The notes below the pieces were generated by a model, which made no database searches, was not told where the DNA came from, and worked only from the letters and a program-made list of their open reading frames with translations. Shown one piece after another: positions 1-64,000 of a DNA stretch of 64,000 bases. This DNA comes from Mycobacterium sp. Root265. Lineage in GTDB: Bacteria > Actinomycetota > Actinomycetes > Mycobacteriales > Mycobacteriaceae. A program made the translations under genes and the position numbers. Numbering within the stretch: position 1 is the first letter of the stretch; each line of letters begins with the position of its first letter. Where the stretch lies: contig NZ_LMJA01000015.1 of the NCBI RefSeq assembly GCF_001428895.1, positions 1-64,000 of the forward strand, in the 5' to 3' direction.

Positions 1-195
1 CACGGTGCCGCGCCGCGACAGCGGGACCAACGCCAGGGTGTCGCTGTCACAGGCCGGGTTGGGGCAGTTGTTCTCCCGCGGCGGGAACACATAGGTCGCG
101 CACGCGGTGCATTTGCCGCCGATCAGATGGGTGTCACCGTCGTCATCGGTGGCGAACCACCCTTCGAACGCGGGCTCTGTGGTTGCTGCTGGCAC
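1..195 (-). CDS. DUF35 Zn-ribbon/OB-fold protein, N-terminal part (3' end outside window)
   Basis: Reading leftwards from a GTG at 193-195 gives 65 residues with no stop before the window edge. Two cysteine pairs (CTAC near residues 29-32 and CPNPAC near 44-49) form the zinc ribbon typical of DUF35 proteins, which partner with lipid-transfer/thiolase-like proteins in acyl-CoA or steroid side-chain metabolism. In M. tuberculosis the gene in this place beside polA (Rv1628c) is of this type and is followed by a thiolase-like gene (Rv1627c), which would lie outside the window. A KstR-like box lies just upstream. The family call is from motif and synteny; the substrate is unknown. Confidence 0.8.
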   Translation of the reverse strand, partial: MPAATTEPAFEGWFATDDDGDTHLIGGKCTACATYVFPPRENNCPNPACDSDTLALVPLSRRGTV

Positions 196-227
196 GAGGG
201 TCAGACTACCCAGTTCGAGGGCAAAAC

Positions 228-241
228 TGAAACGTGTTGCA
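228..241. promoter_or_regulatory. KstR-type operator (TetR family, sterol catabolism)
   Basis: The 14-mer TGAAACGTGTTGCA fits the KstR consensus TnnAACnnGTTnnA at every fixed position. It lies 33 bp upstream of the DUF35 start on the minus strand, a sensible place for a repressor site. KstR governs cholesterol-degradation genes in mycobacteria, and as I recall the Rv1628c-Rv1627c pair belongs to that regulon. Binding is inferred. Confidence 0.65.
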
Positions 242-260
242 GTTTGACCGCGCGCCGCGG

Positions 261-932
261 TCAGTGAGCGTCGAGCAGGATGCGCAGCAGGTCGTCGGGA
301 TTGTCGCGCATCAGGTTGTGCTTGCCGTCGAGTTCGTGGGTCACCCAGGCCGGATCGTTGCGCACCCGGTCATAGGACGGCCGCAGCGGCGACTCACCGG
401 GCCAGTCCAGCGCGTAGACGAAGATGCGCTGACGGAATCTGCTCAGGTCGCCTTGCACGCGCAACGGTTGCAGCACGGTGGCCAACGGGTGCGCGGTGGC
501 GCGCTCGTCGAAGAACGGCATCGGCGGGACCCCGAACCCGGTGTCGTCGACCTCGACGTACCACTGGCGTTCCTCGTCGTTCACCAGATCCCAACAGGCC
601 TCGCCATCGTGGGGTACCACTGCGTCGAGGTAGACCAGCGAGTCCACCCGTTGTGGGATACGGTCGGCGACCCCGGTGATCACCATGCCGCCGTAGCTGT
701 GCCCGACCAGAACCAGATGGTCGTCACCGGCGGCATCGGCGTCGATCGCGGCCAGCACATCGGTGATGTGGGTGTCGAGGTTGACCCCACCGGGCAACAG
801 GTGGGCACGTTCGGCGACGCCGGTCAGTGTCAGTGCGAGAACGCGGTGCCCCTGGGCGCGCAGTGCGGCGGCGAGATCGTCGAAGCACCAAGCGCCGTGG
901 CACATTCCGGGAATCAGGACGTAGGTGGTCAT
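261..932 (-). CDS. alpha/beta hydrolase (methyl-esterase/EstC-like)
   Basis: A 223-residue single-domain alpha/beta hydrolase. The N-terminal strand and oxyanion loop read VLIPGMCHGAW. The nucleophile elbow GHSYGG places Ser79 as nucleophile, and GKH near residue 205 supplies the catalytic histidine. The HG-W oxyanion loop and the short length fit the plant methyl-esterase/hydroxynitrile-lyase-like group, often small-ester hydrolases. Its ATG overlaps the stop of the upstream FAD monooxygenase (TGATG), so the two are translationally coupled and probably act in sequence on one substrate. A longer reading frame upstream is only the shadow of the monooxygenase. Substrate unknown. Confidence 0.8.
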   Translation of the reverse strand: MTTYVLIPGMCHGAWCFDDLAAALRAQGHRVLALTLTGVAERAHLLPGGVNLDTHITDVLAAIDADAAGDDHLVLVGHSYGGMVITGVADRIPQRVDSLVYLDAVVPHDGEACWDLVNDEERQWYVEVDDTGFGVPPMPFFDERATAHPLATVLQPLRVQGDLSRFRQRIFVYALDWPGESPLRPSYDRVRNDPAWVTHELDGKHNLMRDNPDDLLRILLDAH

Positions 933-2071
933 CAGCGGTTGCTCCTTGCGGTGTCGTTGCGGTACTTGGTGGTGACACGGTCGAGATCTGCGGCGGTGCG
1001 GGCAGACGTACGGTGCATGTCGCGGTTGGCGGCCACCACCTCGGCGGTCTCGGCCCGGCGCTGGTCCTCGTAGCGGCGAAGCCCGGTCACTCCGCCGGTT
1101 GCGTACTCCTCGGCCAGTACCCGGGCATCGACGACAGCCTGCGAACCGCCGTTCGCGCCGACCGGGTACATCGGGTGCGCGGCGTCGCCGAGTAGGGTCA
1201 CCCGACCGGTTCCCCAGTGCGGCAGCGGGTCTCGATCCACCATCGGATAGCAGAAGATCTGTCCGGTCTGCTCGATCAGCGCGACCGGATCCAGCCAATC
1301 CAGGTTCCACTGCCCGACGTGAGAGCGGATCTCGGGAGCAGTGGCCGGCGCATTCCACCGGGCGTCGCCGTCGAGCACGCCCGCGGTGCCGGTCGGCACC
1401 TGCAGCACCCAATTCACCAGGCCATCGCCGATCGGATAGATCACCAGATCGACACCGCCGTCATCCTGCACGATCGCCATGGTGTGCCCGTCCAGGAATG
1501 GCGGCATCGGGGTGGCCCCGCGGTACATGGTGATCCCCGACCACATCAGTGGATCGGGTCCGGGATGCAGTGTGGCGCGCACCGTGGAGCCGATACCGTC
1601 GGCGCCGATCAGTGCCGCGCCGGTGAACGTGCCTGCGCCGACACGTACTTGCACGCCGTCGGCGTTCTGGTCGAAGCTGTCGACTCCTGCACCGGTACGT
1701 ACCGCGTGGCCGCCGATGCGGTCGAGGACGTTGTCCAGCAGCAGCATCTGCAGCCGGCCGCGGTGCACCGAGAGTTGCGGATGTGCATCCCCGGCCGCCA
1801 GTCCGCGCGGCTCGCGGAACAACAGCTCTCCGCCGGAGGTGTAGAAACAGATCGTGTCCGGCGCGACGGCGATATCGCGCAGCGCCGTACCCAGTCCCAG
1901 GGCGGTGAGCTCACGGACCGCGTGCGGCAGCAGGTTGATGCCGACACCGAGCGGGCGCAGCGACGCCGTGCGTTCCAGGTTCGCGGTCTCAATACCCCGC
2001 GCATGTAGCGCGAGCGCTGTGGTGAGGCCGCCGATACCTGCGCCGGCGATCAGAACGGTTGATGACTCCAT
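932..2071 (-). CDS. FAD-dependent monooxygenase (PHBH/UbiH-like)
   Basis: A 379-residue group A flavoprotein monooxygenase. The dinucleotide-binding fingerprint GAGIGG is at residues 10-15, the DG motif (GADGIG) lies mid-protein, and the second FAD motif GDAAHP starts at residue 295. Such enzymes hydroxylate aromatic or polyketide-like substrates using NAD(P)H and oxygen. I chose the ATG at 2069-2071, which places the Rossmann strand right at the N-terminus; in-frame ATGs at 2095 and 2113 are possible. It is divergent from a LysR gene and overlaps the hydrolase gene downstream, so the three look like a small regulated catabolic unit. Confidence 0.8.
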   Translation of the reverse strand: MESSTVLIAGAGIGGLTTALALHARGIETANLERTASLRPLGVGINLLPHAVRELTALGLGTALRDIAVAPDTICFYTSGGELLFREPRGLAAGDAHPQLSVHRGRLQMLLLDNVLDRIGGHAVRTGAGVDSFDQNADGVQVRVGAGTFTGAALIGADGIGSTVRATLHPGPDPLMWSGITMYRGATPMPPFLDGHTMAIVQDDGGVDLVIYPIGDGLVNWVLQVPTGTAGVLDGDARWNAPATAPEIRSHVGQWNLDWLDPVALIEQTGQIFCYPMVDRDPLPHWGTGRVTLLGDAAHPMYPVGANGGSQAVVDARVLAEEYATGGVTGLRRYEDQRRAETAEVVAANRDMHRTSARTAADLDRVTTKYRNDTARSNR

Positions 2072-2141
2072 TCCTCCACCGTGTTCGAACTGCATGAATA
2101 AGTCCAATATCATCTGTGTCTGAGATCTATAATCAACCCTT

Positions 2142-3047
2142 ATGGAGGTACGTCAGCTGGAGTATTTCGTCGCAGTCGTCGAAGAATGCAGTTTCACCAA
2201 GGCGGCGCAGCGGGAGCGGGTGGCGCAACCGGCGGTGAGTGCGCAGATCCGGCGCCTCGAGCGCCAGGTCGGGCAGTCCTTGCTGACGCGATCGAGTCGC
2301 GAGGTGCGGTTGACGCAGGCCGGTGCCGCGTTTCTGCCTCATGCCCGTGCCGCGCTCGCCGCCATTCGGGACGCACAACGTGCCGTCGACGAGGTCGCCG
2401 ATCTGGTCCGGGGTTCGGTCGCCATCGGCACGGTGACTCTGCACCCGGTCGATGTGGCCGGATTGATGGCCGATTTCCACGCCGACCACCCGTCCGTCGA
2501 GATCACCTTGGGCACAGACAATTCCGATGTCCTGCTGGACAAGCTCGCCGACGGCCGGCTTGATATCGCCATCGTGTCGATCGGCGCGGACGAAGAACCG
2601 GCTGATCTCGACGTGCACGTGATCACCGATGAGGCCATCGAGGCAGCCGTGGCGCTCGATCACCCGCTGGCGCGTCGTCGGTCACTTCCGCTGGACGTGC
2701 TGTGTACGCATCCGCTGATCTCACTCCCGGTGGGCACCGGACTGCGGACCCGCCTCGATACCGCCTGTGCGGCAATCGGTGTGACCCCGCGAATCGCCTT
2801 CGAGGCGACCAGCCCGCGCGAGCTCGCGGAGTTGGCCGGGCATGGTCTGGGGGTCGCGATCCTGCCCACGTCGATGGCACGCAACGATCCGAAACTGCAC
2901 GTCCTGCGTCTGGTGCCGGCGCTGCGCGGGCGGCTGGTGTGGGCCTGGCGGCGGGATATCACCAGCCCGGCCGCTCGGCTGCTGCGCGAGCGGGCGACCG
3001 CGCGGCTCCCGGGTCAGACGGCCGGCGGGACCGTCACCCTGACGTAA
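2142..3047 (+). CDS. LysR-family transcriptional regulator
   Basis: A 301-residue protein with the standard LysR layout: an N-terminal winged helix-turn-helix (residues about 1-60, with SFTKAAQRERVAQPAVSAQI as recognition region) and a C-terminal co-inducer-binding domain. The family usually controls the divergent neighbour, here the FAD monooxygenase/hydrolase pair, and the roughly 70-bp gap between the genes is AT-rich. The 3' end overlaps the convergent secreted-protein gene by 34 bp. The inducer is not evident. Confidence 0.9.
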   Translation: MEVRQLEYFVAVVEECSFTKAAQRERVAQPAVSAQIRRLERQVGQSLLTRSSREVRLTQAGAAFLPHARAALAAIRDAQRAVDEVADLVRGSVAIGTVTLHPVDVAGLMADFHADHPSVEITLGTDNSDVLLDKLADGRLDIAIVSIGADEEPADLDVHVITDEAIEAAVALDHPLARRRSLPLDVLCTHPLISLPVGTGLRTRLDTACAAIGVTPRIAFEATSPRELAELAGHGLGVAILPTSMARNDPKLHVLRLVPALRGRLVWAWRRDITSPAARLLRERATARLPGQTAGGTVTLT

Positions 3048-3799
3048 TGCTGGGCGCGGGCGTAGCCGTACGCGTCGTACTTCGGGTACTGGAACCTGTT
3101 CTGCGGCACCAAATAGTTCATCAACTGCAGCAGCGGGTCGAAGAGCTTGGCGGTGAACTCGTTGAGCCCGTGCAGATGCGTGCCGACGTTGGCTTCCGTG
3201 GCGTGGATGTAGAAGGTGACCGTGCCGCCGCCGGCGGCCAGTTCGGCGTCGGGAATGTAGGTGTAGTTGCCGGCCGCGTCGACGCTGGCGGTACCGCGCG
3301 CCGGCGCGGTGCCGATCGAGTACGTCAACGGATCGTCGTCGACATCGGCCCCGATCACCTGCCCGGTGAAGCTGCCGTCGCTGTTGCGGATCGGACCGGA
3401 TGACCCGGCGATCGTCGGGGCCGTGTTGATGAACGACTTCCGGAAGGCCTTCTCCAGCGCGGCGAACGGGTTGAAGCCTGCGGAGGCGGTGGTGCTCGCT
3501 TGCGCGGCCGTCAGGCTTCGTGCCGACGGGGTCAGATCGGTCGTGTCCGGCTTCGGTGATGAGGTGCCGTGGGTCCGGGCCGTGGCCACGGTGCGCGGGG
3601 CGGTGCGTCGGGCGGTCGGTCCGGCCGCGTTACCCGTGGACTGCGACGAACTCTTCGTCCCGCCCGCGTCGCCGGTGTCGGCGTTTGCCACCGCGGTGCC
3701 GGTGGTCAGCGCGGCGCCGATGCCCAGCGCGACGGCACCGGTGCCCAGCCAGACCGTCACCGCGGGCGCAGGTGTCTTGGCACGATGCTGTCCGGGCAT
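3014..3799 (-). CDS. secreted cadherin-like (Ig-type) domain protein
   Basis: A 261-residue predicted exported protein. Residues 1-40 form a signal peptide with a basic start, a hydrophobic run and a cleavage-like ANA-D junction. Residues 41-110 are a Ser/Thr/Ala-rich linker. Residues about 125-203 look like one bacterial cadherin/VCBS-type beta-sandwich (DVDDDPLTYS, then GNYTYIP), which usually binds calcium or mediates surface contacts. The ATG at 3797-3799 follows a purine-rich site (AAAGGGGAA). The open frame continues upstream but lacks a plausible signal there. It is divergent from polA and overlaps the LysR gene by 34 bp. Function unknown. Confidence 0.75.
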   Translation of the reverse strand: MPGQHRAKTPAPAVTVWLGTGAVALGIGAALTTGTAVANADTGDAGGTKSSSQSTGNAAGPTARRTAPRTVATARTHGTSSPKPDTTDLTPSARSLTAAQASTTASAGFNPFAALEKAFRKSFINTAPTIAGSSGPIRNSDGSFTGQVIGADVDDDPLTYSIGTAPARGTASVDAAGNYTYIPDAELAAGGGTVTFYIHATEANVGTHLHGLNEFTAKLFDPLLQLMNYLVPQNRFQYPKYDAYGYARAQHYVRVTVPPAV

Positions 3800-3971
3800 G
3801 GAGGTTCCCCTTTGTCTGGACCATACGACTGAATTGTCGCCAGTGATAGTTAGCATGCGAAAGCCAGGCTTGCGCTGCTCCGCGCGCGAAATCTCGCCGA
3901 AGCAGCGGATATCCGTACGATCGGCCGACAGCGTGGCCCACCTGTCGGGGTGGGTGCCTAGAGTTGGGTGC

Positions 3972-6701
3972 GTGAGCCCCGCCAAGACTGCCGCCGCGGC
4001 ACCCGAGAAGAAGCCCGGCACTGACGAGAAACCCACGTTGATGCTGCTGGACGGCAACTCGCTGGCCTTCCGCGCGTTCTACGCGCTGCCCGCCGAGAAC
4101 TTCAAGACCCAGGGCGGGCTGACCACCAACGCCGTGTACGGCTTCACCGCCATGCTGATCAACCTGCTGCGCGATGAGCAGCCCAGCCACATTGCCGCCG
4201 CCTTCGACGTCTCGCGGCAGACCTTCCGCAAGGAGAAGTACCCCGAGTACAAGGAAGGCCGGTCCGCGACGCCGGACGAGTTCCGCGGCCAGATCGACAT
4301 CACCAAAGAGGTGCTGGTTGCGCTGGGCATCACCGTGCTCGCCGAGGACGGTTTCGAGGCCGACGACATCATCGCCACGTTGGCGACCCAGGCCGAGGAC
4401 GCCGGCTACCGCGTGCTCGTGGTGACCGGTGACCGGGATTCGCTGCAGTTGGTCAGCGATGACGTCACCGTGCTGTATCCCGTCAAGGGGGTCAGCGAGC
4501 TGACCCGCTTCACCCCGGAGGCCGTGCAGGCCAAGTATGGCCTCACGCCGGAGCAGTACCCGGATTTCGCGGCCCTGCGGGGGGACCCCAGTGACAACCT
4601 GCCGGGCATCCCGGGGGTGGGGGAGAAGACCGCCACCAAGTGGATCGTCGAGCACGGCTCGCTGCAGGCGCTGGTCGACAATGTCGACACCGTCAAGGGC
4701 AAGGTCGGAGATGCCTTGCGCGCCAACCTGTCCTCGGTGGTGCTCAACCGCGAACTCACCGAGTTGGTGAAGAACGTGCCGCTGCCGCAGACGCCCGACA
4801 CGCTGCGCATGCTGCCCTGGGATCGCGACCACATCCACCGGCTGTTCGACGACCTCGAGTTCCGGGTGCTGCGCGACCGGCTGTTCGACACCCTCGCCTC
4901 GGCCGACCCCGAGGTGGATCAGGGTTTCGATGTGCGCGGCGGTGCACTGCAACCCGGTGAACTCGCGGCCTGGCTGTCCGAACACAGCCTGGGCAACCGG
5001 TTCGGCATCGCGGTCGTCGGTACCCACCTGGCCTTCGACGGCGACGCGACGGCACTGGCCATCGTCGCCAACGACGGTGACGGCCGCTATATCGACACCA
5101 CCACCCTGCACCCCGATGACGAGGCTGCGCTGGCGTCCTGGCTGGCCGATCCCGGCCCGCCCAAGGCGCTGCATGAGGCCAAGCTGGCCATGCATGATCT
5201 GGAGGGCCGCGGCTGGAAGCTGGCCGGCGTCACCTCCGACACTGCGCTGGCGGCGTACCTGGTGCGGCCGGGGCAGCGCAGCTTCGCCCTCGACGACCTG
5301 TCCCTGCGGTACCTCAAGCGTGAACTGCGAGCGGACAATCCCGAGCAGCAACAGCTTTCACTGCTGGATGACAACGACGGGGTCGATGAACAGGCCGTGC
5401 AGGCGGTGCTGCTGCGGGCCGGCGCGGTGATGGACCTCGCCGACGCGCTGGATGAGGAACTGGCCCGCATCGACTCCTCCTCGCTGCTCGGCCGGATGGA
5501 ACTTCCGGTGCAGCGGGTGCTCGCCGAACTCGAAAGCACCGGTATCGCGGTCGATGTGGCGTTCCTGCAGGAGCTGCAGAGCGAATTCGGGGATCTGATC
5601 CGCGACGCCGCCGAGGCCGCGTACGGCGTCATCGGCAAGCAGATCAACCTCGGCTCGCCCAAGCAGCTGCAGGTGGTGCTCTTCGACGAGTTGGAGATGC
5701 CGAAGACCAAGAAGACCAAGACCGGCTACACCACCGATGCCGATGCGCTGCAAGGTCTTTTCGACAAGACCGGGCACCCGTTCCTGCAGCACATGCTGGC
5801 CCACCGCGATGCCACTCGCCTGAAGGTCACCGTCGACGGCCTGCTGAACTCGGTGGCCTCCGATGGCCGTATCCATACCACCTTCAATCAGACCATCGCC
5901 GCGACCGGGCGACTCTCGTCGACCGAGCCCAACCTGCAGAACATCCCGATCCGCACCGAGGCCGGCCGCCGCATCCGCGACGGATTTGTGGTCGGCGCGG
6001 GTTACGCAGAACTGATGACGGCGGACTACAGCCAGATCGAGATGCGCATCATGGCGCACCTGTCCCGCGACGAGGGCCTGATCGAGGCCTTCAACACCGG
6101 TGAGGATCTGCACTCGTTCGTGGCGTCGCGGGCGTTCGACGTGCCCATCGACGAGGTCAACGCCGAACTGCGCCGCCGGGTCAAGGCGATGTCCTACGGC
6201 CTGGCCTACGGTCTGAGCGCCTACGGTCTGTCGGCTCAGCTGAAGATCAGCACCGAAGAGGCCAAGAACCAGATGGAGCAGTACTTCGACCGTTTCGGCG
6301 GAATCCGTGACTACCTGCGTGATGTCGTGGACCAGGCCCGCAAAGACGGTTACACCTCAACGGTTCTCGGTCGCCGGCGCTATCTGCCCGAGCTGGACAG
6401 CAGCAACCGTAACGTCCGTGAGGCCGCCGAGCGCGCCGCCCTCAATGCCCCCATCCAGGGCAGTGCCGCCGACATCATCAAGGTCGCGATGATCAACGTC
6501 GACGACGCGATCAAAGCCGCCGGCCTGAGATCGCGGATGCTGCTGCAGGTGCATGATGAACTGCTGTTCGAGGTGGCCGAGGGGGAGCGCGACACCCTCG
6601 AGGCGTTGGTGCGCGAGCACATGGGCAATGCCTACCCGCTCGACGTGCCGTTGGAGGTGTCGGTCGGGTACGGGCGCAGCTGGGACGCCGCGGCGCACTA
6701 G
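3972..6701 (+). CDS. polA: DNA polymerase I
   Basis: A 909-residue family A DNA polymerase for gap filling and Okazaki-fragment processing. The N-terminal third is the 5'-3' exonuclease (LMLLDGNSLAFRAFYALP, later GVGEKTA). The middle is the degenerate 3'-5' exonuclease-like domain usual in mycobacteria. The C-terminal polymerase holds ATGRLSSTEPNLQNIP, motif A (Asp685 in DYSQIEMR), motif B (RRVKAMSYGLAYG) and motif C (His861-Asp862 in VHDELLFE). I start it at the GTG at 3972 because the protein then begins VSPAKTA, as in mycobacterial homologues; the frame is open further upstream without homology. It opens the block shared with M. tuberculosis Rv1629 onwards. Confidence 0.97.
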   Translation: MSPAKTAAAAPEKKPGTDEKPTLMLLDGNSLAFRAFYALPAENFKTQGGLTTNAVYGFTAMLINLLRDEQPSHIAAAFDVSRQTFRKEKYPEYKEGRSATPDEFRGQIDITKEVLVALGITVLAEDGFEADDIIATLATQAEDAGYRVLVVTGDRDSLQLVSDDVTVLYPVKGVSELTRFTPEAVQAKYGLTPEQYPDFAALRGDPSDNLPGIPGVGEKTATKWIVEHGSLQALVDNVDTVKGKVGDALRANLSSVVLNRELTELVKNVPLPQTPDTLRMLPWDRDHIHRLFDDLEFRVLRDRLFDTLASADPEVDQGFDVRGGALQPGELAAWLSEHSLGNRFGIAVVGTHLAFDGDATALAIVANDGDGRYIDTTTLHPDDEAALASWLADPGPPKALHEAKLAMHDLEGRGWKLAGVTSDTALAAYLVRPGQRSFALDDLSLRYLKRELRADNPEQQQLSLLDDNDGVDEQAVQAVLLRAGAVMDLADALDEELARIDSSSLLGRMELPVQRVLAELESTGIAVDVAFLQELQSEFGDLIRDAAEAAYGVIGKQINLGSPKQLQVVLFDELEMPKTKKTKTGYTTDADALQGLFDKTGHPFLQHMLAHRDATRLKVTVDGLLNSVASDGRIHTTFNQTIAATGRLSSTEPNLQNIPIRTEAGRRIRDGFVVGAGYAELMTADYSQIEMRIMAHLSRDEGLIEAFNTGEDLHSFVASRAFDVPIDEVNAELRRRVKAMSYGLAYGLSAYGLSAQLKISTEEAKNQMEQYFDRFGGIRDYLRDVVDQARKDGYTSTVLGRRRYLPELDSSNRNVREAAERAALNAPIQGSAADIIKVAMINVDDAIKAAGLRSRMLLQVHDELLFEVAEGERDTLEALVREHMGNAYPLDVPLEVSVGYGRSWDAAAH

Positions 6702-6732
6702 CGACGCGGATGATCCCGGACGCACTGACCTC

Positions 6733-7950
6733 ATGACCGAAACCAGCGATCAGCAGATCCGGTTTCTGGCTCGGCTGGGTGCCGCCATGTGCGCGGCCAA
6801 CTATCCGGTGACCCTGGTGCGGCAGATGCTGGACCGGACGGCAGCGCATTACGGCGTCCGGAACGACGGCATCGCCCTGCCGAACCACGTGCAGGTGGTG
6901 GGACCCGCCACCGCCGACGGCACCGTGGTGCGCGGCGCCCGCGTCGACGCCGACCTGCGGTTCGACCAGATCTTCCCGCTTGCGCGGCTGGTGTCCGCCG
7001 CGATGGCCGGGCGGATATCGGCGCAGGACGGCGAAAGCAGCCTGGATGACATCCAAGGCGCCGCCCGCCGCTACCCGGCCTGGGTGACGGTCATCGGCTA
7101 CGGAATCCAAAGTGCCGGACTGTCACTGGTGCTGGAGCCGACCCTGTTGAACGTGCTGGCGGCGCTGTTGCTGGGCGCGATGGTCGGCGGATTCCTGGTA
7201 GCGAGCCAGCGCGTACCGGCGCTCGCCCAGTTGGTGCCCGCGATCAGCGCCTTCGCGGTCGCCTCGATCTGCATCGTGGCGGCATTGAGGCTGGACCTCG
7301 ATCACGTCGGGCTGCGTGCGCTGATACCGCCGTTGGCCGTCTTCCTGCCGGGCGCGGCGATCACGCTGGCCGTCATCGAATTGACCTCACGCGACGTGAT
7401 CGCCGGGACCAGCCGCCTGATCGCGGGGTTCGTGCAGATCATCCAGTTGGCATTCGGGATCCTGATCGCGTCCCAGCTGCTCGGCCTCAGCGAGGATCAG
7501 CTCAGCTCGGAGGCGGTCAATCGCATCGGGCCGTGGGCACCCTGGTTGGGCGTTGCGGTGTACGCCGTCGGAGTGATGCTCTTCCTGGCGCCGCCGGTGT
7601 CGTTTCTGCCGTGGCTGGTGCTGATCACCTTCACCGCGTACACGGCGCAGTATCTGGGCGACCTGGTGCTGGGCAGCTATGCCAGCGGTTTCTGTGGCGG
7701 GTTGGCACTGACGCTGGTGGCGCTGGCTGCGTCGCGCATGCGCACCGCCCCGCCTGCGATCACCATGATCCTGCCGGGGTTCTGGCTACTGGTCCCGGGA
7801 TCGATGGGGTTGATCGGTGTCACCGAATTGTTCGGGGCAGACGGTGATTCGGCGTTGCCGGCGACCTTGATCTCGATGATCTCGGTCGCGTTCGGGCTGC
7901 AGGCAGGCCTGGTGCTCTGGCAGGTGATCAGACGGAGGCCCGCCCGGTGA
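6733..7950 (+). CDS. threonine/serine exporter family protein (ThrE-like)
   Basis: A 405-residue integral membrane protein. The N-terminal soluble part (residues about 1-115, including NYPVTLVRQMLDR) matches the DUF1212-type domain of ThrE, and the rest is about ten hydrophobic segments. Corynebacterial ThrE exports threonine and serine; this protein is somewhat shorter. It starts 32 bp after polA on the same strand. In M. tuberculosis polA is followed directly by rpsA, so this gene and the PrsW-like gene are extra here. Transport substrate is inferred from family only. Confidence 0.8.
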   Translation: MTETSDQQIRFLARLGAAMCAANYPVTLVRQMLDRTAAHYGVRNDGIALPNHVQVVGPATADGTVVRGARVDADLRFDQIFPLARLVSAAMAGRISAQDGESSLDDIQGAARRYPAWVTVIGYGIQSAGLSLVLEPTLLNVLAALLLGAMVGGFLVASQRVPALAQLVPAISAFAVASICIVAALRLDLDHVGLRALIPPLAVFLPGAAITLAVIELTSRDVIAGTSRLIAGFVQIIQLAFGILIASQLLGLSEDQLSSEAVNRIGPWAPWLGVAVYAVGVMLFLAPPVSFLPWLVLITFTAYTAQYLGDLVLGSYASGFCGGLALTLVALAASRMRTAPPAITMILPGFWLLVPGSMGLIGVTELFGADGDSALPATLISMISVAFGLQAGLVLWQVIRRRPAR

Positions 7951-8021
7951 CCGCCGAGCATCTGGGCCAGATCGCCGATGCCGTGGTCCTGCTGGCCGAC
8001 GGTCAGCCCGGGATCCGGTAA
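7947..8021 (+). CDS. 24-codon ORF overlapping the exporter stop (doubtful)
   Basis: A GTG overlaps the ThrE stop codon (GTGA) and opens a 24-residue frame beginning VTAEHLGQIADAVVLLADG and ending at TAA 8019-8021. The overlap geometry is exactly that of coupled genes, but the product is tiny and ends inside the 3' end of the convergent PrsW-like gene. It may be a real micropeptide, the stub of a lost downstream gene, or chance. Confidence 0.25.
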   Translation: MTAEHLGQIADAVVLLADGQPGIR

Positions 8022-9154
8022 CCGGCCAGGTACTGCAAGGTCGGCGCGGCCGCTTCCCGCGCCGCGTACACCCGGTAGGACTCCTCGGTCAGTAGCGCCT
8101 GCACCCGGTCGTCGCCGAAGCCGCGGTCGATGCGATCACGGATGAAGGCCAGCTCGACCACCTGGGTCGCGAACGCCTTGACGTTCTTGCCGGCGGCCTT
8201 GCCGCCATGCCGGGACGCTTCGCCGATCGCCAGCTTGCGGTTGCGAATGCTGCCCAACCAGCTCGCCTCGTTGGCGGTGATCAGGTTCGCGGCCACCATG
8301 GTCGGCAGCTTGGCGGCGACCACCTGCTGCTCCCGACGCCGGCTGCGCACCGCCAGCCAGATCGCCAACCCGAAGATCGGCATCATCCACACCAGGTAGA
8401 CCAGGAAGTAGGCCTCGATACCGATCACCGAGGACCCGTTCCACAATGCGTGCATGATGACCGCCGCGGCATAGCCGGCGACGATGCAGGCGATCCTGCC
8501 GATCAGGTGGCGCTGCTTGAGCGCGAAGTAGACCCCGACCGCGAGCATCGACAGGAACAGCGAGTGGGCGAAGGGCGCCATGATCAGGCGCAGGGCCGCG
8601 GTGAACAGGGACGCGGCCAGGTCCTCGCCGTTGGCGATGTAGAGAATGTCCTCGAACCAGGCGAAACCCGCGCCGACGAGGCCCGCGTACACCAGGCAGT
8701 CGGTCAGGGAGTTCAGTTCATAGCGGCGCCTGCCGGTCATCATGATCAGCAGGAACAGCCCCTTGGCCGCCTCCTCGATCAGCGGGGCCCGCAGCGCGGT
8801 CGATTCGAAGCCCTCCGGCAGCCCCGGGGTGGGCAGGAAGACCGCGTCGGCCCACAGCTCGAGGGCCAGCGAGAGAATGATCGCGACGGACGCGCCCCAC
8901 AGGAAGGCCAGGATCAGCAGCCGGGGAGGTTCGGGCTCCCAGCGGTCCAGCCACAGATAACAGGCCACGACCACCGCGATCGCGACGCTGGAGAGCACGA
9001 ATCCGATGGTGGTGCCGACCGGATTCGTCGCGGTCAGCAGGATCATCAGCAGGCCGACAATGACGCTGAGACCGATGATCACCGCCAGGGGCGCCCCGAC
9101 CTTGCGGACGGTCGGCGGCCAGGTCGGCAGCTGGGGGTGCGGAGGTGGCGGCAT
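8003..9154 (-). CDS. PrsW-family intramembrane metalloprotease
   Basis: A 383-residue protein with eight or so membrane segments. The family's catalytic signatures are present: Glu127-Glu128 in EEAAKG, Glu168 in WFED, His197 in FAHS and His235 in MHALW. PrsW-type proteases (CPBP/Abi superfamily) cut membrane substrates; in Bacillus PrsW cleaves an anti-sigma factor, in other bacteria the substrates are unknown. After the membrane part comes a cytosolic C-terminal region of about 130 residues. The start chosen is the ATG at 9154; a GTG nine bases upstream is also possible. It is divergent from rpsA. Confidence 0.82.
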   Translation of the reverse strand: MPPPPHPQLPTWPPTVRKVGAPLAVIIGLSVIVGLLMILLTATNPVGTTIGFVLSSVAIAVVVACYLWLDRWEPEPPRLLILAFLWGASVAIILSLALELWADAVFLPTPGLPEGFESTALRAPLIEEAAKGLFLLIMMTGRRRYELNSLTDCLVYAGLVGAGFAWFEDILYIANGEDLAASLFTAALRLIMAPFAHSLFLSMLAVGVYFALKQRHLIGRIACIVAGYAAAVIMHALWNGSSVIGIEAYFLVYLVWMMPIFGLAIWLAVRSRRREQQVVAAKLPTMVAANLITANEASWLGSIRNRKLAIGEASRHGGKAAGKNVKAFATQVVELAFIRDRIDRGFGDDRVQALLTEESYRVYAAREAAAPTLQYLAGYRIPG

Positions 9155-9373
9155 CGCGGACACCTGAGGAGGGTAACCAGGGACGGGCTTCGGGGACCGG
9201 GTTTGTCCAGCGTGTACCCGTTCTAGTACCCTTGAGCAGTACCTGTGTGCCCAGTCTTGATCCGGGCCCCGCGGGCACACCGCACTTCGGGGCACTCATG
9301 CTGAACAGCCCTGTGTGCAGCACAAATACACACTCTGTCCCTACGATTAAAACTGTCCGGAGCAACCCACCAC

Positions 9374-10819
9374 ATGCCAAGTCCCTCCGTTACGTCCCCG
9401 CAAGTTGCCGTCAACGACATCGGCTCTGCGGAGGATTTCCTCGCCGCCATCGACAAGACGATCAAGTACTTCAACGATGGCGACATCGTCGAAGGGACCA
9501 TCGTCAAGGTGGACCGCGATGAGGTCCTGCTCGACATCGGCTACAAGACCGAAGGTGTCATTCCTTCGCGCGAACTCTCCATCAAACACGACGTCGACCC
9601 CAATGAGGTCGTTTCCGTGGGCGATGAGGTCGAGGCCCTCGTTCTCACCAAGGAGGACAAAGAAGGCCGCTTGATCCTGTCCAAGAAGCGCGCTCAGTAC
9701 GAGCGCGCCTGGGGCACCATCGAGGAGCTCAAGGAGAAGGACGAGGCCGTCAAGGGCACCGTCATCGAGGTCGTCAAGGGCGGCCTGATCCTGGACATCG
9801 GCCTGCGCGGCTTCCTGCCCGCGTCGCTGGTCGAGATGCGCCGGGTCCGCGATCTGCAGCCGTACATCGGCAAGGAGATCGAGGCCAAGATCATCGAGCT
9901 CGACAAGAACCGCAACAACGTGGTGCTCTCGCGCCGCGCGTGGCTGGAGCAGACCCAGTCCGAGGTTCGCAGCGAGTTCCTCAACCAGCTCACCAAGGGT
10001 GCCATCCGCAAGGGTGTCGTGTCCTCGATCGTCAACTTCGGCGCCTTCGTCGATCTCGGCGGCGTCGACGGCCTGGTGCACGTCTCCGAGCTGTCCTGGA
10101 AGCACATCGACCACCCGTCCGAGGTCGTCACCGTCGGCGACGAGGTCACCGTCGAGGTGCTCGACGTCGACATGGATCGCGAGCGGGTTTCGCTGTCGCT
10201 CAAGGCGACTCAGGAAGATCCGTGGCGCCACTTCGCCCGCACCCACGCCATCGGCCAGATCGTGCCGGGCAAGGTCACCAAGCTGGTGCCGTTCGGTGCG
10301 TTCGTGCGCGTCGAAGAGGGCATCGAGGGTCTGGTGCACATCTCGGAGCTGTCCGAGCGCCACGTCGAGGTCCCGGACCAGGTGGTCCAGGTCGGCGACG
10401 ACGCCATGGTCAAGGTCATCGACATCGACCTCGAGCGCCGCCGCATCTCGCTGAGCCTCAAGCAGGCCAACGAGGATTACACCGAGGAATTCGATCCCTC
10501 GAAGTACGGCATGGCCGACAGCTACGACGACGCGGGGAACTACATCTTCCCCGAGGGCTTCGACGCCGACACCAACGAATGGCTCGAGGGCTTCGACAAG
10601 CAGCGCACCGAATGGGAGGCCCGGTACGCCGAGGCCGAGCGTCGGCACAAGATGCACACCGCGCAGATGGAGAAGTTCGCCGCAGCCGAGGCAGAGGAAG
10701 CGGCCCGTCCGTCGACCTCCAGCAGCTCGTCTCGCCCGGAGGGTGAGTCCGCTGGTGGCTCGCTGGCCAGCGACGCTCAGCTCGCCGCACTGCGCGAGAA
10801 GCTCGCGGGCAACGCGTAA
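9374..10819 (+). CDS. rpsA: 30S ribosomal protein S1
   Basis: A 481-residue S1 protein with four S1 RNA-binding domains (roughly residues 36-105, 123-188, 209-277 and 294-363) that brings structured mRNAs to the ribosome. It is nearly identical by eye to mycobacterial RpsA for most of its length. The acidic C-terminal tail diverges (EEAARPSTSSSSS) before the conserved end ASDAQLAALREKL. This tail region is the one discussed in connection with pyrazinoic acid in M. tuberculosis. The 5' leader is over 200 bp long and contains a GCCCCG/CGGGGC hairpin at 9266-9293. A strong terminator follows. Confidence 0.98.
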   Translation: MPSPSVTSPQVAVNDIGSAEDFLAAIDKTIKYFNDGDIVEGTIVKVDRDEVLLDIGYKTEGVIPSRELSIKHDVDPNEVVSVGDEVEALVLTKEDKEGRLILSKKRAQYERAWGTIEELKEKDEAVKGTVIEVVKGGLILDIGLRGFLPASLVEMRRVRDLQPYIGKEIEAKIIELDKNRNNVVLSRRAWLEQTQSEVRSEFLNQLTKGAIRKGVVSSIVNFGAFVDLGGVDGLVHVSELSWKHIDHPSEVVTVGDEVTVEVLDVDMDRERVSLSLKATQEDPWRHFARTHAIGQIVPGKVTKLVPFGAFVRVEEGIEGLVHISELSERHVEVPDQVVQVGDDAMVKVIDIDLERRRISLSLKQANEDYTEEFDPSKYGMADSYDDAGNYIFPEGFDADTNEWLEGFDKQRTEWEARYAEAERRHKMHTAQMEKFAAAEAEEAARPSTSSSSSRPEGESAGGSLASDAQLAALREKLAGNA

Positions 10820-10846
10820 CAAAGACACTCAAACGCCCGAGTGAAG

Positions 10847-10887
10847 CCGCGCAGCACGTCCTCACGGATGTGCTGCGCGGTTCTTTT
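10847..10887 (+). terminator. rho-independent terminator of rpsA
   Basis: A perfect 11-bp stem, CCGCGCAGCAC at 10847-10857 with its complement at 10870-10880, and a 12-nt loop, followed by TTCTTTT. It lies 28 bp after the rpsA stop and 22 bp before coaE, so it separates the two transcripts. Confidence 0.9.
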
Positions 10888-10908
10888 GGTACCTGCTAGG
10901 GGAGCGGC

Positions 10909-12081
10909 ATGCTGAGGATCGGACTGACCGGAGGAATCGGGGCAGGCAAGTCGACGGTGTCGTCGACGTTCAGTGACCTCGGCGGCATCGTCGTCGACGG
11001 CGACGTCATCGCCCGCGAGGTGGTCGAACCAGGTACCGAAGGCCTGGCCAAACTCGTCGACGCGTTCGGGCGGGACATCCTGCAGGAAGACGGTGCGCTC
11101 AACCGCCCCGCGCTGGCGGCCGTCGCGTTCAGCGACGACGAGAAGCGCCAGACGCTGAACGGCATCGTGCATCCCCTGGTCGCGCACCGTCGTTCCGAAC
11201 TGATCGAACGCGCGGCCATGGACCAGGAAAGTCCAGTGATCATCGAGGACATCCCGCTGCTGGTCGAGTCGCAGATGGCGCCGATGTTCCCGCTGGTCAT
11301 CGTCGTCAACGCTGATGCCGAACTGCGCGTCAAGCGGCTCATCGAGTACCGCGGTTTCACCGAGCAGGATGCCCGGGCCCGTATCGCCGCGCAGGCCACC
11401 GAGGAACAGCGCCGCGCCGTCGCCGATGTGTGGCTGGACAACTCGGGCAGCGCCGGCGCGCTGGTGGAGCAGGCCCGCGGCCTGTGGCACGACCGCATTC
11501 TGCCGTTCGCGCACAACGTCCGGCTCGAGCGACCGGTGCATGTCGCCCCCGCCGTGGTGCCGTCCGATCCCAGCTGGCCGGATCAGGCCCGCCGGATCGT
11601 GGCCCGGCTGCAGACCACCTGCGGGCACCGGGCCGTCCGCGTCGACCACATCGGTTCCACCGCGGTGCCCGGATTGGACGCCAAAGATGTCATCGATGTC
11701 CAGGTGACCGTCGCGTCGCTGGAGGTTGCCGACGAACTCGCCGACGGGTTACTGGCCGCGGGGTATCCGCGGGTGGCCGCCATCACCGCGGACAACCCCC
11801 ATTCGGCCGACACCGCCGTGTGGCACAAGAGGTTCCACGCTTCGGCTGATCCCGGTCGACCGACCAACGTGCACATCCGGGTCGACGGCTGGCCGAATCA
11901 GCAATTCGCGTTGTTGTGCGTGGACTGGCTGAAAGCCAATCCCGGTGTGCGGCAAGACTATCTGGCGGTCAAGCGGGCCGCCCTGGGCACGCCCGATTAT
12001 GCCGACGCCAAGGAACCGTGGTTCCTCGATGCGTATCACCGCGCCTGGGAATGGGCCGAAACCACCGGTTGGCGTCCCTGA
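10909..12081 (+). CDS. coaE: dephospho-CoA kinase fused to a GrpB/UPF0157 domain
   Basis: A 390-residue bifunctional-looking protein. Residues 1 to about 200 are dephospho-CoA kinase, the last step of coenzyme A synthesis, with the P-loop GGIGAGKS at 8-15 and VDGDVIAREVV after it. Residues about 215-385 are a GrpB/UPF0157 domain of the nucleotidyltransferase fold (HIGSTAVPGLDAKDVIDVQV). The fusion is the normal mycobacterial arrangement; in M. tuberculosis the second domain has been reported to help the kinase fold. It starts at ATG 10909 after a GGGGAG site. Confidence 0.96.
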   Translation: MLRIGLTGGIGAGKSTVSSTFSDLGGIVVDGDVIAREVVEPGTEGLAKLVDAFGRDILQEDGALNRPALAAVAFSDDEKRQTLNGIVHPLVAHRRSELIERAAMDQESPVIIEDIPLLVESQMAPMFPLVIVVNADAELRVKRLIEYRGFTEQDARARIAAQATEEQRRAVADVWLDNSGSAGALVEQARGLWHDRILPFAHNVRLERPVHVAPAVVPSDPSWPDQARRIVARLQTTCGHRAVRVDHIGSTAVPGLDAKDVIDVQVTVASLEVADELADGLLAAGYPRVAAITADNPHSADTAVWHKRFHASADPGRPTNVHIRVDGWPNQQFALLCVDWLKANPGVRQDYLAVKRAALGTPDYADAKEPWFLDAYHRAWEWAETTGWRP

Positions 12082-12091
12082 CGCCGACCCG

Positions 12092-12646
12092 TCACGTCGC
12101 GGGCACGGCCTCAGAGGCGGGCTGCGGCGGGTAGTCGGGCGTGCCGGTCTCCGGCACCGGCAGGCCGCTCGCCGGATTGTCCAGTGGCGCACCGCATTGC
12201 AGCACTCCATACAGCGGGTCATCCTTGGCGCGGAACAGCCGTGGCGCGATGAACTGGTCGGCCTGCGCGACGATCTGATCGTCGACCAGGATCTCGCAGT
12301 GCAGGTTCGAACCGTACGGCCACTGGATGGAGAGCTCCATCCCGGCCAGATTCGGATCGGACATCACCGTGTTCACCTCGAATGTCTGACCGGGCAACAT
12401 CGTCGGCTGTTCGCTGTTGACGTTGTGATCATCGGCCTTGTAGGCGACGATGGCGCCGCGTGAGGTGCCGTCCGCGCGCGCCCGGTAGGTGACGTTGTGC
12501 AGCAAGCCGGGTGCCTGCTCGGACACTTCGGGCTGAGCGGGTTCGACATCGGGTTCGGCGTAAGCGGGTGCGGCGACCGTCTGGGCCGCGAACAGCAATG
12601 CGGCTGCCACGGCAGCCGTCACCCCTGCGCGCCTGGCGACACTCAT
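12092..12646 (-). CDS. secreted protein of unknown function
   Basis: A 184-residue protein with a clear signal peptide (basic MSVARRAG, hydrophobic core, cleavage near AYA-EPD at about residue 31). The mature part has two cysteines (near LHCEI and LQCGAP) that could pair, and ends in a Pro-rich tail. I do not recognise a family beyond actinobacterial secreted hypothetical proteins. It is the last gene of a three-gene minus-strand run (membrane protein, DUF402 protein, this protein) convergent with coaE. Confidence 0.7.
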   Translation of the reverse strand: MSVARRAGVTAAVAAALLFAAQTVAAPAYAEPDVEPAQPEVSEQAPGLLHNVTYRARADGTSRGAIVAYKADDHNVNSEQPTMLPGQTFEVNTVMSDPNLAGMELSIQWPYGSNLHCEILVDDQIVAQADQFIAPRLFRAKDDPLYGVLQCGAPLDNPASGLPVPETGTPDYPPQPASEAVPAT

Positions 12647-12656
12647 GATCGTGACT

Positions 12657-13160
12657 TTACGCCCGCCAGGTCAGCGCCACATCATGCACGGTCAGCCAGC
12701 GATCAAGGTCATAGTCGTGCCGGGCCAGGCCGTCCACTGTGGCAACGGCCGTCGCGACGGCCCGTTCGGCGCTGGCGGCATCCAGCAGACCCTCCGAGAC
12801 CGCGGCGAACAGTTCGTCGACATCGGTGAGTTCCACGTCGCGGCCGGTGCGCAGCACCAGATCCAGGTAGTGGTCCTCGGAGTGCCAGCGTTCGGCACCC
12901 GCGGTGTAGCGCCCGATGTCGAGGTAGAAGTCCTGATCACGCTCGTAGCCCGGGTTGAAGTGGAAGACCGTGGCCCGCAGGTTCAGCGTGGGCAGCAGCC
13001 AGGTCTCCAGATAGTGGAACTGCGCCCGCCCGGGTGCCGGCCGGGCCATATAGAGGCCCCAGGGATACACGGTGAATTCCTCGACATCGCGCACGACGCC
13101 CTTGGGGTCGGTGTTGGTGCGGGCTCCGAGATCGAATGTCTCGCGTTTCGGTGGGTGCAT
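12657..13160 (-). CDS. DUF402 family protein
   Basis: A 167-residue DUF402 protein. Residues such as WYFNPGYERDQ-type loops (here HFNPGYERDQDFYLDIG) and AERWHSEDHYLDLVL match the beta-barrel DUF402 fold, some members of which hydrolyse nucleoside di- or triphosphates or act on related phosphate esters. It starts 1 bp after the stop of the upstream membrane-protein gene and ends 10 bp before the next gene, so the three are probably co-transcribed. A DUF402-like gene occupies this coaE-uvrB gap in M. tuberculosis as well. Confidence 0.8.
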   Translation of the reverse strand: MHPPKRETFDLGARTNTDPKGVVRDVEEFTVYPWGLYMARPAPGRAQFHYLETWLLPTLNLRATVFHFNPGYERDQDFYLDIGRYTAGAERWHSEDHYLDLVLRTGRDVELTDVDELFAAVSEGLLDAASAERAVATAVATVDGLARHDYDLDRWLTVHDVALTWRA

Positions 13161-13161
13161 G

Positions 13162-13455
13162 TCACCGCTGCCTGCGCAGGTCGAGCACCCGCGGCCCCTT
13201 GCCGGCCGGCCGCGTCATCAATCGCAGCACGGCGCCGATTACGATGCTCACCCAGCAGCCGGTCCACATCAGGTCGGCGGCCTCGAACCAACTGCATTGA
13301 TGCGAAGGCCTCAGTCCGCCGTCGCCACACGTGGCGCCCATCCGTGCGGCGATCTCGGCGGGACCCGGCCACACCAGCAGGACCGCGCACGCCAGCCCCG
13401 CGACCAGCAGGATCAGCCCCAGCAGGCGTAATGCGATGCGCGCGGGTTCGGGCAC
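13162..13455 (-). CDS. small two-helix membrane protein
   Basis: A 97-residue protein from a GTG at 13455 ([13 protein letters not shown]). Two hydrophobic segments ([19 protein letters not shown] and a second around [15 protein letters not shown]) flank a short extracellular-type loop with two cysteines (ATCGDGG and HQCSW). The C-terminus is basic. I do not recognise a family. It precedes the DUF402 gene by 1 bp and is divergent from uvrB. Confidence 0.65.
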
Positions 13456-13527
13456 GGCGTCACCGTAACGTGCCCGCGGCGCCGGCGGGGAATGAACTTG
13501 TCGGACCACGCGCTTAATCTGGAGACC

Positions 13528-15702
<2,175 letters not shown>

Positions 15703-15711
15703 GTCCTTGAA

Positions 15712-15740
15712 CTCAACAGCGGTTGAGCTTCTAGGTTGAG
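15712..15740. promoter_or_regulatory. putative operator upstream of the MFS exporter
   Basis: CTCAAC (15712-15717) and GTTGAG (15722-15727) form an inverted repeat with a 4-bp spacer, and a second GTTGAG follows at 15735-15740, four bases before the exporter GTG. Three identical half-sites so close to a drug-efflux-type gene suggest a TetR- or MarR-type repressor site. No regulator gene is adjacent, so this is inference from sequence symmetry. Confidence 0.45.
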
Positions 15741-15743
15741 GGT

Positions 15744-17144
15744 GTGACCGACACTCAAGCGTTGACCGGCGGCAGCTGGCGTGAGCTCCTGGGAGCCAAA
15801 CACCTTGGCGCCGCGACGGTTCTGGCCGGTGGCGTCGCGCTCTACGCCACCAATGAGTTCCTCACGATCAGCCTGATGCCCAGTGCGGTCGCCGAGATCG
15901 GCGGGCAGCGCTACTACGCGTGGGTGACGACGGTCTACCTGGTCGCCTCGGTGGCCGCTGCGACCACCGTCAGCGCCACCCTGGCGCGGGTGGGCCCGCG
16001 ATCGGCGTACCTGGGCGCGCTGACGGTGTTCGCCGCGGGCAGTGTGCTGTGCGCGGTCGCGCCGACCATGGAACTGCTGCTGGTGGGCCGCATGGTGCAG
16101 GGCGCCGCCGGGGGATTGCTCGCCGGTCTGGGCTACGCCGTCATCAATACCGCCCTTCCCCGCGCCGTGTGGACCAGGGCGTCGGCCCTGGTGTCGGCGA
16201 TGTGGGGAGTGGGCACCCTGCTGGGACCCGCCGCCGGTGGGCTGTTCGCCCAGTTCGCCTCGTGGCGTTGGGCGTTCGGGGCGCTGGTCATCCTGACCGT
16301 GGCGATGACCGTGCTGGTGCCGCTGGCGCTGCCCGGACGTTCGGGGACTGTCGGCACGAGCGTCATTCGCATCCCGGTGTGGTCGCTGGCGCTCCTCGGC
16401 GCGGCTGCGCTGCTGGTCAGTGTGGCCGCGATCCCGTCCGACCTGGTGCTCACCGGGGCACTGCTGGCGGCGGCAGTGGCCCTGGTGGTGGTCTTCCTGG
16501 TGGTCGACCGTCGCCACGCCGCCGGGGCGAGCGTGCTGCCGCCCACGGCGTTTCGGCCGGGACCACTCAAATGGGTGTATCTGACGCTCGGCCTGCTGAT
16601 GGCGGCGACCATGGTCGATATGTACGTGCCGCTGTTCGGGCAGCGGCTGGCTCACCTGGCACCGCTGACCGCAGGATTTCTCGGTGTCGCCCTCGCCGTC
16701 GGCTGGACGGTAAGCGAGATCGTCAGTGCGTCCGTGGACCGGCGCAGCGCGGTGGTGCGCATCGTGTTCGCGGCGCCGTTGGTGATGGCGGTCGGGCTGG
16801 GTGGCGGCGCGCTGCTGGTGCGGGACGGCATGCCGGGCTGGCTGGCACTGCTCTGGGCGCTCACGCTGGCGGTGACCGGGATCGGGATCGGGATGGCGTG
16901 GCCGCACCTGTCGGTGTGGGCGATGAGCGGTGTCGACGATCCGGCTGAGGGACCGGTGGCGGCCGCCGCGATCAACACGGTTCAGTTGATCTGTGGGGCG
17001 TTCGGAGCCGGCGTGGCCGGCGTCATCGTCAACCAGGCAGCCAGCGATGCCGCGGCCGCACGCTGGCTTTTCTCCGGTTTCGCGGCACTCGCGGTGATCG
17101 GCGTCATCGCCTCGTGGCGTGCGGGCGGTCGAAGCCAGCGATGA
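15744..17144 (+). CDS. MFS transporter (drug-efflux type)
   Basis: A 466-residue major facilitator protein with about 12-14 hydrophobic segments. Residues GPRSAYLGALTVFAAGSVLC and GRMVQGAAGGLLAGLGYAVI resemble motifs A and the proton-antiporter region of drug:H+ transporters. It occupies the same place after uvrB as Rv1634 in M. tuberculosis, annotated as a possible drug-efflux protein. The GTG start is 41 bp after uvrB, with a half-site cluster in between. The substrate is not predictable. Confidence 0.88.
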   Translation: MTDTQALTGGSWRELLGAKHLGAATVLAGGVALYATNEFLTISLMPSAVAEIGGQRYYAWVTTVYLVASVAAATTVSATLARVGPRSAYLGALTVFAAGSVLCAVAPTMELLLVGRMVQGAAGGLLAGLGYAVINTALPRAVWTRASALVSAMWGVGTLLGPAAGGLFAQFASWRWAFGALVILTVAMTVLVPLALPGRSGTVGTSVIRIPVWSLALLGAAALLVSVAAIPSDLVLTGALLAAAVALVVVFLVVDRRHAAGASVLPPTAFRPGPLKWVYLTLGLLMAATMVDMYVPLFGQRLAHLAPLTAGFLGVALAVGWTVSEIVSASVDRRSAVVRIVFAAPLVMAVGLGGGALLVRDGMPGWLALLWALTLAVTGIGIGMAWPHLSVWAMSGVDDPAEGPVAAAAINTVQLICGAFGAGVAGVIVNQAASDAAAARWLFSGFAALAVIGVIASWRAGGRSQR

Positions 17145-17204
17145 GTCTGGGGGACACCCGCGGTCTGCACATCAGGGTCCCTACGACTTCCCTGAGGAGC
17201 ATCA

Positions 17205-17957
17205 ATGTCGCCGAGCGCCGGATATCCCGACGTCGTATCCCGAGAGCACTGGTTGCAGGCGCGCCTGGAGTTACTGGCGGCCGAACGGGCGGCCACCCAT
17301 CTGCGTGACGCCGCCAACGCAGAGCGCCGGCGACTTCCCATGGTCAGGGTGGACAAGGACTACGTCTTCGAGGGCGCGGGCGGCCCGGCCCGGCTCATCG
17401 ATCTCTTCGAGGGCCGTCGGCAGCTCTACGTCCATCACTTCATGTGGCTCGATGAGATCGACCAGGGGTGCCCCAGCTGCACCGCTGCCGCCGATCTGAC
17501 CTTCACCGCATCCGACCGGACTCTGCTGAACGCGAAAGACGTCACCTTCGTGTGTATTTCGCGCGCCCCGTACACCAGCATCGTGCGTTACCGGGATGCG
17601 CACGGTTGGACATTTCCGTGGTACTCGACCTGTGATGGTGATTTCAGCTATGACTTCCACGTCACGCTGGATCCGGAACGTGCTGAGGTGCAGTACAACT
17701 ACAAATCGCACGACGAATTGCGCCGGGACGGCTGGACCGAGTTCGACCTACGCGGTGACTGGCCCGGCGTGAGCGTGTTCCTGCGCCGCGGAGACGAGGT
17801 CTTTCACACCTATTCCACCTATGCACGGGGTCTCGACCACACGGCGGTCGGTTACCCGTTCCTGGACCTGACGCCCTATGGCCGCCAGGAGCCGTGGGAG
17901 GACTCGCCGTCGGGGTGGCCGCAGGGCGGGATCGCCGCGGGGATGCCGCACCAGTAG
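17205..17957 (+). CDS. DUF899 thioredoxin-like family protein
   Basis: A 250-residue DUF899 protein. The family has a thioredoxin-like fold; here the CPSC motif in DQGCPSCTAAAD provides the redox-type cysteine pair, and the FPWYSTCDGDFSYDF stretch is characteristic. The biochemical function of the family is not established, though roles in redox or detoxification are suggested by the fold. Start ATG 17205 follows a strong GAGGAG site. It stands alone, with the next gene almost 500 bp away. Confidence 0.85.
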   Translation: MSPSAGYPDVVSREHWLQARLELLAAERAATHLRDAANAERRRLPMVRVDKDYVFEGAGGPARLIDLFEGRRQLYVHHFMWLDEIDQGCPSCTAAADLTFTASDRTLLNAKDVTFVCISRAPYTSIVRYRDAHGWTFPWYSTCDGDFSYDFHVTLDPERAEVQYNYKSHDELRRDGWTEFDLRGDWPGVSVFLRRGDEVFHTYSTYARGLDHTAVGYPFLDLTPYGRQEPWEDSPSGWPQGGIAAGMPHQ

Positions 17958-18336
17958 CGGCCCAGCGAACTTTCCCACATTTCAGGACGACGCCTCGTGG
18001 AGGTAGTCGAACCTCTCAGTTGACACCTGTTGTCTGCCGCGGATAGCGAGACGGCTGTCCGTTGATCGGCGGACCCGCACAGAATTTGCTAGACGGTCAA
18101 AGCAATGAGCCGGCATGGGCTGCTGGGATTCGGGTCAACCGGTGTTGCGCACGAGGGCAATGAGCGCTAGCTGGACTGTTGCGGTGGCAGGGGCTGGCGG
18201 GGAAGTCGCCGGCGCGCGCTCGCCCCGCTTTCACGTGTTTGCTACAACTGCAATTTCGGGAGCATTTTCCGATATTACGGGTTGGTAAATTGTTTGCCTC
18301 GAATTCGATTTGCGCGACCATTCTGAGAATGGTTAT

Positions 18337-18352
18337 CTTACCGGCAGGTAAG
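18337..18352. promoter_or_regulatory. palindrome CTTACC-N4-GGTAAG, possible operator
   Basis: A perfect 6-bp inverted repeat with a 4-bp spacer in the AT-rich stretch about 90 bp upstream of the glycosidase start. The size suits a TetR-type dimer. No T-run follows, so a terminator is less likely. Confidence 0.4.
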
Positions 18353-18391
18353 TTACGCAAATATCCACCGCAAGCGCTAATTTCCTAGCAG

Positions 18392-18405
18392 TGTCAGCCC
18401 TGACA
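18392..18405. promoter_or_regulatory. palindrome TGTCAG-N2-CTGACA, possible operator
   Basis: A perfect 6+2+6 inverted repeat 37 bp upstream of the glycosidase ATG at 18443, close enough to overlap its promoter or leader. It may be a second regulator site for the same gene. Confidence 0.4.
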
Positions 18406-18442
18406 TTGTCCGGTGTCACAGCGCGAGAATTGGGTGATCAAT

Positions 18443-20461
18443 ATGTGGAGATGCGTCCCACTGTCGGTGCGGGGTATCGCGAACAGGGCGGTAATCGGTG
18501 TGACCGCCGCAGCGCTGGTCGCGGCCACCGGTAGCCATTTCGTGATGCCTGAGGTGAAACACGTCGTCTCGTACGACGTGATGAACGTGGCAGCGATCGA
18601 CGAATCTCCCACCACGATCGGCATCGCCGACTCGAACATCTATTTCACCGACAGTCTCGACGAGGTCAAGCACCGACTCGACCTGATCGAGTCGCTCGGC
18701 GTGGGCAATGTCCGACTCCTGGTCCCGTGGATGTTCATCCAGACCCAGGACCCGCTGGGCGGTCCGGTCGATTGGCAACAGGATCTGGACTGGGCGAAAC
18801 TCGACCAGATCGTCCAGGAAGTCGAGAGCCGGGGATTGGGCATTCTCGGAGTTCTCCAGTGGTCGCCGGACTGGGCCACGTCGGGCGACACGGGAGTCGG
18901 TCATCCCGACAATGTGCAGGACTACGCCGATTTCGCCACGGCCGTCGCACAGCGGTACGGCAGCGCAATCACCTCTTATGAGGTGTGGAACGAGCCGAAC
19001 GCATCGTTCTTCTTCAATCCCGTTGATCCGGTGGCCTACACCAATCTGCTGAAGGCGACCTACACCGCACTGAAACTGGTCGACCCGAACATCACGGTCA
19101 TCGGCGGTGTGGTGGGCGCCGGCCTCACCTGGGGCGACATCACAATGAACCCGGTCGATTTCGTGCAGGCGATGTATGACGCAGGCGCCGACGGGTTCTT
19201 CGATGCGCTGTCATTCCATCCGTACAACTTCGCGACGCCCTTCTCTGAGCAGGACGACCTCGACTGGCGCGAATTGATGCCGCTGTTCCAGGTCACGAAG
19301 ATCCGCGAGCTGATGGATCAGCACCTCGCCCCGGGTGAGGAACAACTCAAGATCTGGATCACCGAGTACGGGCTGCCCACGAGTGTCGTGCCGGCCGAGA
19401 CGCAGCGCGCGTTCCTGACCGATCTGATCAACGCATGGCAATCGTTCTCCGGTGCCGGACCCATTTTCCTTTACTCCATCAAAGACGATTTGAATGCAAT
19501 CGGTGACGATCGATTCTTCGGCATTTTCGATGCGGAAGGGAATTTCAAAGGCAGTGCACAGGCATTCGAGGAATTCAAGAAGCTGATCGACTGCCTCGAC
19601 GGTTGCTCACCGACGAACCCGTCCAACCCGCTGGCGGGGCTGGTTCAGTTCCTGCAACAGGTCATCACACAGGTGCTGAGTTTTGTGCCGAATCTGGTTG
19701 CTGGGGTCGTATCGGCGGTATCGAACCTGATCACATCGATCTTGAACGGGCTGTCCGGGCTCGTGGGTGGATCGGCCGCGCCCGCCGGTCTGGTGGGTGC
19801 TTCGCTGCGGTCCGCATCGGCAACCACCGACGGCAATGTGGTGACCGCCGATGATCTTGAACAGGCCCAGGCGGACTCCGAAACTCCTGCTGCCGAGGCG
19901 GCGGTGGAAGAGGTCGCGGTCGCCGAGGACGTAGTCGCTGTCGAACAGGTGGTGACCGAGGAGGTGCCCGTCGCCGAAACCGAGGTGCCGCTGGCCGAGG
20001 AGGTCGTCACCGAGGAGCCCGTCACGGAGGAGCCTGTCACCGAGGTGCCGGTGACGGAAGAGCCCGTCGTCGAGGAGCCCGTCGTCGAGGAGCCCGTCGC
20101 CGTGGAGCCCGTCGTCGAGGTGCCGGTGACGGAAGAACCCGTCGTCGAGGAGCCCGTCACGGAAGAACCGGTGGTTCAGGAACCGGTGGCCGAGACCCCC
20201 GCCGTCACCGAACCGATCACCACCGATGCAGGGACGGACACGTCCGTGGACTCAGCCGGGGCCTTCGAGGGGTCGGCGCCGAAGCTGAGCGATGATTCTG
20301 CATCGAAGTCCGCGGATGGCGAGGGGAAGGGCGCCGGCCTGAAGGTGGGCCGTACGGCGCCGAAGACCGGTGTGAGCAGCGGTGCGCCCAAGCAGCGGGA
20401 GGCACGCAGCGGCGCGCAGGCGCCGGCGGCGTCGCGTGAACGCGCCGGCGCGTCGGGCTGA
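18443..20461 (+). CDS. secreted clan GH-A glycoside hydrolase with repetitive acidic tail
   Basis: A 672-residue exported protein. A hydrophobic segment near residues 12-30 acts as signal or anchor. Residues about 50-395 form a TIM-barrel glycosidase of clan GH-A (GH5/GH39-like): WNEPN gives the acid/base Glu184 and WITEYG the nucleophile Glu308. A low-complexity linker follows, then about 18 Val/Glu/Pro pentapeptides and a basic Ala/Arg-rich end. The tail may span the mycobacterial wall or hold the enzyme at the surface. ATG 18443 has a weak GGGTGA site; an in-frame GTG at 18413 is the alternative. The glycan substrate is unknown. Confidence 0.8.
   Translation: MWRCVPLSVRGIANRAVIGVTAAALVAATGSHFVMPEVKHVVSYDVMNVAAIDESPTTIGIADSNIYFTDSLDEVKHRLDLIESLGVGNVRLLVPWMFIQTQDPLGGPVDWQQDLDWAKLDQIVQEVESRGLGILGVLQWSPDWATSGDTGVGHPDNVQDYADFATAVAQRYGSAITSYEVWNEPNASFFFNPVDPVAYTNLLKATYTALKLVDPNITVIGGVVGAGLTWGDITMNPVDFVQAMYDAGADGFFDALSFHPYNFATPFSEQDDLDWRELMPLFQVTKIRELMDQHLAPGEEQLKIWITEYGLPTSVVPAETQRAFLTDLINAWQSFSGAGPIFLYSIKDDLNAIGDDRFFGIFDAEGNFKGSAQAFEEFKKLIDCLDGCSPTNPSNPLAGLVQFLQQVITQVLSFVPNLVAGVVSAVSNLITSILNGLSGLVGGSAAPAGLVGASLRSASATTDGNVVTADDLEQAQADSETPAAEAAVEEVAVAEDVVAVEQVVTEEVPVAETEVPLAEEVVTEEPVTEEPVTEVPVTEEPVVEEPVVEEPVAVEPVVEVPVTEEPVVEEPVTEEPVVQEPVAETPAVTEPITTDAGTDTSVDSAGAFEGSAPKLSDDSASKSADGEGKGAGLKVGRTAPKTGVSSGAPKQREARSGAQAPAASRERAGASG
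19951..20217 (+). repeat. tandem 15-bp repeats encoding EEPV-type pentapeptides
   Basis: About 18 imperfect 15-bp units in frame within the glycosidase gene encode pentads such as VTEEP and VVEEP. Several neighbouring units are identical at DNA level (GTCGAGGAGCCC repeats), which predicts length variation between strains. It is a protein-coding repeat, not a CRISPR. Confidence 0.9.
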
Positions 20462-20484
20462 CGCCCTACGTCGATATCAGCACT

Positions 20485-20520
20485 GGTGGGGGTCTCGGCA
20501 GCTGCCGAGACCACCCCACC
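20485..20520 (+). terminator. hairpin terminator after the glycosidase
   Basis: A perfect 22-bp palindrome, GGTCTCGGCAG and its complement at 20491-20512, extended by GGTGGG/CCCACC-type flanking pairs with small bulges. It starts 24 bp past the stop. There is no T-run, as is common for mycobacterial terminators. Confidence 0.75.
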
Positions 20521-20567
20521 GGGCCGACGGTCGCGTCAGGCTTGACGACCGGACCTCCCGAGCGCAC

Positions 20568-20583
20568 TGTGATACACATCACG
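20568..20583. promoter_or_regulatory. CRP-type cAMP receptor protein site
   Basis: TGTGATACACATCACG matches the TGTGA-N6-TCACA consensus at nine of ten core positions. It lies 28 bp upstream of the di-iron protein ATG, so CRP bound here could either activate a short-leader promoter or block it. Mycobacteria carry a CRP homologue with this consensus. Binding is inferred. Confidence 0.65.
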
Positions 20584-20611
20584 ATCGCGTGGCGTGAGGA
20601 GGGCGTGGCAG

Positions 20612-21712
20612 ATGTCGACCCGAGATAAATACACCCACATCCCTGAGCCGTTCTCGTGGCAGGTGCCCAGCGTCGGCGATGCGCGCTTCACGTGGGAGTA
20701 CGACGACGGACGTGCCCGGCTGCTTTCCCTGTATCAGAAGGGCAAGGAGAAGCAGTGGGATGCCCAGTCGCGGATCGACTGGAGCCAGGACGTCGATCCG
20801 CTGAACCCGATCGGGCTGCCCGACGAGTTCCACCCGCTGTTCGGCAGCCCGATGTGGGACGCCGCCGATGACGCCCGCCGCGCCGAGTTCCGCAGGCACT
20901 CCCAGTCCTGGCAATTCTCGCAATTCCTGCACGGCGAGCAGGGGGCCATGGTGTGCGCGGCCAAGATCGTCGAGGTGGTGCCGGACATGGACGCCAAGTT
21001 CTACGCGGCCACCCAGACCATGGACGAGGCCCGCCATGTCGAAACGTTCGCAAAGTTCCTGCAGGACAAGGTCGGAATGGTCTACCCGGTCAATACCAAC
21101 CTGACCGCACTGCTTGGGGACACTCTGCGCGACTCCCGTTGGGACATGCCGTATCTGGGCATGCAGGTCCTCATCGAAGGGCTCGCGCTGGCCGCTTTCG
21201 GGGTGCTGCGTGATCTGACGCCGCCGTCGTCGCTGGCCAAACAGCTACTGGCCTATGTCATGCAGGACGAAGCCCGGCACGTGGCCTTCGGCCGAATCTC
21301 GCTGAAGGACTACTACGCCGCGCTCACCACCGCCGAACGTGAGGAGCGCGAGGAGTTCGTGGTGCAGGCGTGCTATCTGATGCGCGACAGGTTCCGCGGC
21401 GAGGAGGTGTTCGAAACGCTGGGACTCGATGTCAAGGAATGTTCCGAATGGGTCGAGCATTCGCCGCTGATGATCCAGTTCCGCTCGCACCTGTTCAGCC
21501 GAATCGTGCCGATCGTGAAGGACATCGGTCTCTGGGGCGACAAGGTGCAGAAGGCATTCGCGGACATGGGGGTGCTCGACATGGCCACCTTCGACATCGA
21601 TGCACTGATGAAGGCCGACGAGGATCAGGCCGACGCGTTGGAGAAGGCGCACGCCGAGATGGCGGTCCGGGTCGATGAGGTGAACCAGGCGATCGCGGCG
21701 GGCGCGAACTGA
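20612..21712 (+). CDS. ferritin-like di-iron carboxylate protein
   Basis: A 366-residue protein with a full set of ferritin/ribonucleotide-reductase-R2-like metal ligands: Glu109 (HGEQGA), Glu139 and His142 (DEARHVE), Glu189 (LIEG), Glu220 and His223 (DEARHVA). Members of this superfamily activate oxygen at a di-iron site, for example fatty-acid desaturases and N-oxygenases, but I cannot assign a reaction. The ATG at 20612 is preceded by a strong GAGGAGGG; a GTG or TTG further upstream is unneeded. A CRP-like site lies in the promoter region. It is followed by a small hairpin and tRNA-Cys. Confidence 0.8.
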   Translation: MSTRDKYTHIPEPFSWQVPSVGDARFTWEYDDGRARLLSLYQKGKEKQWDAQSRIDWSQDVDPLNPIGLPDEFHPLFGSPMWDAADDARRAEFRRHSQSWQFSQFLHGEQGAMVCAAKIVEVVPDMDAKFYAATQTMDEARHVETFAKFLQDKVGMVYPVNTNLTALLGDTLRDSRWDMPYLGMQVLIEGLALAAFGVLRDLTPPSSLAKQLLAYVMQDEARHVAFGRISLKDYYAALTTAEREEREEFVVQACYLMRDRFRGEEVFETLGLDVKECSEWVEHSPLMIQFRSHLFSRIVPIVKDIGLWGDKVQKAFADMGVLDMATFDIDALMKADEDQADALEKAHAEMAVRVDEVNQAIAAGAN

Positions 21713-21727
21713 GCAGTTCGACGAATA

Positions 21728-21744
21728 GCAATCAGCGCGATTGC
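21728..21744 (+). terminator. short hairpin after the di-iron gene
   Basis: GCAATC and GATTGC (6-bp stem, 5-nt loop) begin 15 bp after the stop codon. No T-run follows; this is a weak terminator candidate between the di-iron gene and the tRNA. Confidence 0.4.
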
Positions 21745-21788
21745 AAGGCTGTACCCGCAGGTACGCCGGTGGCAGATTGTCAGGTGCT

Positions 21789-21862
21789 GCGGGTGTGGCT
21801 GAGTGGCTAGGCACCGGCCTGCAAAGCCGTTTACACGGGTTCGAATCCCGTCACTCGCTCCA
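21789..21862 (+). tRNA. tRNA-Cys (GCA)
   Basis: A 74-nt cloverleaf with encoded CCA. The acceptor stem GCGGGTG (21789-21795) pairs with CACTCGC (21852-21858) with one G-U pair, the anticodon loop is CTGCAAA with anticodon GCA, and the T arm is ACGGG-TTCGAAT-CCCGT. The lowest pair of the anticodon stem is a mismatch. No integrase or displaced tRNA fragment was seen beside it. Confidence 0.95.
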
Positions 21863-21872
21863 GCAATCAGGC

Positions 21873-22385
21873 CTACGGGCCGACCACCACGAGGTCGTCC
21901 CAGATGGCCGTGATCTCGGCGGAACTGTCGCCGATGGCCTCGCGCAGCACGAGCGCGGCGTCCGCGCGCAGCGCGTCCCCGTCCTGCAGATAGGTCCGGT
22001 CGCGCTCGTCGGCGCCGATACCGATGAGGTGGATGTGGACCGCCGACAGTGTGCGGTCGGTGACCGTCAGCTGCACGTCGGCGACAGCGGCCGCCACCGA
22101 CGCCGCCGGCTCGGCCAGTGCCGACGTCAGCAGCTTGGCCAGTGCGATGTGGCTGACGCTGATGCCCGGTCGCGAAGTGTGGATCAACTTGCCCTGCCGT
22201 GGCAGCGCCGAAATGCGTTGCGCGATACCGGCGCGCAGCCGGCTCAGTGCGGAACCTGTTTCGGCCCAACGCGGGTCGTCGTCGGCATCCGCCTCGGCAA
22301 GTCCGGCGAAACGCCGGGTGGCATCGGCAATCCACGCCGCCGACTCGGCGGTGGCTTCGTAGTCGTCCTCGGCTGCCGTGCTCAT
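21873..22385 (-). CDS. unknown protein with Asp23-like C-terminal half, in ECF sigma operon
   Basis: A 170-residue protein starting at ATG 22385 behind GGAGGA. Its second half alternates strands and helices (AVADVQLTVTDRTLSAVHIHLIG, then ALRADAALVLREAI) in a way reminiscent of Asp23/Gls24 domains, though too diverged to be sure. It follows the sigma factor gene by about 50 bp on the same strand and faces away from the Asp23 operon. It may be an adaptor or regulator linking the sigma factor to the envelope module. That is inference from context. Confidence 0.6.
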   Translation of the reverse strand: MSTAAEDDYEATAESAAWIADATRRFAGLAEADADDDPRWAETGSALSRLRAGIAQRISALPRQGKLIHTSRPGISVSHIALAKLLTSALAEPAASVAAAVADVQLTVTDRTLSAVHIHLIGIGADERDRTYLQDGDALRADAALVLREAIGDSSAEITAIWDDLVVVGP

Positions 22386-22435
22386 GTGTCCTCCAGTCTT
22401 ACGCACGTGGCTGCTGGTGTACAGCCGGGCGGTTC

Positions 22436-22981
22436 TCATGGACGAAACTCCTCGAGGGTTGTGGCCAAGCGTTTTCGGGTGCGCTGCAACAGACCTCGCA
22501 CCGACCCCTCCGTCGTGTGCAGCACCGTGGCGATCTCGGCCAGCGGCAGGTCGTACACCTCACGTAACCACCACGCGGCGCGGGCCGGATACGGCAATCC
22601 GGCGAGCTCGCGGTGCAGCGCCGACAGGAAGGCGGCGTGCTCGGCCTGTTGGCCGGGACCCGGCCGGGAATCGACGCTCTCCGGCGCCGAGTCCAGATCG
22701 TTCTGGGGTCGCCTCCGCCGCAGGGCGTCGATCGTCTTGCGTGACGCCAGCGAGTACAGCCAGGTACGAAACTTCGACCGGAACGCGAACGTCGGTAATG
22801 CCTTCCATGCCGCTATGAAGGTCTCCTGGACGATGTCATCGCAGTCACTCGACTCAGGATAGGTTTGCCTGACAAATTTCAGCAATGCCGGCGCGTGCCG
22901 AACTACCAGCACATCGAACGCAGCGGAATCACCACGTTGAGCGCGTCGGGCAAGCGTCTCATCGGGCAGCGAGTCCAGCAC
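22436..22981 (-). CDS. ECF-type RNA polymerase sigma factor
   Basis: A 181-residue group IV sigma factor. Region 2 is clear (SDCDDIVQETFIAAWKALPTF then FRTWLYSLASRKTIDALRRR) and region 4 carries the helix-turn-helix (LPYPARAAWWLREVYDLPLAEIA, then TEGSVRGLLQRTRKRL). There is no anti-sigma factor gene with an obvious zinc motif nearby. I start at the GTG at 22981; the frame extends to a TTG at 23014. It is divergent from the Asp23/AmaP operon, whose promoter it may read. Confidence 0.88.
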   Translation of the reverse strand: MLDSLPDETLARRAQRGDSAAFDVLVVRHAPALLKFVRQTYPESSDCDDIVQETFIAAWKALPTFAFRSKFRTWLYSLASRKTIDALRRRRPQNDLDSAPESVDSRPGPGQQAEHAAFLSALHRELAGLPYPARAAWWLREVYDLPLAEIATVLHTTEGSVRGLLQRTRKRLATTLEEFRP

Positions 22982-23123
22982 TCCGGCATGTTGTCCACAA
23001 AACGAAGATTCCAAACCAGATGTGTTTTACGTCTCGTGGGCGTGCGCATCGCGCTCCGGCGGCGTCTAACCCTATGAGCCGGATGAACGCATCCGAGCTG
23101 GAAAACGATTGAAGGAGACGCTG

Positions 23124-23600
23124 ATGACCGCCGCAACCCAGTCCCGTGAGGTCAGCTCCGCCGTGCAGTCAGATACCGCAGGCAAGGAACTGGAGAAGCT
23201 CGTATCCGACCACGGCGTGACGACGATTGCCGACGTGGTGGTGTCCAAGATCGCCGGCATCGCCACCCGTGAGGTGGACGGTGTGCACGATCTCGGTGGG
23301 CAGGCTGCGCGCGTCGTCGGGAAACTTCGCGAGACTTTGCCGGGAAGCACCAGTCTTACCCAGGGTGTCAGCGTCGAGGTGGGCGAGCGGCAGGCCGCCG
23401 TCGACATCGGCATCGTCGCCGAGTACGGCGTGGCCATCCACGATCTGGCCGAAGGCATCCGCAACAACGTCATCTCCGCGGTCGAGAACATGACCGGCCT
23501 CGAAGTGACCGAGGTGAACATCACCGTCCACGACGTGCATTTCGCCGAAGACGAGGATGGCGCGGCGATCACGGCCGATGCGCAGCCCCGGGTCCAGTGA
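23124..23600 (+). CDS. Asp23/Gls24 family envelope stress protein
   Basis: A 158-residue Asp23/Gls24 protein. The core IADVVVSKIAGIATREVDGV, GVSVEVGERQAAVDIGIVAEYG and EVTEVNITVHDVHF is typical. In Staphylococcus, Asp23 is an abundant alkaline-shock protein tethered to the membrane by AmaP; mycobacterial roles are little known. ATG 23124 follows GAAGGAG at good spacing. It is the first gene of a tight five-gene operon and is divergent from an ECF sigma factor. Confidence 0.9.
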   Translation: MTAATQSREVSSAVQSDTAGKELEKLVSDHGVTTIADVVVSKIAGIATREVDGVHDLGGQAARVVGKLRETLPGSTSLTQGVSVEVGERQAAVDIGIVAEYGVAIHDLAEGIRNNVISAVENMTGLEVTEVNITVHDVHFAEDEDGAAITADAQPRVQ

Positions 23601-23896
23601 CACCGGGTGAGCGGATCGATCGCGTCATCGCGGCGGTATCTGCCGTCGACGGCGTGATCGGTCTGCATTCCGGACCGGGCGTGCCCGCCACGTACCTGCC
23701 GGGACGCATCGTCGGAGGAGTCCGACTGGACGGCACCAGCGGCAAGGTGCACGTGATCCTCGAACTCAGATCCGCCCTGCTGGAAACCGCGGAGCGGGTA
23801 CGGGACGCCGCCAGCACCGCCGCCGGAGTGCCCGTCGATGTCGTCGTCGGAGATGTCGCGGCACCCCCATCAACCTCACCCACGATCAACACATAG
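23597..23896 (+). CDS. small Asp23-like companion protein
   Basis: A 99-residue protein from a GTG that overlaps the Asp23 stop (GTGA). Residues such as VSAVDGVIGLHSG, TYLPGRIVGGVRL and VHVILELRSAL, ending VDVVVGDV, look like a compact single Asp23-like unit. Similar small proteins accompany Asp23 genes in actinobacterial operons. Probably soluble; role unknown. Confidence 0.7.
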   Translation: MTPGERIDRVIAAVSAVDGVIGLHSGPGVPATYLPGRIVGGVRLDGTSGKVHVILELRSALLETAERVRDAASTAAGVPVDVVVGDVAAPPSTSPTINT

Positions 23897-23904
23897 GAGA
23901 AGCA

Positions 23905-24087
23905 ATGACCGGAAAGTTTCTGCTACCAGGAGTTTTCGCCGGGTTACTGCTGGCCATCGCCGCCGTCACCGGCGGACTGATCGGATTCCTGCTGGCACTC
24001 GTCCTGGGTGCCGCAGGTGCGGCGGTAGGTGCGCACCTCGATGGAACGGTCGACCTGACCGCCCTCGGCCGTCGGTCCGGGCGCTGA
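23905..24087 (+). CDS. small membrane protein (DUF2273-like)
   Basis: A 60-residue protein with one long hydrophobic hairpin (PGVFAGLLLAIAAVTGGLIG and FLLALVLGAAGAAVG) and a charged C-terminus. Size and position inside the Asp23 operon match the DUF2273 small membrane proteins found with Asp23 and AmaP in Gram-positive bacteria. ATG 23905 lies after AGGAGAAGCA. Confidence 0.75.
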   Translation: MTGKFLLPGVFAGLLLAIAAVTGGLIGFLLALVLGAAGAAVGAHLDGTVDLTALGRRSGR

Positions 24088-24088
24088 C

Positions 24089-24844
24089 GTGACCAGCGAT
24101 GTGGTGGCGCCGCTGCCGGCCGCACGCGGGCGCACCGTCATCGACGACCGCGTCCGACGGCAGCTCATCGAGCGCGCCGCACTCTCGGTGCCCGGGGTGC
24201 TGGCCCGGCGCACCATGGTTCCCGGGCGCACACTGCCCGCCGTCACCCTCGGCGGCGACCGGGGAGCCGGGACCGTCGACGTCCAGATAGCCGCCGCCTG
24301 GCCGGTCGAAGGGGCCGCGGTGCTGGACGCGGTGCGCGCGGCGGTGGCCGGCGAGCTCGCGGCCACCCTGGCCGAGCACCCCGACCGTGTCGAGGTCACC
24401 ATCACCCGCGTCGAATCCGATCGCACGCCGGCCCAGGTCGCCGACGCGTACGACGACGATCCGGGCGCCGGCCCGATCGAGGTCCGGCACCGCCGGTTCG
24501 CGCCCCGCCGCGCCGCCACCGCCACCTACAGCGGGGTGCTCATTGCTGTCGGACTCATCGCCGCGGGTGCGGTGGCGATCCGGGAAGCGCTCACCTCCGC
24601 CGATCCGTGGATCGCTCCGGCGCTCCGGTGGGCCGCCGATCTGCAGTGGCAATGGTGGGTCTGGCCGCTCGCGGTGGCCGCCGCGGTGGTGGGGTTGGTG
24701 CTGCTCGTCGCCTCGGTGACACCTCGGCGCCGTACGCACGTCTCCGTCGGTGACCACATCTGGGTACCGCGGAGCAAGGCCCGCGACTGGGCGTTCCCCG
24801 ACGGCGAGACCGTTGACCTCGACAGCGCAGGAGAAGCTCGATGA
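24089..24844 (+). CDS. Asp23-like N-domain with two membrane helices (DUF6286-like)
   Basis: A 251-residue protein. Residues about 20-115 resemble an Asp23 unit (IERAALSVPGVLARRT, GAGTVDVQIAAAWPV, RVEVTITRVESD). Two transmembrane segments follow (around TYSGVLIAVGLIAAGAVAI and WVWPLAVAAAVVGLVLLVAS), then a cytosolic tail. This layout matches the DUF6286-type proteins of actinobacterial alkaline-shock loci. The GTG start lies 1 bp after the preceding stop, and the next gene overlaps its end by ATGA. Confidence 0.75.
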   Translation: MTSDVVAPLPAARGRTVIDDRVRRQLIERAALSVPGVLARRTMVPGRTLPAVTLGGDRGAGTVDVQIAAAWPVEGAAVLDAVRAAVAGELAATLAEHPDRVEVTITRVESDRTPAQVADAYDDDPGAGPIEVRHRRFAPRRAATATYSGVLIAVGLIAAGAVAIREALTSADPWIAPALRWAADLQWQWWVWPLAVAAAVVGLVLLVASVTPRRRTHVSVGDHIWVPRSKARDWAFPDGETVDLDSAGEAR

Positions 24845-25398
24845 CACCTTGGATGCGGGCGACAGACCGGGTCATCACCGCAGCGTTCGCTCTGATTCTG
24901 CTGGCCGGATCGGCGGTGGTGATCGGCTACGGCCTCGATGTGACATTCGCACGCGAGGTCGCGGCCCGGATCGACGTGGCGGCAGTGGGGCGGGCCGCCG
25001 AATGGCCGTGGTGGTCCCTCGCGCTGGGCACCGGCGGCGCGGTCGCCGTACTCATCGGTGCATGGTTGTCGCTCATGCACTTCCGGCCACGGTCGGTGCG
25101 AGCGATGGAGACCGAGCACGTCGGCGCGGTGGATCTGGCGCGCGTCGCCGATGCCGCGGCCGAGGATCTCGCCCGGCACCCTGCGGTGCAGTCGGCCAAG
25201 GCAGCGACCCGGACGGCGAATGGGCGGCCGACAGTACGTATCACGACAGATGTGCCGCCGACCACGACACCCGCGCAGGTTCGCCGGCTGGCACGGCACT
25301 GCGCCGAGGACGTGCGGCGGGCAGCGGACACCGATATCGAGTTCCAACTGCTGGTGCGTCCGGTGCCGGCCGACAAGGTGAAACCGAAGCCGGCCTGA
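24841..25398 (+). CDS. AmaP-like membrane anchor protein
   Basis: A 185-residue protein with two N-terminal membrane segments (VITAAFALILLAGSAVVIGYG and WWSLALGTGGAVAVLIGAWLSL) and a cytosolic domain that reads like a degenerate Asp23 unit (ATRTANGRPTVRITTDVPPT, DIEFQLLVRPVP). AmaP proteins hold Asp23 at the membrane. It overlaps the preceding gene by ATGA and ends the operon, 61 bp before a convergent SDR gene. Confidence 0.78.
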   Translation: MTPWMRATDRVITAAFALILLAGSAVVIGYGLDVTFAREVAARIDVAAVGRAAEWPWWSLALGTGGAVAVLIGAWLSLMHFRPRSVRAMETEHVGAVDLARVADAAAEDLARHPAVQSAKAATRTANGRPTVRITTDVPPTTTPAQVRRLARHCAEDVRRAADTDIEFQLLVRPVPADKVKPKPA

Positions 25399-25459
25399 AC
25401 AACAGCGGAGGCAACATCTTTCGGTGCCGGTACTGCGGCCCGGCCACCGTCCGCTGCGG

Positions 25460-26278
25460 TCAGGCCTCCGGCGTGCCCCGGGCGAAGCGCCACAGGTAGC
25501 GCGGGAGCACGCGTGCCGGTACCCCCCGCGGCCAATCGTCGGTGCGGAAGAACGCATCCGTCCCGCCGTCGACGAAAATGACGCTGCCGCAGAGAAAGTC
25601 GGCGGAGTCCGACAACATGAACGTGATCCAGTCCGCCAGCTGGTCGGCTGCACCGAACCCGCCGACGGGAATCGGGAACCTGCGCACGGCCTTGCCCTCC
25701 ATGGGTTCGGCGAGCTGAGCTTCCAGCAGTGGCGTCATGATGGCGCCCGGTGCGAGCGCATTCAGCCGGATCCCGGCGCCCGCCCATGGCGGCGTCACCG
25801 CATTTCGGCGCACCCACCGGCTGACCGCGATCTTGGAAGCCGCGTACATCAGCGCCGAACCGCGTCCGCCGAGTAGGCGAAGGCTGCGGACCGCCTTGTC
25901 CGGGTCGTGCGCGAGCAGGGCGTTGATGGTGCGGCGAGGCACCATCGGCACCGTGGTGGTGGAGTTGCTGGCGATCACGACCACTTTCGCCCGGTTCGCC
26001 GCGGCCAGCGCCGGACGCCACGCCATGAGGGGCTCGACGACGCCGAGGAAGTTCACCTGCGCGATCAGCCGATTGCGATCGGCGCCGGACCCGGGACCCA
26101 GGCCTGCCGCGAGCACGGCCCCGTCGAGCACGCCACCTGCCGCCGCGAGCACCTCGTCTGCCGCGGCACGTCGCCCTGCGGGTTCGGAGAGGTCTGCGAT
26201 GATGTCGGCATCCCTGAGATCGACGCCGATGACCCGATGACCCCGTGCGGTGAGCTGACGAGCCGCCTGTGATCCCAT
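25460..26278 (-). CDS. short-chain dehydrogenase/reductase with missing canonical start
   Basis: An SDR related to 3-alpha-hydroxysteroid dehydrogenase/carbonyl reductase types. The catalytic YAASK, the structural loop LNALAPGAIMTPLLE and the terminal SVIFVDGGTDA are present. The first canonical start in frame (ATG 26278) lies inside the cofactor motif. The in-frame codons just upstream encode GTYAITGSASGMGS, the expected TGxxxGxG Rossmann turn, and are preceded by ATC at 26312-26314 and then a stop at 26318-26320. Either translation begins at ATC (272 plus 12 residues), the start has mutated, or a base error is present. Convergent with the Asp23 operon. Confidence 0.7.
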   Translation of the reverse strand: MGSQAARQLTARGHRVIGVDLRDADIIADLSEPAGRRAAADEVLAAAGGVLDGAVLAAGLGPGSGADRNRLIAQVNFLGVVEPLMAWRPALAAANRAKVVVIASNSTTTVPMVPRRTINALLAHDPDKAVRSLRLLGGRGSALMYAASKIAVSRWVRRNAVTPPWAGAGIRLNALAPGAIMTPLLEAQLAEPMEGKAVRRFPIPVGGFGAADQLADWITFMLSDSADFLCGSVIFVDGGTDAFFRTDDWPRGVPARVLPRYLWRFARGTPEA

Positions 26279-26586
26279 GCCGGAAGCCGATCCGGTGATC
26301 GCGTAAGTACCGATACCTCACAACATAAGTGACATCCGTCGCGTCATCCGTATCGGGTTGACCCGGCTCACTCCCAGGCCCGCATGCGGCCCGCAAACAC
26401 CGGCGACGGGACCGTCACGTTGCTCACTGATCGCCCGCGGGTGCGCACTTTCGGTCTAGCATCAACAGTCGAACAGCGCCGACGAGACAGCGCCGGACGC
26501 GCCGCGTGTGGTGAATCGACCCCATGGCCGTCCAGCAACGCGTTAATGTCTCGGGTGGCTTAGCAATCGACACTGGGAGGGCATGA

Positions 26587-27030
26587 ATGAGCGCCTATCG
26601 GACCGTGGTGGTCGGCACGGACGGATCTGATTCGTCGCTGCGTGCGGTGGACCGGGCCGGGGAGATTGCCGGAGGGTCGGGTGCGCGCGTAGTCATCGCG
26701 ACCGCCTACTTCCCGCAGAGCGAGGATCATCACGCAGCCGATGTCCTCAAGGATGAGGGCTACAAGGCGACCGGCAACGCACCGATCTACGCGATCCTGC
26801 GCGAGGCGACCGATCGGGCGAAGGCCGCCGGTGCCACCGAAGTGGTGGAAAAGGCTGTCGTCGGCGCCCCCGTCGACGCGCTCGTCGAGCTCGCCGAGGC
26901 CGAGAAGGCCGACCTGCTGGTGGTCGGCAACGTCGGTCTGAGCACCATCGCGGGCCGCCTGCTCGGGTCGGTGCCCGCCAATGTGGCCCGCCGATCGAAG
27001 ATCGACGTGCTCATCGTGCACACGTCCTGA
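26587..27030 (+). CDS. universal stress protein, cAMP/ATP-binding type
   Basis: A 147-residue single-domain universal stress protein. The N-terminal strand VVVGTDGSDSS and the C-terminal nucleotide loop GNVGLSTIAGRLLGS (G-2x-G-9x-G-S) are complete, so it should bind adenine nucleotides. It matches Rv1636 of M. tuberculosis in sequence and position; that protein and its M. smegmatis counterpart are reported to bind cAMP tightly. ATG 26587 follows GGGAGGG. It is monocistronic with a strong terminator 19 bp downstream. Confidence 0.94.
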   Translation: MSAYRTVVVGTDGSDSSLRAVDRAGEIAGGSGARVVIATAYFPQSEDHHAADVLKDEGYKATGNAPIYAILREATDRAKAAGATEVVEKAVVGAPVDALVELAEAEKADLLVVGNVGLSTIAGRLLGSVPANVARRSKIDVLIVHTS

Positions 27031-27049
27031 CCTTCGTCAGACTCACCCG

Positions 27050-27096
27050 CCGAGGCCCGGCGTCACCCTCACCGGTGGCGCCGGGCCTCGGTTTTT
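27050..27096 (+). terminator. rho-independent terminator of the universal stress gene
   Basis: An 18-bp stem (CCGAGGCCCGGCG pairing with CGCCGGGCCTCGG, prolonged by TCACC/GGTGG) with a 6-nt loop and a TTTTT run. One of the two most canonical terminators in the window. Confidence 0.92.
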
Positions 27097-27149
27097 GGCG
27101 CGTGCGGGTTGATCTTTACAAATAGGCGCTCAAGTGTCACGGTGGTCGG

Positions 27150-28304
27150 GTGGACTTCTCCCGGGTCGAGCTGTCAGCCGAGGATGACGCATTCCGGCAG
27201 GAGTTGCGCGGCTTCCTTGCCGGGGTCGTCACCGAGGAGGTGCGGCGCCGAGACCGGGAGACCGGCGAGAACTTCGACGAGACAGTGCATCTGGCGCTCG
27301 GGGCGGCAGGCTATCTGGCCGCCGATTACCGGTCCGAGGTCGACGGTGGCTTCAGCGCCGTGCGCCGGCGCATCTGGGAACTGGAGATCGGCCGCGCCCG
27401 CACCCCGTGGTTCCATTGGGGCACAACGGCGATGGTCGCGAAGTCGGTGCAGGCCTTCGGTGCGCCAGAACTGGTGGCCCGGATACTGCCCGGAGTGCTC
27501 TCCGGCGAGCTGCGGCTCTGTCTGGGCTACACCGAGCCCGATGGCGGCTCGGACGTGGCAACCTGCAAGACACGTGCGACGCGAGAAGCGGATGGATCAG
27601 CGTGGATTGTCAATGGCTCCAAGATGTTCACCTCGAATGCCCAGAACGCCCAGTACGTCTTCCTGATCACCAACACCGACCCGGCCGCGCCGAAACATCA
27701 GAGCCTCACCATGTTCCTGGTGCCCATGGATGCGCCCGGCGTCGAGATCCAGCCCATCCGCACGGTCGACGGTGACCGCACCAACATCACCTTCTACACC
27801 GACGTGCGGGTCGACGACGAGTACCGCATCGGGGAAGTGAACGGAGGCTGGTCGGTGCTGCGCGAGGCGCTCAACGCCGAACACGGCACCATCGAGCGCG
27901 AGGCCGGCGGCCTGCAGAAGATCGCCACCATGACCGAGCACATCCTATTGACCGCCGATGCCGTCGACGGTGTTGCCCGCATCGTCGCGCCCGATCACCG
28001 GTTGGGCCGTGCGGTGGCGCGCCTGGAGGCGGCCATGAGTGCATCCGACATGTACGGCCGGGTCGCCATCGCACAGACCATGCGTGACATCGCGCCCGAT
28101 CTGATGGACCTGCTCGGCCCCGCGGGTGCGTTGCCGGTCGACACCCTGAGGGCCGCCGACAACGGGGGAGCCGAGCACATCTTCAGGCTGGCCGGCCCGA
28201 CCGGTATCTACGGCGGAACCCTGGAAGTCTTCCGCAACATGATCGCGCAGCACGCTCTCGGCCTGCAGCGGCCGATTTACGCTCCGCCGAAAGGAGTTCG
28301 ATGA
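27150..28304 (+). CDS. acyl-CoA dehydrogenase
   Basis: A 384-residue acyl-CoA dehydrogenase. FAD-binding signatures LCLGYTEPDGGSD and the following WIVNGSKMFTSNAQNA are typical, and the C-terminal GIYGGTLEVFRNMIAQ corresponds to the segment around the FAD/catalytic glutamate of the family. Substrate chain length cannot be told. The GTG at 27150 gives MDFSRVELSAEDDAF, a normal N-terminus. The stop overlaps the next gene's start (ATGA), so it works with a F420-type oxidoreductase. Confidence 0.88.
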   Translation: MDFSRVELSAEDDAFRQELRGFLAGVVTEEVRRRDRETGENFDETVHLALGAAGYLAADYRSEVDGGFSAVRRRIWELEIGRARTPWFHWGTTAMVAKSVQAFGAPELVARILPGVLSGELRLCLGYTEPDGGSDVATCKTRATREADGSAWIVNGSKMFTSNAQNAQYVFLITNTDPAAPKHQSLTMFLVPMDAPGVEIQPIRTVDGDRTNITFYTDVRVDDEYRIGEVNGGWSVLREALNAEHGTIEREAGGLQKIATMTEHILLTADAVDGVARIVAPDHRLGRAVARLEAAMSASDMYGRVAIAQTMRDIAPDLMDLLGPAGALPVDTLRAADNGGAEHIFRLAGPTGIYGGTLEVFRNMIAQHALGLQRPIYAPPKGVR

Positions 28305-29215
28305 AGTTCGCGTTCACCCATCCGATGCACAGCCATCCCTACAACCCGGAACTGGTCAACGGCGCCGGTGTGGCGGCGGTGGCCGCCGCCGCCGAAGCCG
28401 CGGGGTTCGGTGGGTTCGGTTTCACCGATCATCCCGCGCCGACCCAGCGATGGCTGGACGCCGGCGGACACGACGCCCTGGATCCCTTCGTGGCCATGGG
28501 ATTCGCTGCGGCGCACACCACCACGCTGCGGCTCATCCCGAACGTGGTGGTACTGCCCTACCGGAACCCGTTCGTCGTCGCCAAGGCCGGTGCGACGCTG
28601 GATCTGCTCTCGGGCGGCCGATTCACCCTCGCCGTCGGAGTGGGCTATCTCAAGCGCGAATTTGCTTCGCTCGGTGTTGATTTCGACGAACGCAGCGCAT
28701 TGGTCGAAGAGGCGCTGCAGGTCATCAGGGCGGTCTGGAGCGCAGATGACATCAGCTTCGAGGGCAGGCATTTCACCGCCGCAGGCATCACCGCGCACCC
28801 CCGGCCCACCTCGCCGCCGCCGATCTGGATCGGCGGCAACACCGCCGCGGCACGTCGCCGCGTCGCCGAATACGGTGACGGCTGGTGTCCGTTCCCGGCG
28901 GCCGGCGTGCTGGCCCAGACCGCGCGGACCGACCCGATGGATTCGCTGGAGACCTTGACCGCGGGAATCGAGGATCTGCGCCGGCGCCTCGACGGGGCGG
29001 GCCGGGACCCGGCGACGGTGGACATCACCTTCAGCAACGCCGTCGGTGGGGTGCCCGGTACCGAGTCCTTCGACGCCTCCGCGTATCTGGGCGGTGTTCA
29101 GCAGCTCGCCGATCTGGGGGTGACCTGGATTCAGGTCCAGGTGCCCGGCGACAGCCTGGCGCACGCGACCGACGTCATCGCCCAGTTCGGTGAGCAGGTC
29201 ATCGCGAAGCTCTGA
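28301..29215 (+). CDS. LLM-class F420-dependent oxidoreductase
   Basis: A 304-residue luciferase-like TIM-barrel oxidoreductase. FGFTDHPAP, VVVLPYRNPFVVAKAGATLD and GRFTLAVGVGYLKREFASLG are hallmark blocks of mycobacterial F420-dependent LLM enzymes. Coenzyme F420 is abundant in mycobacteria and such enzymes reduce or oxidise alcohols, ketones or lipid intermediates. It is coupled to the acyl-CoA dehydrogenase by a 4-bp overlap. Substrate unknown. Confidence 0.88.
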   Translation: MKFAFTHPMHSHPYNPELVNGAGVAAVAAAAEAAGFGGFGFTDHPAPTQRWLDAGGHDALDPFVAMGFAAAHTTTLRLIPNVVVLPYRNPFVVAKAGATLDLLSGGRFTLAVGVGYLKREFASLGVDFDERSALVEEALQVIRAVWSADDISFEGRHFTAAGITAHPRPTSPPPIWIGGNTAAARRRVAEYGDGWCPFPAAGVLAQTARTDPMDSLETLTAGIEDLRRRLDGAGRDPATVDITFSNAVGGVPGTESFDASAYLGGVQQLADLGVTWIQVQVPGDSLAHATDVIAQFGEQVIAKL

Positions 29216-29218
29216 CGC

Positions 29219-29731
29219 TCACCAGCCCATCGATCCGGGAATGCCCTTGAACGGCCCGGTGACCCAGCTGGTGATCCAGCCGCCATAAAAACCACCCGGC
29301 TGGGGAAGGACGTCTTCGCCGTTGACCGTGCAGCGATCAACCGCGGCGGCCATCACCGCGAGAGCCCCGGTCAGCGGCGCGAACCCGGCGGTCGGTGACA
29401 GGTACGTCCACGCCGCCCGTGGCGCCACGGTGTCCCCGGCGACCAGGTCGAAGTAGGCGGCCTGACCCTTCCATTCACACCACGACGAGCCGGGGGCGTC
29501 CCGCAGCGCGCCGGGAAGGAAGGCCGCCCGCGGCAGGTAGTACGTGGGCGGATGGCTGGTTTCCAGCACCCGCCAGCCACGGTCCGTCGACGCGATCCGT
29601 TCGCCGCCGAGGTCGATGGTGATCGAGCCGCGGAACTCCTCGAGTCGCGGCGGGCGCGGGTAGTCCCAGACAGACTCCTGGCCGGGGCCGGGTTTGTCGG
29701 GCGCGGGTCTCACCATCCGCGTTGTTTCCAC
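29219..29731 (-). CDS. DUF427 domain protein
   Basis: A 170-residue DUF427 protein. PGQESVWDYPRPPRLEEF, then VLETSHPPTYYLP, SSWCEWKGQAAYFD and FYGGWITS are the family's conserved blocks. The fold is a small beta-barrel; function is unknown. Starts are possible at GTG 29731 or ATG 29716; either overlaps or abuts the stop of the upstream metallo-hydrolase at 29710-29712, so the two are probably one transcript. The 3' end is 3 bp from the convergent F420 gene. Confidence 0.82.
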   Translation of the reverse strand: METTRMVRPAPDKPGPGQESVWDYPRPPRLEEFRGSITIDLGGERIASTDRGWRVLETSHPPTYYLPRAAFLPGALRDAPGSSWCEWKGQAAYFDLVAGDTVAPRAAWTYLSPTAGFAPLTGALAVMAAAVDRCTVNGEDVLPQPGGFYGGWITSWVTGPFKGIPGSMGW

Positions 29732-30384
29732 TCGGCCAGGTGCGGTCGTTCGGCGCCCAGGGTGGTGTCATCGCCATGGCCGGGGTAGACCACGGTGGAA
29801 TCCGGGTATACGTCGAACACCTTGCTCGACACGTCGCCGAGCAGCCGGTCGAAGTCACCGTCCTTCCAGGTCTTGCCGACCCCGCCGGGGAACAGGCAAT
29901 CCCCGGTGAACAGATGGGTGACCTCACCGTCGGCGCCCTTGAGGGCGAGAGCGACCGAGCCCTCGGTATGACCTTGGAGGTGAATGACGTCGAACGTGAG
30001 TTCGCCGACGGTGACGGTGTCGCCATCGGCGAGGATGCGGTCCGGTGCGACGGGCAGCGGCTCGGCGTCCAGCGCATGGGCCGCGGTCGGTGCGCCGGTG
30101 GCCTCGGTCACAGCCTGCAGGGCCTGCCAGTGGTCGTAGTGCTGGTGGCTGGTCACGATCAGCGCGACGTCGGGGGCGTGTTCCCCGATCAGCTCGACGA
30201 GCTGGTCGGCGTCATTGGCGGCGTCGATGAGCAGGGTTTTTCCGGTCGAGGAACACGAGATGAGGTAAGCGTTGTTGTCCATCGGGCCGACCGAAGCTTT
30301 GACGATGGTCGCTGCGGGCAGGGTGCGCCGTGCCGCGGTACCGGGCTCGACATGGCCGGTGTAGTTCTCGACGAGGGCTGTCAT
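29710..30384 (-). CDS. metallo-beta-lactamase-fold hydrolase (glyoxalase II-like)
   Basis: A 224-residue MBL-fold hydrolase. Metal ligands: the HQHYDH motif, the later histidine in LQGHTEGS, the aspartate in FTGDCLFP and the final VYPGHGDD. Glyoxalase II-like members hydrolyse thioesters or related substrates. It sits next to uvrA, as Rv1637c does in M. tuberculosis, and is divergent from uvrA. The ATG at 30384 is chosen over a GTG nine bases upstream. Confidence 0.9.
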   Translation of the reverse strand: MTALVENYTGHVEPGTAARRTLPAATIVKASVGPMDNNAYLISCSSTGKTLLIDAANDADQLVELIGEHAPDVALIVTSHQHYDHWQALQAVTEATGAPTAAHALDAEPLPVAPDRILADGDTVTVGELTFDVIHLQGHTEGSVALALKGADGEVTHLFTGDCLFPGGVGKTWKDGDFDRLLGDVSSKVFDVYPDSTVVYPGHGDDTTLGAERPHLAEWKQRGW

Positions 30385-30482
30385 TCGTCCCACGCTATCC
30401 GGCTCGACTCCGGCTTGTCGGTGGGTGCACCTAGCATTGGCCGTGAGTTCTTGTGCCTTGGGCAGGACTGAAAAGGGGAAGT

Positions 30483-33390
<2,908 letters not shown>

Positions 33391-33401
<11 letters not shown>

Positions 33402-34188
33402 TCCCTACCGCTGAGGACAGCAGCCGGGCGGCTGCCAGGCCGCTCGGCTGGGCCCCGTCGGACAGCACGCTGAAATAGACGTGGTCGGCGCCGGCCGCCA
33501 GGTGCTGCCGGGCGCGGGCCGCGATGCCGGAAGCACTGCCCCAGGCGATCACCCTGTCCACCAGGGCATCGCTGAGCGTCTCGATATCACGTTCGGTAAA
33601 GCCTTGTCGGCGTGCCGAATCGGCGTAACTACGCATACCCATCAGAAACCGCAGGGGTGTGCGGGCCGTCTCCCTGGCCGTGTCGGGATCGGTGTCGAGG
33701 ACCGCGTACAGGCCGACGATCAGCTGCGCGCCGTCGCCGAGCCGCTGCCGCGTCCGCATGGTGTAGTCCGGAGTGATCATCCCCGGCATGGCGCCGGCGA
33801 AACGATCCCGGGCGACGGCCAGTGTGCGCGGGCCGAATGCCGCCAGCAGGCGCCGGTTTCGGGGTATCGGATCCAGGTCGTCCAGGTACTCGGACAGTGC
33901 TGCCAGCGGTTTGTGTTGCGATGAGCCCAGTCCGATCATCAGCCGGCCCGGTGCCGTCACCTCGGCGCGGCGGTACAGCGCGATCACCGCGTCGGTGCCG
34001 TACACGTCAGGCGGGATGATGGCGGGCGCGATCACCGCACGCGCGGTGGCGGCCAGCAGATCGGTCAGGACATCGAGACGGTCGATCTGGCCGCCGTTGA
34101 CCCACAGCGTACGAAACCCGAGATCCTCGATCTCGCGGGCATGGGCAGATGTGGGGTCGACGGTGAATCCATAGCGGCCGAGTTCCAT
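33391..34188 (-). CDS. LLM-class F420-dependent oxidoreductase (TIGR03620-like)
   Basis: A 265-residue luciferase-like enzyme. [12 protein letters not shown] at the N-terminus, then [26 protein letters not shown] and [11 protein letters not shown] near the end fit the F420-dependent TIGR03620-type subfamily common in mycobacteria. The start ATG 34188 is preceded by a weak purine stretch; an ORF continues 7 codons upstream without support. Convergent with uvrA, overlapping by 11 bp. Substrate unknown. Confidence 0.82.
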
Positions 34189-34263
34189 GCCGCCACGGTA
34201 GAACCGCAACGTTGGTTGAGGTCAAGAGCTGTGGCTTGGCACTAAACTGGCACCAGTCGGATC

Positions 34264-34908
34264 ATGTGGTACGAGACGGGGATCGTGGTGGCGGTAGCGG
34301 GCGACTGGACGGTATTTCCGCGAAAAGGATTGGGAAAGCTGGAATTCGGCATGTCTACGGCGCAGGTGGACGCGCTGTCCGGTACATACGGAGCCGTAAC
34401 AGGTCGCGGCGACGATCGGATTCCGGATGACCTGCTCCGCGACACGCTGGAGAAATTCGGCGACGCGATGAGCGAGGAAGAGAAACAGGCCCTGATCGCC
34501 GTCTATGCGGAAAGCGGCCCATCCGGTGACAGCGTGACCGAAACGCGTGGCAATCCGGGCCTCGTCCTCGGTTACCGGGCCGACCGCCTCGTCGAGATCA
34601 TGCCGGCAACGAATCAGCGCCCGCTGGTTCTCGAGGGCAAGGACATCCTGTCGCTCAGCGGACTGGAGTCGCTGGCACTGTTGGAGCGGCTCAATCGCGG
34701 CCCCGGCCGCTACGCCGATACCGAGGCGGCGTTCGACAACCTCGCCATCTCGGCGGATGGCTTCTGTGTCACCGACCGGGCAGCAGCCCAGGTGCGCGCG
34801 CTGGACGACTCCGACGAGCGGTTCGTGGGGCGCACCGTGACCTTGCGGCTGGAACCCTATCTACCCGAGGGCGAGATGGACCGTTTCATCTATCGGGCTC
34901 TGGGTTAG
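34264..34908 (+). CDS. unrecognised 214-residue protein
   Basis: A protein I do not recognise. It reads as a soluble, acidic alpha/beta protein (for example GKLEFGMSTAQVDAL, EEEKQALIAVYAE, RADRLVEIMPATN), with no signal peptide or membrane segment. The upstream region is less GC-rich and holds a TAAACT hexamer at 34243-34248. The start could be ATG 34264 or GTG 34285. The GMSxxxVxALLG-like phrase near residue 29 is seen in some immunity or regulatory proteins, but this is not enough for a call. Confidence 0.6.
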   Translation: MWYETGIVVAVAGDWTVFPRKGLGKLEFGMSTAQVDALSGTYGAVTGRGDDRIPDDLLRDTLEKFGDAMSEEEKQALIAVYAESGPSGDSVTETRGNPGLVLGYRADRLVEIMPATNQRPLVLEGKDILSLSGLESLALLERLNRGPGRYADTEAAFDNLAISADGFCVTDRAAAQVRALDDSDERFVGRTVTLRLEPYLPEGEMDRFIYRALG

Positions 34909-34914
34909 TCCCGA

Positions 34915-36072
34915 TCAGCTCTTCGACAGCGGCGAGGGGAACCGTGGTTTGATCACCGCTCCGCCGAGCCATTCGGTCAGCTCATCGGCCTTGCGCTGCA
35001 ACGCCTTCTGGGTCCTGCGGCTGACATCGGTGACGATCTGCAGTTCGACCCGTCCATCGCCGGATTGCCGCCAGCCACCGACCACCCGGCCGTCCGCCCA
35101 CGCCGTGGGCCCGGCGTTGCCGCGGTTGTCGAACACCTGATCGCGCAGCCCCTCCAGGTACCAGTCGCGGTCGACCCAGCCCATGGTCGTGACATCCAGA
35201 CCGGGCAGCAGCGCGCACCACGGCTCGGCAGCCGGTTCCGGGTCCAGGTCATCGGGCAGCGCCACCGCCGGCGTGCCGTGCAGGTCCACCTCGACCGCAC
35301 CGATGTCGGCCAGCGCACGCCGGGTCCAGGTCAGGGTATGGCCGAACCACCACTTGATGTCGGCGACGGTGGCGGGGCCGAAAGCGCGCAGCCAGATGCG
35401 CACCAACTCCGCGCTGGCGGCGTCGGGCTCGGCGGCATCCGATGTCTCGAGCCAGGACGCGGCAGATACCCACAGCGGACGCGATGATGTCCAGCCGCCC
35501 TGGTTCGGTCCGCGGACCACCTGGCCCCGGACTGCGAGCACGGTGATGACCCGCGGCGACAGGGGAGTGTCTCCGCCCCAAGGCTTCCCGGGTGCCGGAT
35601 CATACGTCCCCGCCAGTTCCGGCAACGCCGTGCGCAGCTGGGTCGCGCCGGTCGGACCGTTGGCCTCCAGATACGCCAGCACCGCCGCGCATGCGGTGCG
35701 CAACCACTCGGCGCCGTCGGTGGCCACCCCGGCCTTCTCGACGTCGGCGATCAACTTGCGGCTCTCGCTGTCGGCCACCCGGTCACTGGATGCTGCCTGC
35801 ACCGCCGAAATACCGTCGGCCCGCACCACCCACAGCGTGCGGCGCATCGCGAGATGTTTGACCAGCGTCCGCTCCCGGTAGAGCGTGGCATCCAGATCGG
35901 CACGGTCGAAACCCGGAATCCTGGCCCACAGCGACAGATACGGGGTGGCCGGATCGGTGGCGTGCAGACCCACCAATGCCGATGTCACCGTCGCCGCATC
36001 GGTTCCTTGATCGCCGAGAAAGTGCCGCCGGGCCAACCGGGCGCGCCTCTCGGCAAGGGTGAACGAACGCAC
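34915..36072 (-). CDS. winged-helix DNA-binding protein, AlkZ/YcaQ-like (HTH_42)
   Basis: A 385-residue HTH_42 protein, the fold of AlkZ and YcaQ DNA glycosylases that excise crosslinks or alkylated bases. ARRHFLGDQG, VGLHATDPATPYLSLWAR, HLAMRRTLWVV and the C-terminal WADGRVVGGW are family blocks. In AlkZ the catalytic motif in this place is QxQ; here it reads HAT, so catalysis may differ or be absent. The GTG at 36072 overlaps the upstream gene's stop by one base. Mycobacteria carry several such paralogues. Confidence 0.8.
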   Translation of the reverse strand: MRSFTLAERRARLARRHFLGDQGTDAATVTSALVGLHATDPATPYLSLWARIPGFDRADLDATLYRERTLVKHLAMRRTLWVVRADGISAVQAASSDRVADSESRKLIADVEKAGVATDGAEWLRTACAAVLAYLEANGPTGATQLRTALPELAGTYDPAPGKPWGGDTPLSPRVITVLAVRGQVVRGPNQGGWTSSRPLWVSAASWLETSDAAEPDAASAELVRIWLRAFGPATVADIKWWFGHTLTWTRRALADIGAVEVDLHGTPAVALPDDLDPEPAAEPWCALLPGLDVTTMGWVDRDWYLEGLRDQVFDNRGNAGPTAWADGRVVGGWRQSGDGRVELQIVTDVSRRTQKALQRKADELTEWLGGAVIKPRFPSPLSKS

Positions 36073-36386
36073 TAGTCGCGGTTCATCGATTCGCGGATCT
36101 GCTTGAGCCGCTCGGCGGCTGCCTGCTGCCGCGCCTCGTACTGCTCGGCCACCGACCGGCCCTCGGGGGTGTCCTCGGCCAGTTCCACCGCACCGATGGC
36201 GGTGCCGAAGCGGTTCTCGATCTTCTCGCGCACCGAATCGAAGGTCGGCACGCCGGCAGCGGTGTAGCCGGTATCGACCGGGACGGCAGTGAGTTCCACC
36301 GGGGCCTGCGTGGCGGGCACGTCCTCCGCCGGAACGACCTCGGCATCGATCGGGTCACCCGCAGAAGGCTGCTGGTCATCGGGCAT
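36072..36386 (-). CDS. small acidic conserved hypothetical protein
   Basis: A 104-residue hydrophilic, acidic protein (MPDDQQPSAGDPIDAEVV at the start). The second half is helical and charged (FDSVREKIENRFGTAIGAVE, then VAEQYEARQQAAAERLKQI), likely a coiled coil. No family recognised with confidence. It is coupled to the winged-helix gene by a one-base overlap and is divergent from the lipoprotein gene. Confidence 0.7.
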   Translation of the reverse strand: MPDDQQPSAGDPIDAEVVPAEDVPATQAPVELTAVPVDTGYTAAGVPTFDSVREKIENRFGTAIGAVELAEDTPEGRSVAEQYEARQQAAAERLKQIRESMNRD

Positions 36387-36495
36387 GACGCCACCGTACC
36401 TCCTGGAGAAGTTTGGGATCGGTAGCGATTCGGCGCGGATGTACTTGCCCCACGACGGCGCCACAGGGGCGGCGGCGAATGAAAAGGACATAGAC

Positions 36496-36996
36496 ATGAC
36501 GAAGAATCGCGTTCTGGCCGCCGGGATCGGGATGCTCGCCACCGCGGCGGTACTGGTGGGTTGCTCGGATGACAAGGCCGGCGAACCCGCCGCGTCGAGT
36601 TCCGGCAACGGCAGCAGCGCCGCGCAGGTCGCCAGCGGCGGCAGCACCGAGGTCAAGGTGGAGGGCCAGGACCTGGCCGGCCTGGACCTCAAGTCGGTGA
36701 CCTGCGTCAAGGCCGGCGGCAAGATCAACGTGGCCAGCGCCGCCATCGGTGGCCAGCAGGGCCTCGGCGTCGTGATGACCGACGATGCCGCTCCCAAGGT
36801 CGAGTCGATCGGACTGGTGGTCGACGGTAACGCCCTCGCCGTCGCCTCGATGGCCGGCGCGAGCAGCGGAACGGCCGACGTCAAGGTCGACGGCAGTACC
36901 TACACCATCACCGGTGAGGCTGTCGGTGCCGACATGAAGAACCCGATGGCGGGGATGATCACCAAGAAGTTCGAGATCAAGGTCGACTGCAGCTGA
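36496..36996 (+). CDS. 19-kDa lipoprotein, LpqH family
   Basis: A 166-residue lipoprotein. The signal peptide ends in the lipobox LVGC with Cys23 to be lipidated, followed by a Ser/Gly-rich linker and the LpqH-type beta-sandwich (VKVEGQDLAGLDLKSVTCVKAGG ... TITGEAVGADMKNP), ending VDCS, so one disulfide is likely. LpqH proteins are cell-envelope lipoproteins that trigger TLR2. ATG 36496 follows AAAAGGA. A strong hairpin terminator follows. Confidence 0.88.
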   Translation: MTKNRVLAAGIGMLATAAVLVGCSDDKAGEPAASSSGNGSSAAQVASGGSTEVKVEGQDLAGLDLKSVTCVKAGGKINVASAAIGGQQGLGVVMTDDAAPKVESIGLVVDGNALAVASMAGASSGTADVKVDGSTYTITGEAVGADMKNPMAGMITKKFEIKVDCS

Positions 36997-37038
36997 CCGG
37001 CGCCTCCCGGGGCGGGCCAGGCGACGGGAACACCGTCG

Positions 37039-37070
37039 GGCGGCGGGCGCGGAGCCGCGTCCGCCGCCTT
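37039..37070 (+). terminator. hairpin terminator after the LpqH-type gene
   Basis: A 14-bp stem (GGCGGCGGGCGCGG at 37039-37052 with its complement at 37055-37068, one G-U pair) around a two-base turn. Very stable, with only TT after it. It separates the lipoprotein gene from the CHAT cluster. Confidence 0.75.
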
Positions 37071-37091
37071 CGCCCGTCCTATGATGACGCG

Positions 37092-38789
37092 GTGTCGATC
37101 ACCGGTGACCTGGAGCGGGCCCGCCGGCTTGCCTGGGCCGCCGACGAGCCGGGTGCCAAGGAGCTGCTGCTGTCACTGTTGCCGGCCATCGAGCAAGCCG
37201 ACCGTGACGACCTGGCCTTGGAGGCTTTCGCCCAGCTCGGCGAGATCTATCTGGTGCGTACCGCCTACGACGGTGTGGGCGAGTGTATTCGGCGCATCCG
37301 GGACTGCATCGCGGCCTACGCCGCCCTACCGGAGCGCAACCCCGACATTCGGCACATGATGCAGCGTTACACCCGCCGTGCCGACTTCCTGCAAGCCGGC
37401 CTGCACGCCGCCCGCGGCGAACACGACGAGGCCGCGACATCGGTGTCGGCGCTGATCGCCGCCGACGGGCCGCCGGACCTGGCCGAAGAGCACCGGTATC
37501 TGGTCGGTTTCGCCCGGCTGCTCTGCGCGATCGCGCTCTCCGACGACGATCTGCACCACCTGGCGGTCCCGTTGTGGGCACAGGTGCTCGACGTGGTCGA
37601 CGTCTCCGCAGCCGACGGCAGCCACGACGACCGGCTGCTGGTGCTCGCGGGGATCGGCTACGGCGGATTCTGCGTGCAGACCGGCAGGCTCGACGAAGCA
37701 GAACCCTGGCTGCGGCGCGCCGGGGCGCGAGCAGAGAAGCACGGCTGGAAGCTGGACACCGCCCGAACGCAATTGGAACGTGCGATCGCCTGCTGGTCCG
37801 TCGGCGACCACAACGGCGTGGATCGACTCATCGATCAGGCCTACCCGGTGATCGCCAAATATGCCCGCGCCCATGATGTGTCCCGCTGCTGGTTCTACCG
37901 CGGCTTCACCAAGCTGGCCTCGGCGGCACTGGAAGAGGCCGATCAGTGCTGGGAACACGCCGAACGTCACTGGCGCGAACTCGGCAAACCGCTCCACCTT
38001 CATCGCATTCTGTTGCAGCGCAGCTGGATCCCGATCTTCTTCGGCCGCTTCGGCGAAGCGGTGGAGCTGATCGCCCAGGCCCGCACCCTGCTCGACGAAT
38101 GGCCGCGCAGCACCTGGCTGCAGTACGCCCGACTCGACGATCAACTGGGCACGGTGTGGCGGGCCGACGCGCTGGGAGATCTGGGATTCGACGGCGCCGG
38201 TGATCCCGAGGACACCTGGGACGAGGTCGAGGCCAAACATGAAGCCTCCCTGGGCACCACCAATGCCGAGACCGGTAGCCCCGGATTCGTCCGTGCGATG
38301 GCCAAGCTGGAGCAGGCCGCAGAACTCAAGGTGCCCGCGGCGCTCGCGGTGGATTCGGTGCGCTACACGATCGTCGACGCCAACGCCCGCGCACAGTGGG
38401 CGACCAGGGTGTCGGCGCCCATGCTGGCCGGTGCCTTCGCGGTGTCCTGGGAATGGGAGAACACCGCACTCACCGCCGAGCTGATCGAATACCACAGCGC
38501 CCGAGGTAGTTTCAGTACCGATACCGCAGACGAGGCCGAAGCGCCGATCTGGGCCGGAGCCCAGGCCGTGCTCGTCGACGCGGAGTTCGAACTGCCCGAC
38601 CTCGAGCTCGCCGCAGTCGCCGCCGGGTCCGTCAGTGGAGGGCCGTCGTTGACCAGACTGGGTCCGCTGCCGCCGCTGCAGATGGATCCCGGCGCCGAAC
38701 CGATCCTCGGGCACTACCGCGCCCTGGCCAAGCAGCGCTACGGCCGCGCCATCACCACCGACGACCCGGCCTGGCCGACATGGTCGTGA
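37092..38789 (+). CDS. TPR-like helical-repeat protein of the CHAT cluster
   Basis: A 565-residue soluble protein. Most of it reads as stacked helical pairs of TPR type (LALEAFAQLGEIYLVRTAYD; GYGGFCVQTGRLDEAEPWLR; FYRGFTKLASAALEEADQCW). The C-terminal 120 residues differ and may be a separate domain. Its end overlaps the CHAT protease gene by 10 bp. In known systems helical-repeat proteins hold or sense a partner for CHAT proteases, for example the TPR-CHAT protein of type III-E CRISPR. Here the role as scaffold or sensor is inferred. GTG 37092 is taken as start. Confidence 0.75.
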   Translation: MSITGDLERARRLAWAADEPGAKELLLSLLPAIEQADRDDLALEAFAQLGEIYLVRTAYDGVGECIRRIRDCIAAYAALPERNPDIRHMMQRYTRRADFLQAGLHAARGEHDEAATSVSALIAADGPPDLAEEHRYLVGFARLLCAIALSDDDLHHLAVPLWAQVLDVVDVSAADGSHDDRLLVLAGIGYGGFCVQTGRLDEAEPWLRRAGARAEKHGWKLDTARTQLERAIACWSVGDHNGVDRLIDQAYPVIAKYARAHDVSRCWFYRGFTKLASAALEEADQCWEHAERHWRELGKPLHLHRILLQRSWIPIFFGRFGEAVELIAQARTLLDEWPRSTWLQYARLDDQLGTVWRADALGDLGFDGAGDPEDTWDEVEAKHEASLGTTNAETGSPGFVRAMAKLEQAAELKVPAALAVDSVRYTIVDANARAQWATRVSAPMLAGAFAVSWEWENTALTAELIEYHSARGSFSTDTADEAEAPIWAGAQAVLVDAEFELPDLELAAVAAGSVSGGPSLTRLGPLPPLQMDPGAEPILGHYRALAKQRYGRAITTDDPAWPTWS

Positions 38790-40114
38790 CCGACCGGCAG
38801 ACCCTGATTCTGCGATTCGCCGATGTCGGTATCGCGACCTACGCCAGCCTGCGTGTCGTCGGGCAGCCCGGGCGCACCGTCACCTGGGTGGTCGAGGAGA
38901 CCATTCTGCTTGCGGCGCTGGAGGAGATCGCTGCGGCACTACCGGATCCGCGCGATGCCGAGACCGCGGTGGACGCGTTGCAGCGCGCACTCTCCGATGG
39001 CGCATTCACCACCGCGGACACCGAACTGACCCTGGCCTACCGCCTGGGCGTCCTGCTGATCTCGGCCGCGGGCTGGGATCTGCTCCAGGAATGTGTACAC
39101 GACCCGCGCGCGGTGTTGTTCGTCGCGCCAAGCGCTCGCCTGGGCCGGGTGCCGTGGGGACTGCTCGCGCTGCCCGCGGTGCGACCCGAGGTGATCGCGA
39201 TGCTGGCGGCCCGACAGGAGGCCATCACCCCGGACGGTCCGCAGCCGGCCGTGATCCCATGGCCGGACGGGGAGATCGGTGCGCTCACCGAAGGCTTCCG
39301 GTTGCTGGAGTTCGTGGATGTGCTGATGGCGGTGCCGGCCAACATCGCGCACTCGCGGCGCGTCAACACGGCGCGCCCGGAAGCGGATCCGCTGCTGATC
39401 CTCGACCCTCGGGTTCCCGGTCAGCGCCCGGATTCGGCGCTGGGGTCGGTGCTGGGCAGACCGGCGCCGGATACCGTGCTTGCGCGGCACTACGCGGACC
39501 TGATGCACCGGCGAACAGTGTTGCCGCGGGTCGACACCCCGATCGAGCTGTTCCGGCGCACCGACACCGACCGGCACTGGCTGGCCGAGGTGCTGGCCGA
39601 AATGCCCGGGCGCCTCGTCTATGTCGGGCACGCCAGCACCGGCGACGGCGCGGAACGGGCGGCTCTGCACCTCGCGTGCCGTGCCTCGGCCGAGGGATAC
39701 AGCAACCCGGTCGGCGATCACCGCCCGCTCACCGCGGCCGACCTGATGTCGGCCCAGCTGCCCATTCCGACTCGTGTTGCGTTGCTGGCCTGTGCATCCG
39801 GTGGCGACTACCGATTCGACGAGGCCACCGGGATCGTCGCGGCAATGGTGCTGGGCGGAGCGGAATTGGTGACCGCGACGCTGTGGTCGCTGCCCACCAG
39901 CGCCGGGTATCGGCGGTTCGTGTCCGGCGCACCGGCCGACCCGATGGGTACGGTCATCGCCGCGGTCGACGCCGCCCATCAGGCGGATACCGATTTCGAG
40001 GCGGCGTGCGCGGTCAACCGTTGGCAACGCGCACAACTGCGGAGCTGGCGGGACGGCGACGAATCCGCGGCACCGGTGTACTGGGCGGCGCTGGTGAGTT
40101 TCGCGGTTCTCTAG
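38780..40114 (+). CDS. CHAT-domain (caspase-like) protease
   Basis: A 444-residue protein. The C-terminal half is a CHAT domain with the catalytic dyad His284 (YVGHASTG) and Cys338 (LLACASGG), followed by GGAELVTATLWSLPT and the end segment YWAALVSFAVL, all typical. The N-terminal 150 residues are helical and of unknown fold. CHAT proteases are clan CD peptidases used in conflict or regulated-death systems, including gasdermin activation and Craspase. No CRISPR, gasdermin or STAND ATPase lies nearby. ATG 38780 overlaps the helical-repeat gene by 10 bp. Confidence 0.85.
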   Translation: MVVTDRQTLILRFADVGIATYASLRVVGQPGRTVTWVVEETILLAALEEIAAALPDPRDAETAVDALQRALSDGAFTTADTELTLAYRLGVLLISAAGWDLLQECVHDPRAVLFVAPSARLGRVPWGLLALPAVRPEVIAMLAARQEAITPDGPQPAVIPWPDGEIGALTEGFRLLEFVDVLMAVPANIAHSRRVNTARPEADPLLILDPRVPGQRPDSALGSVLGRPAPDTVLARHYADLMHRRTVLPRVDTPIELFRRTDTDRHWLAEVLAEMPGRLVYVGHASTGDGAERAALHLACRASAEGYSNPVGDHRPLTAADLMSAQLPIPTRVALLACASGGDYRFDEATGIVAAMVLGGAELVTATLWSLPTSAGYRRFVSGAPADPMGTVIAAVDAAHQADTDFEAACAVNRWQRAQLRSWRDGDESAAPVYWAALVSFAVL

Positions 40115-40118
40115 TCGA

Positions 40119-40763
40119 TCAGGCCGGCGGTACGGCCACCGCGACGGCGGATTCGTCCCCGCGCCGGTAGTACGCGTCGACGACGCTGCCCGGGCAGACC
40201 CGATCCAGTGAGGTGGCCGGGATGAGTGTCGTCTCGTGGGCCGGGAACTGCCCGCCTTCGGGCCTGCGGACCATCAGGTCGAGCACCACCTCGCGGTAAT
40301 CCTCGCGTTCGTTGCCGGTGGACCGGGCGGCCGTCACCACGCCACTGGACCTGGTGCCGTGCCGGATGAGCTCCAGCTGCGCGTCGGTGACCAGGCCCTT
40401 GTCCACCAGCATCCGGTCGAACGCGGCCCGGATGGCGACCATGTCGTCGGCGAGGGTCAGCTGTTCGCGTGCATCGGGGTCGAAGGCCACCAGCAGCACC
40501 GCGCCCGGCCGGATCTCGGCGACCACCGGGTCGCCCGGGGCACCGCGCAGCCGGCCGGTGAACTTCTGGCCCGACACGCTCTCCACCTCGACGGTGATCC
40601 GGTCGGAGACCGCGCTGACGGTGCCGATAGCGACCGCCGGTGTGCCCGCGCACCGCGGGGCCGACCGGCCGCGGGGCAGCACCGTGCCGAGGGTGGTGCC
40701 GACCGTGACGATCACGACGGCGACGGCGACGAGGACCAGGAGGATCAGCAGTGAGTCAGGCAT
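40119..40763 (-). CDS. single-pass membrane protein of unknown function
   Basis: A 214-residue protein with one N-terminal membrane helix (LLILLVLVAVAVVIVTVG) and a mostly beta soluble part (AIGTVSAVSDRITVEVESVSG ... VVAEIRPGAVLLVAF) that could be two small OB- or SH3-like barrels. No catalytic motif recognised. It lies on the opposite strand between the CHAT gene (4 bp from its stop) and the next cluster gene (about 90 bp), which it faces divergently. ATG 40763 preferred over GTG 40772. Confidence 0.65.
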   Translation of the reverse strand: MPDSLLILLVLVAVAVVIVTVGTTLGTVLPRGRSAPRCAGTPAVAIGTVSAVSDRITVEVESVSGQKFTGRLRGAPGDPVVAEIRPGAVLLVAFDPDAREQLTLADDMVAIRAAFDRMLVDKGLVTDAQLELIRHGTRSSGVVTAARSTGNEREDYREVVLDLMVRRPEGGQFPAHETTLIPATSLDRVCPGSVVDAYYRRGDESAVAVAVPPA

Positions 40764-40853
40764 GGAGAACACGGTCGCCCCCGTCGGCGGCTACCGAACC
40801 CAACTTTTCGCCGGGCGCAGCGACGGGAAAGATCTCGTGCCTATCCTGAGCGG

Positions 40854-42182
40854 GTGAGTACCGTCCCGGAGGTCGCCGCGCAGGTGGCACGCGCGTTGCC
40901 TGCGCAGCCTCGGCGCGCCGTGATCGACCGCGCCTGGCGGGCGCTGGGCCCGGGCGTCCAGGTGCTCAGCAGTGATGACGGCGGACCGCTGAGCCGCACC
41001 GTCAAGCGCATCCTGGACCCGCTGGTGTTGCGGTTGCGGTCCAACCCGCAGTATTCGACACCGGTGGTGTCCGGCGAGGTGGCCGCCGAGATGTTCGAAC
41101 TGATCGTGGCGCACCGCGACCAGCTGTGTGCCACCGCGTCCTGGTTCGCGGTGCTCAAGCTGGCGCGCCGCAAGTTGCGGCTCACCACCGGCAACGCCCA
41201 GGAACTCTACTTCCCGGTGTGCTTCGAGCTTGCTGTCACCAAAGGTGAACCGGTACAGGATGATTCGGATACCGCAGAGACAATCCTGCGCGGGATCCAC
41301 GGGGACCGGGACCGCACCGCCATCGAGGTGCTCAACCGCCACGTCGCCGACGACAAGGTGGTCGGCGCGCTGGCACGTCAGTTGCAGGCCAGTTGGTCCG
41401 ATGTGCGGCCGACCGCGGCCATCACCGACCCGTTCCTGGCAGGCCTGAGCACCGTGCTGGGTGATGCTGCCGGGCACAACGAGTCGGTGGCCCGCCAGCG
41501 GGTGTGGACCGCGCTGGTGGCTGATGCGACGCCCTACAACCTGGGTGCCCGGGCCCGCGGCCCGGCGCCGGACCTGCCGTGGTCGTTCGTCGACATCGGC
41601 CTCAGCACGGTGCTGCCGCAACCGCCGCCGCCCGTGCACGGCGGTGCCGACACCGATCGCCCGTTGAATCGCAGCGTCGTCGATCGGGTGCGCGCCACAC
41701 TGCGCCGCGCCCTGGACCGCGACGAGCTGCCCGATGTTCCGCTGCTGTGCGCCGAGGAGGTGGACCGGGCCTGCGCGCCATGGGGTCTGCTCGCCGAGGA
41801 CATCCAGGCCGCGATGGTGGCCGGGGTGGAGATCGCCGTCGAACTGGCACCACTGAACGAGGCCGCGACACCGCGTTACCGGTTGGCCGCCCAGGTCCAG
41901 GCCCGGCTGCGCAAGGAGGCCTATGTGCTGCACGCGCGGCGCTACCTCGCCGACGGGGAGGCGCTGCACCCGCGCCAGCAGCAGGTGACCAAGGAGCTCG
42001 CCGCGTTCGCCCGGCCCTATCTGAGCAGGCTGTGGGCGCGTCTGCACGGCCGCGACGTCTGGCAGGAGTCCTGCGCGGATGTCGACGAGATGCGGGCGCT
42101 GCTGGAAGGGGTGGCCCGGTCGGTGAGCCTGGATCACCGGCAGCGGATCAAGGCGATGCTCGAACTGGAGGCGGCCCGATGA
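40854..42182 (+). CDS. unrecognised helical protein of the CHAT cluster
   Basis: A 442-residue soluble, largely alpha-helical protein. Distinct stretches include FAVLKLARRKLRLTTGNAQE and KEAYVLHARRYLADGEALHP. A proline-rich break (VLPQPPPPVHGG) near residue 260 separates two halves. I recognise no family. The GTG start gives MSTVPEVAAQVARAL. Its end overlaps the next gene by ATGA, so the two are coupled. Proximity to the helical-repeat/CHAT pair suggests the four genes act together, but a membrane-protein gene on the other strand lies between. Confidence 0.65.
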   Translation: MSTVPEVAAQVARALPAQPRRAVIDRAWRALGPGVQVLSSDDGGPLSRTVKRILDPLVLRLRSNPQYSTPVVSGEVAAEMFELIVAHRDQLCATASWFAVLKLARRKLRLTTGNAQELYFPVCFELAVTKGEPVQDDSDTAETILRGIHGDRDRTAIEVLNRHVADDKVVGALARQLQASWSDVRPTAAITDPFLAGLSTVLGDAAGHNESVARQRVWTALVADATPYNLGARARGPAPDLPWSFVDIGLSTVLPQPPPPVHGGADTDRPLNRSVVDRVRATLRRALDRDELPDVPLLCAEEVDRACAPWGLLAEDIQAAMVAGVEIAVELAPLNEAATPRYRLAAQVQARLRKEAYVLHARRYLADGEALHPRQQQVTKELAAFARPYLSRLWARLHGRDVWQESCADVDEMRALLEGVARSVSLDHRQRIKAMLELEAAR

Positions 42183-43252
42183 AACTGGTTGCCGAATCCG
42201 GATTGTGGACCACCGGCGCGCAGGTGGCCGCGCCGCCCGCGGTGGCGGTCCTCGAGGTCGCCGGCGCGGTCTTGGCGTGGACGGTCGACGATCCGGCCGC
42301 GACGGCACAGCTCACCTTCACCGATGTGGCTGCCGCGGACTGGTTGTGGCGGGTGGCCGGTGAGCAGGGGCATGTGGCGGTGGTCGAGGCGCTGCGCGGC
42401 CGGACCGCCGATCCGCAGTCCAGCATCGACATCGCCGATCTCGAACTGTCCCCCCAGGTGCTGGCGCCGCTGCGCAGGCTGGCGCTCGGCCACTGGCTGC
42501 GCCGGTGGTGGCCGGCCAGTGTCCGTGACAGCATCGCCGATCTCGACATCGCGGTGCTGGACGCCGAATTGGCGCTGTTGACTGCCGCAGCGCAGGAGTT
42601 CTTCGGTGAGGACACCCTGGACTCCGATATCGAGGCGCTGCTGTCCCCACACCGCGCAGCGCTGTCCGCCCATCTGCGTGATGGAGATCCGCGGGTGGCG
42701 GCGCTGATCGAGCCCTGTCTGGAGTGGGCCGATTGGGCGGAGATGGCCGAACCCGAGGCGTTGTCGTCCGACCGGCGGCGAGATGACTATGCGCTGGCTG
42801 CCGGCGGGCCGACGGCATCGCAGGCCGACACCATCGGTGCCGGCACCGCGTCGATCAGTTGGAGCGCCGTGCCGCCGGGGGTTTTCGACGCCGCCGAGGA
42901 CACCGTCGACTGGTCGGTGCGCGGTGACGGTGCCGGGGGAGCCGTGGCCGAGGTGCGTGCCCTGCTCAGCGGCTCCGCCGCCGGGGTGCCGGTGCAGCTG
43001 CGCAGCCGCGACGTCACCGCCACCGGTGCGCTCGATGACCGCGGCACCGCGACGCTCACCCTGCCGATCTCGGAATCGGCGGCGTGGAACCATGATTGGA
43101 CATCCACCACGGTCACCGTCGGGCGGGTGGCATCGGCCGGGGAGGACCGGGCGACCCGGGACCGGCTGCGGGCCTTCGTGCGGTCGCGGTTGGCGGTACC
43201 TGCGGCAGACGCGTTCCTGGCGGAGATCCTTGCCGCCGAATCCGATTACTGA
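42179..43252 (+). CDS. unrecognised two-domain protein of the CHAT cluster
   Basis: A 357-residue soluble protein. The first 200 residues mix strands and helices; residues about 225-320 are beta-rich (ISWSAVPPGVFDAAEDTVDW, then GVPVQLRSRDVTATG and DRGTATLTLPI), like an Ig-type sandwich, and the last 35 are a helical pair. No enzyme motif found. ATG overlaps the preceding gene (ATGA). The 3' end overlaps the convergent esterase gene by 7 bp. Coupled expression with the 442-residue protein makes a stable complex plausible. Confidence 0.65.
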   Translation: MKLVAESGLWTTGAQVAAPPAVAVLEVAGAVLAWTVDDPAATAQLTFTDVAAADWLWRVAGEQGHVAVVEALRGRTADPQSSIDIADLELSPQVLAPLRRLALGHWLRRWWPASVRDSIADLDIAVLDAELALLTAAAQEFFGEDTLDSDIEALLSPHRAALSAHLRDGDPRVAALIEPCLEWADWAEMAEPEALSSDRRRDDYALAAGGPTASQADTIGAGTASISWSAVPPGVFDAAEDTVDWSVRGDGAGGAVAEVRALLSGSAAGVPVQLRSRDVTATGALDDRGTATLTLPISESAAWNHDWTSTTVTVGRVASAGEDRATRDRLRAFVRSRLAVPAADAFLAEILAAESDY

Positions 43253-44592
43253 CTCGGTCGCCGGTCGGCCACCTGCACCGCCGACGGCGCCTTGGCAGGC
43301 TGCTGCAACGCGGCCCTCGGCACGTCCGGCGTGCCGATCTGGCCGGCCAGCCACGGGAGCGCCTCGGCGAAAGCGCTTGCCGCGAATGGCCAGTCGTGCT
43401 GGCCGGGTCGGCTGACCACCGCGCAGTCGATGCCGTGGGAGGCGCCCAGCGCGCACAGCGACTGGGCGGCCGCAGCGGTCTGCGGCGGCGGTGACACACC
43501 CGCCCCGTTCACCGAGAACCAGCCCGACACCCCGGTGTACGGGCCGTGCCGGGTGATGACGGTGGTCGGATCGAAAGCGGCGTAGGCGGCGGCGTCACCG
43601 CCGAACAGGCGCTCGATGGTCTGCGCCTTCGTCCCCGAGTTCGGGCTCAGGTCACCGGCGATGTCCTCGAACGCCGAGAACCGGTCGGGGTGCATCACGG
43701 TCAGGTCGACCGCGCAGGTGCCGCCCATCGACCATCCGACGACACCCCAGTTCGTCGGATCCGGGCTGACGCCGAACTTCGAGACCATCGCCGGCACGAC
43801 ATCGTTGACGAGATGATCGGCGACCTTGCCGCGGCGGCCGTTCACGCACTCGGTGTCGTTGTTGAACGTGCCGCCCACATCGGCGAACACCAGCACCGGC
43901 GCGTTGCCGCCGTGGGTTGCGGCGAAGGCGTCGGCGGTCTGCACGGCGTTGCCCGCGCGCGCCCAGTCCGCCGGAGTGTTCATCTCGCCGCCGATCATCA
44001 TCAGGGTCGGCAGCCGGGGCGGCGGATCGGAGGCGAACCAGGCCGGCGGCAGATAGACCAACTCGCCACGGTGCTTGAAACCCGAACCGGCGTCCCCGGT
44101 GTCCACCGGCACCAGAGAACCGTTGCGCGGCACCGCGTGCCGGACCTGGAATGCGGCGACTGTCGCCATATCGGTCTGATCGGGCAGCGGTCCCGCGGTC
44201 AGCTGCACCCATGCGGTCTGCATGGTGGGGAAATAGCCGGTCCACAGATTGACGGCCAGCGCCGCGCACAGGGCGCACAGCGGGACGGCCGCGACGGCCG
44301 CGGTGCGTCGCCACCAGCGCGCCCCGCGCCAACCGGAAAACAAAGCCGCGGCGGTGAATCCGGTCAGCCCGATCCAGATCCAGAGCGTGTGCGGGGCGGG
44401 TTCGCCGGCCAGCCCCTGGCTCGTCACGTACCAGTGTGCGGCCGCAGCCACCGCGGTGCCGAAGGCGGCGGCGTCTACCAGGCGGCGCCGCACGCGCAGC
44501 GCGGCCAACAGAACCAGACCGGTGATCACCTGAACGGTCACCGGCACCCAACCGTGGGTCAAGGAATCGTGGTGCTGCAAGAGCCCGGACAT
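43246..44592 (-). CDS. membrane-anchored esterase of the mycolyltransferase-like fold
   Basis: A 448-residue protein. Four membrane helices fill residues about 14-120 (for example VTVQVITGLVLLAALRV, WIWIGLTGFTAAALFSGW). The rest is an esterase-D/Ag85-type alpha/beta hydrolase with nucleophile GWSMGGTC and a likely catalytic His in RPGQHDWPF, probably facing the periplasm. It sits beside lysX as Rv1639c does in M. tuberculosis. Ag85-like folds act on mycolates or other envelope lipids; the substrate here is unknown. ATG 44592 or GTG 44601 may be the start. Confidence 0.8.
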   Translation of the reverse strand: MSGLLQHHDSLTHGWVPVTVQVITGLVLLAALRVRRRLVDAAAFGTAVAAAAHWYVTSQGLAGEPAPHTLWIWIGLTGFTAAALFSGWRGARWWRRTAAVAAVPLCALCAALAVNLWTGYFPTMQTAWVQLTAGPLPDQTDMATVAAFQVRHAVPRNGSLVPVDTGDAGSGFKHRGELVYLPPAWFASDPPPRLPTLMMIGGEMNTPADWARAGNAVQTADAFAATHGGNAPVLVFADVGGTFNNDTECVNGRRGKVADHLVNDVVPAMVSKFGVSPDPTNWGVVGWSMGGTCAVDLTVMHPDRFSAFEDIAGDLSPNSGTKAQTIERLFGGDAAAYAAFDPTTVITRHGPYTGVSGWFSVNGAGVSPPPQTAAAAQSLCALGASHGIDCAVVSRPGQHDWPFAASAFAEALPWLAGQIGTPDVPRAALQQPAKAPSAVQVADRRPSQ

Positions 44593-44646
44593 CAGCGTCA
44601 CGAGATCATCGTGACTCTGCTTCCTGGAAAGCAGCTGTGACCGGGG

Positions 44647-47600
44647 TCAGCGAGGTTTGGCCAACGGGAACGGCAACGTCTCACGGATGCTGCGCCCGGT
44701 GATCAGCATGACCACCCGGTCCACGCCGACGCCGAGACCACCCGTGGGGGGCATGGCGTACTCGAGGGCCTGCAGGAAATCCTCGTCGAGTTCCATCGCC
44801 TCCGGGTCACCGCCGGCGGCCAGCAGCGACTGCTCTTGAAGACGCTTGCGCTGCTCCACCGGGTCGGTGAGCTCGCTGTAGGCCGTGCCCAGTTCGACAC
44901 CCCAGGCGACCAGGTCCCAGCGCTCGGCGACACCGTCGATGCTGCGGTGTGGGCGGGTCAGCGGGGAGACCGAGGTGGGGAAGTCCTTGTAGAACGTCGG
45001 GCGCTCCGTCTGCCCCTCGACCAGTCGTTCGTAGAGTTCGAGCACCACCGCGCCGGTGTCCCAGTGCATCAGATAGGGCACCCCGGCACCGTCGCAGAGG
45101 CTGCGCAACCGCTCCAGGCCGGTCTCCGGGCCGATCTGTTCGCCGAGCGCCTCGGACACCGCGCCGTGCACCGTCTTCACCGGCCAGTCCCCGGAGATGT
45201 CGACCGCGATCAATCCGCCGTCGGGGCCGGGGCGCATCACCACCTGGGCTCCGTTGGCGGCCTCGGCGGCGTTCTGGATGAGCTCGCGGCAGCCGTGCAT
45301 CCACACGTTGTAATCGGCGTGCGCCTGATACGCCTCCAGCAGTGTGAATTCCGGGTTGTGGCTGAAATCCACCCCCTCGTTGCGGAACGCGCGGCCCAGC
45401 TCGAAGACCCGCTCCACGCCACCGACGCAAAGCCGTTTCAGATACAGCTCCGGGGCGATGCGCAGGTACAGGTCGAGGTCGTAGGCGTTGATATGGGTGG
45501 TGAACGGCCGTGCGTTGGCGCCGCCGTGGATCTGCTGCAGGATCGGTGTCTCGACTTCGAGGAACCCCTTGCCCACCAACGTTTCCCGAATGGCATGCAG
45601 GATCCGGCTGCGGGCGGTGATGAGGTCGCGGGCCTCGGTGTTGATCGCGAGGTCGACGTAGCGGGTCCGGACCCGGGCCTCCGGGTCGGTCAGGCCCTTC
45701 CACTTGTCGGGCAGCGGACGCAGGCACTTACCGATCAACCGCCACCGGGTGACCAGCAGGGAGGGGGTGCCGTTGCGGCTGAGCCCCATGGTGCCGGTCA
45801 CCTCGATCAGGTCGCCGAGGTCGATCGAGGCGGTGAAGTCGGCGTTGGTGCCCTGGGTGAGGCGCGAATTGTCCAGCAGCAGTTGCACGTCGCCGGACCA
45901 ATCGCGCAGCGCGGCGAACAGCACCCCGCCGTAGTCGCGGAGCCGCAGGATGCGGCCCGCGACGGTGACGGTGACATCGGCGGCGGTGGTGGCCAGCGCC
46001 TGCTCGACGGTGTGGCTGGGTGCCTCGCCGACCGGGTAGGCGTCGATGCCGTTGTCCTGCAACGTCTTCAGCTTCGCCATTCGGACTCGCACCTGCTCGG
46101 GCAGCCGGTTGCGCTCGTCGGCGGGCAGATCCTGTTGCAGCGCACTGGCATCCGGGGCGCTGCCGTCGCGGTGCAGCAACCCGCTGTCCACCAGGTTCTT
46201 CGGCGCGGCCACGTGTTCGCCGGTGTGTTCCTTGCGGCGGGAGAACGGCAGCACCAGGAATCCCTCGGCGATCACCGAAGCCACCCCGACCCGGGGCACC
46301 TCCCGGGCGTCCTCATAGCAGGCGAACCGCGGAACCCATTCCGGCTGGTACTTCATGTTGGAGCGGTACAGGGTCTCCAGCTGCCACCACCGGGAGAAGA
46401 ACACCAGCAGCGCACGCCACAACCGGGCGACCGGGCCGGCACCCAGTTGGGCGCCCTGCTCGAAGGCCGACCGGAACATCGCGAAGTTCAATGAGATCCG
46501 GGTGATACCGAGATCCTCTGCCTGCAGGCAGATCTCACTGACCATCAGCTCGATGGTGCCGTTGGGGGACTGGGGTGACCGGCGCATCACATCCAGTGAC
46601 ACCCCATTGGCGCCCCACGGGACCAGCGAGAGCATCGCCACCACGTCGCCGTCGTTGTCATTTTCCCCAGTGCCGCCGGCCGCCACGGCCTCCACCAGCA
46701 TGCAGTCACCGTCGGCGGGATCACCCAGGCGCCCCAGCGCCATCGAGAATCCACGCTCGGTCTCGGTGTCGCGCCAGGCGTCGGCACGGCCGACGACCGT
46801 GGCCATCTCGTCGGCGGTCAGTTCGCGGTGCCTGCGGACACGGACGGTCAGCCCTGCCCGGCGGGCGCGGGTGACGGCCTGCCGGACCGGCTTCATGTCC
46901 GGGCCGGACAGCTTGAAGCGGTCGGGGTGCAGGATGGCCTCATCGCCGAGTTCGATGGCGTTGAGGCCGGCATCGCGGAACGCCTGTGCGGCAGGGGCGC
47001 TGGCGCCCATCACGCCGGGGGCCCACCCGTAGGACTTGCACAGCTTGAGCCAGGCGTCGATCGCGGCCGGCCAGGAACGCGGGTCACCGACGGGGTCCCC
47101 GCTGGCCAGACACACCCCGACCTCGACGCGGTAGGTGACGGCGGCGCGGCCGTTGGGGGCGAACACCACCGATTTGTCGCGGCGGGTGGCGAAGTAGCCC
47201 AGCGAATCGTTCTTGCCGAACAACTCCAGCAGCCCGCGGATGGCGGATTCGTCCTGACCCGTCAGCGCGTTGGTGGCCCGTTGGGATCGGAACAGCACGA
47301 TGGCCGCGACCACCAGTGCCAGCGCGCCGAACAAACCGAGCAGTGCGTTGATCAGCACACCGGGATGCTGACCGTCGAAGACCTTGGAATCGACGCCGGC
47401 AAAGGCCACCACGCGGTTGACGGCGTACCCGAACCGGTAGTCGCGCTCCAAGGTCCCTGGGAACAGTTCCAGCAGGCCCCAACCGACCAGGATGCCGACG
47501 GCCATGGCGGCCAGCAGCGTGCCGATCGCCTTGAACAGGGCACCGCGGCGCACCCTGGCCCAGAATTCGTGCCGGGCGAGCACCAGGAAGCCGATCGCGG

Positions 47601-47985
47601 CCAGGTGGAACACCAGGCCGATGACCTCGCCGAACTCCTCGAGCACAGATTCGTCGCCGGCGATCAGGTCGGCGACATTCACCGCGACCGCGGCGACCAT
47701 GTAGAACACCAGGATCCACCAGGCGATGCTCTTGCGGGCGGCCAGCGCTGCGGCCAGCAGCGCGAGCACCACCGCCCAGGCGAAGCTGGTGTCGGGGAAG
47801 TTGAAGATGTAGTCGTTGACGAACTCCCGGGGCACCCGGATGGCAGACCGGACGATCGGGGAGATGCTCGCCACCAAGGACAGCGTGGCGATGACGCCGA
47901 CGATCCAGCCCGCGGCGGCCGGAACCCACGAGAATCCGGACGGTCGCCGGGTCGTCGACGGATGCGGGACTGTGGTGGCCGTCAT
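44647..47985 (-). CDS. lysX: bifunctional lysyl-tRNA synthetase/lysylphosphatidylglycerol synthase
   Basis: A 1112-residue two-part enzyme. Residues 1 to about 215 hold six or seven membrane helices, and about 240-600 form the MprF-type GNAT domain that transfers lysine to phosphatidylglycerol ([39 protein letters not shown]). From about 680 on comes an OB domain and a class II lysyl-tRNA synthetase with motif 2 [14 protein letters not shown] and motif 3 [15 protein letters not shown]. Lysyl-PG lowers surface charge and protects against cationic peptides; in M. tuberculosis LysX is needed for that. A little shorter than the M. tuberculosis protein. Confidence 0.95.
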
Positions 47986-48052
47986 AGGCCGCGAGAATAT
48001 GCCCTAAGCGGGCGAAATGGGTGTTTCTACCGACCCCGGGTGTCGGCCAGGA

Positions 48053-48412
48053 TCACCAGACCGGCCCGGTGTACTTCTCGCCGGGCCCCTGGCCGGGCTC
48101 CTCGGGCGCCGCGCTGGCCTCCCGGAACGCCAGCTGCAGACTCTTCAGACCGTCGCGCAGCGGTCCGGCATGCAGGCCCAGGTACTCCGCGGATGCGGTG
48201 ACCAGGCCGGCGAGTGCGGTGATGAGACGGCGGGCCTCGTCGAGATCGCGGTGCGGGCTGTCCTCGGGATCTTCGGAACCCAGGCCGATCTTCTCCGCCG
48301 CCGCGCTCATCAGCATCACGGCCGAGCGGGTGATCACCTCGACGGCGGGAATCTCGGCGAGCTCCCTAACCTGCGGGTCCGCGTCCGAAGGAGTTTTCTG
48401 ATCATCGGTCAT
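48053..48412 (-). CDS. DUF1844 family protein
   Basis: A 119-residue DUF1844 protein. The core [20 protein letters not shown] and [20 protein letters not shown] is typical of this small helical family, which is conserved beside infC in many actinobacteria. Its function is not known. The ATG at 48412 lies a few bases from the -10-like element of the divergent infC promoter, so the two promoters overlap. A lone gene, 67 bp upstream of lysX on the same strand. Confidence 0.85.
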
Positions 48413-48418
48413 GCCTGT

Positions 48419-48424
48419 TAGACT
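48419..48424 (+). promoter_or_regulatory. candidate -10 element (TAGACT) of the infC operon
   Basis: TAGACT fits the mycobacterial SigA -10 pattern TANNNT, with TTCTGA seventeen bases upstream as a weak -35. Transcription from here would give a leader of about 270 nt before infC. Visual assignment only. Confidence 0.45.
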
Positions 48425-48430
48425 TGCACG

Positions 48431-48698
48431 ATCGACCGTCCCGGCGAACGCCAGGGACAGTAAGTGGAGTCCCGCTCCCACCGCTGACCATACCGGTCCA
48501 GCGGTCCGATCACAGGCATCCGCGGATGTCCTGTTCTGCGCATGCGCAGGCGGCGAAAGCCGTGATCGGTCGGCATCGGGCCCTGCTATATGCAGGGCCT
48601 TTCTGCTCTTCGGAGCGGAATGCCGATGGTGTGGTCTCTCCCTGCTGGCCCGGCGCTCCATCACGGTCGTGGCACGAGCAGACAACGTAGGAGGCCCC
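48431..48698 (+). promoter_or_regulatory. structured 5' leader of infC-rpmI-rplT
   Basis: This stretch of about 270 nt has no long gene but several potential stems: CCGCTG/CAGCGG around 48481-48503, the perfect palindrome CTGCGCATGCGCAG at 48536-48549, and the attenuator-like hairpin at 48578-48605. In other bacteria infC-rpmI-rplT leaders carry L20-binding or attenuation structures. I saw no match to a specific known leader family, so the class is inferred from position and structure. Confidence 0.5.
48578..48605 (+). terminator. attenuator-type terminator in the infC leader
   Basis: GGCCCTGC (48579-48586) and GCAGGGCC (48592-48599) form an 8-bp GC-rich stem with the 5-nt loop TATAT, followed at once by TTTCT. 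The layout is that of an intrinsic terminator, placed about 100 nt before the infC start and inside its leader, so it probably works as an attenuator. Confidence 0.7.

Positions 48699-48709
<11 letters not shown>
48620..48709 (+). CDS. 29-codon upstream ORF overlapping the infC start
   Basis: ATG at 48620 with CGGAG four bases upstream opens a 29-codon frame ([16 protein letters not shown]...) that ends at TGA 48707-48709, eight bases inside infC. Ribosomes finishing it would sit on the infC ribosome-binding site. It could couple infC translation to leader translation. No homologue recognised; whether it is translated is unknown. Confidence 0.4.
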
Positions 48710-49331
<622 letters not shown>

Positions 49332-49354
49332 TCCACCACAAGAACTGAGGACAC

Positions 49355-49549
49355 ATGCCCAAGGCAAAGACCCACAGCGGCGCATCCAAGCGCTTCCGCG
49401 TCACCGGAAGCGGAAAGGTCGTCCGCCAGAAGGCCGGCAAGCGCCACCTTCTCGAGCACAAGGCGAGCAAGCACACCCGTCGCCTCGACGGCCGCGTCAC
49501 CGTTGCCGCCAACGACACCGCCCGCGTCAAGAAGATGCTGAACGGCTAA
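49355..49549 (+). CDS. rpmI: 50S ribosomal protein L35
   Basis: A 64-residue L35 ([20 protein letters not shown]), basic throughout, with the conserved [14 protein letters not shown] stretch. It follows infC by 23 bp and precedes rplT by 66 bp in the standard infC-rpmI-rplT order. ATG 49355 follows GAGGACAC. Confidence 0.97.
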
Positions 49550-49559
49550 TTCGGTTGAC

Positions 49560-49573
49560 CGGCTGAAAAGCCG
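49560..49573 (+). promoter_or_regulatory. small GAAA-loop hairpin between rpmI and rplT
   Basis: CGGCT-GAAA-AGCCG, a 5-bp stem with a GNRA tetraloop, lies in the 66-nt rpmI-rplT gap. L20 binds structured sites in its own mRNA in other bacteria; this could be part of such a site or just a processing or spacer element. Confidence 0.35.
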
Positions 49574-49615
49574 CTATTCCCTCCAGACTTTCCCCGCAAG
49601 AATAGGAACACTCCC

Positions 49616-50005
49616 ATGGCACGCGTGAAGCGCGCAGTCAACGCTCAGAAGAAGCGGCGCACAGTACTCAAGGCTTCCAAGGGCTACCGCGGCCAGCGGT
49701 CGCGCCTCTACCGCAAGGCCAAAGAGCAGCAGCTGCACTCCTTGACCTACGCCTACCGGGACCGCAAGGCCCGCAAGGGCGATTTCCGCAAGCTGTGGAT
49801 CTCCCGGATCAACGCTGCGGCCCGCGCCAACGGCGTCACCTACAACCGCCTGATCCAGGGTCTGAAGCTGGCCGGCGTCGAGGTGGACCGCAAGAACCTG
49901 TCGGAGATCGCGATCAGCGATCCCGCCGCGTTCACCGCTCTGGTCGAGGTTGCCAAGGCAGCACTGCCCGAGGATGTCAACGCGCCGTCGGGCGAAGCCG
50001 CCTGA
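49616..50005 (+). CDS. rplT: 50S ribosomal protein L20
   Basis: A 129-residue L20 ([49 protein letters not shown]), an early-binding assembly protein of the 50S subunit and, in other bacteria, the autoregulator of this operon. ATG 49616 has AATAGGAA upstream. Its stop TGA at 50003-50005 overlaps the apparent tsnR start. Confidence 0.97.
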
Positions 50006-50775
50006 CACCCCTCACCGAGAAGTCCAATCGGGTAGCTGCGGCCATCAAACTGCAGCGTCCCGCCGGACGTCGTCACGCCGCACGCTTCCTCGCCGAAGGT
50101 CCCAACCTGGTCGAGGCAGCGTTGCGGCGTGGTCTCGTTGAAGAGGTCTTCGTCACCGAGGACGCACACGCCCGTTTCGCGGATCTGCTCGCGGACACCC
50201 CGGTGCACGAAGTAACGGTGCGAGCCGCGGAGGCATTGTCGGACACCGTGACTCCGGTCGGGCTGATCGCGGTCTGCGAGATTCCCGAGGTGTCGCTGTC
50301 CGAGGTGCTGGACGCACCGCGGCTGGTGGCCGTCGCGGTCGAGACCTCCGATCCCGGCAATGCGGGCACGCTGATCCGGCTCGCGGACGCCATGGGTGCC
50401 GATGCGCTGATCCTTGCCGGCGACAGCGTCGACCCCTATAACCCGAAATGCCTGCGGGCCTCCGCGGGCAGCATCTTCGGGCTGCCGGTCGTCCAGGTCC
50501 CGGACACTCTCGCACTCCTTGCCACCCTGCGGGATGCGGGTCTGCAGGTGCTGGCGACCACGCTGGACGGCTCGACACCGCTACCGTCGGTCGACCTGAG
50601 TGTGCCCACCGCATGGCTGTTGGGTTCGGAGGCGCACGGTCTGGCGCCCGATACCGCCGCGGCCGCCGACGCGCAGGTGACCATCCCCATGCGCGGCAGC
50701 GCCGAGAGCCTCAATGTGGCTGCTGCGGCAGCCATCTGCCTCTATGCGAGCGCTCGGGCCCAGTCAGGCCAGTAG
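50002..50775 (+). CDS. tsnR: TrmH/SpoU-family RNA 2'-O-methyltransferase, apparent CTG start
   Basis: A SpoU-family rRNA/tRNA ribose methyltransferase. The RNA-binding N-domain ([20 protein letters not shown]) and the knotted SAM domain with motif 1 [19 protein letters not shown], motif 2 [10 protein letters not shown] and motif 3 [15 protein letters not shown] are complete. The M. tuberculosis counterpart is Rv1644. No ATG, GTG or TTG precedes the N-domain in frame after the rplT gene body; the CTG at 50002-50004 overlaps the rplT stop (CTGA) and yields [14 protein letters not shown], close to the expected N-terminus. The first canonical in-frame codon (TTG 50122) would remove 40 residues. 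The 3' end overlaps a convergent gene by 12 bp. Confidence 0.88.
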
Positions 50776-51999
50776 TCCCCGCGCCACGTGCGTGATCTGC
50801 ACCTCGTTGCTTCCGGCGTAGATCATCAGCGATTTGGCGTCGCGGGCCAGCTGCTCCACCCGGTATTCGGTCATATAGCCGTTGCCGCCGAAGAGTTGCA
50901 CGGCCTCCATGGCCACATCGGTGGCCGCCTGGGAGCAGTACCACTTGATCGCCGAGGCTTCGGCCAGCGAGATCGCCGACCCGGTCTGCGAGGACTCGAT
51001 GACCCGGAACAGCATGTTGCGCACGTTCATCCGGGCCACTTCCATGTTGGCCAACTTGAGCTGGATCAACTGGAACTGACCGATCTCCTTGCCCCACAGC
51101 ACCCGGGTCTTGGCGTAGTCGACCGATAACCGCAGACATTCCTCGATGACACCGAGGGACATCGCGGCCACCCCGATCCGTTCGGCGGAGAAGCTCGACC
51201 GGGCGCTGTCCCGTCCGTCCCCGGAGGCGTTGTTCTCGGTCTCGCCTAGCAGCCGGTCACGGCCCAGCCGGACGTTGTTGAAGAACAGTTCGCCGGTGCG
51301 TGAACTGTGAATGCCCATCTTGTGGAACGGTTTCGACTGCACGAAGCCGTCCATGCCGCGGTCCAGGACGAACGTCAGCACCTTGCGGTCGCGCTTGTCG
51401 ACACCTGGCTCATCGAGTTTGGCGTACACGACCACCACGTCCGCGTCGGGTCCGTTGGTGATGAACGTCTTCTGCCCGTTGAGCAGGTAGTCATCTCCGT
51501 CACGGGTGACATAGGACTTCATGCCACCGAATGCATCCGAACCGGAATCCGGTTCGGTGATCGCCCAGGCGCCGATCTTCTCGTAGGTCACCAGGCCGGG
51601 CAGCCAACGTTCCTGCTGAGCCAGGGTGCCGCGGCTCTGGATGGTGGGGACCGTGAGGCCCAGGCTGACACCCATTCCGGTGACCAGACCCATCGACACC
51701 CGGCACAGCTCGCTGATCAGGACGAAGCCCATCCCGGCCTGGTCGGGCCCGCCGCCGAACATGCCGCCGGAAGACTTGGATTCCTTGGCCGGTGCACCGT
51801 CGCGCAGCTTGGACAGCCTGCGCTCCAATGACTCTCGCGCCATGGCGTCGATACCGAACGCGCTGAACAGCTTGCGCACGATGGGGTAGGGCTCCATATC
51901 GCCGCTCTCCAGCGCGTCGATGTGCGGCCGGATCTCCTTGTCGACGAACTCGCGCACGGCGTCGCGGACGGCGATGTCGACGTCAGACCATTCCAGCAT
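50764..51999 (-). CDS. acyl-CoA dehydrogenase
   Basis: A 411-residue acyl-CoA dehydrogenase. WAITEPDSGSDAFGGMKSYV and the following LLNGQKTFITNGPDADV, then QLFGGNGYMTEYRVEQLARD and [18 protein letters not shown], are the standard FAD and substrate blocks; the glutamate after GSN would be the catalytic base in many members. ATG 51999 lies 4 bp after the stop of the DUF2236 gene, so they are one operon, perhaps governed by the palindrome at 53096. Substrate unknown. Confidence 0.9.
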   Translation of the reverse strand: MLEWSDVDIAVRDAVREFVDKEIRPHIDALESGDMEPYPIVRKLFSAFGIDAMARESLERRLSKLRDGAPAKESKSSGGMFGGGPDQAGMGFVLISELCRVSMGLVTGMGVSLGLTVPTIQSRGTLAQQERWLPGLVTYEKIGAWAITEPDSGSDAFGGMKSYVTRDGDDYLLNGQKTFITNGPDADVVVVYAKLDEPGVDKRDRKVLTFVLDRGMDGFVQSKPFHKMGIHSSRTGELFFNNVRLGRDRLLGETENNASGDGRDSARSSFSAERIGVAAMSLGVIEECLRLSVDYAKTRVLWGKEIGQFQLIQLKLANMEVARMNVRNMLFRVIESSQTGSAISLAEASAIKWYCSQAATDVAMEAVQLFGGNGYMTEYRVEQLARDAKSLMIYAGSNEVQITHVARGLLA

Positions 52000-52003
52000 C
52001 GTG

Positions 52004-53044
52004 TCAGGCGACCTTTCGTTTGGCTGCTGCCGGCCGCAGTCCGGCCAGCGAGAAGGTGGTGTGGACCAGGGAGCCCGCACGGTCCAGCAGCGATTTCTGT
52101 CTGGGCTGATAGTGCATCGGCAGGCCCTTGCGGTCCGGCGGTGGGGCCATGAAACCGGGCGCCTCGACCAGCGGCGCGTCCTCGGGGATGCTCCCGGAGG
52201 CGCGACGATAGGCCGAGACCGCCCGCGGGTGCAGCCGGATCTCGTCGGGCACCACGGTGAACGCCAGCTCGACGGCCTTGCCGAACAGCCGCAGCAGGAT
52301 CTCGTCGCCGGGTGTCCAGCGCATCCCGGCCTTCTCGCGCACCGGTGCGTCGAAGATTCCGGCGGCCACCCAGCGCTGTGCGCCGACCATCGGCTTGAAC
52401 AGCTGATCCCACACGCCGGTCGGCATCAGCACGAACCACGGCTTCGGGATACGGATGGTGAAGATGTCCAGGGTGGCGCGATTGATCTCCAACTCCTCGC
52501 GGCACGTGTGATCCCAGTAGACCAGGAACTCCTCCCAGCTGTCCGGCACCGGTCGCATGCTCATGCCGTACATCCGGTACCACTGCACATGCTCGTCGAA
52601 CAGCTGATGCTTTTCGGCCTCGGTGAGCCCGCCGCAAAAATAGTCGGCCGTCTTGATGATCAGCATGAAGAAGGTGGCGTGGGCCCAGTAGAAGGTCTCG
52701 GGATTGAGCGCGTGGTAGCGCCGGCCCTGCCCGTCGACACCCTTGATGCCGTGGTGGAAACCCTTGATCTGGGCGCCGGTGTCGGCGGCACGATCACCGT
52801 CGTAGACAACACCCATGATCGGATAGACCGACCGGGCCACCCGCTGCAGCGGCTCGCGCAGCAGGATCGAGTGGTCCTCGACGCCGGCGCCGAGCTCCGG
52901 ATACATGTTCTGGATCGCGCCGATCCAGACGCCCAGCAGGCCGGTGCGCAGATCGCCGAAATACTTCCAGGTCAGCGAATCGGGCCCGAGGGGGATCGCC
53001 GCCCGCTCGATCGACGGCGGGGGATCGTTTGATGCAGCAGTCAT
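52004..53044 (-). CDS. DUF2236/MpaB-family oxygenase-like protein
   Basis: A 346-residue DUF2236 protein, related to the latex-clearing and MpaB oxygenases that use a haem or iron centre. HALNPETFYWAHATFF, VQWYRMYGMSMRPVPDSW and the DHTCREELEIN block are typical. It sits where Rv1645c does after tsnR. It is the first gene of an operon with the acyl-CoA dehydrogenase, suggesting a lipid or isoprenoid-like substrate, which is inference. Confidence 0.85.
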   Translation of the reverse strand: MTAASNDPPPSIERAAIPLGPDSLTWKYFGDLRTGLLGVWIGAIQNMYPELGAGVEDHSILLREPLQRVARSVYPIMGVVYDGDRAADTGAQIKGFHHGIKGVDGQGRRYHALNPETFYWAHATFFMLIIKTADYFCGGLTEAEKHQLFDEHVQWYRMYGMSMRPVPDSWEEFLVYWDHTCREELEINRATLDIFTIRIPKPWFVLMPTGVWDQLFKPMVGAQRWVAAGIFDAPVREKAGMRWTPGDEILLRLFGKAVELAFTVVPDEIRLHPRAVSAYRRASGSIPEDAPLVEAPGFMAPPPDRKGLPMHYQPRQKSLLDRAGSLVHTTFSLAGLRPAAAKRKVA

Positions 53045-53095
53045 GGCGTCCTCGTCGAGCCTTGAAAACTACGGATGTCTGGCCACCATATGCGT

Positions 53096-53111
53096 GACAA
53101 CATGTGTTGTC
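53096..53111. promoter_or_regulatory. palindrome GACAACA-N2-TGTTGTC, TetR-type operator
   Basis: A perfect 7+2+7 inverted repeat 52 bp upstream of the DUF2236 ATG and 156 bp upstream of the cyclase gene. Size and symmetry suit a TetR dimer. No TetR gene is adjacent, so the regulator must be elsewhere. Confidence 0.55.
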
Positions 53112-53266
53112 TATACAGCCCGGCGGTGTGGCGCGGCGCCGTTACGTGTCGGCGATGAAGCCTCCATGCGCGCGTGACCTGCATCTTCATTCAGCCAGTG
53201 GCGATGTGAGCAACGTCTAGGGCGGACGTCGTTGCCGGGGTCAGAACAGCCGCTTAGGGTTGCGTT

Positions 53267-54172
53267 GTGGATGTCGAATCGTTCGAAGAACGATCCGGCG
53301 GTACCGGGGAAATCGAGCGCTCCGAGGCGCCGTACCGTCAACCAGGACCCCTGGGGTGGCTCACCGCCACAAATCACAACGCCAACGTCATCGCCATGAT
53401 CAGACGCGCGCGGCGAGCCCTGCCCGGCGACCCGGAGTTCGGGGACCCGCTGTCGGCCGCCGGCGAGGGCGGTCCGCGCGCTGCCGCCCGGGCCGCCGAT
53501 CGGCTGCTCGAGCGGGAAGCCGTGTCCCGCGAAGTCAGTCTCGGCGCCCTGCAGGTCTGGCAGGCGCTCACCGAACGCGTCTCGGGCCGGCCCGCGAACC
53601 GGGAGATGACCTTGGTGTTCACCGACCTGGTCGGCTTCTCCGCCTGGTCCCTGAACGCCGGTGACGATGCCACCCTGCGGCTCCTGCGTCGTGTCGCGCA
53701 GGTGATGGAACCTCCGCTGCTGGCCGAGGGTGGCCACATCGTCAAGCGGATGGGTGACGGCGCCATGGCGGTGTTCCGTGACCCGGAGACCGCGGTGCGC
53801 GCAGTGCTGACCGCCCTGGAGGCGGTCGGCACGGTCGAGGTGGACGGGTACACCCCACGCATGCGGGCCGGTATCCACACCGGCCACCCCCAGCGGATCG
53901 GCTCGGACTGGCTCGGCGTCGACGTCAACATCGCCGCCCGGGTGATGGAACGCGCCACCAGGGGCGGCCTGGTCATCTCCCACCCGACCTTGGAGCGCAT
54001 CACCGAGAACGGTGATCTGGCAGCGCTCGGGGTGACGGTGAAGAAGGTGCGCAAGCAGCTGTTCGCGGCCAAGCCCAGTGGGGTGCCCGAAGATCTGCAG
54101 ATGTTCTGGGTCAAGCCGATTCCGCAGGTCGGTGGCGCCGGCCGGTTCGACGAGGATGCCGAGGGTGCGTGA
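53267..54172 (+). CDS. class III adenylate cyclase
   Basis: A 301-residue soluble cyclase. After an N-terminal helical region of about 110 residues, the class III catalytic domain shows metal ligands Asp120 (VFTDLVGFSAW) and Asp164 (KRMGDGAMAVF), Lys160 in the same motif, and transition-state residues Asn221 and Arg225 (VNIAARV). All catalytic positions appear filled, so it should make cAMP. It corresponds to Rv1647, which has reported adenylate cyclase activity. The GTG start lies 36 bp after no other gene; pheS begins 36 bp downstream. Confidence 0.9.
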   Translation: MDVESFEERSGGTGEIERSEAPYRQPGPLGWLTATNHNANVIAMIRRARRALPGDPEFGDPLSAAGEGGPRAAARAADRLLEREAVSREVSLGALQVWQALTERVSGRPANREMTLVFTDLVGFSAWSLNAGDDATLRLLRRVAQVMEPPLLAEGGHIVKRMGDGAMAVFRDPETAVRAVLTALEAVGTVEVDGYTPRMRAGIHTGHPQRIGSDWLGVDVNIAARVMERATRGGLVISHPTLERITENGDLAALGVTVKKVRKQLFAAKPSGVPEDLQMFWVKPIPQVGGAGRFDEDAEGA

Positions 54173-55239
<1,067 letters not shown>

Positions 55240-55240
<1 letters not shown>

Positions 55241-57726
55241 TGCGCGTTCCCTACAGCTGGTTGCGCGACACCGTCCGGGCGGGTGCGCCGGGCTGGGATA
55301 TGTCGGTCTCCGACCTCGAACAGACGCTCATCCGCATCGGCCACGAGGTCGAGGAGATCATCCCGGTCGGTCCCGTCACCGGCCCGTTGACTGTCGGCCG
55401 GGTCGCCGAGATCGAGGAACTCACCGAGTTCAAGAAGCCCATCCGGGCCTGCAAGGTCGACGTGGGCGAGTCGGAGCCTCGCGATATCGTCTGCGGCGCA
55501 AGCAACTTCGCCGTCGGCGATCTCGTCGTGGTGGCCTTGCCCGGCACCGTCCTGCCCGGTGATTTCACCATCGCCAAGCGCAAGACCTACGGTCGCACCT
55601 CGGACGGGATGATCTGTTCGGCATCCGAACTGAACCTCGGTGGCGACCATTCCGGGATCCTGGTGCTGCCGCCGGGCACCGCCGAACCGGGTGCCTCGGC
55701 CATCGACGTCGTCGGCCTCGACGATGTGGTGTTCAACCTCGCGATCACCCCGGACCGTGGTTACTGCCTGTCGATGCGCGGTATGGCGCGCGAGATCGCC
55801 TGTGCCACCGACCTGGAGTTCGTCGATCCCGCCGATATCCCGCCGCTGCCCGTCGAGGGTGAGGCGTGGCCAGTGGTCGTGCAGCCCGGTACCGGTGTGC
55901 TGCGATTCGGGCTGCGTCCGGTCACGGGTATCGACCCGTCCGCGGTCTCACCGTGGTGGCTGCAGCGTCGGCTGCTGCTGTCCGGTATCCGTGCCATCTC
56001 GCCCGCGGTCGACGTCACCAACTATGTGATGCTCGAGCTCGGTCACCCCATGCACGCACACGATCGGTCGCTGATCACCGGCCCGTTCAACGTGCGGTTC
56101 GCCGAGGCGGGGGAGAAGGTCACCACTCTCGACGACGTCACCCGCACCCTCAACGACGGCGACGTGCTGATCGTCGACGATGTCGCGACCGCGGCGATCG
56201 GCGGCGTCATGGGCGCGGGCACCACCGAGGTCCGCGATTCCACCACCGACGTGCTGCTGGAGGCCGCGGTATGGGATCCGGCGGCAGTGTCACGCACCCA
56301 GCGCAGGCTGCGGCTGGCCAGCGAGGCCGGTCGCCGCTACGAGCGCACCGTCGACCCGGCCATCTCGGTGGCCGCCCTGGATTACTGCGCCACCCTGCTC
56401 GCCGAGATCGCCGGTGGCACCGTCGATCCCACCCTGACCGACTGGCGGGGTGACCCGCCGCGCGAGGACTGGTCCCCGCCGGCGGTGAGCATGCCCGTGG
56501 ATCTGCCGGATCGCGTTGCGGGCGTGAGCTACCCGGCCGGCGTCGCGGCGCGACGGCTCGCCCAGATCGGCGCTGTGGTCACCGAGACCGACGCCCAGAT
56601 CACCGCCGTACCGCCGAGTTGGCGCACCGACCTTCGTGAACCCGCGGATCTGGTCGAAGAGGTGCTGCGCCTGGAGGGCCTGGACGCCATTCCGTCGGTG
56701 CTGCCGCTGGCGCCCCCCGGGCGCGGCCTGACTCCGGTGCAGAAGCGCCGCCGTGCCCTCGGCAAATCGTTGGCGCTCAACGGTTATGTCGAGGTGCTGC
56801 CGACGCCGTTCCTGCCGGCCGGGGTGTTCGACACCTGGGGGCTGCCCGCCGATGACCCGCGTCGCTCCGTCGTGACGGTGCTCAACCCGCTGGAGAACGA
56901 CCGGCCGCACCTGGCCAGCACCCTGCTGCCGGGGCTGCTGGAGGCGTTGTCACGCAACGTGTCCCGCGGCGCGGTGGATACCGCCCTGTTCGCCATCGCG
57001 GACGTCGCGCTGGCCACCCCGCAGACCCGCGCGGTGGAACGCATCCCGACCGACCGCCGTCCCACCGCCGACGAGATCGCGGGGCTGGACGGGTCGTTGC
57101 CGAGTCAGCCCGAGCATGTCGCGGTGGTCCTGACCGGTCTGCGCGAGCCCGCCGGGCCGTGGGGCCCGGGCCGGCCGGTGCAGGCCGCCGATGCCTTCGA
57201 GGCCGTCCAGGTGATCAGTCGTGCGGTCGGGGTGGAGTTCACGTTGCGCGCCGCCCAGGAACTGCCGTGGCACCCCGGCCGGTGCGCCGAGGTTCTCATC
57301 GGCGACCTGACCATCGGCTACGCCGGACAGTTGCATCCCGCGGTCATCGAAAGGGCGGGTCTGCCGGCCGGTACCTGCGCGGTGGAACTGGACCTCGACG
57401 CCATCCCGATCGTGGAACGCCTGCCCGCACCCGCGGTCTCGCCCTTCCCTGCGGTGTTCCAGGACATCAGCCTCACCGTCGCCGAGGACGTCGCCGCCGC
57501 TGCGGTGGTCGACGCGGTGCGCGACGGTGCCGGCGAGCTGCTGGAGGACGTCCGGTTGTTCGACGTGTACACCGGTCCGCAGATCGGGGAGGGGCGCAAG
57601 TCGCTGACCCTGGCGCTGCGCTTCCGCGCCACCGACCGGACCCTCACCGAGGACGAGGCCAGCGCATCGCGCGAGGCTGCGGTGGCCGCCGCGGTCGAAC
57701 GGGTGGGAGCGGTGCAGCGCGCCTGA
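55240..57726 (+). CDS. pheT: phenylalanyl-tRNA synthetase beta subunit
   Basis: An 828-residue PheRS beta subunit. The N-terminal tRNA-binding OB domain ([22 protein letters not shown]) is followed by the B3/B4 editing region ([17 protein letters not shown]), B5, the catalytic-like core and a C-terminal ferredoxin-fold anticodon-binding domain ([20 protein letters not shown]). It edits Tyr-tRNA-Phe and supports the PheS active site. Translationally coupled to pheS by a one-base overlap. A large inverted repeat follows the stop. Confidence 0.97.
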
Positions 57727-57735
57727 TTAGGTCCC

Positions 57736-57795
57736 GCGAGCAGACGCAAATGGCCTCGAAAACAGGGCAGAGAGCGGCCATTTATGTCTGCTCGC
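57736..57795. repeat. large intergenic inverted repeat after pheT
   Basis: GCGAGCAGACGCAAATGGCC and its near-complement (57776-57795) form a 20-bp stem with one C-A mismatch and one G-U pair around a 20-nt loop. It starts 9 bp past the pheT stop and ends about 20 bp before the ARG boxes, with no T-run. It can end pheST transcription, but its length and the GAGCAGACGCAAA word suggest a dispersed mycobacterial palindromic element. Confidence 0.75.
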
Positions 57796-57814
57796 CGCCC
57801 CGTAAACTAATGGG

Positions 57815-60100
<2,286 letters not shown>

Positions 60101-60104
<4 letters not shown>

Positions 60105-60969
60105 CCACGACCCAGACCAAGGCGTCGGTCCTCGCCGAGGCGCTGCCCTGGCTCAAACAACTGCACGGCAAGATCGTCGTGGTCAAGTACGGCGGCAACG
60201 CCATGACCGACGACGACCTCAAGCGCGCCTTCGCCTCGGACATGGTGTTCCTGCGCAACTGCGGTATCCGTCCCGTCGTGGTGCACGGGGGTGGCCCGCA
60301 GATCAGCGCCATGCTCAAGAAACTGGGTATCGCAGGCGATTTCAAGGGCGGCTTCCGCGTCACGACACCCGAGGTGCTCGACGTGGCCCGCATGGTGCTG
60401 TTCGGTCAGGTCGGCCGCGAACTCGTCGGGCTGATCAACGCCCACGGCCCGTACGCGGTCGGCGTCACCGGCGAGGATGCGCAGCTGTTCACCGCGGTGC
60501 GGCGCAGCGTCACCGTCGACGGGGTGGCCACCGATATCGGGCTGGTCGGCGACGTGGAGAGTGTCAACGCCGGGTCGCTGCTGGATCTCATTGCCGCGGG
60601 CCGTATCCCGGTGGTGTCCACCATCGCTCCGGACGTCGTCGGCATCGTGCACAACATCAATGCCGATACCGCCGCCGCCGCGCTGGCCGAGGCGCTCGGC
60701 GCCGAGAAGCTGCTGATGCTCACCGATGTCGAAGGCCTGTACACCGACTGGCCGGACCGCAACTCGCTGGTCAGCGAGATCGACAGTGCCGCTCTGACCG
60801 AACTACTGCCGAAGCTGGAATCCGGCATGGTCCCCAAGATCGAGGCCTGTCTGCGGGCAGTCGACGGCGGGGTGCCCAGCGCGCATGTCATCGACGGCCG
60901 CGTCGAACATTGCGTGCTGGTCGAGCTTTTCACCGATGAAGGAACCGGAACCAAGGTGGTGGGCGCGAC

Positions 60970-60973
<4 letters not shown>
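60101..60973 (+). CDS. argB: acetylglutamate kinase
   Basis: A 290-residue amino-acid kinase. [10 protein letters not shown] and [14 protein letters not shown] are the glycine-rich loops for ATP and acetylglutamate; [16 protein letters not shown] and [11 protein letters not shown] are the later family blocks. The N-terminal helix before the fold suggests the arginine-inhibited hexameric type, as in other actinobacteria. Overlaps argJ by ATGA. Confidence 0.97.
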
Positions 60974-63095
<2,122 letters not shown>

Positions 63096-63099
63096 CATC

Positions 63100-63576
63100 A
63101 TGAGTTCACCGACCCGGGTCGGCCGTCAGGCCCGCATCGTCACCCTGCTCTCCGCGAATGCGGTGAGCAGTCAGGGTGAGCTGGCTGCGATGCTCTCCGC
63201 GGAGGGCATCGAGGTCACCCAGGCCACCCTGTCGCGGGACCTGGAGGAACTCGGAGCGGTGAAACTGCGCGGCGCCGACGGCGGCGTCGGCGTCTACGTC
63301 GTCCCCGAGGACGGCAGCCCGGTGCGCGGGGTCTCCGGTGGCACCGAGCGGGTGACCAAGCTGCTGGGCGAACTGCTGGTATCCACCGATGCCAGCGCGA
63401 ACATCGCCGTGCTGCGCACTCCGCCGGGGGCGGCGCACTACCTCGCGAGCGCCATCGACCGGGCATCGTTGCCCCAGGTTGTCGGCACCATCGCCGGTGA
63501 TGACACCATCTTCGTGATGGCGCGTGAGCCGATGACCGGTGCCGAGCTCGCGATCATGTTCGAAAACTTGAAGTAG
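63100..63576 (+). CDS. argR: arginine repressor
   Basis: A 158-residue ArgR. The N-terminal winged helix ([20 protein letters not shown], then [18 protein letters not shown]) binds ARG boxes; the C-terminal half ([20 protein letters not shown], then [14 protein letters not shown]) forms the arginine-binding hexamer core. ATG 63100 is preferred; a GTG at 63088 overlapping argF is possible. Located within the operon it should control, giving feedback through the boxes before argC. Confidence 0.95.
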
Positions 63577-63602
63577 AGCAGTTCTAGAAAAGGAGATTTT
63601 GC

Positions 63603-64000
<398 letters not shown>

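Follow-up and report, generated by a model that had tools for sequence, protein, structure and literature searches.

Bacterial gasdermin operons encode a stand-alone CHAT or caspase-like protease together with co-encoded partners. A CHAT protease also acts in type III-E CRISPR, and the excerpted account of Csx29 gives His615 and Cys658 as its catalytic residues, with Glu659, Ser660 and Asp661 following the cysteine (PMC10028731). For conflict systems, the excerpted survey reports catalytically inactive caspase-like domains as well as a System 4 in which a caspase-superfamily peptidase is paired with a membrane protein (PMC7159879). We analysed a 64,000-nucleotide stretch of the Mycobacterium sp. 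Root265 genome (contig NZ_LMJA01000015.1, positions 1 to 64,000; hereafter the window), in which four genes, A to D, belong to a set whose co-inheritance suggests an as yet undescribed actinobacterial signalling system based on a protease.

With Csx29 (Craspase), the locus appears to share a CHAT cysteine protease associated with putative TPR repeats, as well as partners of its own encoded alongside; with the gasdermin operons, a stand-alone caspase-like protease and co-encoded partners; and with the VMAP, iSTAND and EACC1-caspase systems, as far as excerpts of PMC7159879 describe them, a conserved unit of several genes that includes a caspase-superfamily peptidase. It differs from Craspase in that the window encodes A and B by separate genes, and C and D belong to unnamed families. 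Moreover, Cas7-11, Csx30 and Csx31 were not recognised among the unit and ten window proteins by PADLOC (which may hold no such models), and the A and B profiles matched no Craspase chain in PDB searches (profiles A3 at E ≤ 1, A4 at E ≤ 0.1 and A6 at E ≤ 10, the last matching only kinesin, at 0.58). No PADLOC or Pfam model names A, R, C or D as a gasdermin, although a gasdermin-like gene could escape these models. Unlike the VMAP, iSTAND and EACC1-caspase systems, the unit and eight window neighbours yielded no MoxR, vWA or STAND domain in Pfam scans, and the membrane protein of the locus, R, is variable and was unseen by tblastn in 9/124 close loci. A direct-repeat scan of positions 30000–50000 (at least 22 bases, at most 150 apart) gave no CRISPR-like array and one two-copy match inside uvrA. 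A first-pass annotation of the window had listed no CRISPR, gasdermin or STAND gene.

Gene A (37092..38789, plus strand; 565 aa) encodes a TPR-like helical-repeat protein and overlaps by 10 bases gene B (38780..40114, plus strand; 444 aa), which encodes a predicted CHAT (caspase-like) cysteine protease. B scored 33 bits in its match to the Pfam CHAT family PF12770, above the cut-off of 24 (E 5.5e-8), and was the sole CHAT match in its own genome at E ≤ 0.001. The dyad His284/Cys338 is kept in 42/42 close B orthologues and 29/29 sequences of a wider set, in each case alongside Gly341 and Asp343, and is present too in L064 and L068, B copies outside the close-orthologue alignment. (Window included, the alignments took in 39/45 copies of C, 38/43 of D, 41/44 of A and 42/44 of B; those left out were mostly broken or cut, the intact ones being L068 everywhere, L082 for C and D, and L064 for B.) Compared by eye, the cysteine of 13/15 outgroup B proteins lies in a C-E-S-G-x-D motif, against the Glu, Ser and Asp that follow the Csx29 cysteine in the excerpted account. 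By family match and invariant dyad, B is classed as a protease. The earlier proposal of a proteolytic module stands to this extent, the activity itself being predicted. Pfam TPR matches to A were all sub-threshold (the best, to TPR_12 with E 3e-5, reached 24.5 of the required 30.1 bits). The A and B profiles match a single reading frame in L090, L202, L204 and L215, and widened profiles do so in L211 and L212. Because such one-chain relatives exist, the comparison supports A as the putative TPR scaffold of B, and A-B as a TPR-CHAT protein split into two genes.

Genes C (40854..42182, plus strand; 442 aa) and D (42179..43252, plus strand; 357 aa) are coupled by an ATGA overlap. Neither product matched a Pfam family at E ≤ 1, and C had no NCBIfam or PADLOC match; when 39 C and 38 D orthologues were compared with Pfam, the few weak matches (best E 0.016) each occurred in a single member. 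Relatives of C occur in other actinobacterial families, and in the wider alignment C and D each carry invariant signature residues. C is predicted to be all-helical (AlphaFold2 mean pLDDT 86.5, pTM 0.66); a sequence search of the PDB to E 1 found nothing similar to it, and the best Foldseek E was only 1.0. The predicted structure of D comprises a helical part, a flexible linker near residues 194–210, where model confidence is low, and an Ig-like beta-sandwich near 216–318.

Between the two pairs lies R (40119..40772, minus strand), encoding a small membrane-anchored protein of 217 aa with one N-terminal membrane helix (by eye) and no Pfam match at E ≤ 1. R was located by tblastn in 115/124 close loci, and in all 115 it runs opposite to C; its length ranges from 106 to 227 aa among orthologues with a called start, and its domain content varies. 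R is accessory and outside the conserved core. The first-pass annotation had described this arrangement well: a helical-repeat protein overlapping a CHAT protease, an intact dyad (the loss in homologues that it had considered did not occur in the sequences aligned), two ATGA-coupled proteins of no recognised family and a reversed membrane-protein gene between the pairs. Its limits for the unit, 37092..43252, have to be redrawn: the unit begins further upstream with the lipoprotein gene lpq, which it had missed, and R is not conserved core.

A and C each start with GTG six bases past a conserved -10 box (TATGAT, 37080..37085, and TATCCT, 40842..40847, both plus strand), and these promoters therefore suggest two transcripts, A-B and C-D, both probably leaderless. 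A TA...T box ends 4–9 bases 5′ of the start in 41/42 A orthologues; the sole miss, L096, has just 4 bases between start and contig end. By the same rule, the background in the window was 13/2087 ATG/GTG on the plus strand, and lpq and R scored 0/42 and 0/36. For C, the fixed rule found a box in 34/43; the hexamer is present with the start called elsewhere in L064, L067, L073, L080, L085 and L093, and is missing from L074, L088 and L090. Between R and C, a conserved 18-mer, AAGTTGGGTTCGGTAGCC (40789..40806, minus strand), is retained at 17 or more of its 18 bases in 35/43 loci and lies ∼25 bases 5′ of the R ATG in several of them (by eye). With one exact copy and three two-mismatch copies in its own genome, counts so low that no regulon is seen, it was rejected as a regulon element.

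We followed the unit through 124 close loci (L062–L105 and L107–L186, among them L090 from another family; L106 of G073 was dropped, having no unit gene). These sets overlap in genomes, and L105 is identical to L150, so the 124 loci are not independent. All 106 loci with enough contig around the C match (> 4.5 kb on its upstream and > 1.3 kb on its downstream side) carry lpq, A, B, C and D, and strand and order are identical in 111/111 loci with all five genes. In the other 18, the missing genes fit contig ends by distance, except in L105/L150. L105, from an 84% complete genome (G005), carries C-D without B on a 4.3 kb contig; the 2.2 kb upstream of C hold a divergent protein-kinase gene at the place of R and B, and B was not found in G005. 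This is either C-D without adjacent A-B, or a misassembly. Across 100 genomes including its own, C was found in 45, strong B in 44, and D in the same 45 plus one spurious match. The unit occupies at least four chromosomal settings, which follow clades, and C is missing from 16/60 genomes of the genus group. A search of 13 of these 16 for module-free sites found none of A-D there, the unit being missing as a block (ten uvrA-lysX stretches were bracketed on both sides, as were six of ten on the dnaX side). One dnaX-side stretch, L242, has an LpqH-like match (38%) ∼10 kb further on.

In other actinobacterial families the usual order is C-D-A-B, and some copies carry an A-B fusion. At the strong loci beyond the genus group, D is next to C in 12/12, B lies on the contig of C in 11/12 (the contig of the twelfth ends), and A was found in 9/12 by profile and 11/12 with a widened profile. 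A very diverged set, L222, was matched by profiles not trained on it. Weaker C matches outside the genus, in G127 and G218, are fragments, and that in G218 (L213) has no other unit gene. Forty genomes contained B, seven of them with weak or partial matches or remnants (G116, G183, G205, G272, G306, G315 and G329); on closer look G329 holds a full diverged set. G116 (L224) and G129 were also inspected, and G129 carries a second A-B pair without C-D (L223). Three Rhodococcus plasmids likewise bear diverged A-B pairs without C-D, among other unknown neighbours and with NYN-domain genes nearby. Two genes beside their CHAT gene are similar in size to C and D, and the product of one shows a weak Ig-like match that stays below the cut-off (E 0.0073); profile comparison showed no relation, and they were rejected as C/D relatives. 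The widened A and B profiles used there were trained on L216 and L217, whose rows therefore match by construction. C was detected in 11/396 genomes of a phylum sample, all of its own family, and in 35/394 of a class sample. These surveys, like that of B, scored no more than four or five candidates in each genome, and misses are therefore likely.

Because the same set recurs in many genomes, the module is not a chance assembly. C and D are, by co-inheritance, regular partners of A-B with few exceptions. The proposals that the four families travel together, and that they form one module, are both strongly upheld by the close loci, the several settings, the joint absence and the recurrence in further families (exceptions being L105, L223 and the Rhodococcus plasmids); so is the view of the module as accessory within a conserved block, given its absence from part of the genus group.

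We consider it likely that A, B, C and D form one protease unit. On the best reading, the locus would encode a TPR-CHAT protease divided between two genes plus a pair of partners dedicated to it, and would work in a Craspase-like manner without detectable sequence kinship. A, C and D would keep B inactive as long as no signal is bound; C would be a sensing or adaptor subunit, and D a gate or substrate from which a fragment is released by cleavage of the flexible linker that joins the helical part to the Ig-like domain. On balance we favour this picture of a signal-gated caspase-like protease with two partners in their respective roles, while the precise functions assigned to C and to D, drawn from analogy and a predicted model, are tentative and rather doubtful. 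In Mycobacteriales, the unit would be tied to the envelope through the LpqH-type lipoprotein and usually also R, and an envelope-derived trigger or output is therefore plausible there. Taken to its full extent, this would be a CRISPR-independent signalling pathway of actinobacteria: C, as an all-helical sensor of a new family, would gate the split TPR-CHAT protease, which would cleave its own two-domain substrate D and free an Ig-like or helical effector fragment, and in mycobacteria lpq would wire the pathway to the envelope; this extension is possible, though we would not expect all of it to hold.

The envelope link can also be read as the primary function, namely an envelope-stress or surface-quality regulator of mycolate bacteria in which lpq is sensor or client and the protease regulates a transcription or cell-wall factor. 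We regard this as a rather doubtful alternative. The lpq gene (36496..36996, plus strand; ATG in frame by eye) is the fifth conserved member in mycobacteria and encodes a lipoprotein of the LpqH (19 kDa antigen) family (PF05481; E 1.1e-29, 103.5 bits, cut-off 23, from a scan of 36511–36996). Its profile matches three LpqH-type PDB sequences, and the Cys ending the signal is nearly invariant across the alignment; the first half of one row, L081, is out of frame. An LpqH-family gene stands in the expected order in 106/106 close loci that reach the lpq position, including G088 of another family, and adjoins C divergently in L205, L210 and L214. In a tree of 24 sampled module copies (L205 and L210 in, L214 out), these branch as a lineage apart from the paralogues, the latter comprising only two distinct sequences; R, a membrane protein by sequence, would also fit. 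Against this reading, lpq was not found at the other outgroup loci, the core of other orders existing without a detected copy, and is therefore not intrinsic to the unit. It lacks the box of A and C, and a hairpin of 13 pairs (z -2.4) follows it, so that it may be transcribed separately.

A defence role, as the first-pass annotation suggested, would make the unit an antiphage or anti-plasmid abortive infection system in which infection, once sensed by C or D, unleashes B to cut either D or a cell protein and thereby stops growth. The action of a CHAT protease in type III-E CRISPR (excerpted in PMC10028731) and the presence or absence of the unit as a block are in keeping with it, as are mobile settings: six records of large Streptomyces and Nocardia plasmids carry relatives of C (with A-D on both of the two examined), and the diverged Rhodococcus A-B pairs lie near NYN-domain genes. 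However, the chromosomal settings follow clades, and C was on no phage record searched. PADLOC gave no match for A, B, R, C and D at E ≤ 1, for lpq, for 14 CHAT homologues at 0.01 or for 10 outgroup neighbours at 0.001; among ten window proteins UvrA and a luciferase-like oxidoreductase alone matched, as common enzymes may. With no CRISPR-like array nearby, the genomic context lends the defence proposal no support, and we judge it unlikely.

Less likely still is that B is no longer used as a protease and that A-D serve as a scaffold, structural or signalling, in which the CHAT fold is a fossil: the excerpted survey of conflict systems (PMC7159879) does report caspase-like domains that are catalytically inactive, but the invariance of the dyad, Gly341 and Asp343 makes this very improbable. 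That A-B and C-D are separate pairs, neighbours without shared function, is scarcely credible, for although each pair has its own promoter, a reversed gene parts them in the window, and L105 and L223 each hold one pair alone, other families have C-D-A-B without an intervening gene and the same set recurs in several settings and is jointly absent.

In the open-access literature, which leaves most subscription journals outside its scope, no description of the module was found among the matches listed; CHAT with Mycobacterium gave no match, metacaspase gave unrelated papers among the matches listed, and MSMEG_3801 to 3806, names guessed from recall, gave none. Two protein families without a name and a mycobacterial protease not studied before now become one testable system, which is clear in its composition and offers signature residues as well as naturally occurring one-chain forms and absences, and the module gives one LpqH lipoprotein lineage a genomic context. 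If the protease reading is true, mycobacteria and streptomycetes would possess a caspase-like pathway outside CRISPR, with a candidate substrate encoded adjacent to the protease.

The interval between uvrA (30453-33401) and lysX (44647-47985) holds four genes: A (TPR-like, 37092-38789), B (CHAT protease, 38780-40114), C (40854-42182) and D (42179-43252). A reversed small membrane-protein gene, R (40119-40772, minus strand), lies between B and C, and an LpqH-family lipoprotein gene, lpq, stands upstream of A. B was the sole CHAT match at E ≤ 0.001 in the 6.67 Mb of the window's own genome, which also carries a tandem pair of further LpqH-family genes (G000:C30:110608-111573). C and D matched no family in Pfam, NCBIfam or PADLOC, and a word search of the open-access literature for a description of the unit found none. 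Among the matches listed, the closest named relatives of C were those of Mycolicibacterium sp. P9-22 (93%) and M. frederiksbergense (91%), which makes an environmental mycobacterium the probable source of the window.

The first-pass annotation had proposed that these genes travel as one module. In a set of 100 genomes that includes the window's own, 45 yielded C, 44 a strong and one more (G073) a weak B match, and 46 a D match, of which that in G026 is spurious; the three presence sets were concordant in all genomes except G005. We then compared 124 loci, comprising 45 fetched from the sampled genomes (L106 was dropped) and 80 named ones, the best 80 of 262, the two sets overlapping. Each of the 106 loci with sufficient flanking sequence at either end has the complete set of lpq and A-D, and strand and order were identical in 111/111 five-gene loci, which bears the proposal out: the unit is a recurring, real gene set. 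Interrupted C frames occur in genomes G031, G045 (where D is interrupted as well) and G218, reflecting decay or sequencing error; those of G031 and G045 sit on single-contig assemblies or main chromosomes.

In the exceptional genome G005, which is 84% complete, B was searched for and not found, and the C-D pair is carried by a 4.3 kb contig (L105) whose sequence matches locus L150 exactly. Here the 2.2 kb upstream of C, the expected place of R and the end of B, are occupied by a protein kinase-domain gene (155-2098, minus strand; E 6.4e-42) divergent to C-D. L105 may be a misassembly or a genuine C-D pair without A-B.

The catalytic dyad of B had been described as intact, and His284 and Cys338 were indeed invariant in 42/42 close orthologues and in 29/29 sequences with outgroups included. 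C is marked by the stretches GxPLxRTVK, GNxQxxYF and RLWxRLHGR, and D by WWPAS and ALAAG, single sequences deviating in each case. The predicted structure of C is all-helical (pLDDT 86.5), while that of D comprises a helical part, a low-confidence linker (194-210) and an Ig-like sandwich; structural searches with the predicted models returned no outstanding relative.

Classified by flanking markers, the 124 loci fell into uvrA-lysX (59), dnaX (40), yaaA/amidase (13), deoC/nitrilase (6) and short or other (6) settings. The dnaX setting includes M. gordonae, M. asiaticum and others, which we take to be slow growers, and the deoC setting includes Mycobacteroides. A quick tree built from 84 C sequences, with long branches flagged, showed the settings tracking clades: 8 changes of setting were required, compared with a mean of 37.3 after shuffling, and uvrA-lysX by itself requires 5. 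C is absent from 16/60 genus-group genomes, and the uvrA-lysX interval of ten unit-less genomes contained no unit gene at E ≤ 1e-3, in agreement with the earlier view of the unit as accessory. Likewise, ten dnaX-side stretches of unit-less genomes, six of them delimited at both ends, contained no A, B, C or D. Because settings follow clades and unit-free sites exist, we infer a small number of relocations or acquisitions of the unit, followed for the most part by inheritance.

The unit is old. Among 394 genomes sampled across the class, with few candidates scored per genome, C was detected in 35, B in 40 and D in 33; 14 of the 35 C genomes fall beyond the genus group, and in G127 and G218 among these the hits are weak fragments. 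At the twelve strong outgroup loci D always adjoins C, 11 also have B on that contig (the remaining contig is cut short), and A was recognized in nine, rising to 11 with a widened profile; the gene order is C-D-A-B. A and B form one frame at L202, L204, L215, L211 and L212, and at L090 from another family. One locus (L222) carries a very diverged unit with A reversed, and genome G129 has, beside a full unit elsewhere, a second A-B pair (L223) without C and D. A partial B frame at locus L224 of G116, which has no other unit gene beside it, is probably a remnant. Six plasmid records carry C, five from Streptomyces (1.2-1.6 Mb) and one from Nocardia (2.66 Mb, called plasmid), and both of the two that were looked at are complete for A-D; no phage record searched carries C. 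Three Rhodococcus plasmids (L216, L217 and L225) combine CHAT (B) and TPR (A) genes with two uncharacterized genes roughly the size of C and D, whose products had no detectable relation to C and D. NYN-domain genes lie near this set on all three.

That the unit is a defence system, as had also been suggested, appears unlikely. CHAT proteases have known roles in defence, and large plasmids carry relatives, but none of the PADLOC models matched the unit, the CHAT homologues or ten outgroup neighbours, and the clade-wise inheritance also argues against this reading. Among ten window proteins, only UvrA and a luciferase-like oxidoreductase matched PADLOC models, and we took these as common enzyme families. 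The 30-50 kb stretch of the window is free of CRISPR-like arrays. Of the first-pass proposal, the module part stood, and the defence part found no support in the gene context.

A TA...T box lies 4-9 bases before the start of 41/42 A genes and 34/43 C genes, compared with 13/2087 ATG/GTG codons in the window, 0/42 lpq and 0/36 R genes. With the box so placed, A and C present, at the level of sequence, the pattern of leaderless transcripts, which are known in mycobacteria. C starts at L074, L088 and L090 have no -10 box; C is interrupted at L074 and immediately follows the fused A-B gene at L090. The lpq-A gap contains a 13-pair hairpin (z -2.4), possibly a terminator. A conserved 18-mer (40789-40806, minus strand) between R and C, before R, is kept at ≥ 17/18 bases in 35/43 loci and has a single exact copy in the window's own genome; it could serve as an operator or as an atypical promoter. 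R itself, detected in 115/124 loci and 106 to 227 aa long, apparently consists of two tandem small domains, and in the alignment two dnaX-setting copies retain the first alone and several others the second alone. Proteins near the unit at outgroup loci L202 (12244-13107) and L205 (7683-8471) gave weak, below-cut-off matches to DUF3592, and R may be their distant counterpart.

Given that the unit recurs, that B matches CHAT and keeps its dyad intact, and that one-chain A-B relatives exist, a gated protease can be envisaged, in which B would be held under control and C and D would serve as regulator and substrate. Craspase offers an analogue in mode of action: as described in PMC10028731, target RNA binding activates Csx29, which makes a single cut in Csx30; the authors' model is that this cut relieves sigma factor inhibition. 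No Craspase chain in the PDB was found to be related in sequence to the unit, which we therefore do not class as Craspase. In Mycobacteriales the unit is accompanied by lpq, at L205, L210 and L214 also in divergent orientation beside C, and the sampled unit copies of lpq branch apart from the paralogue rows, which represent two distinct paralogues only. This accompaniment and the separate branch favour a connection of the unit to the envelope in Mycobacteriales.
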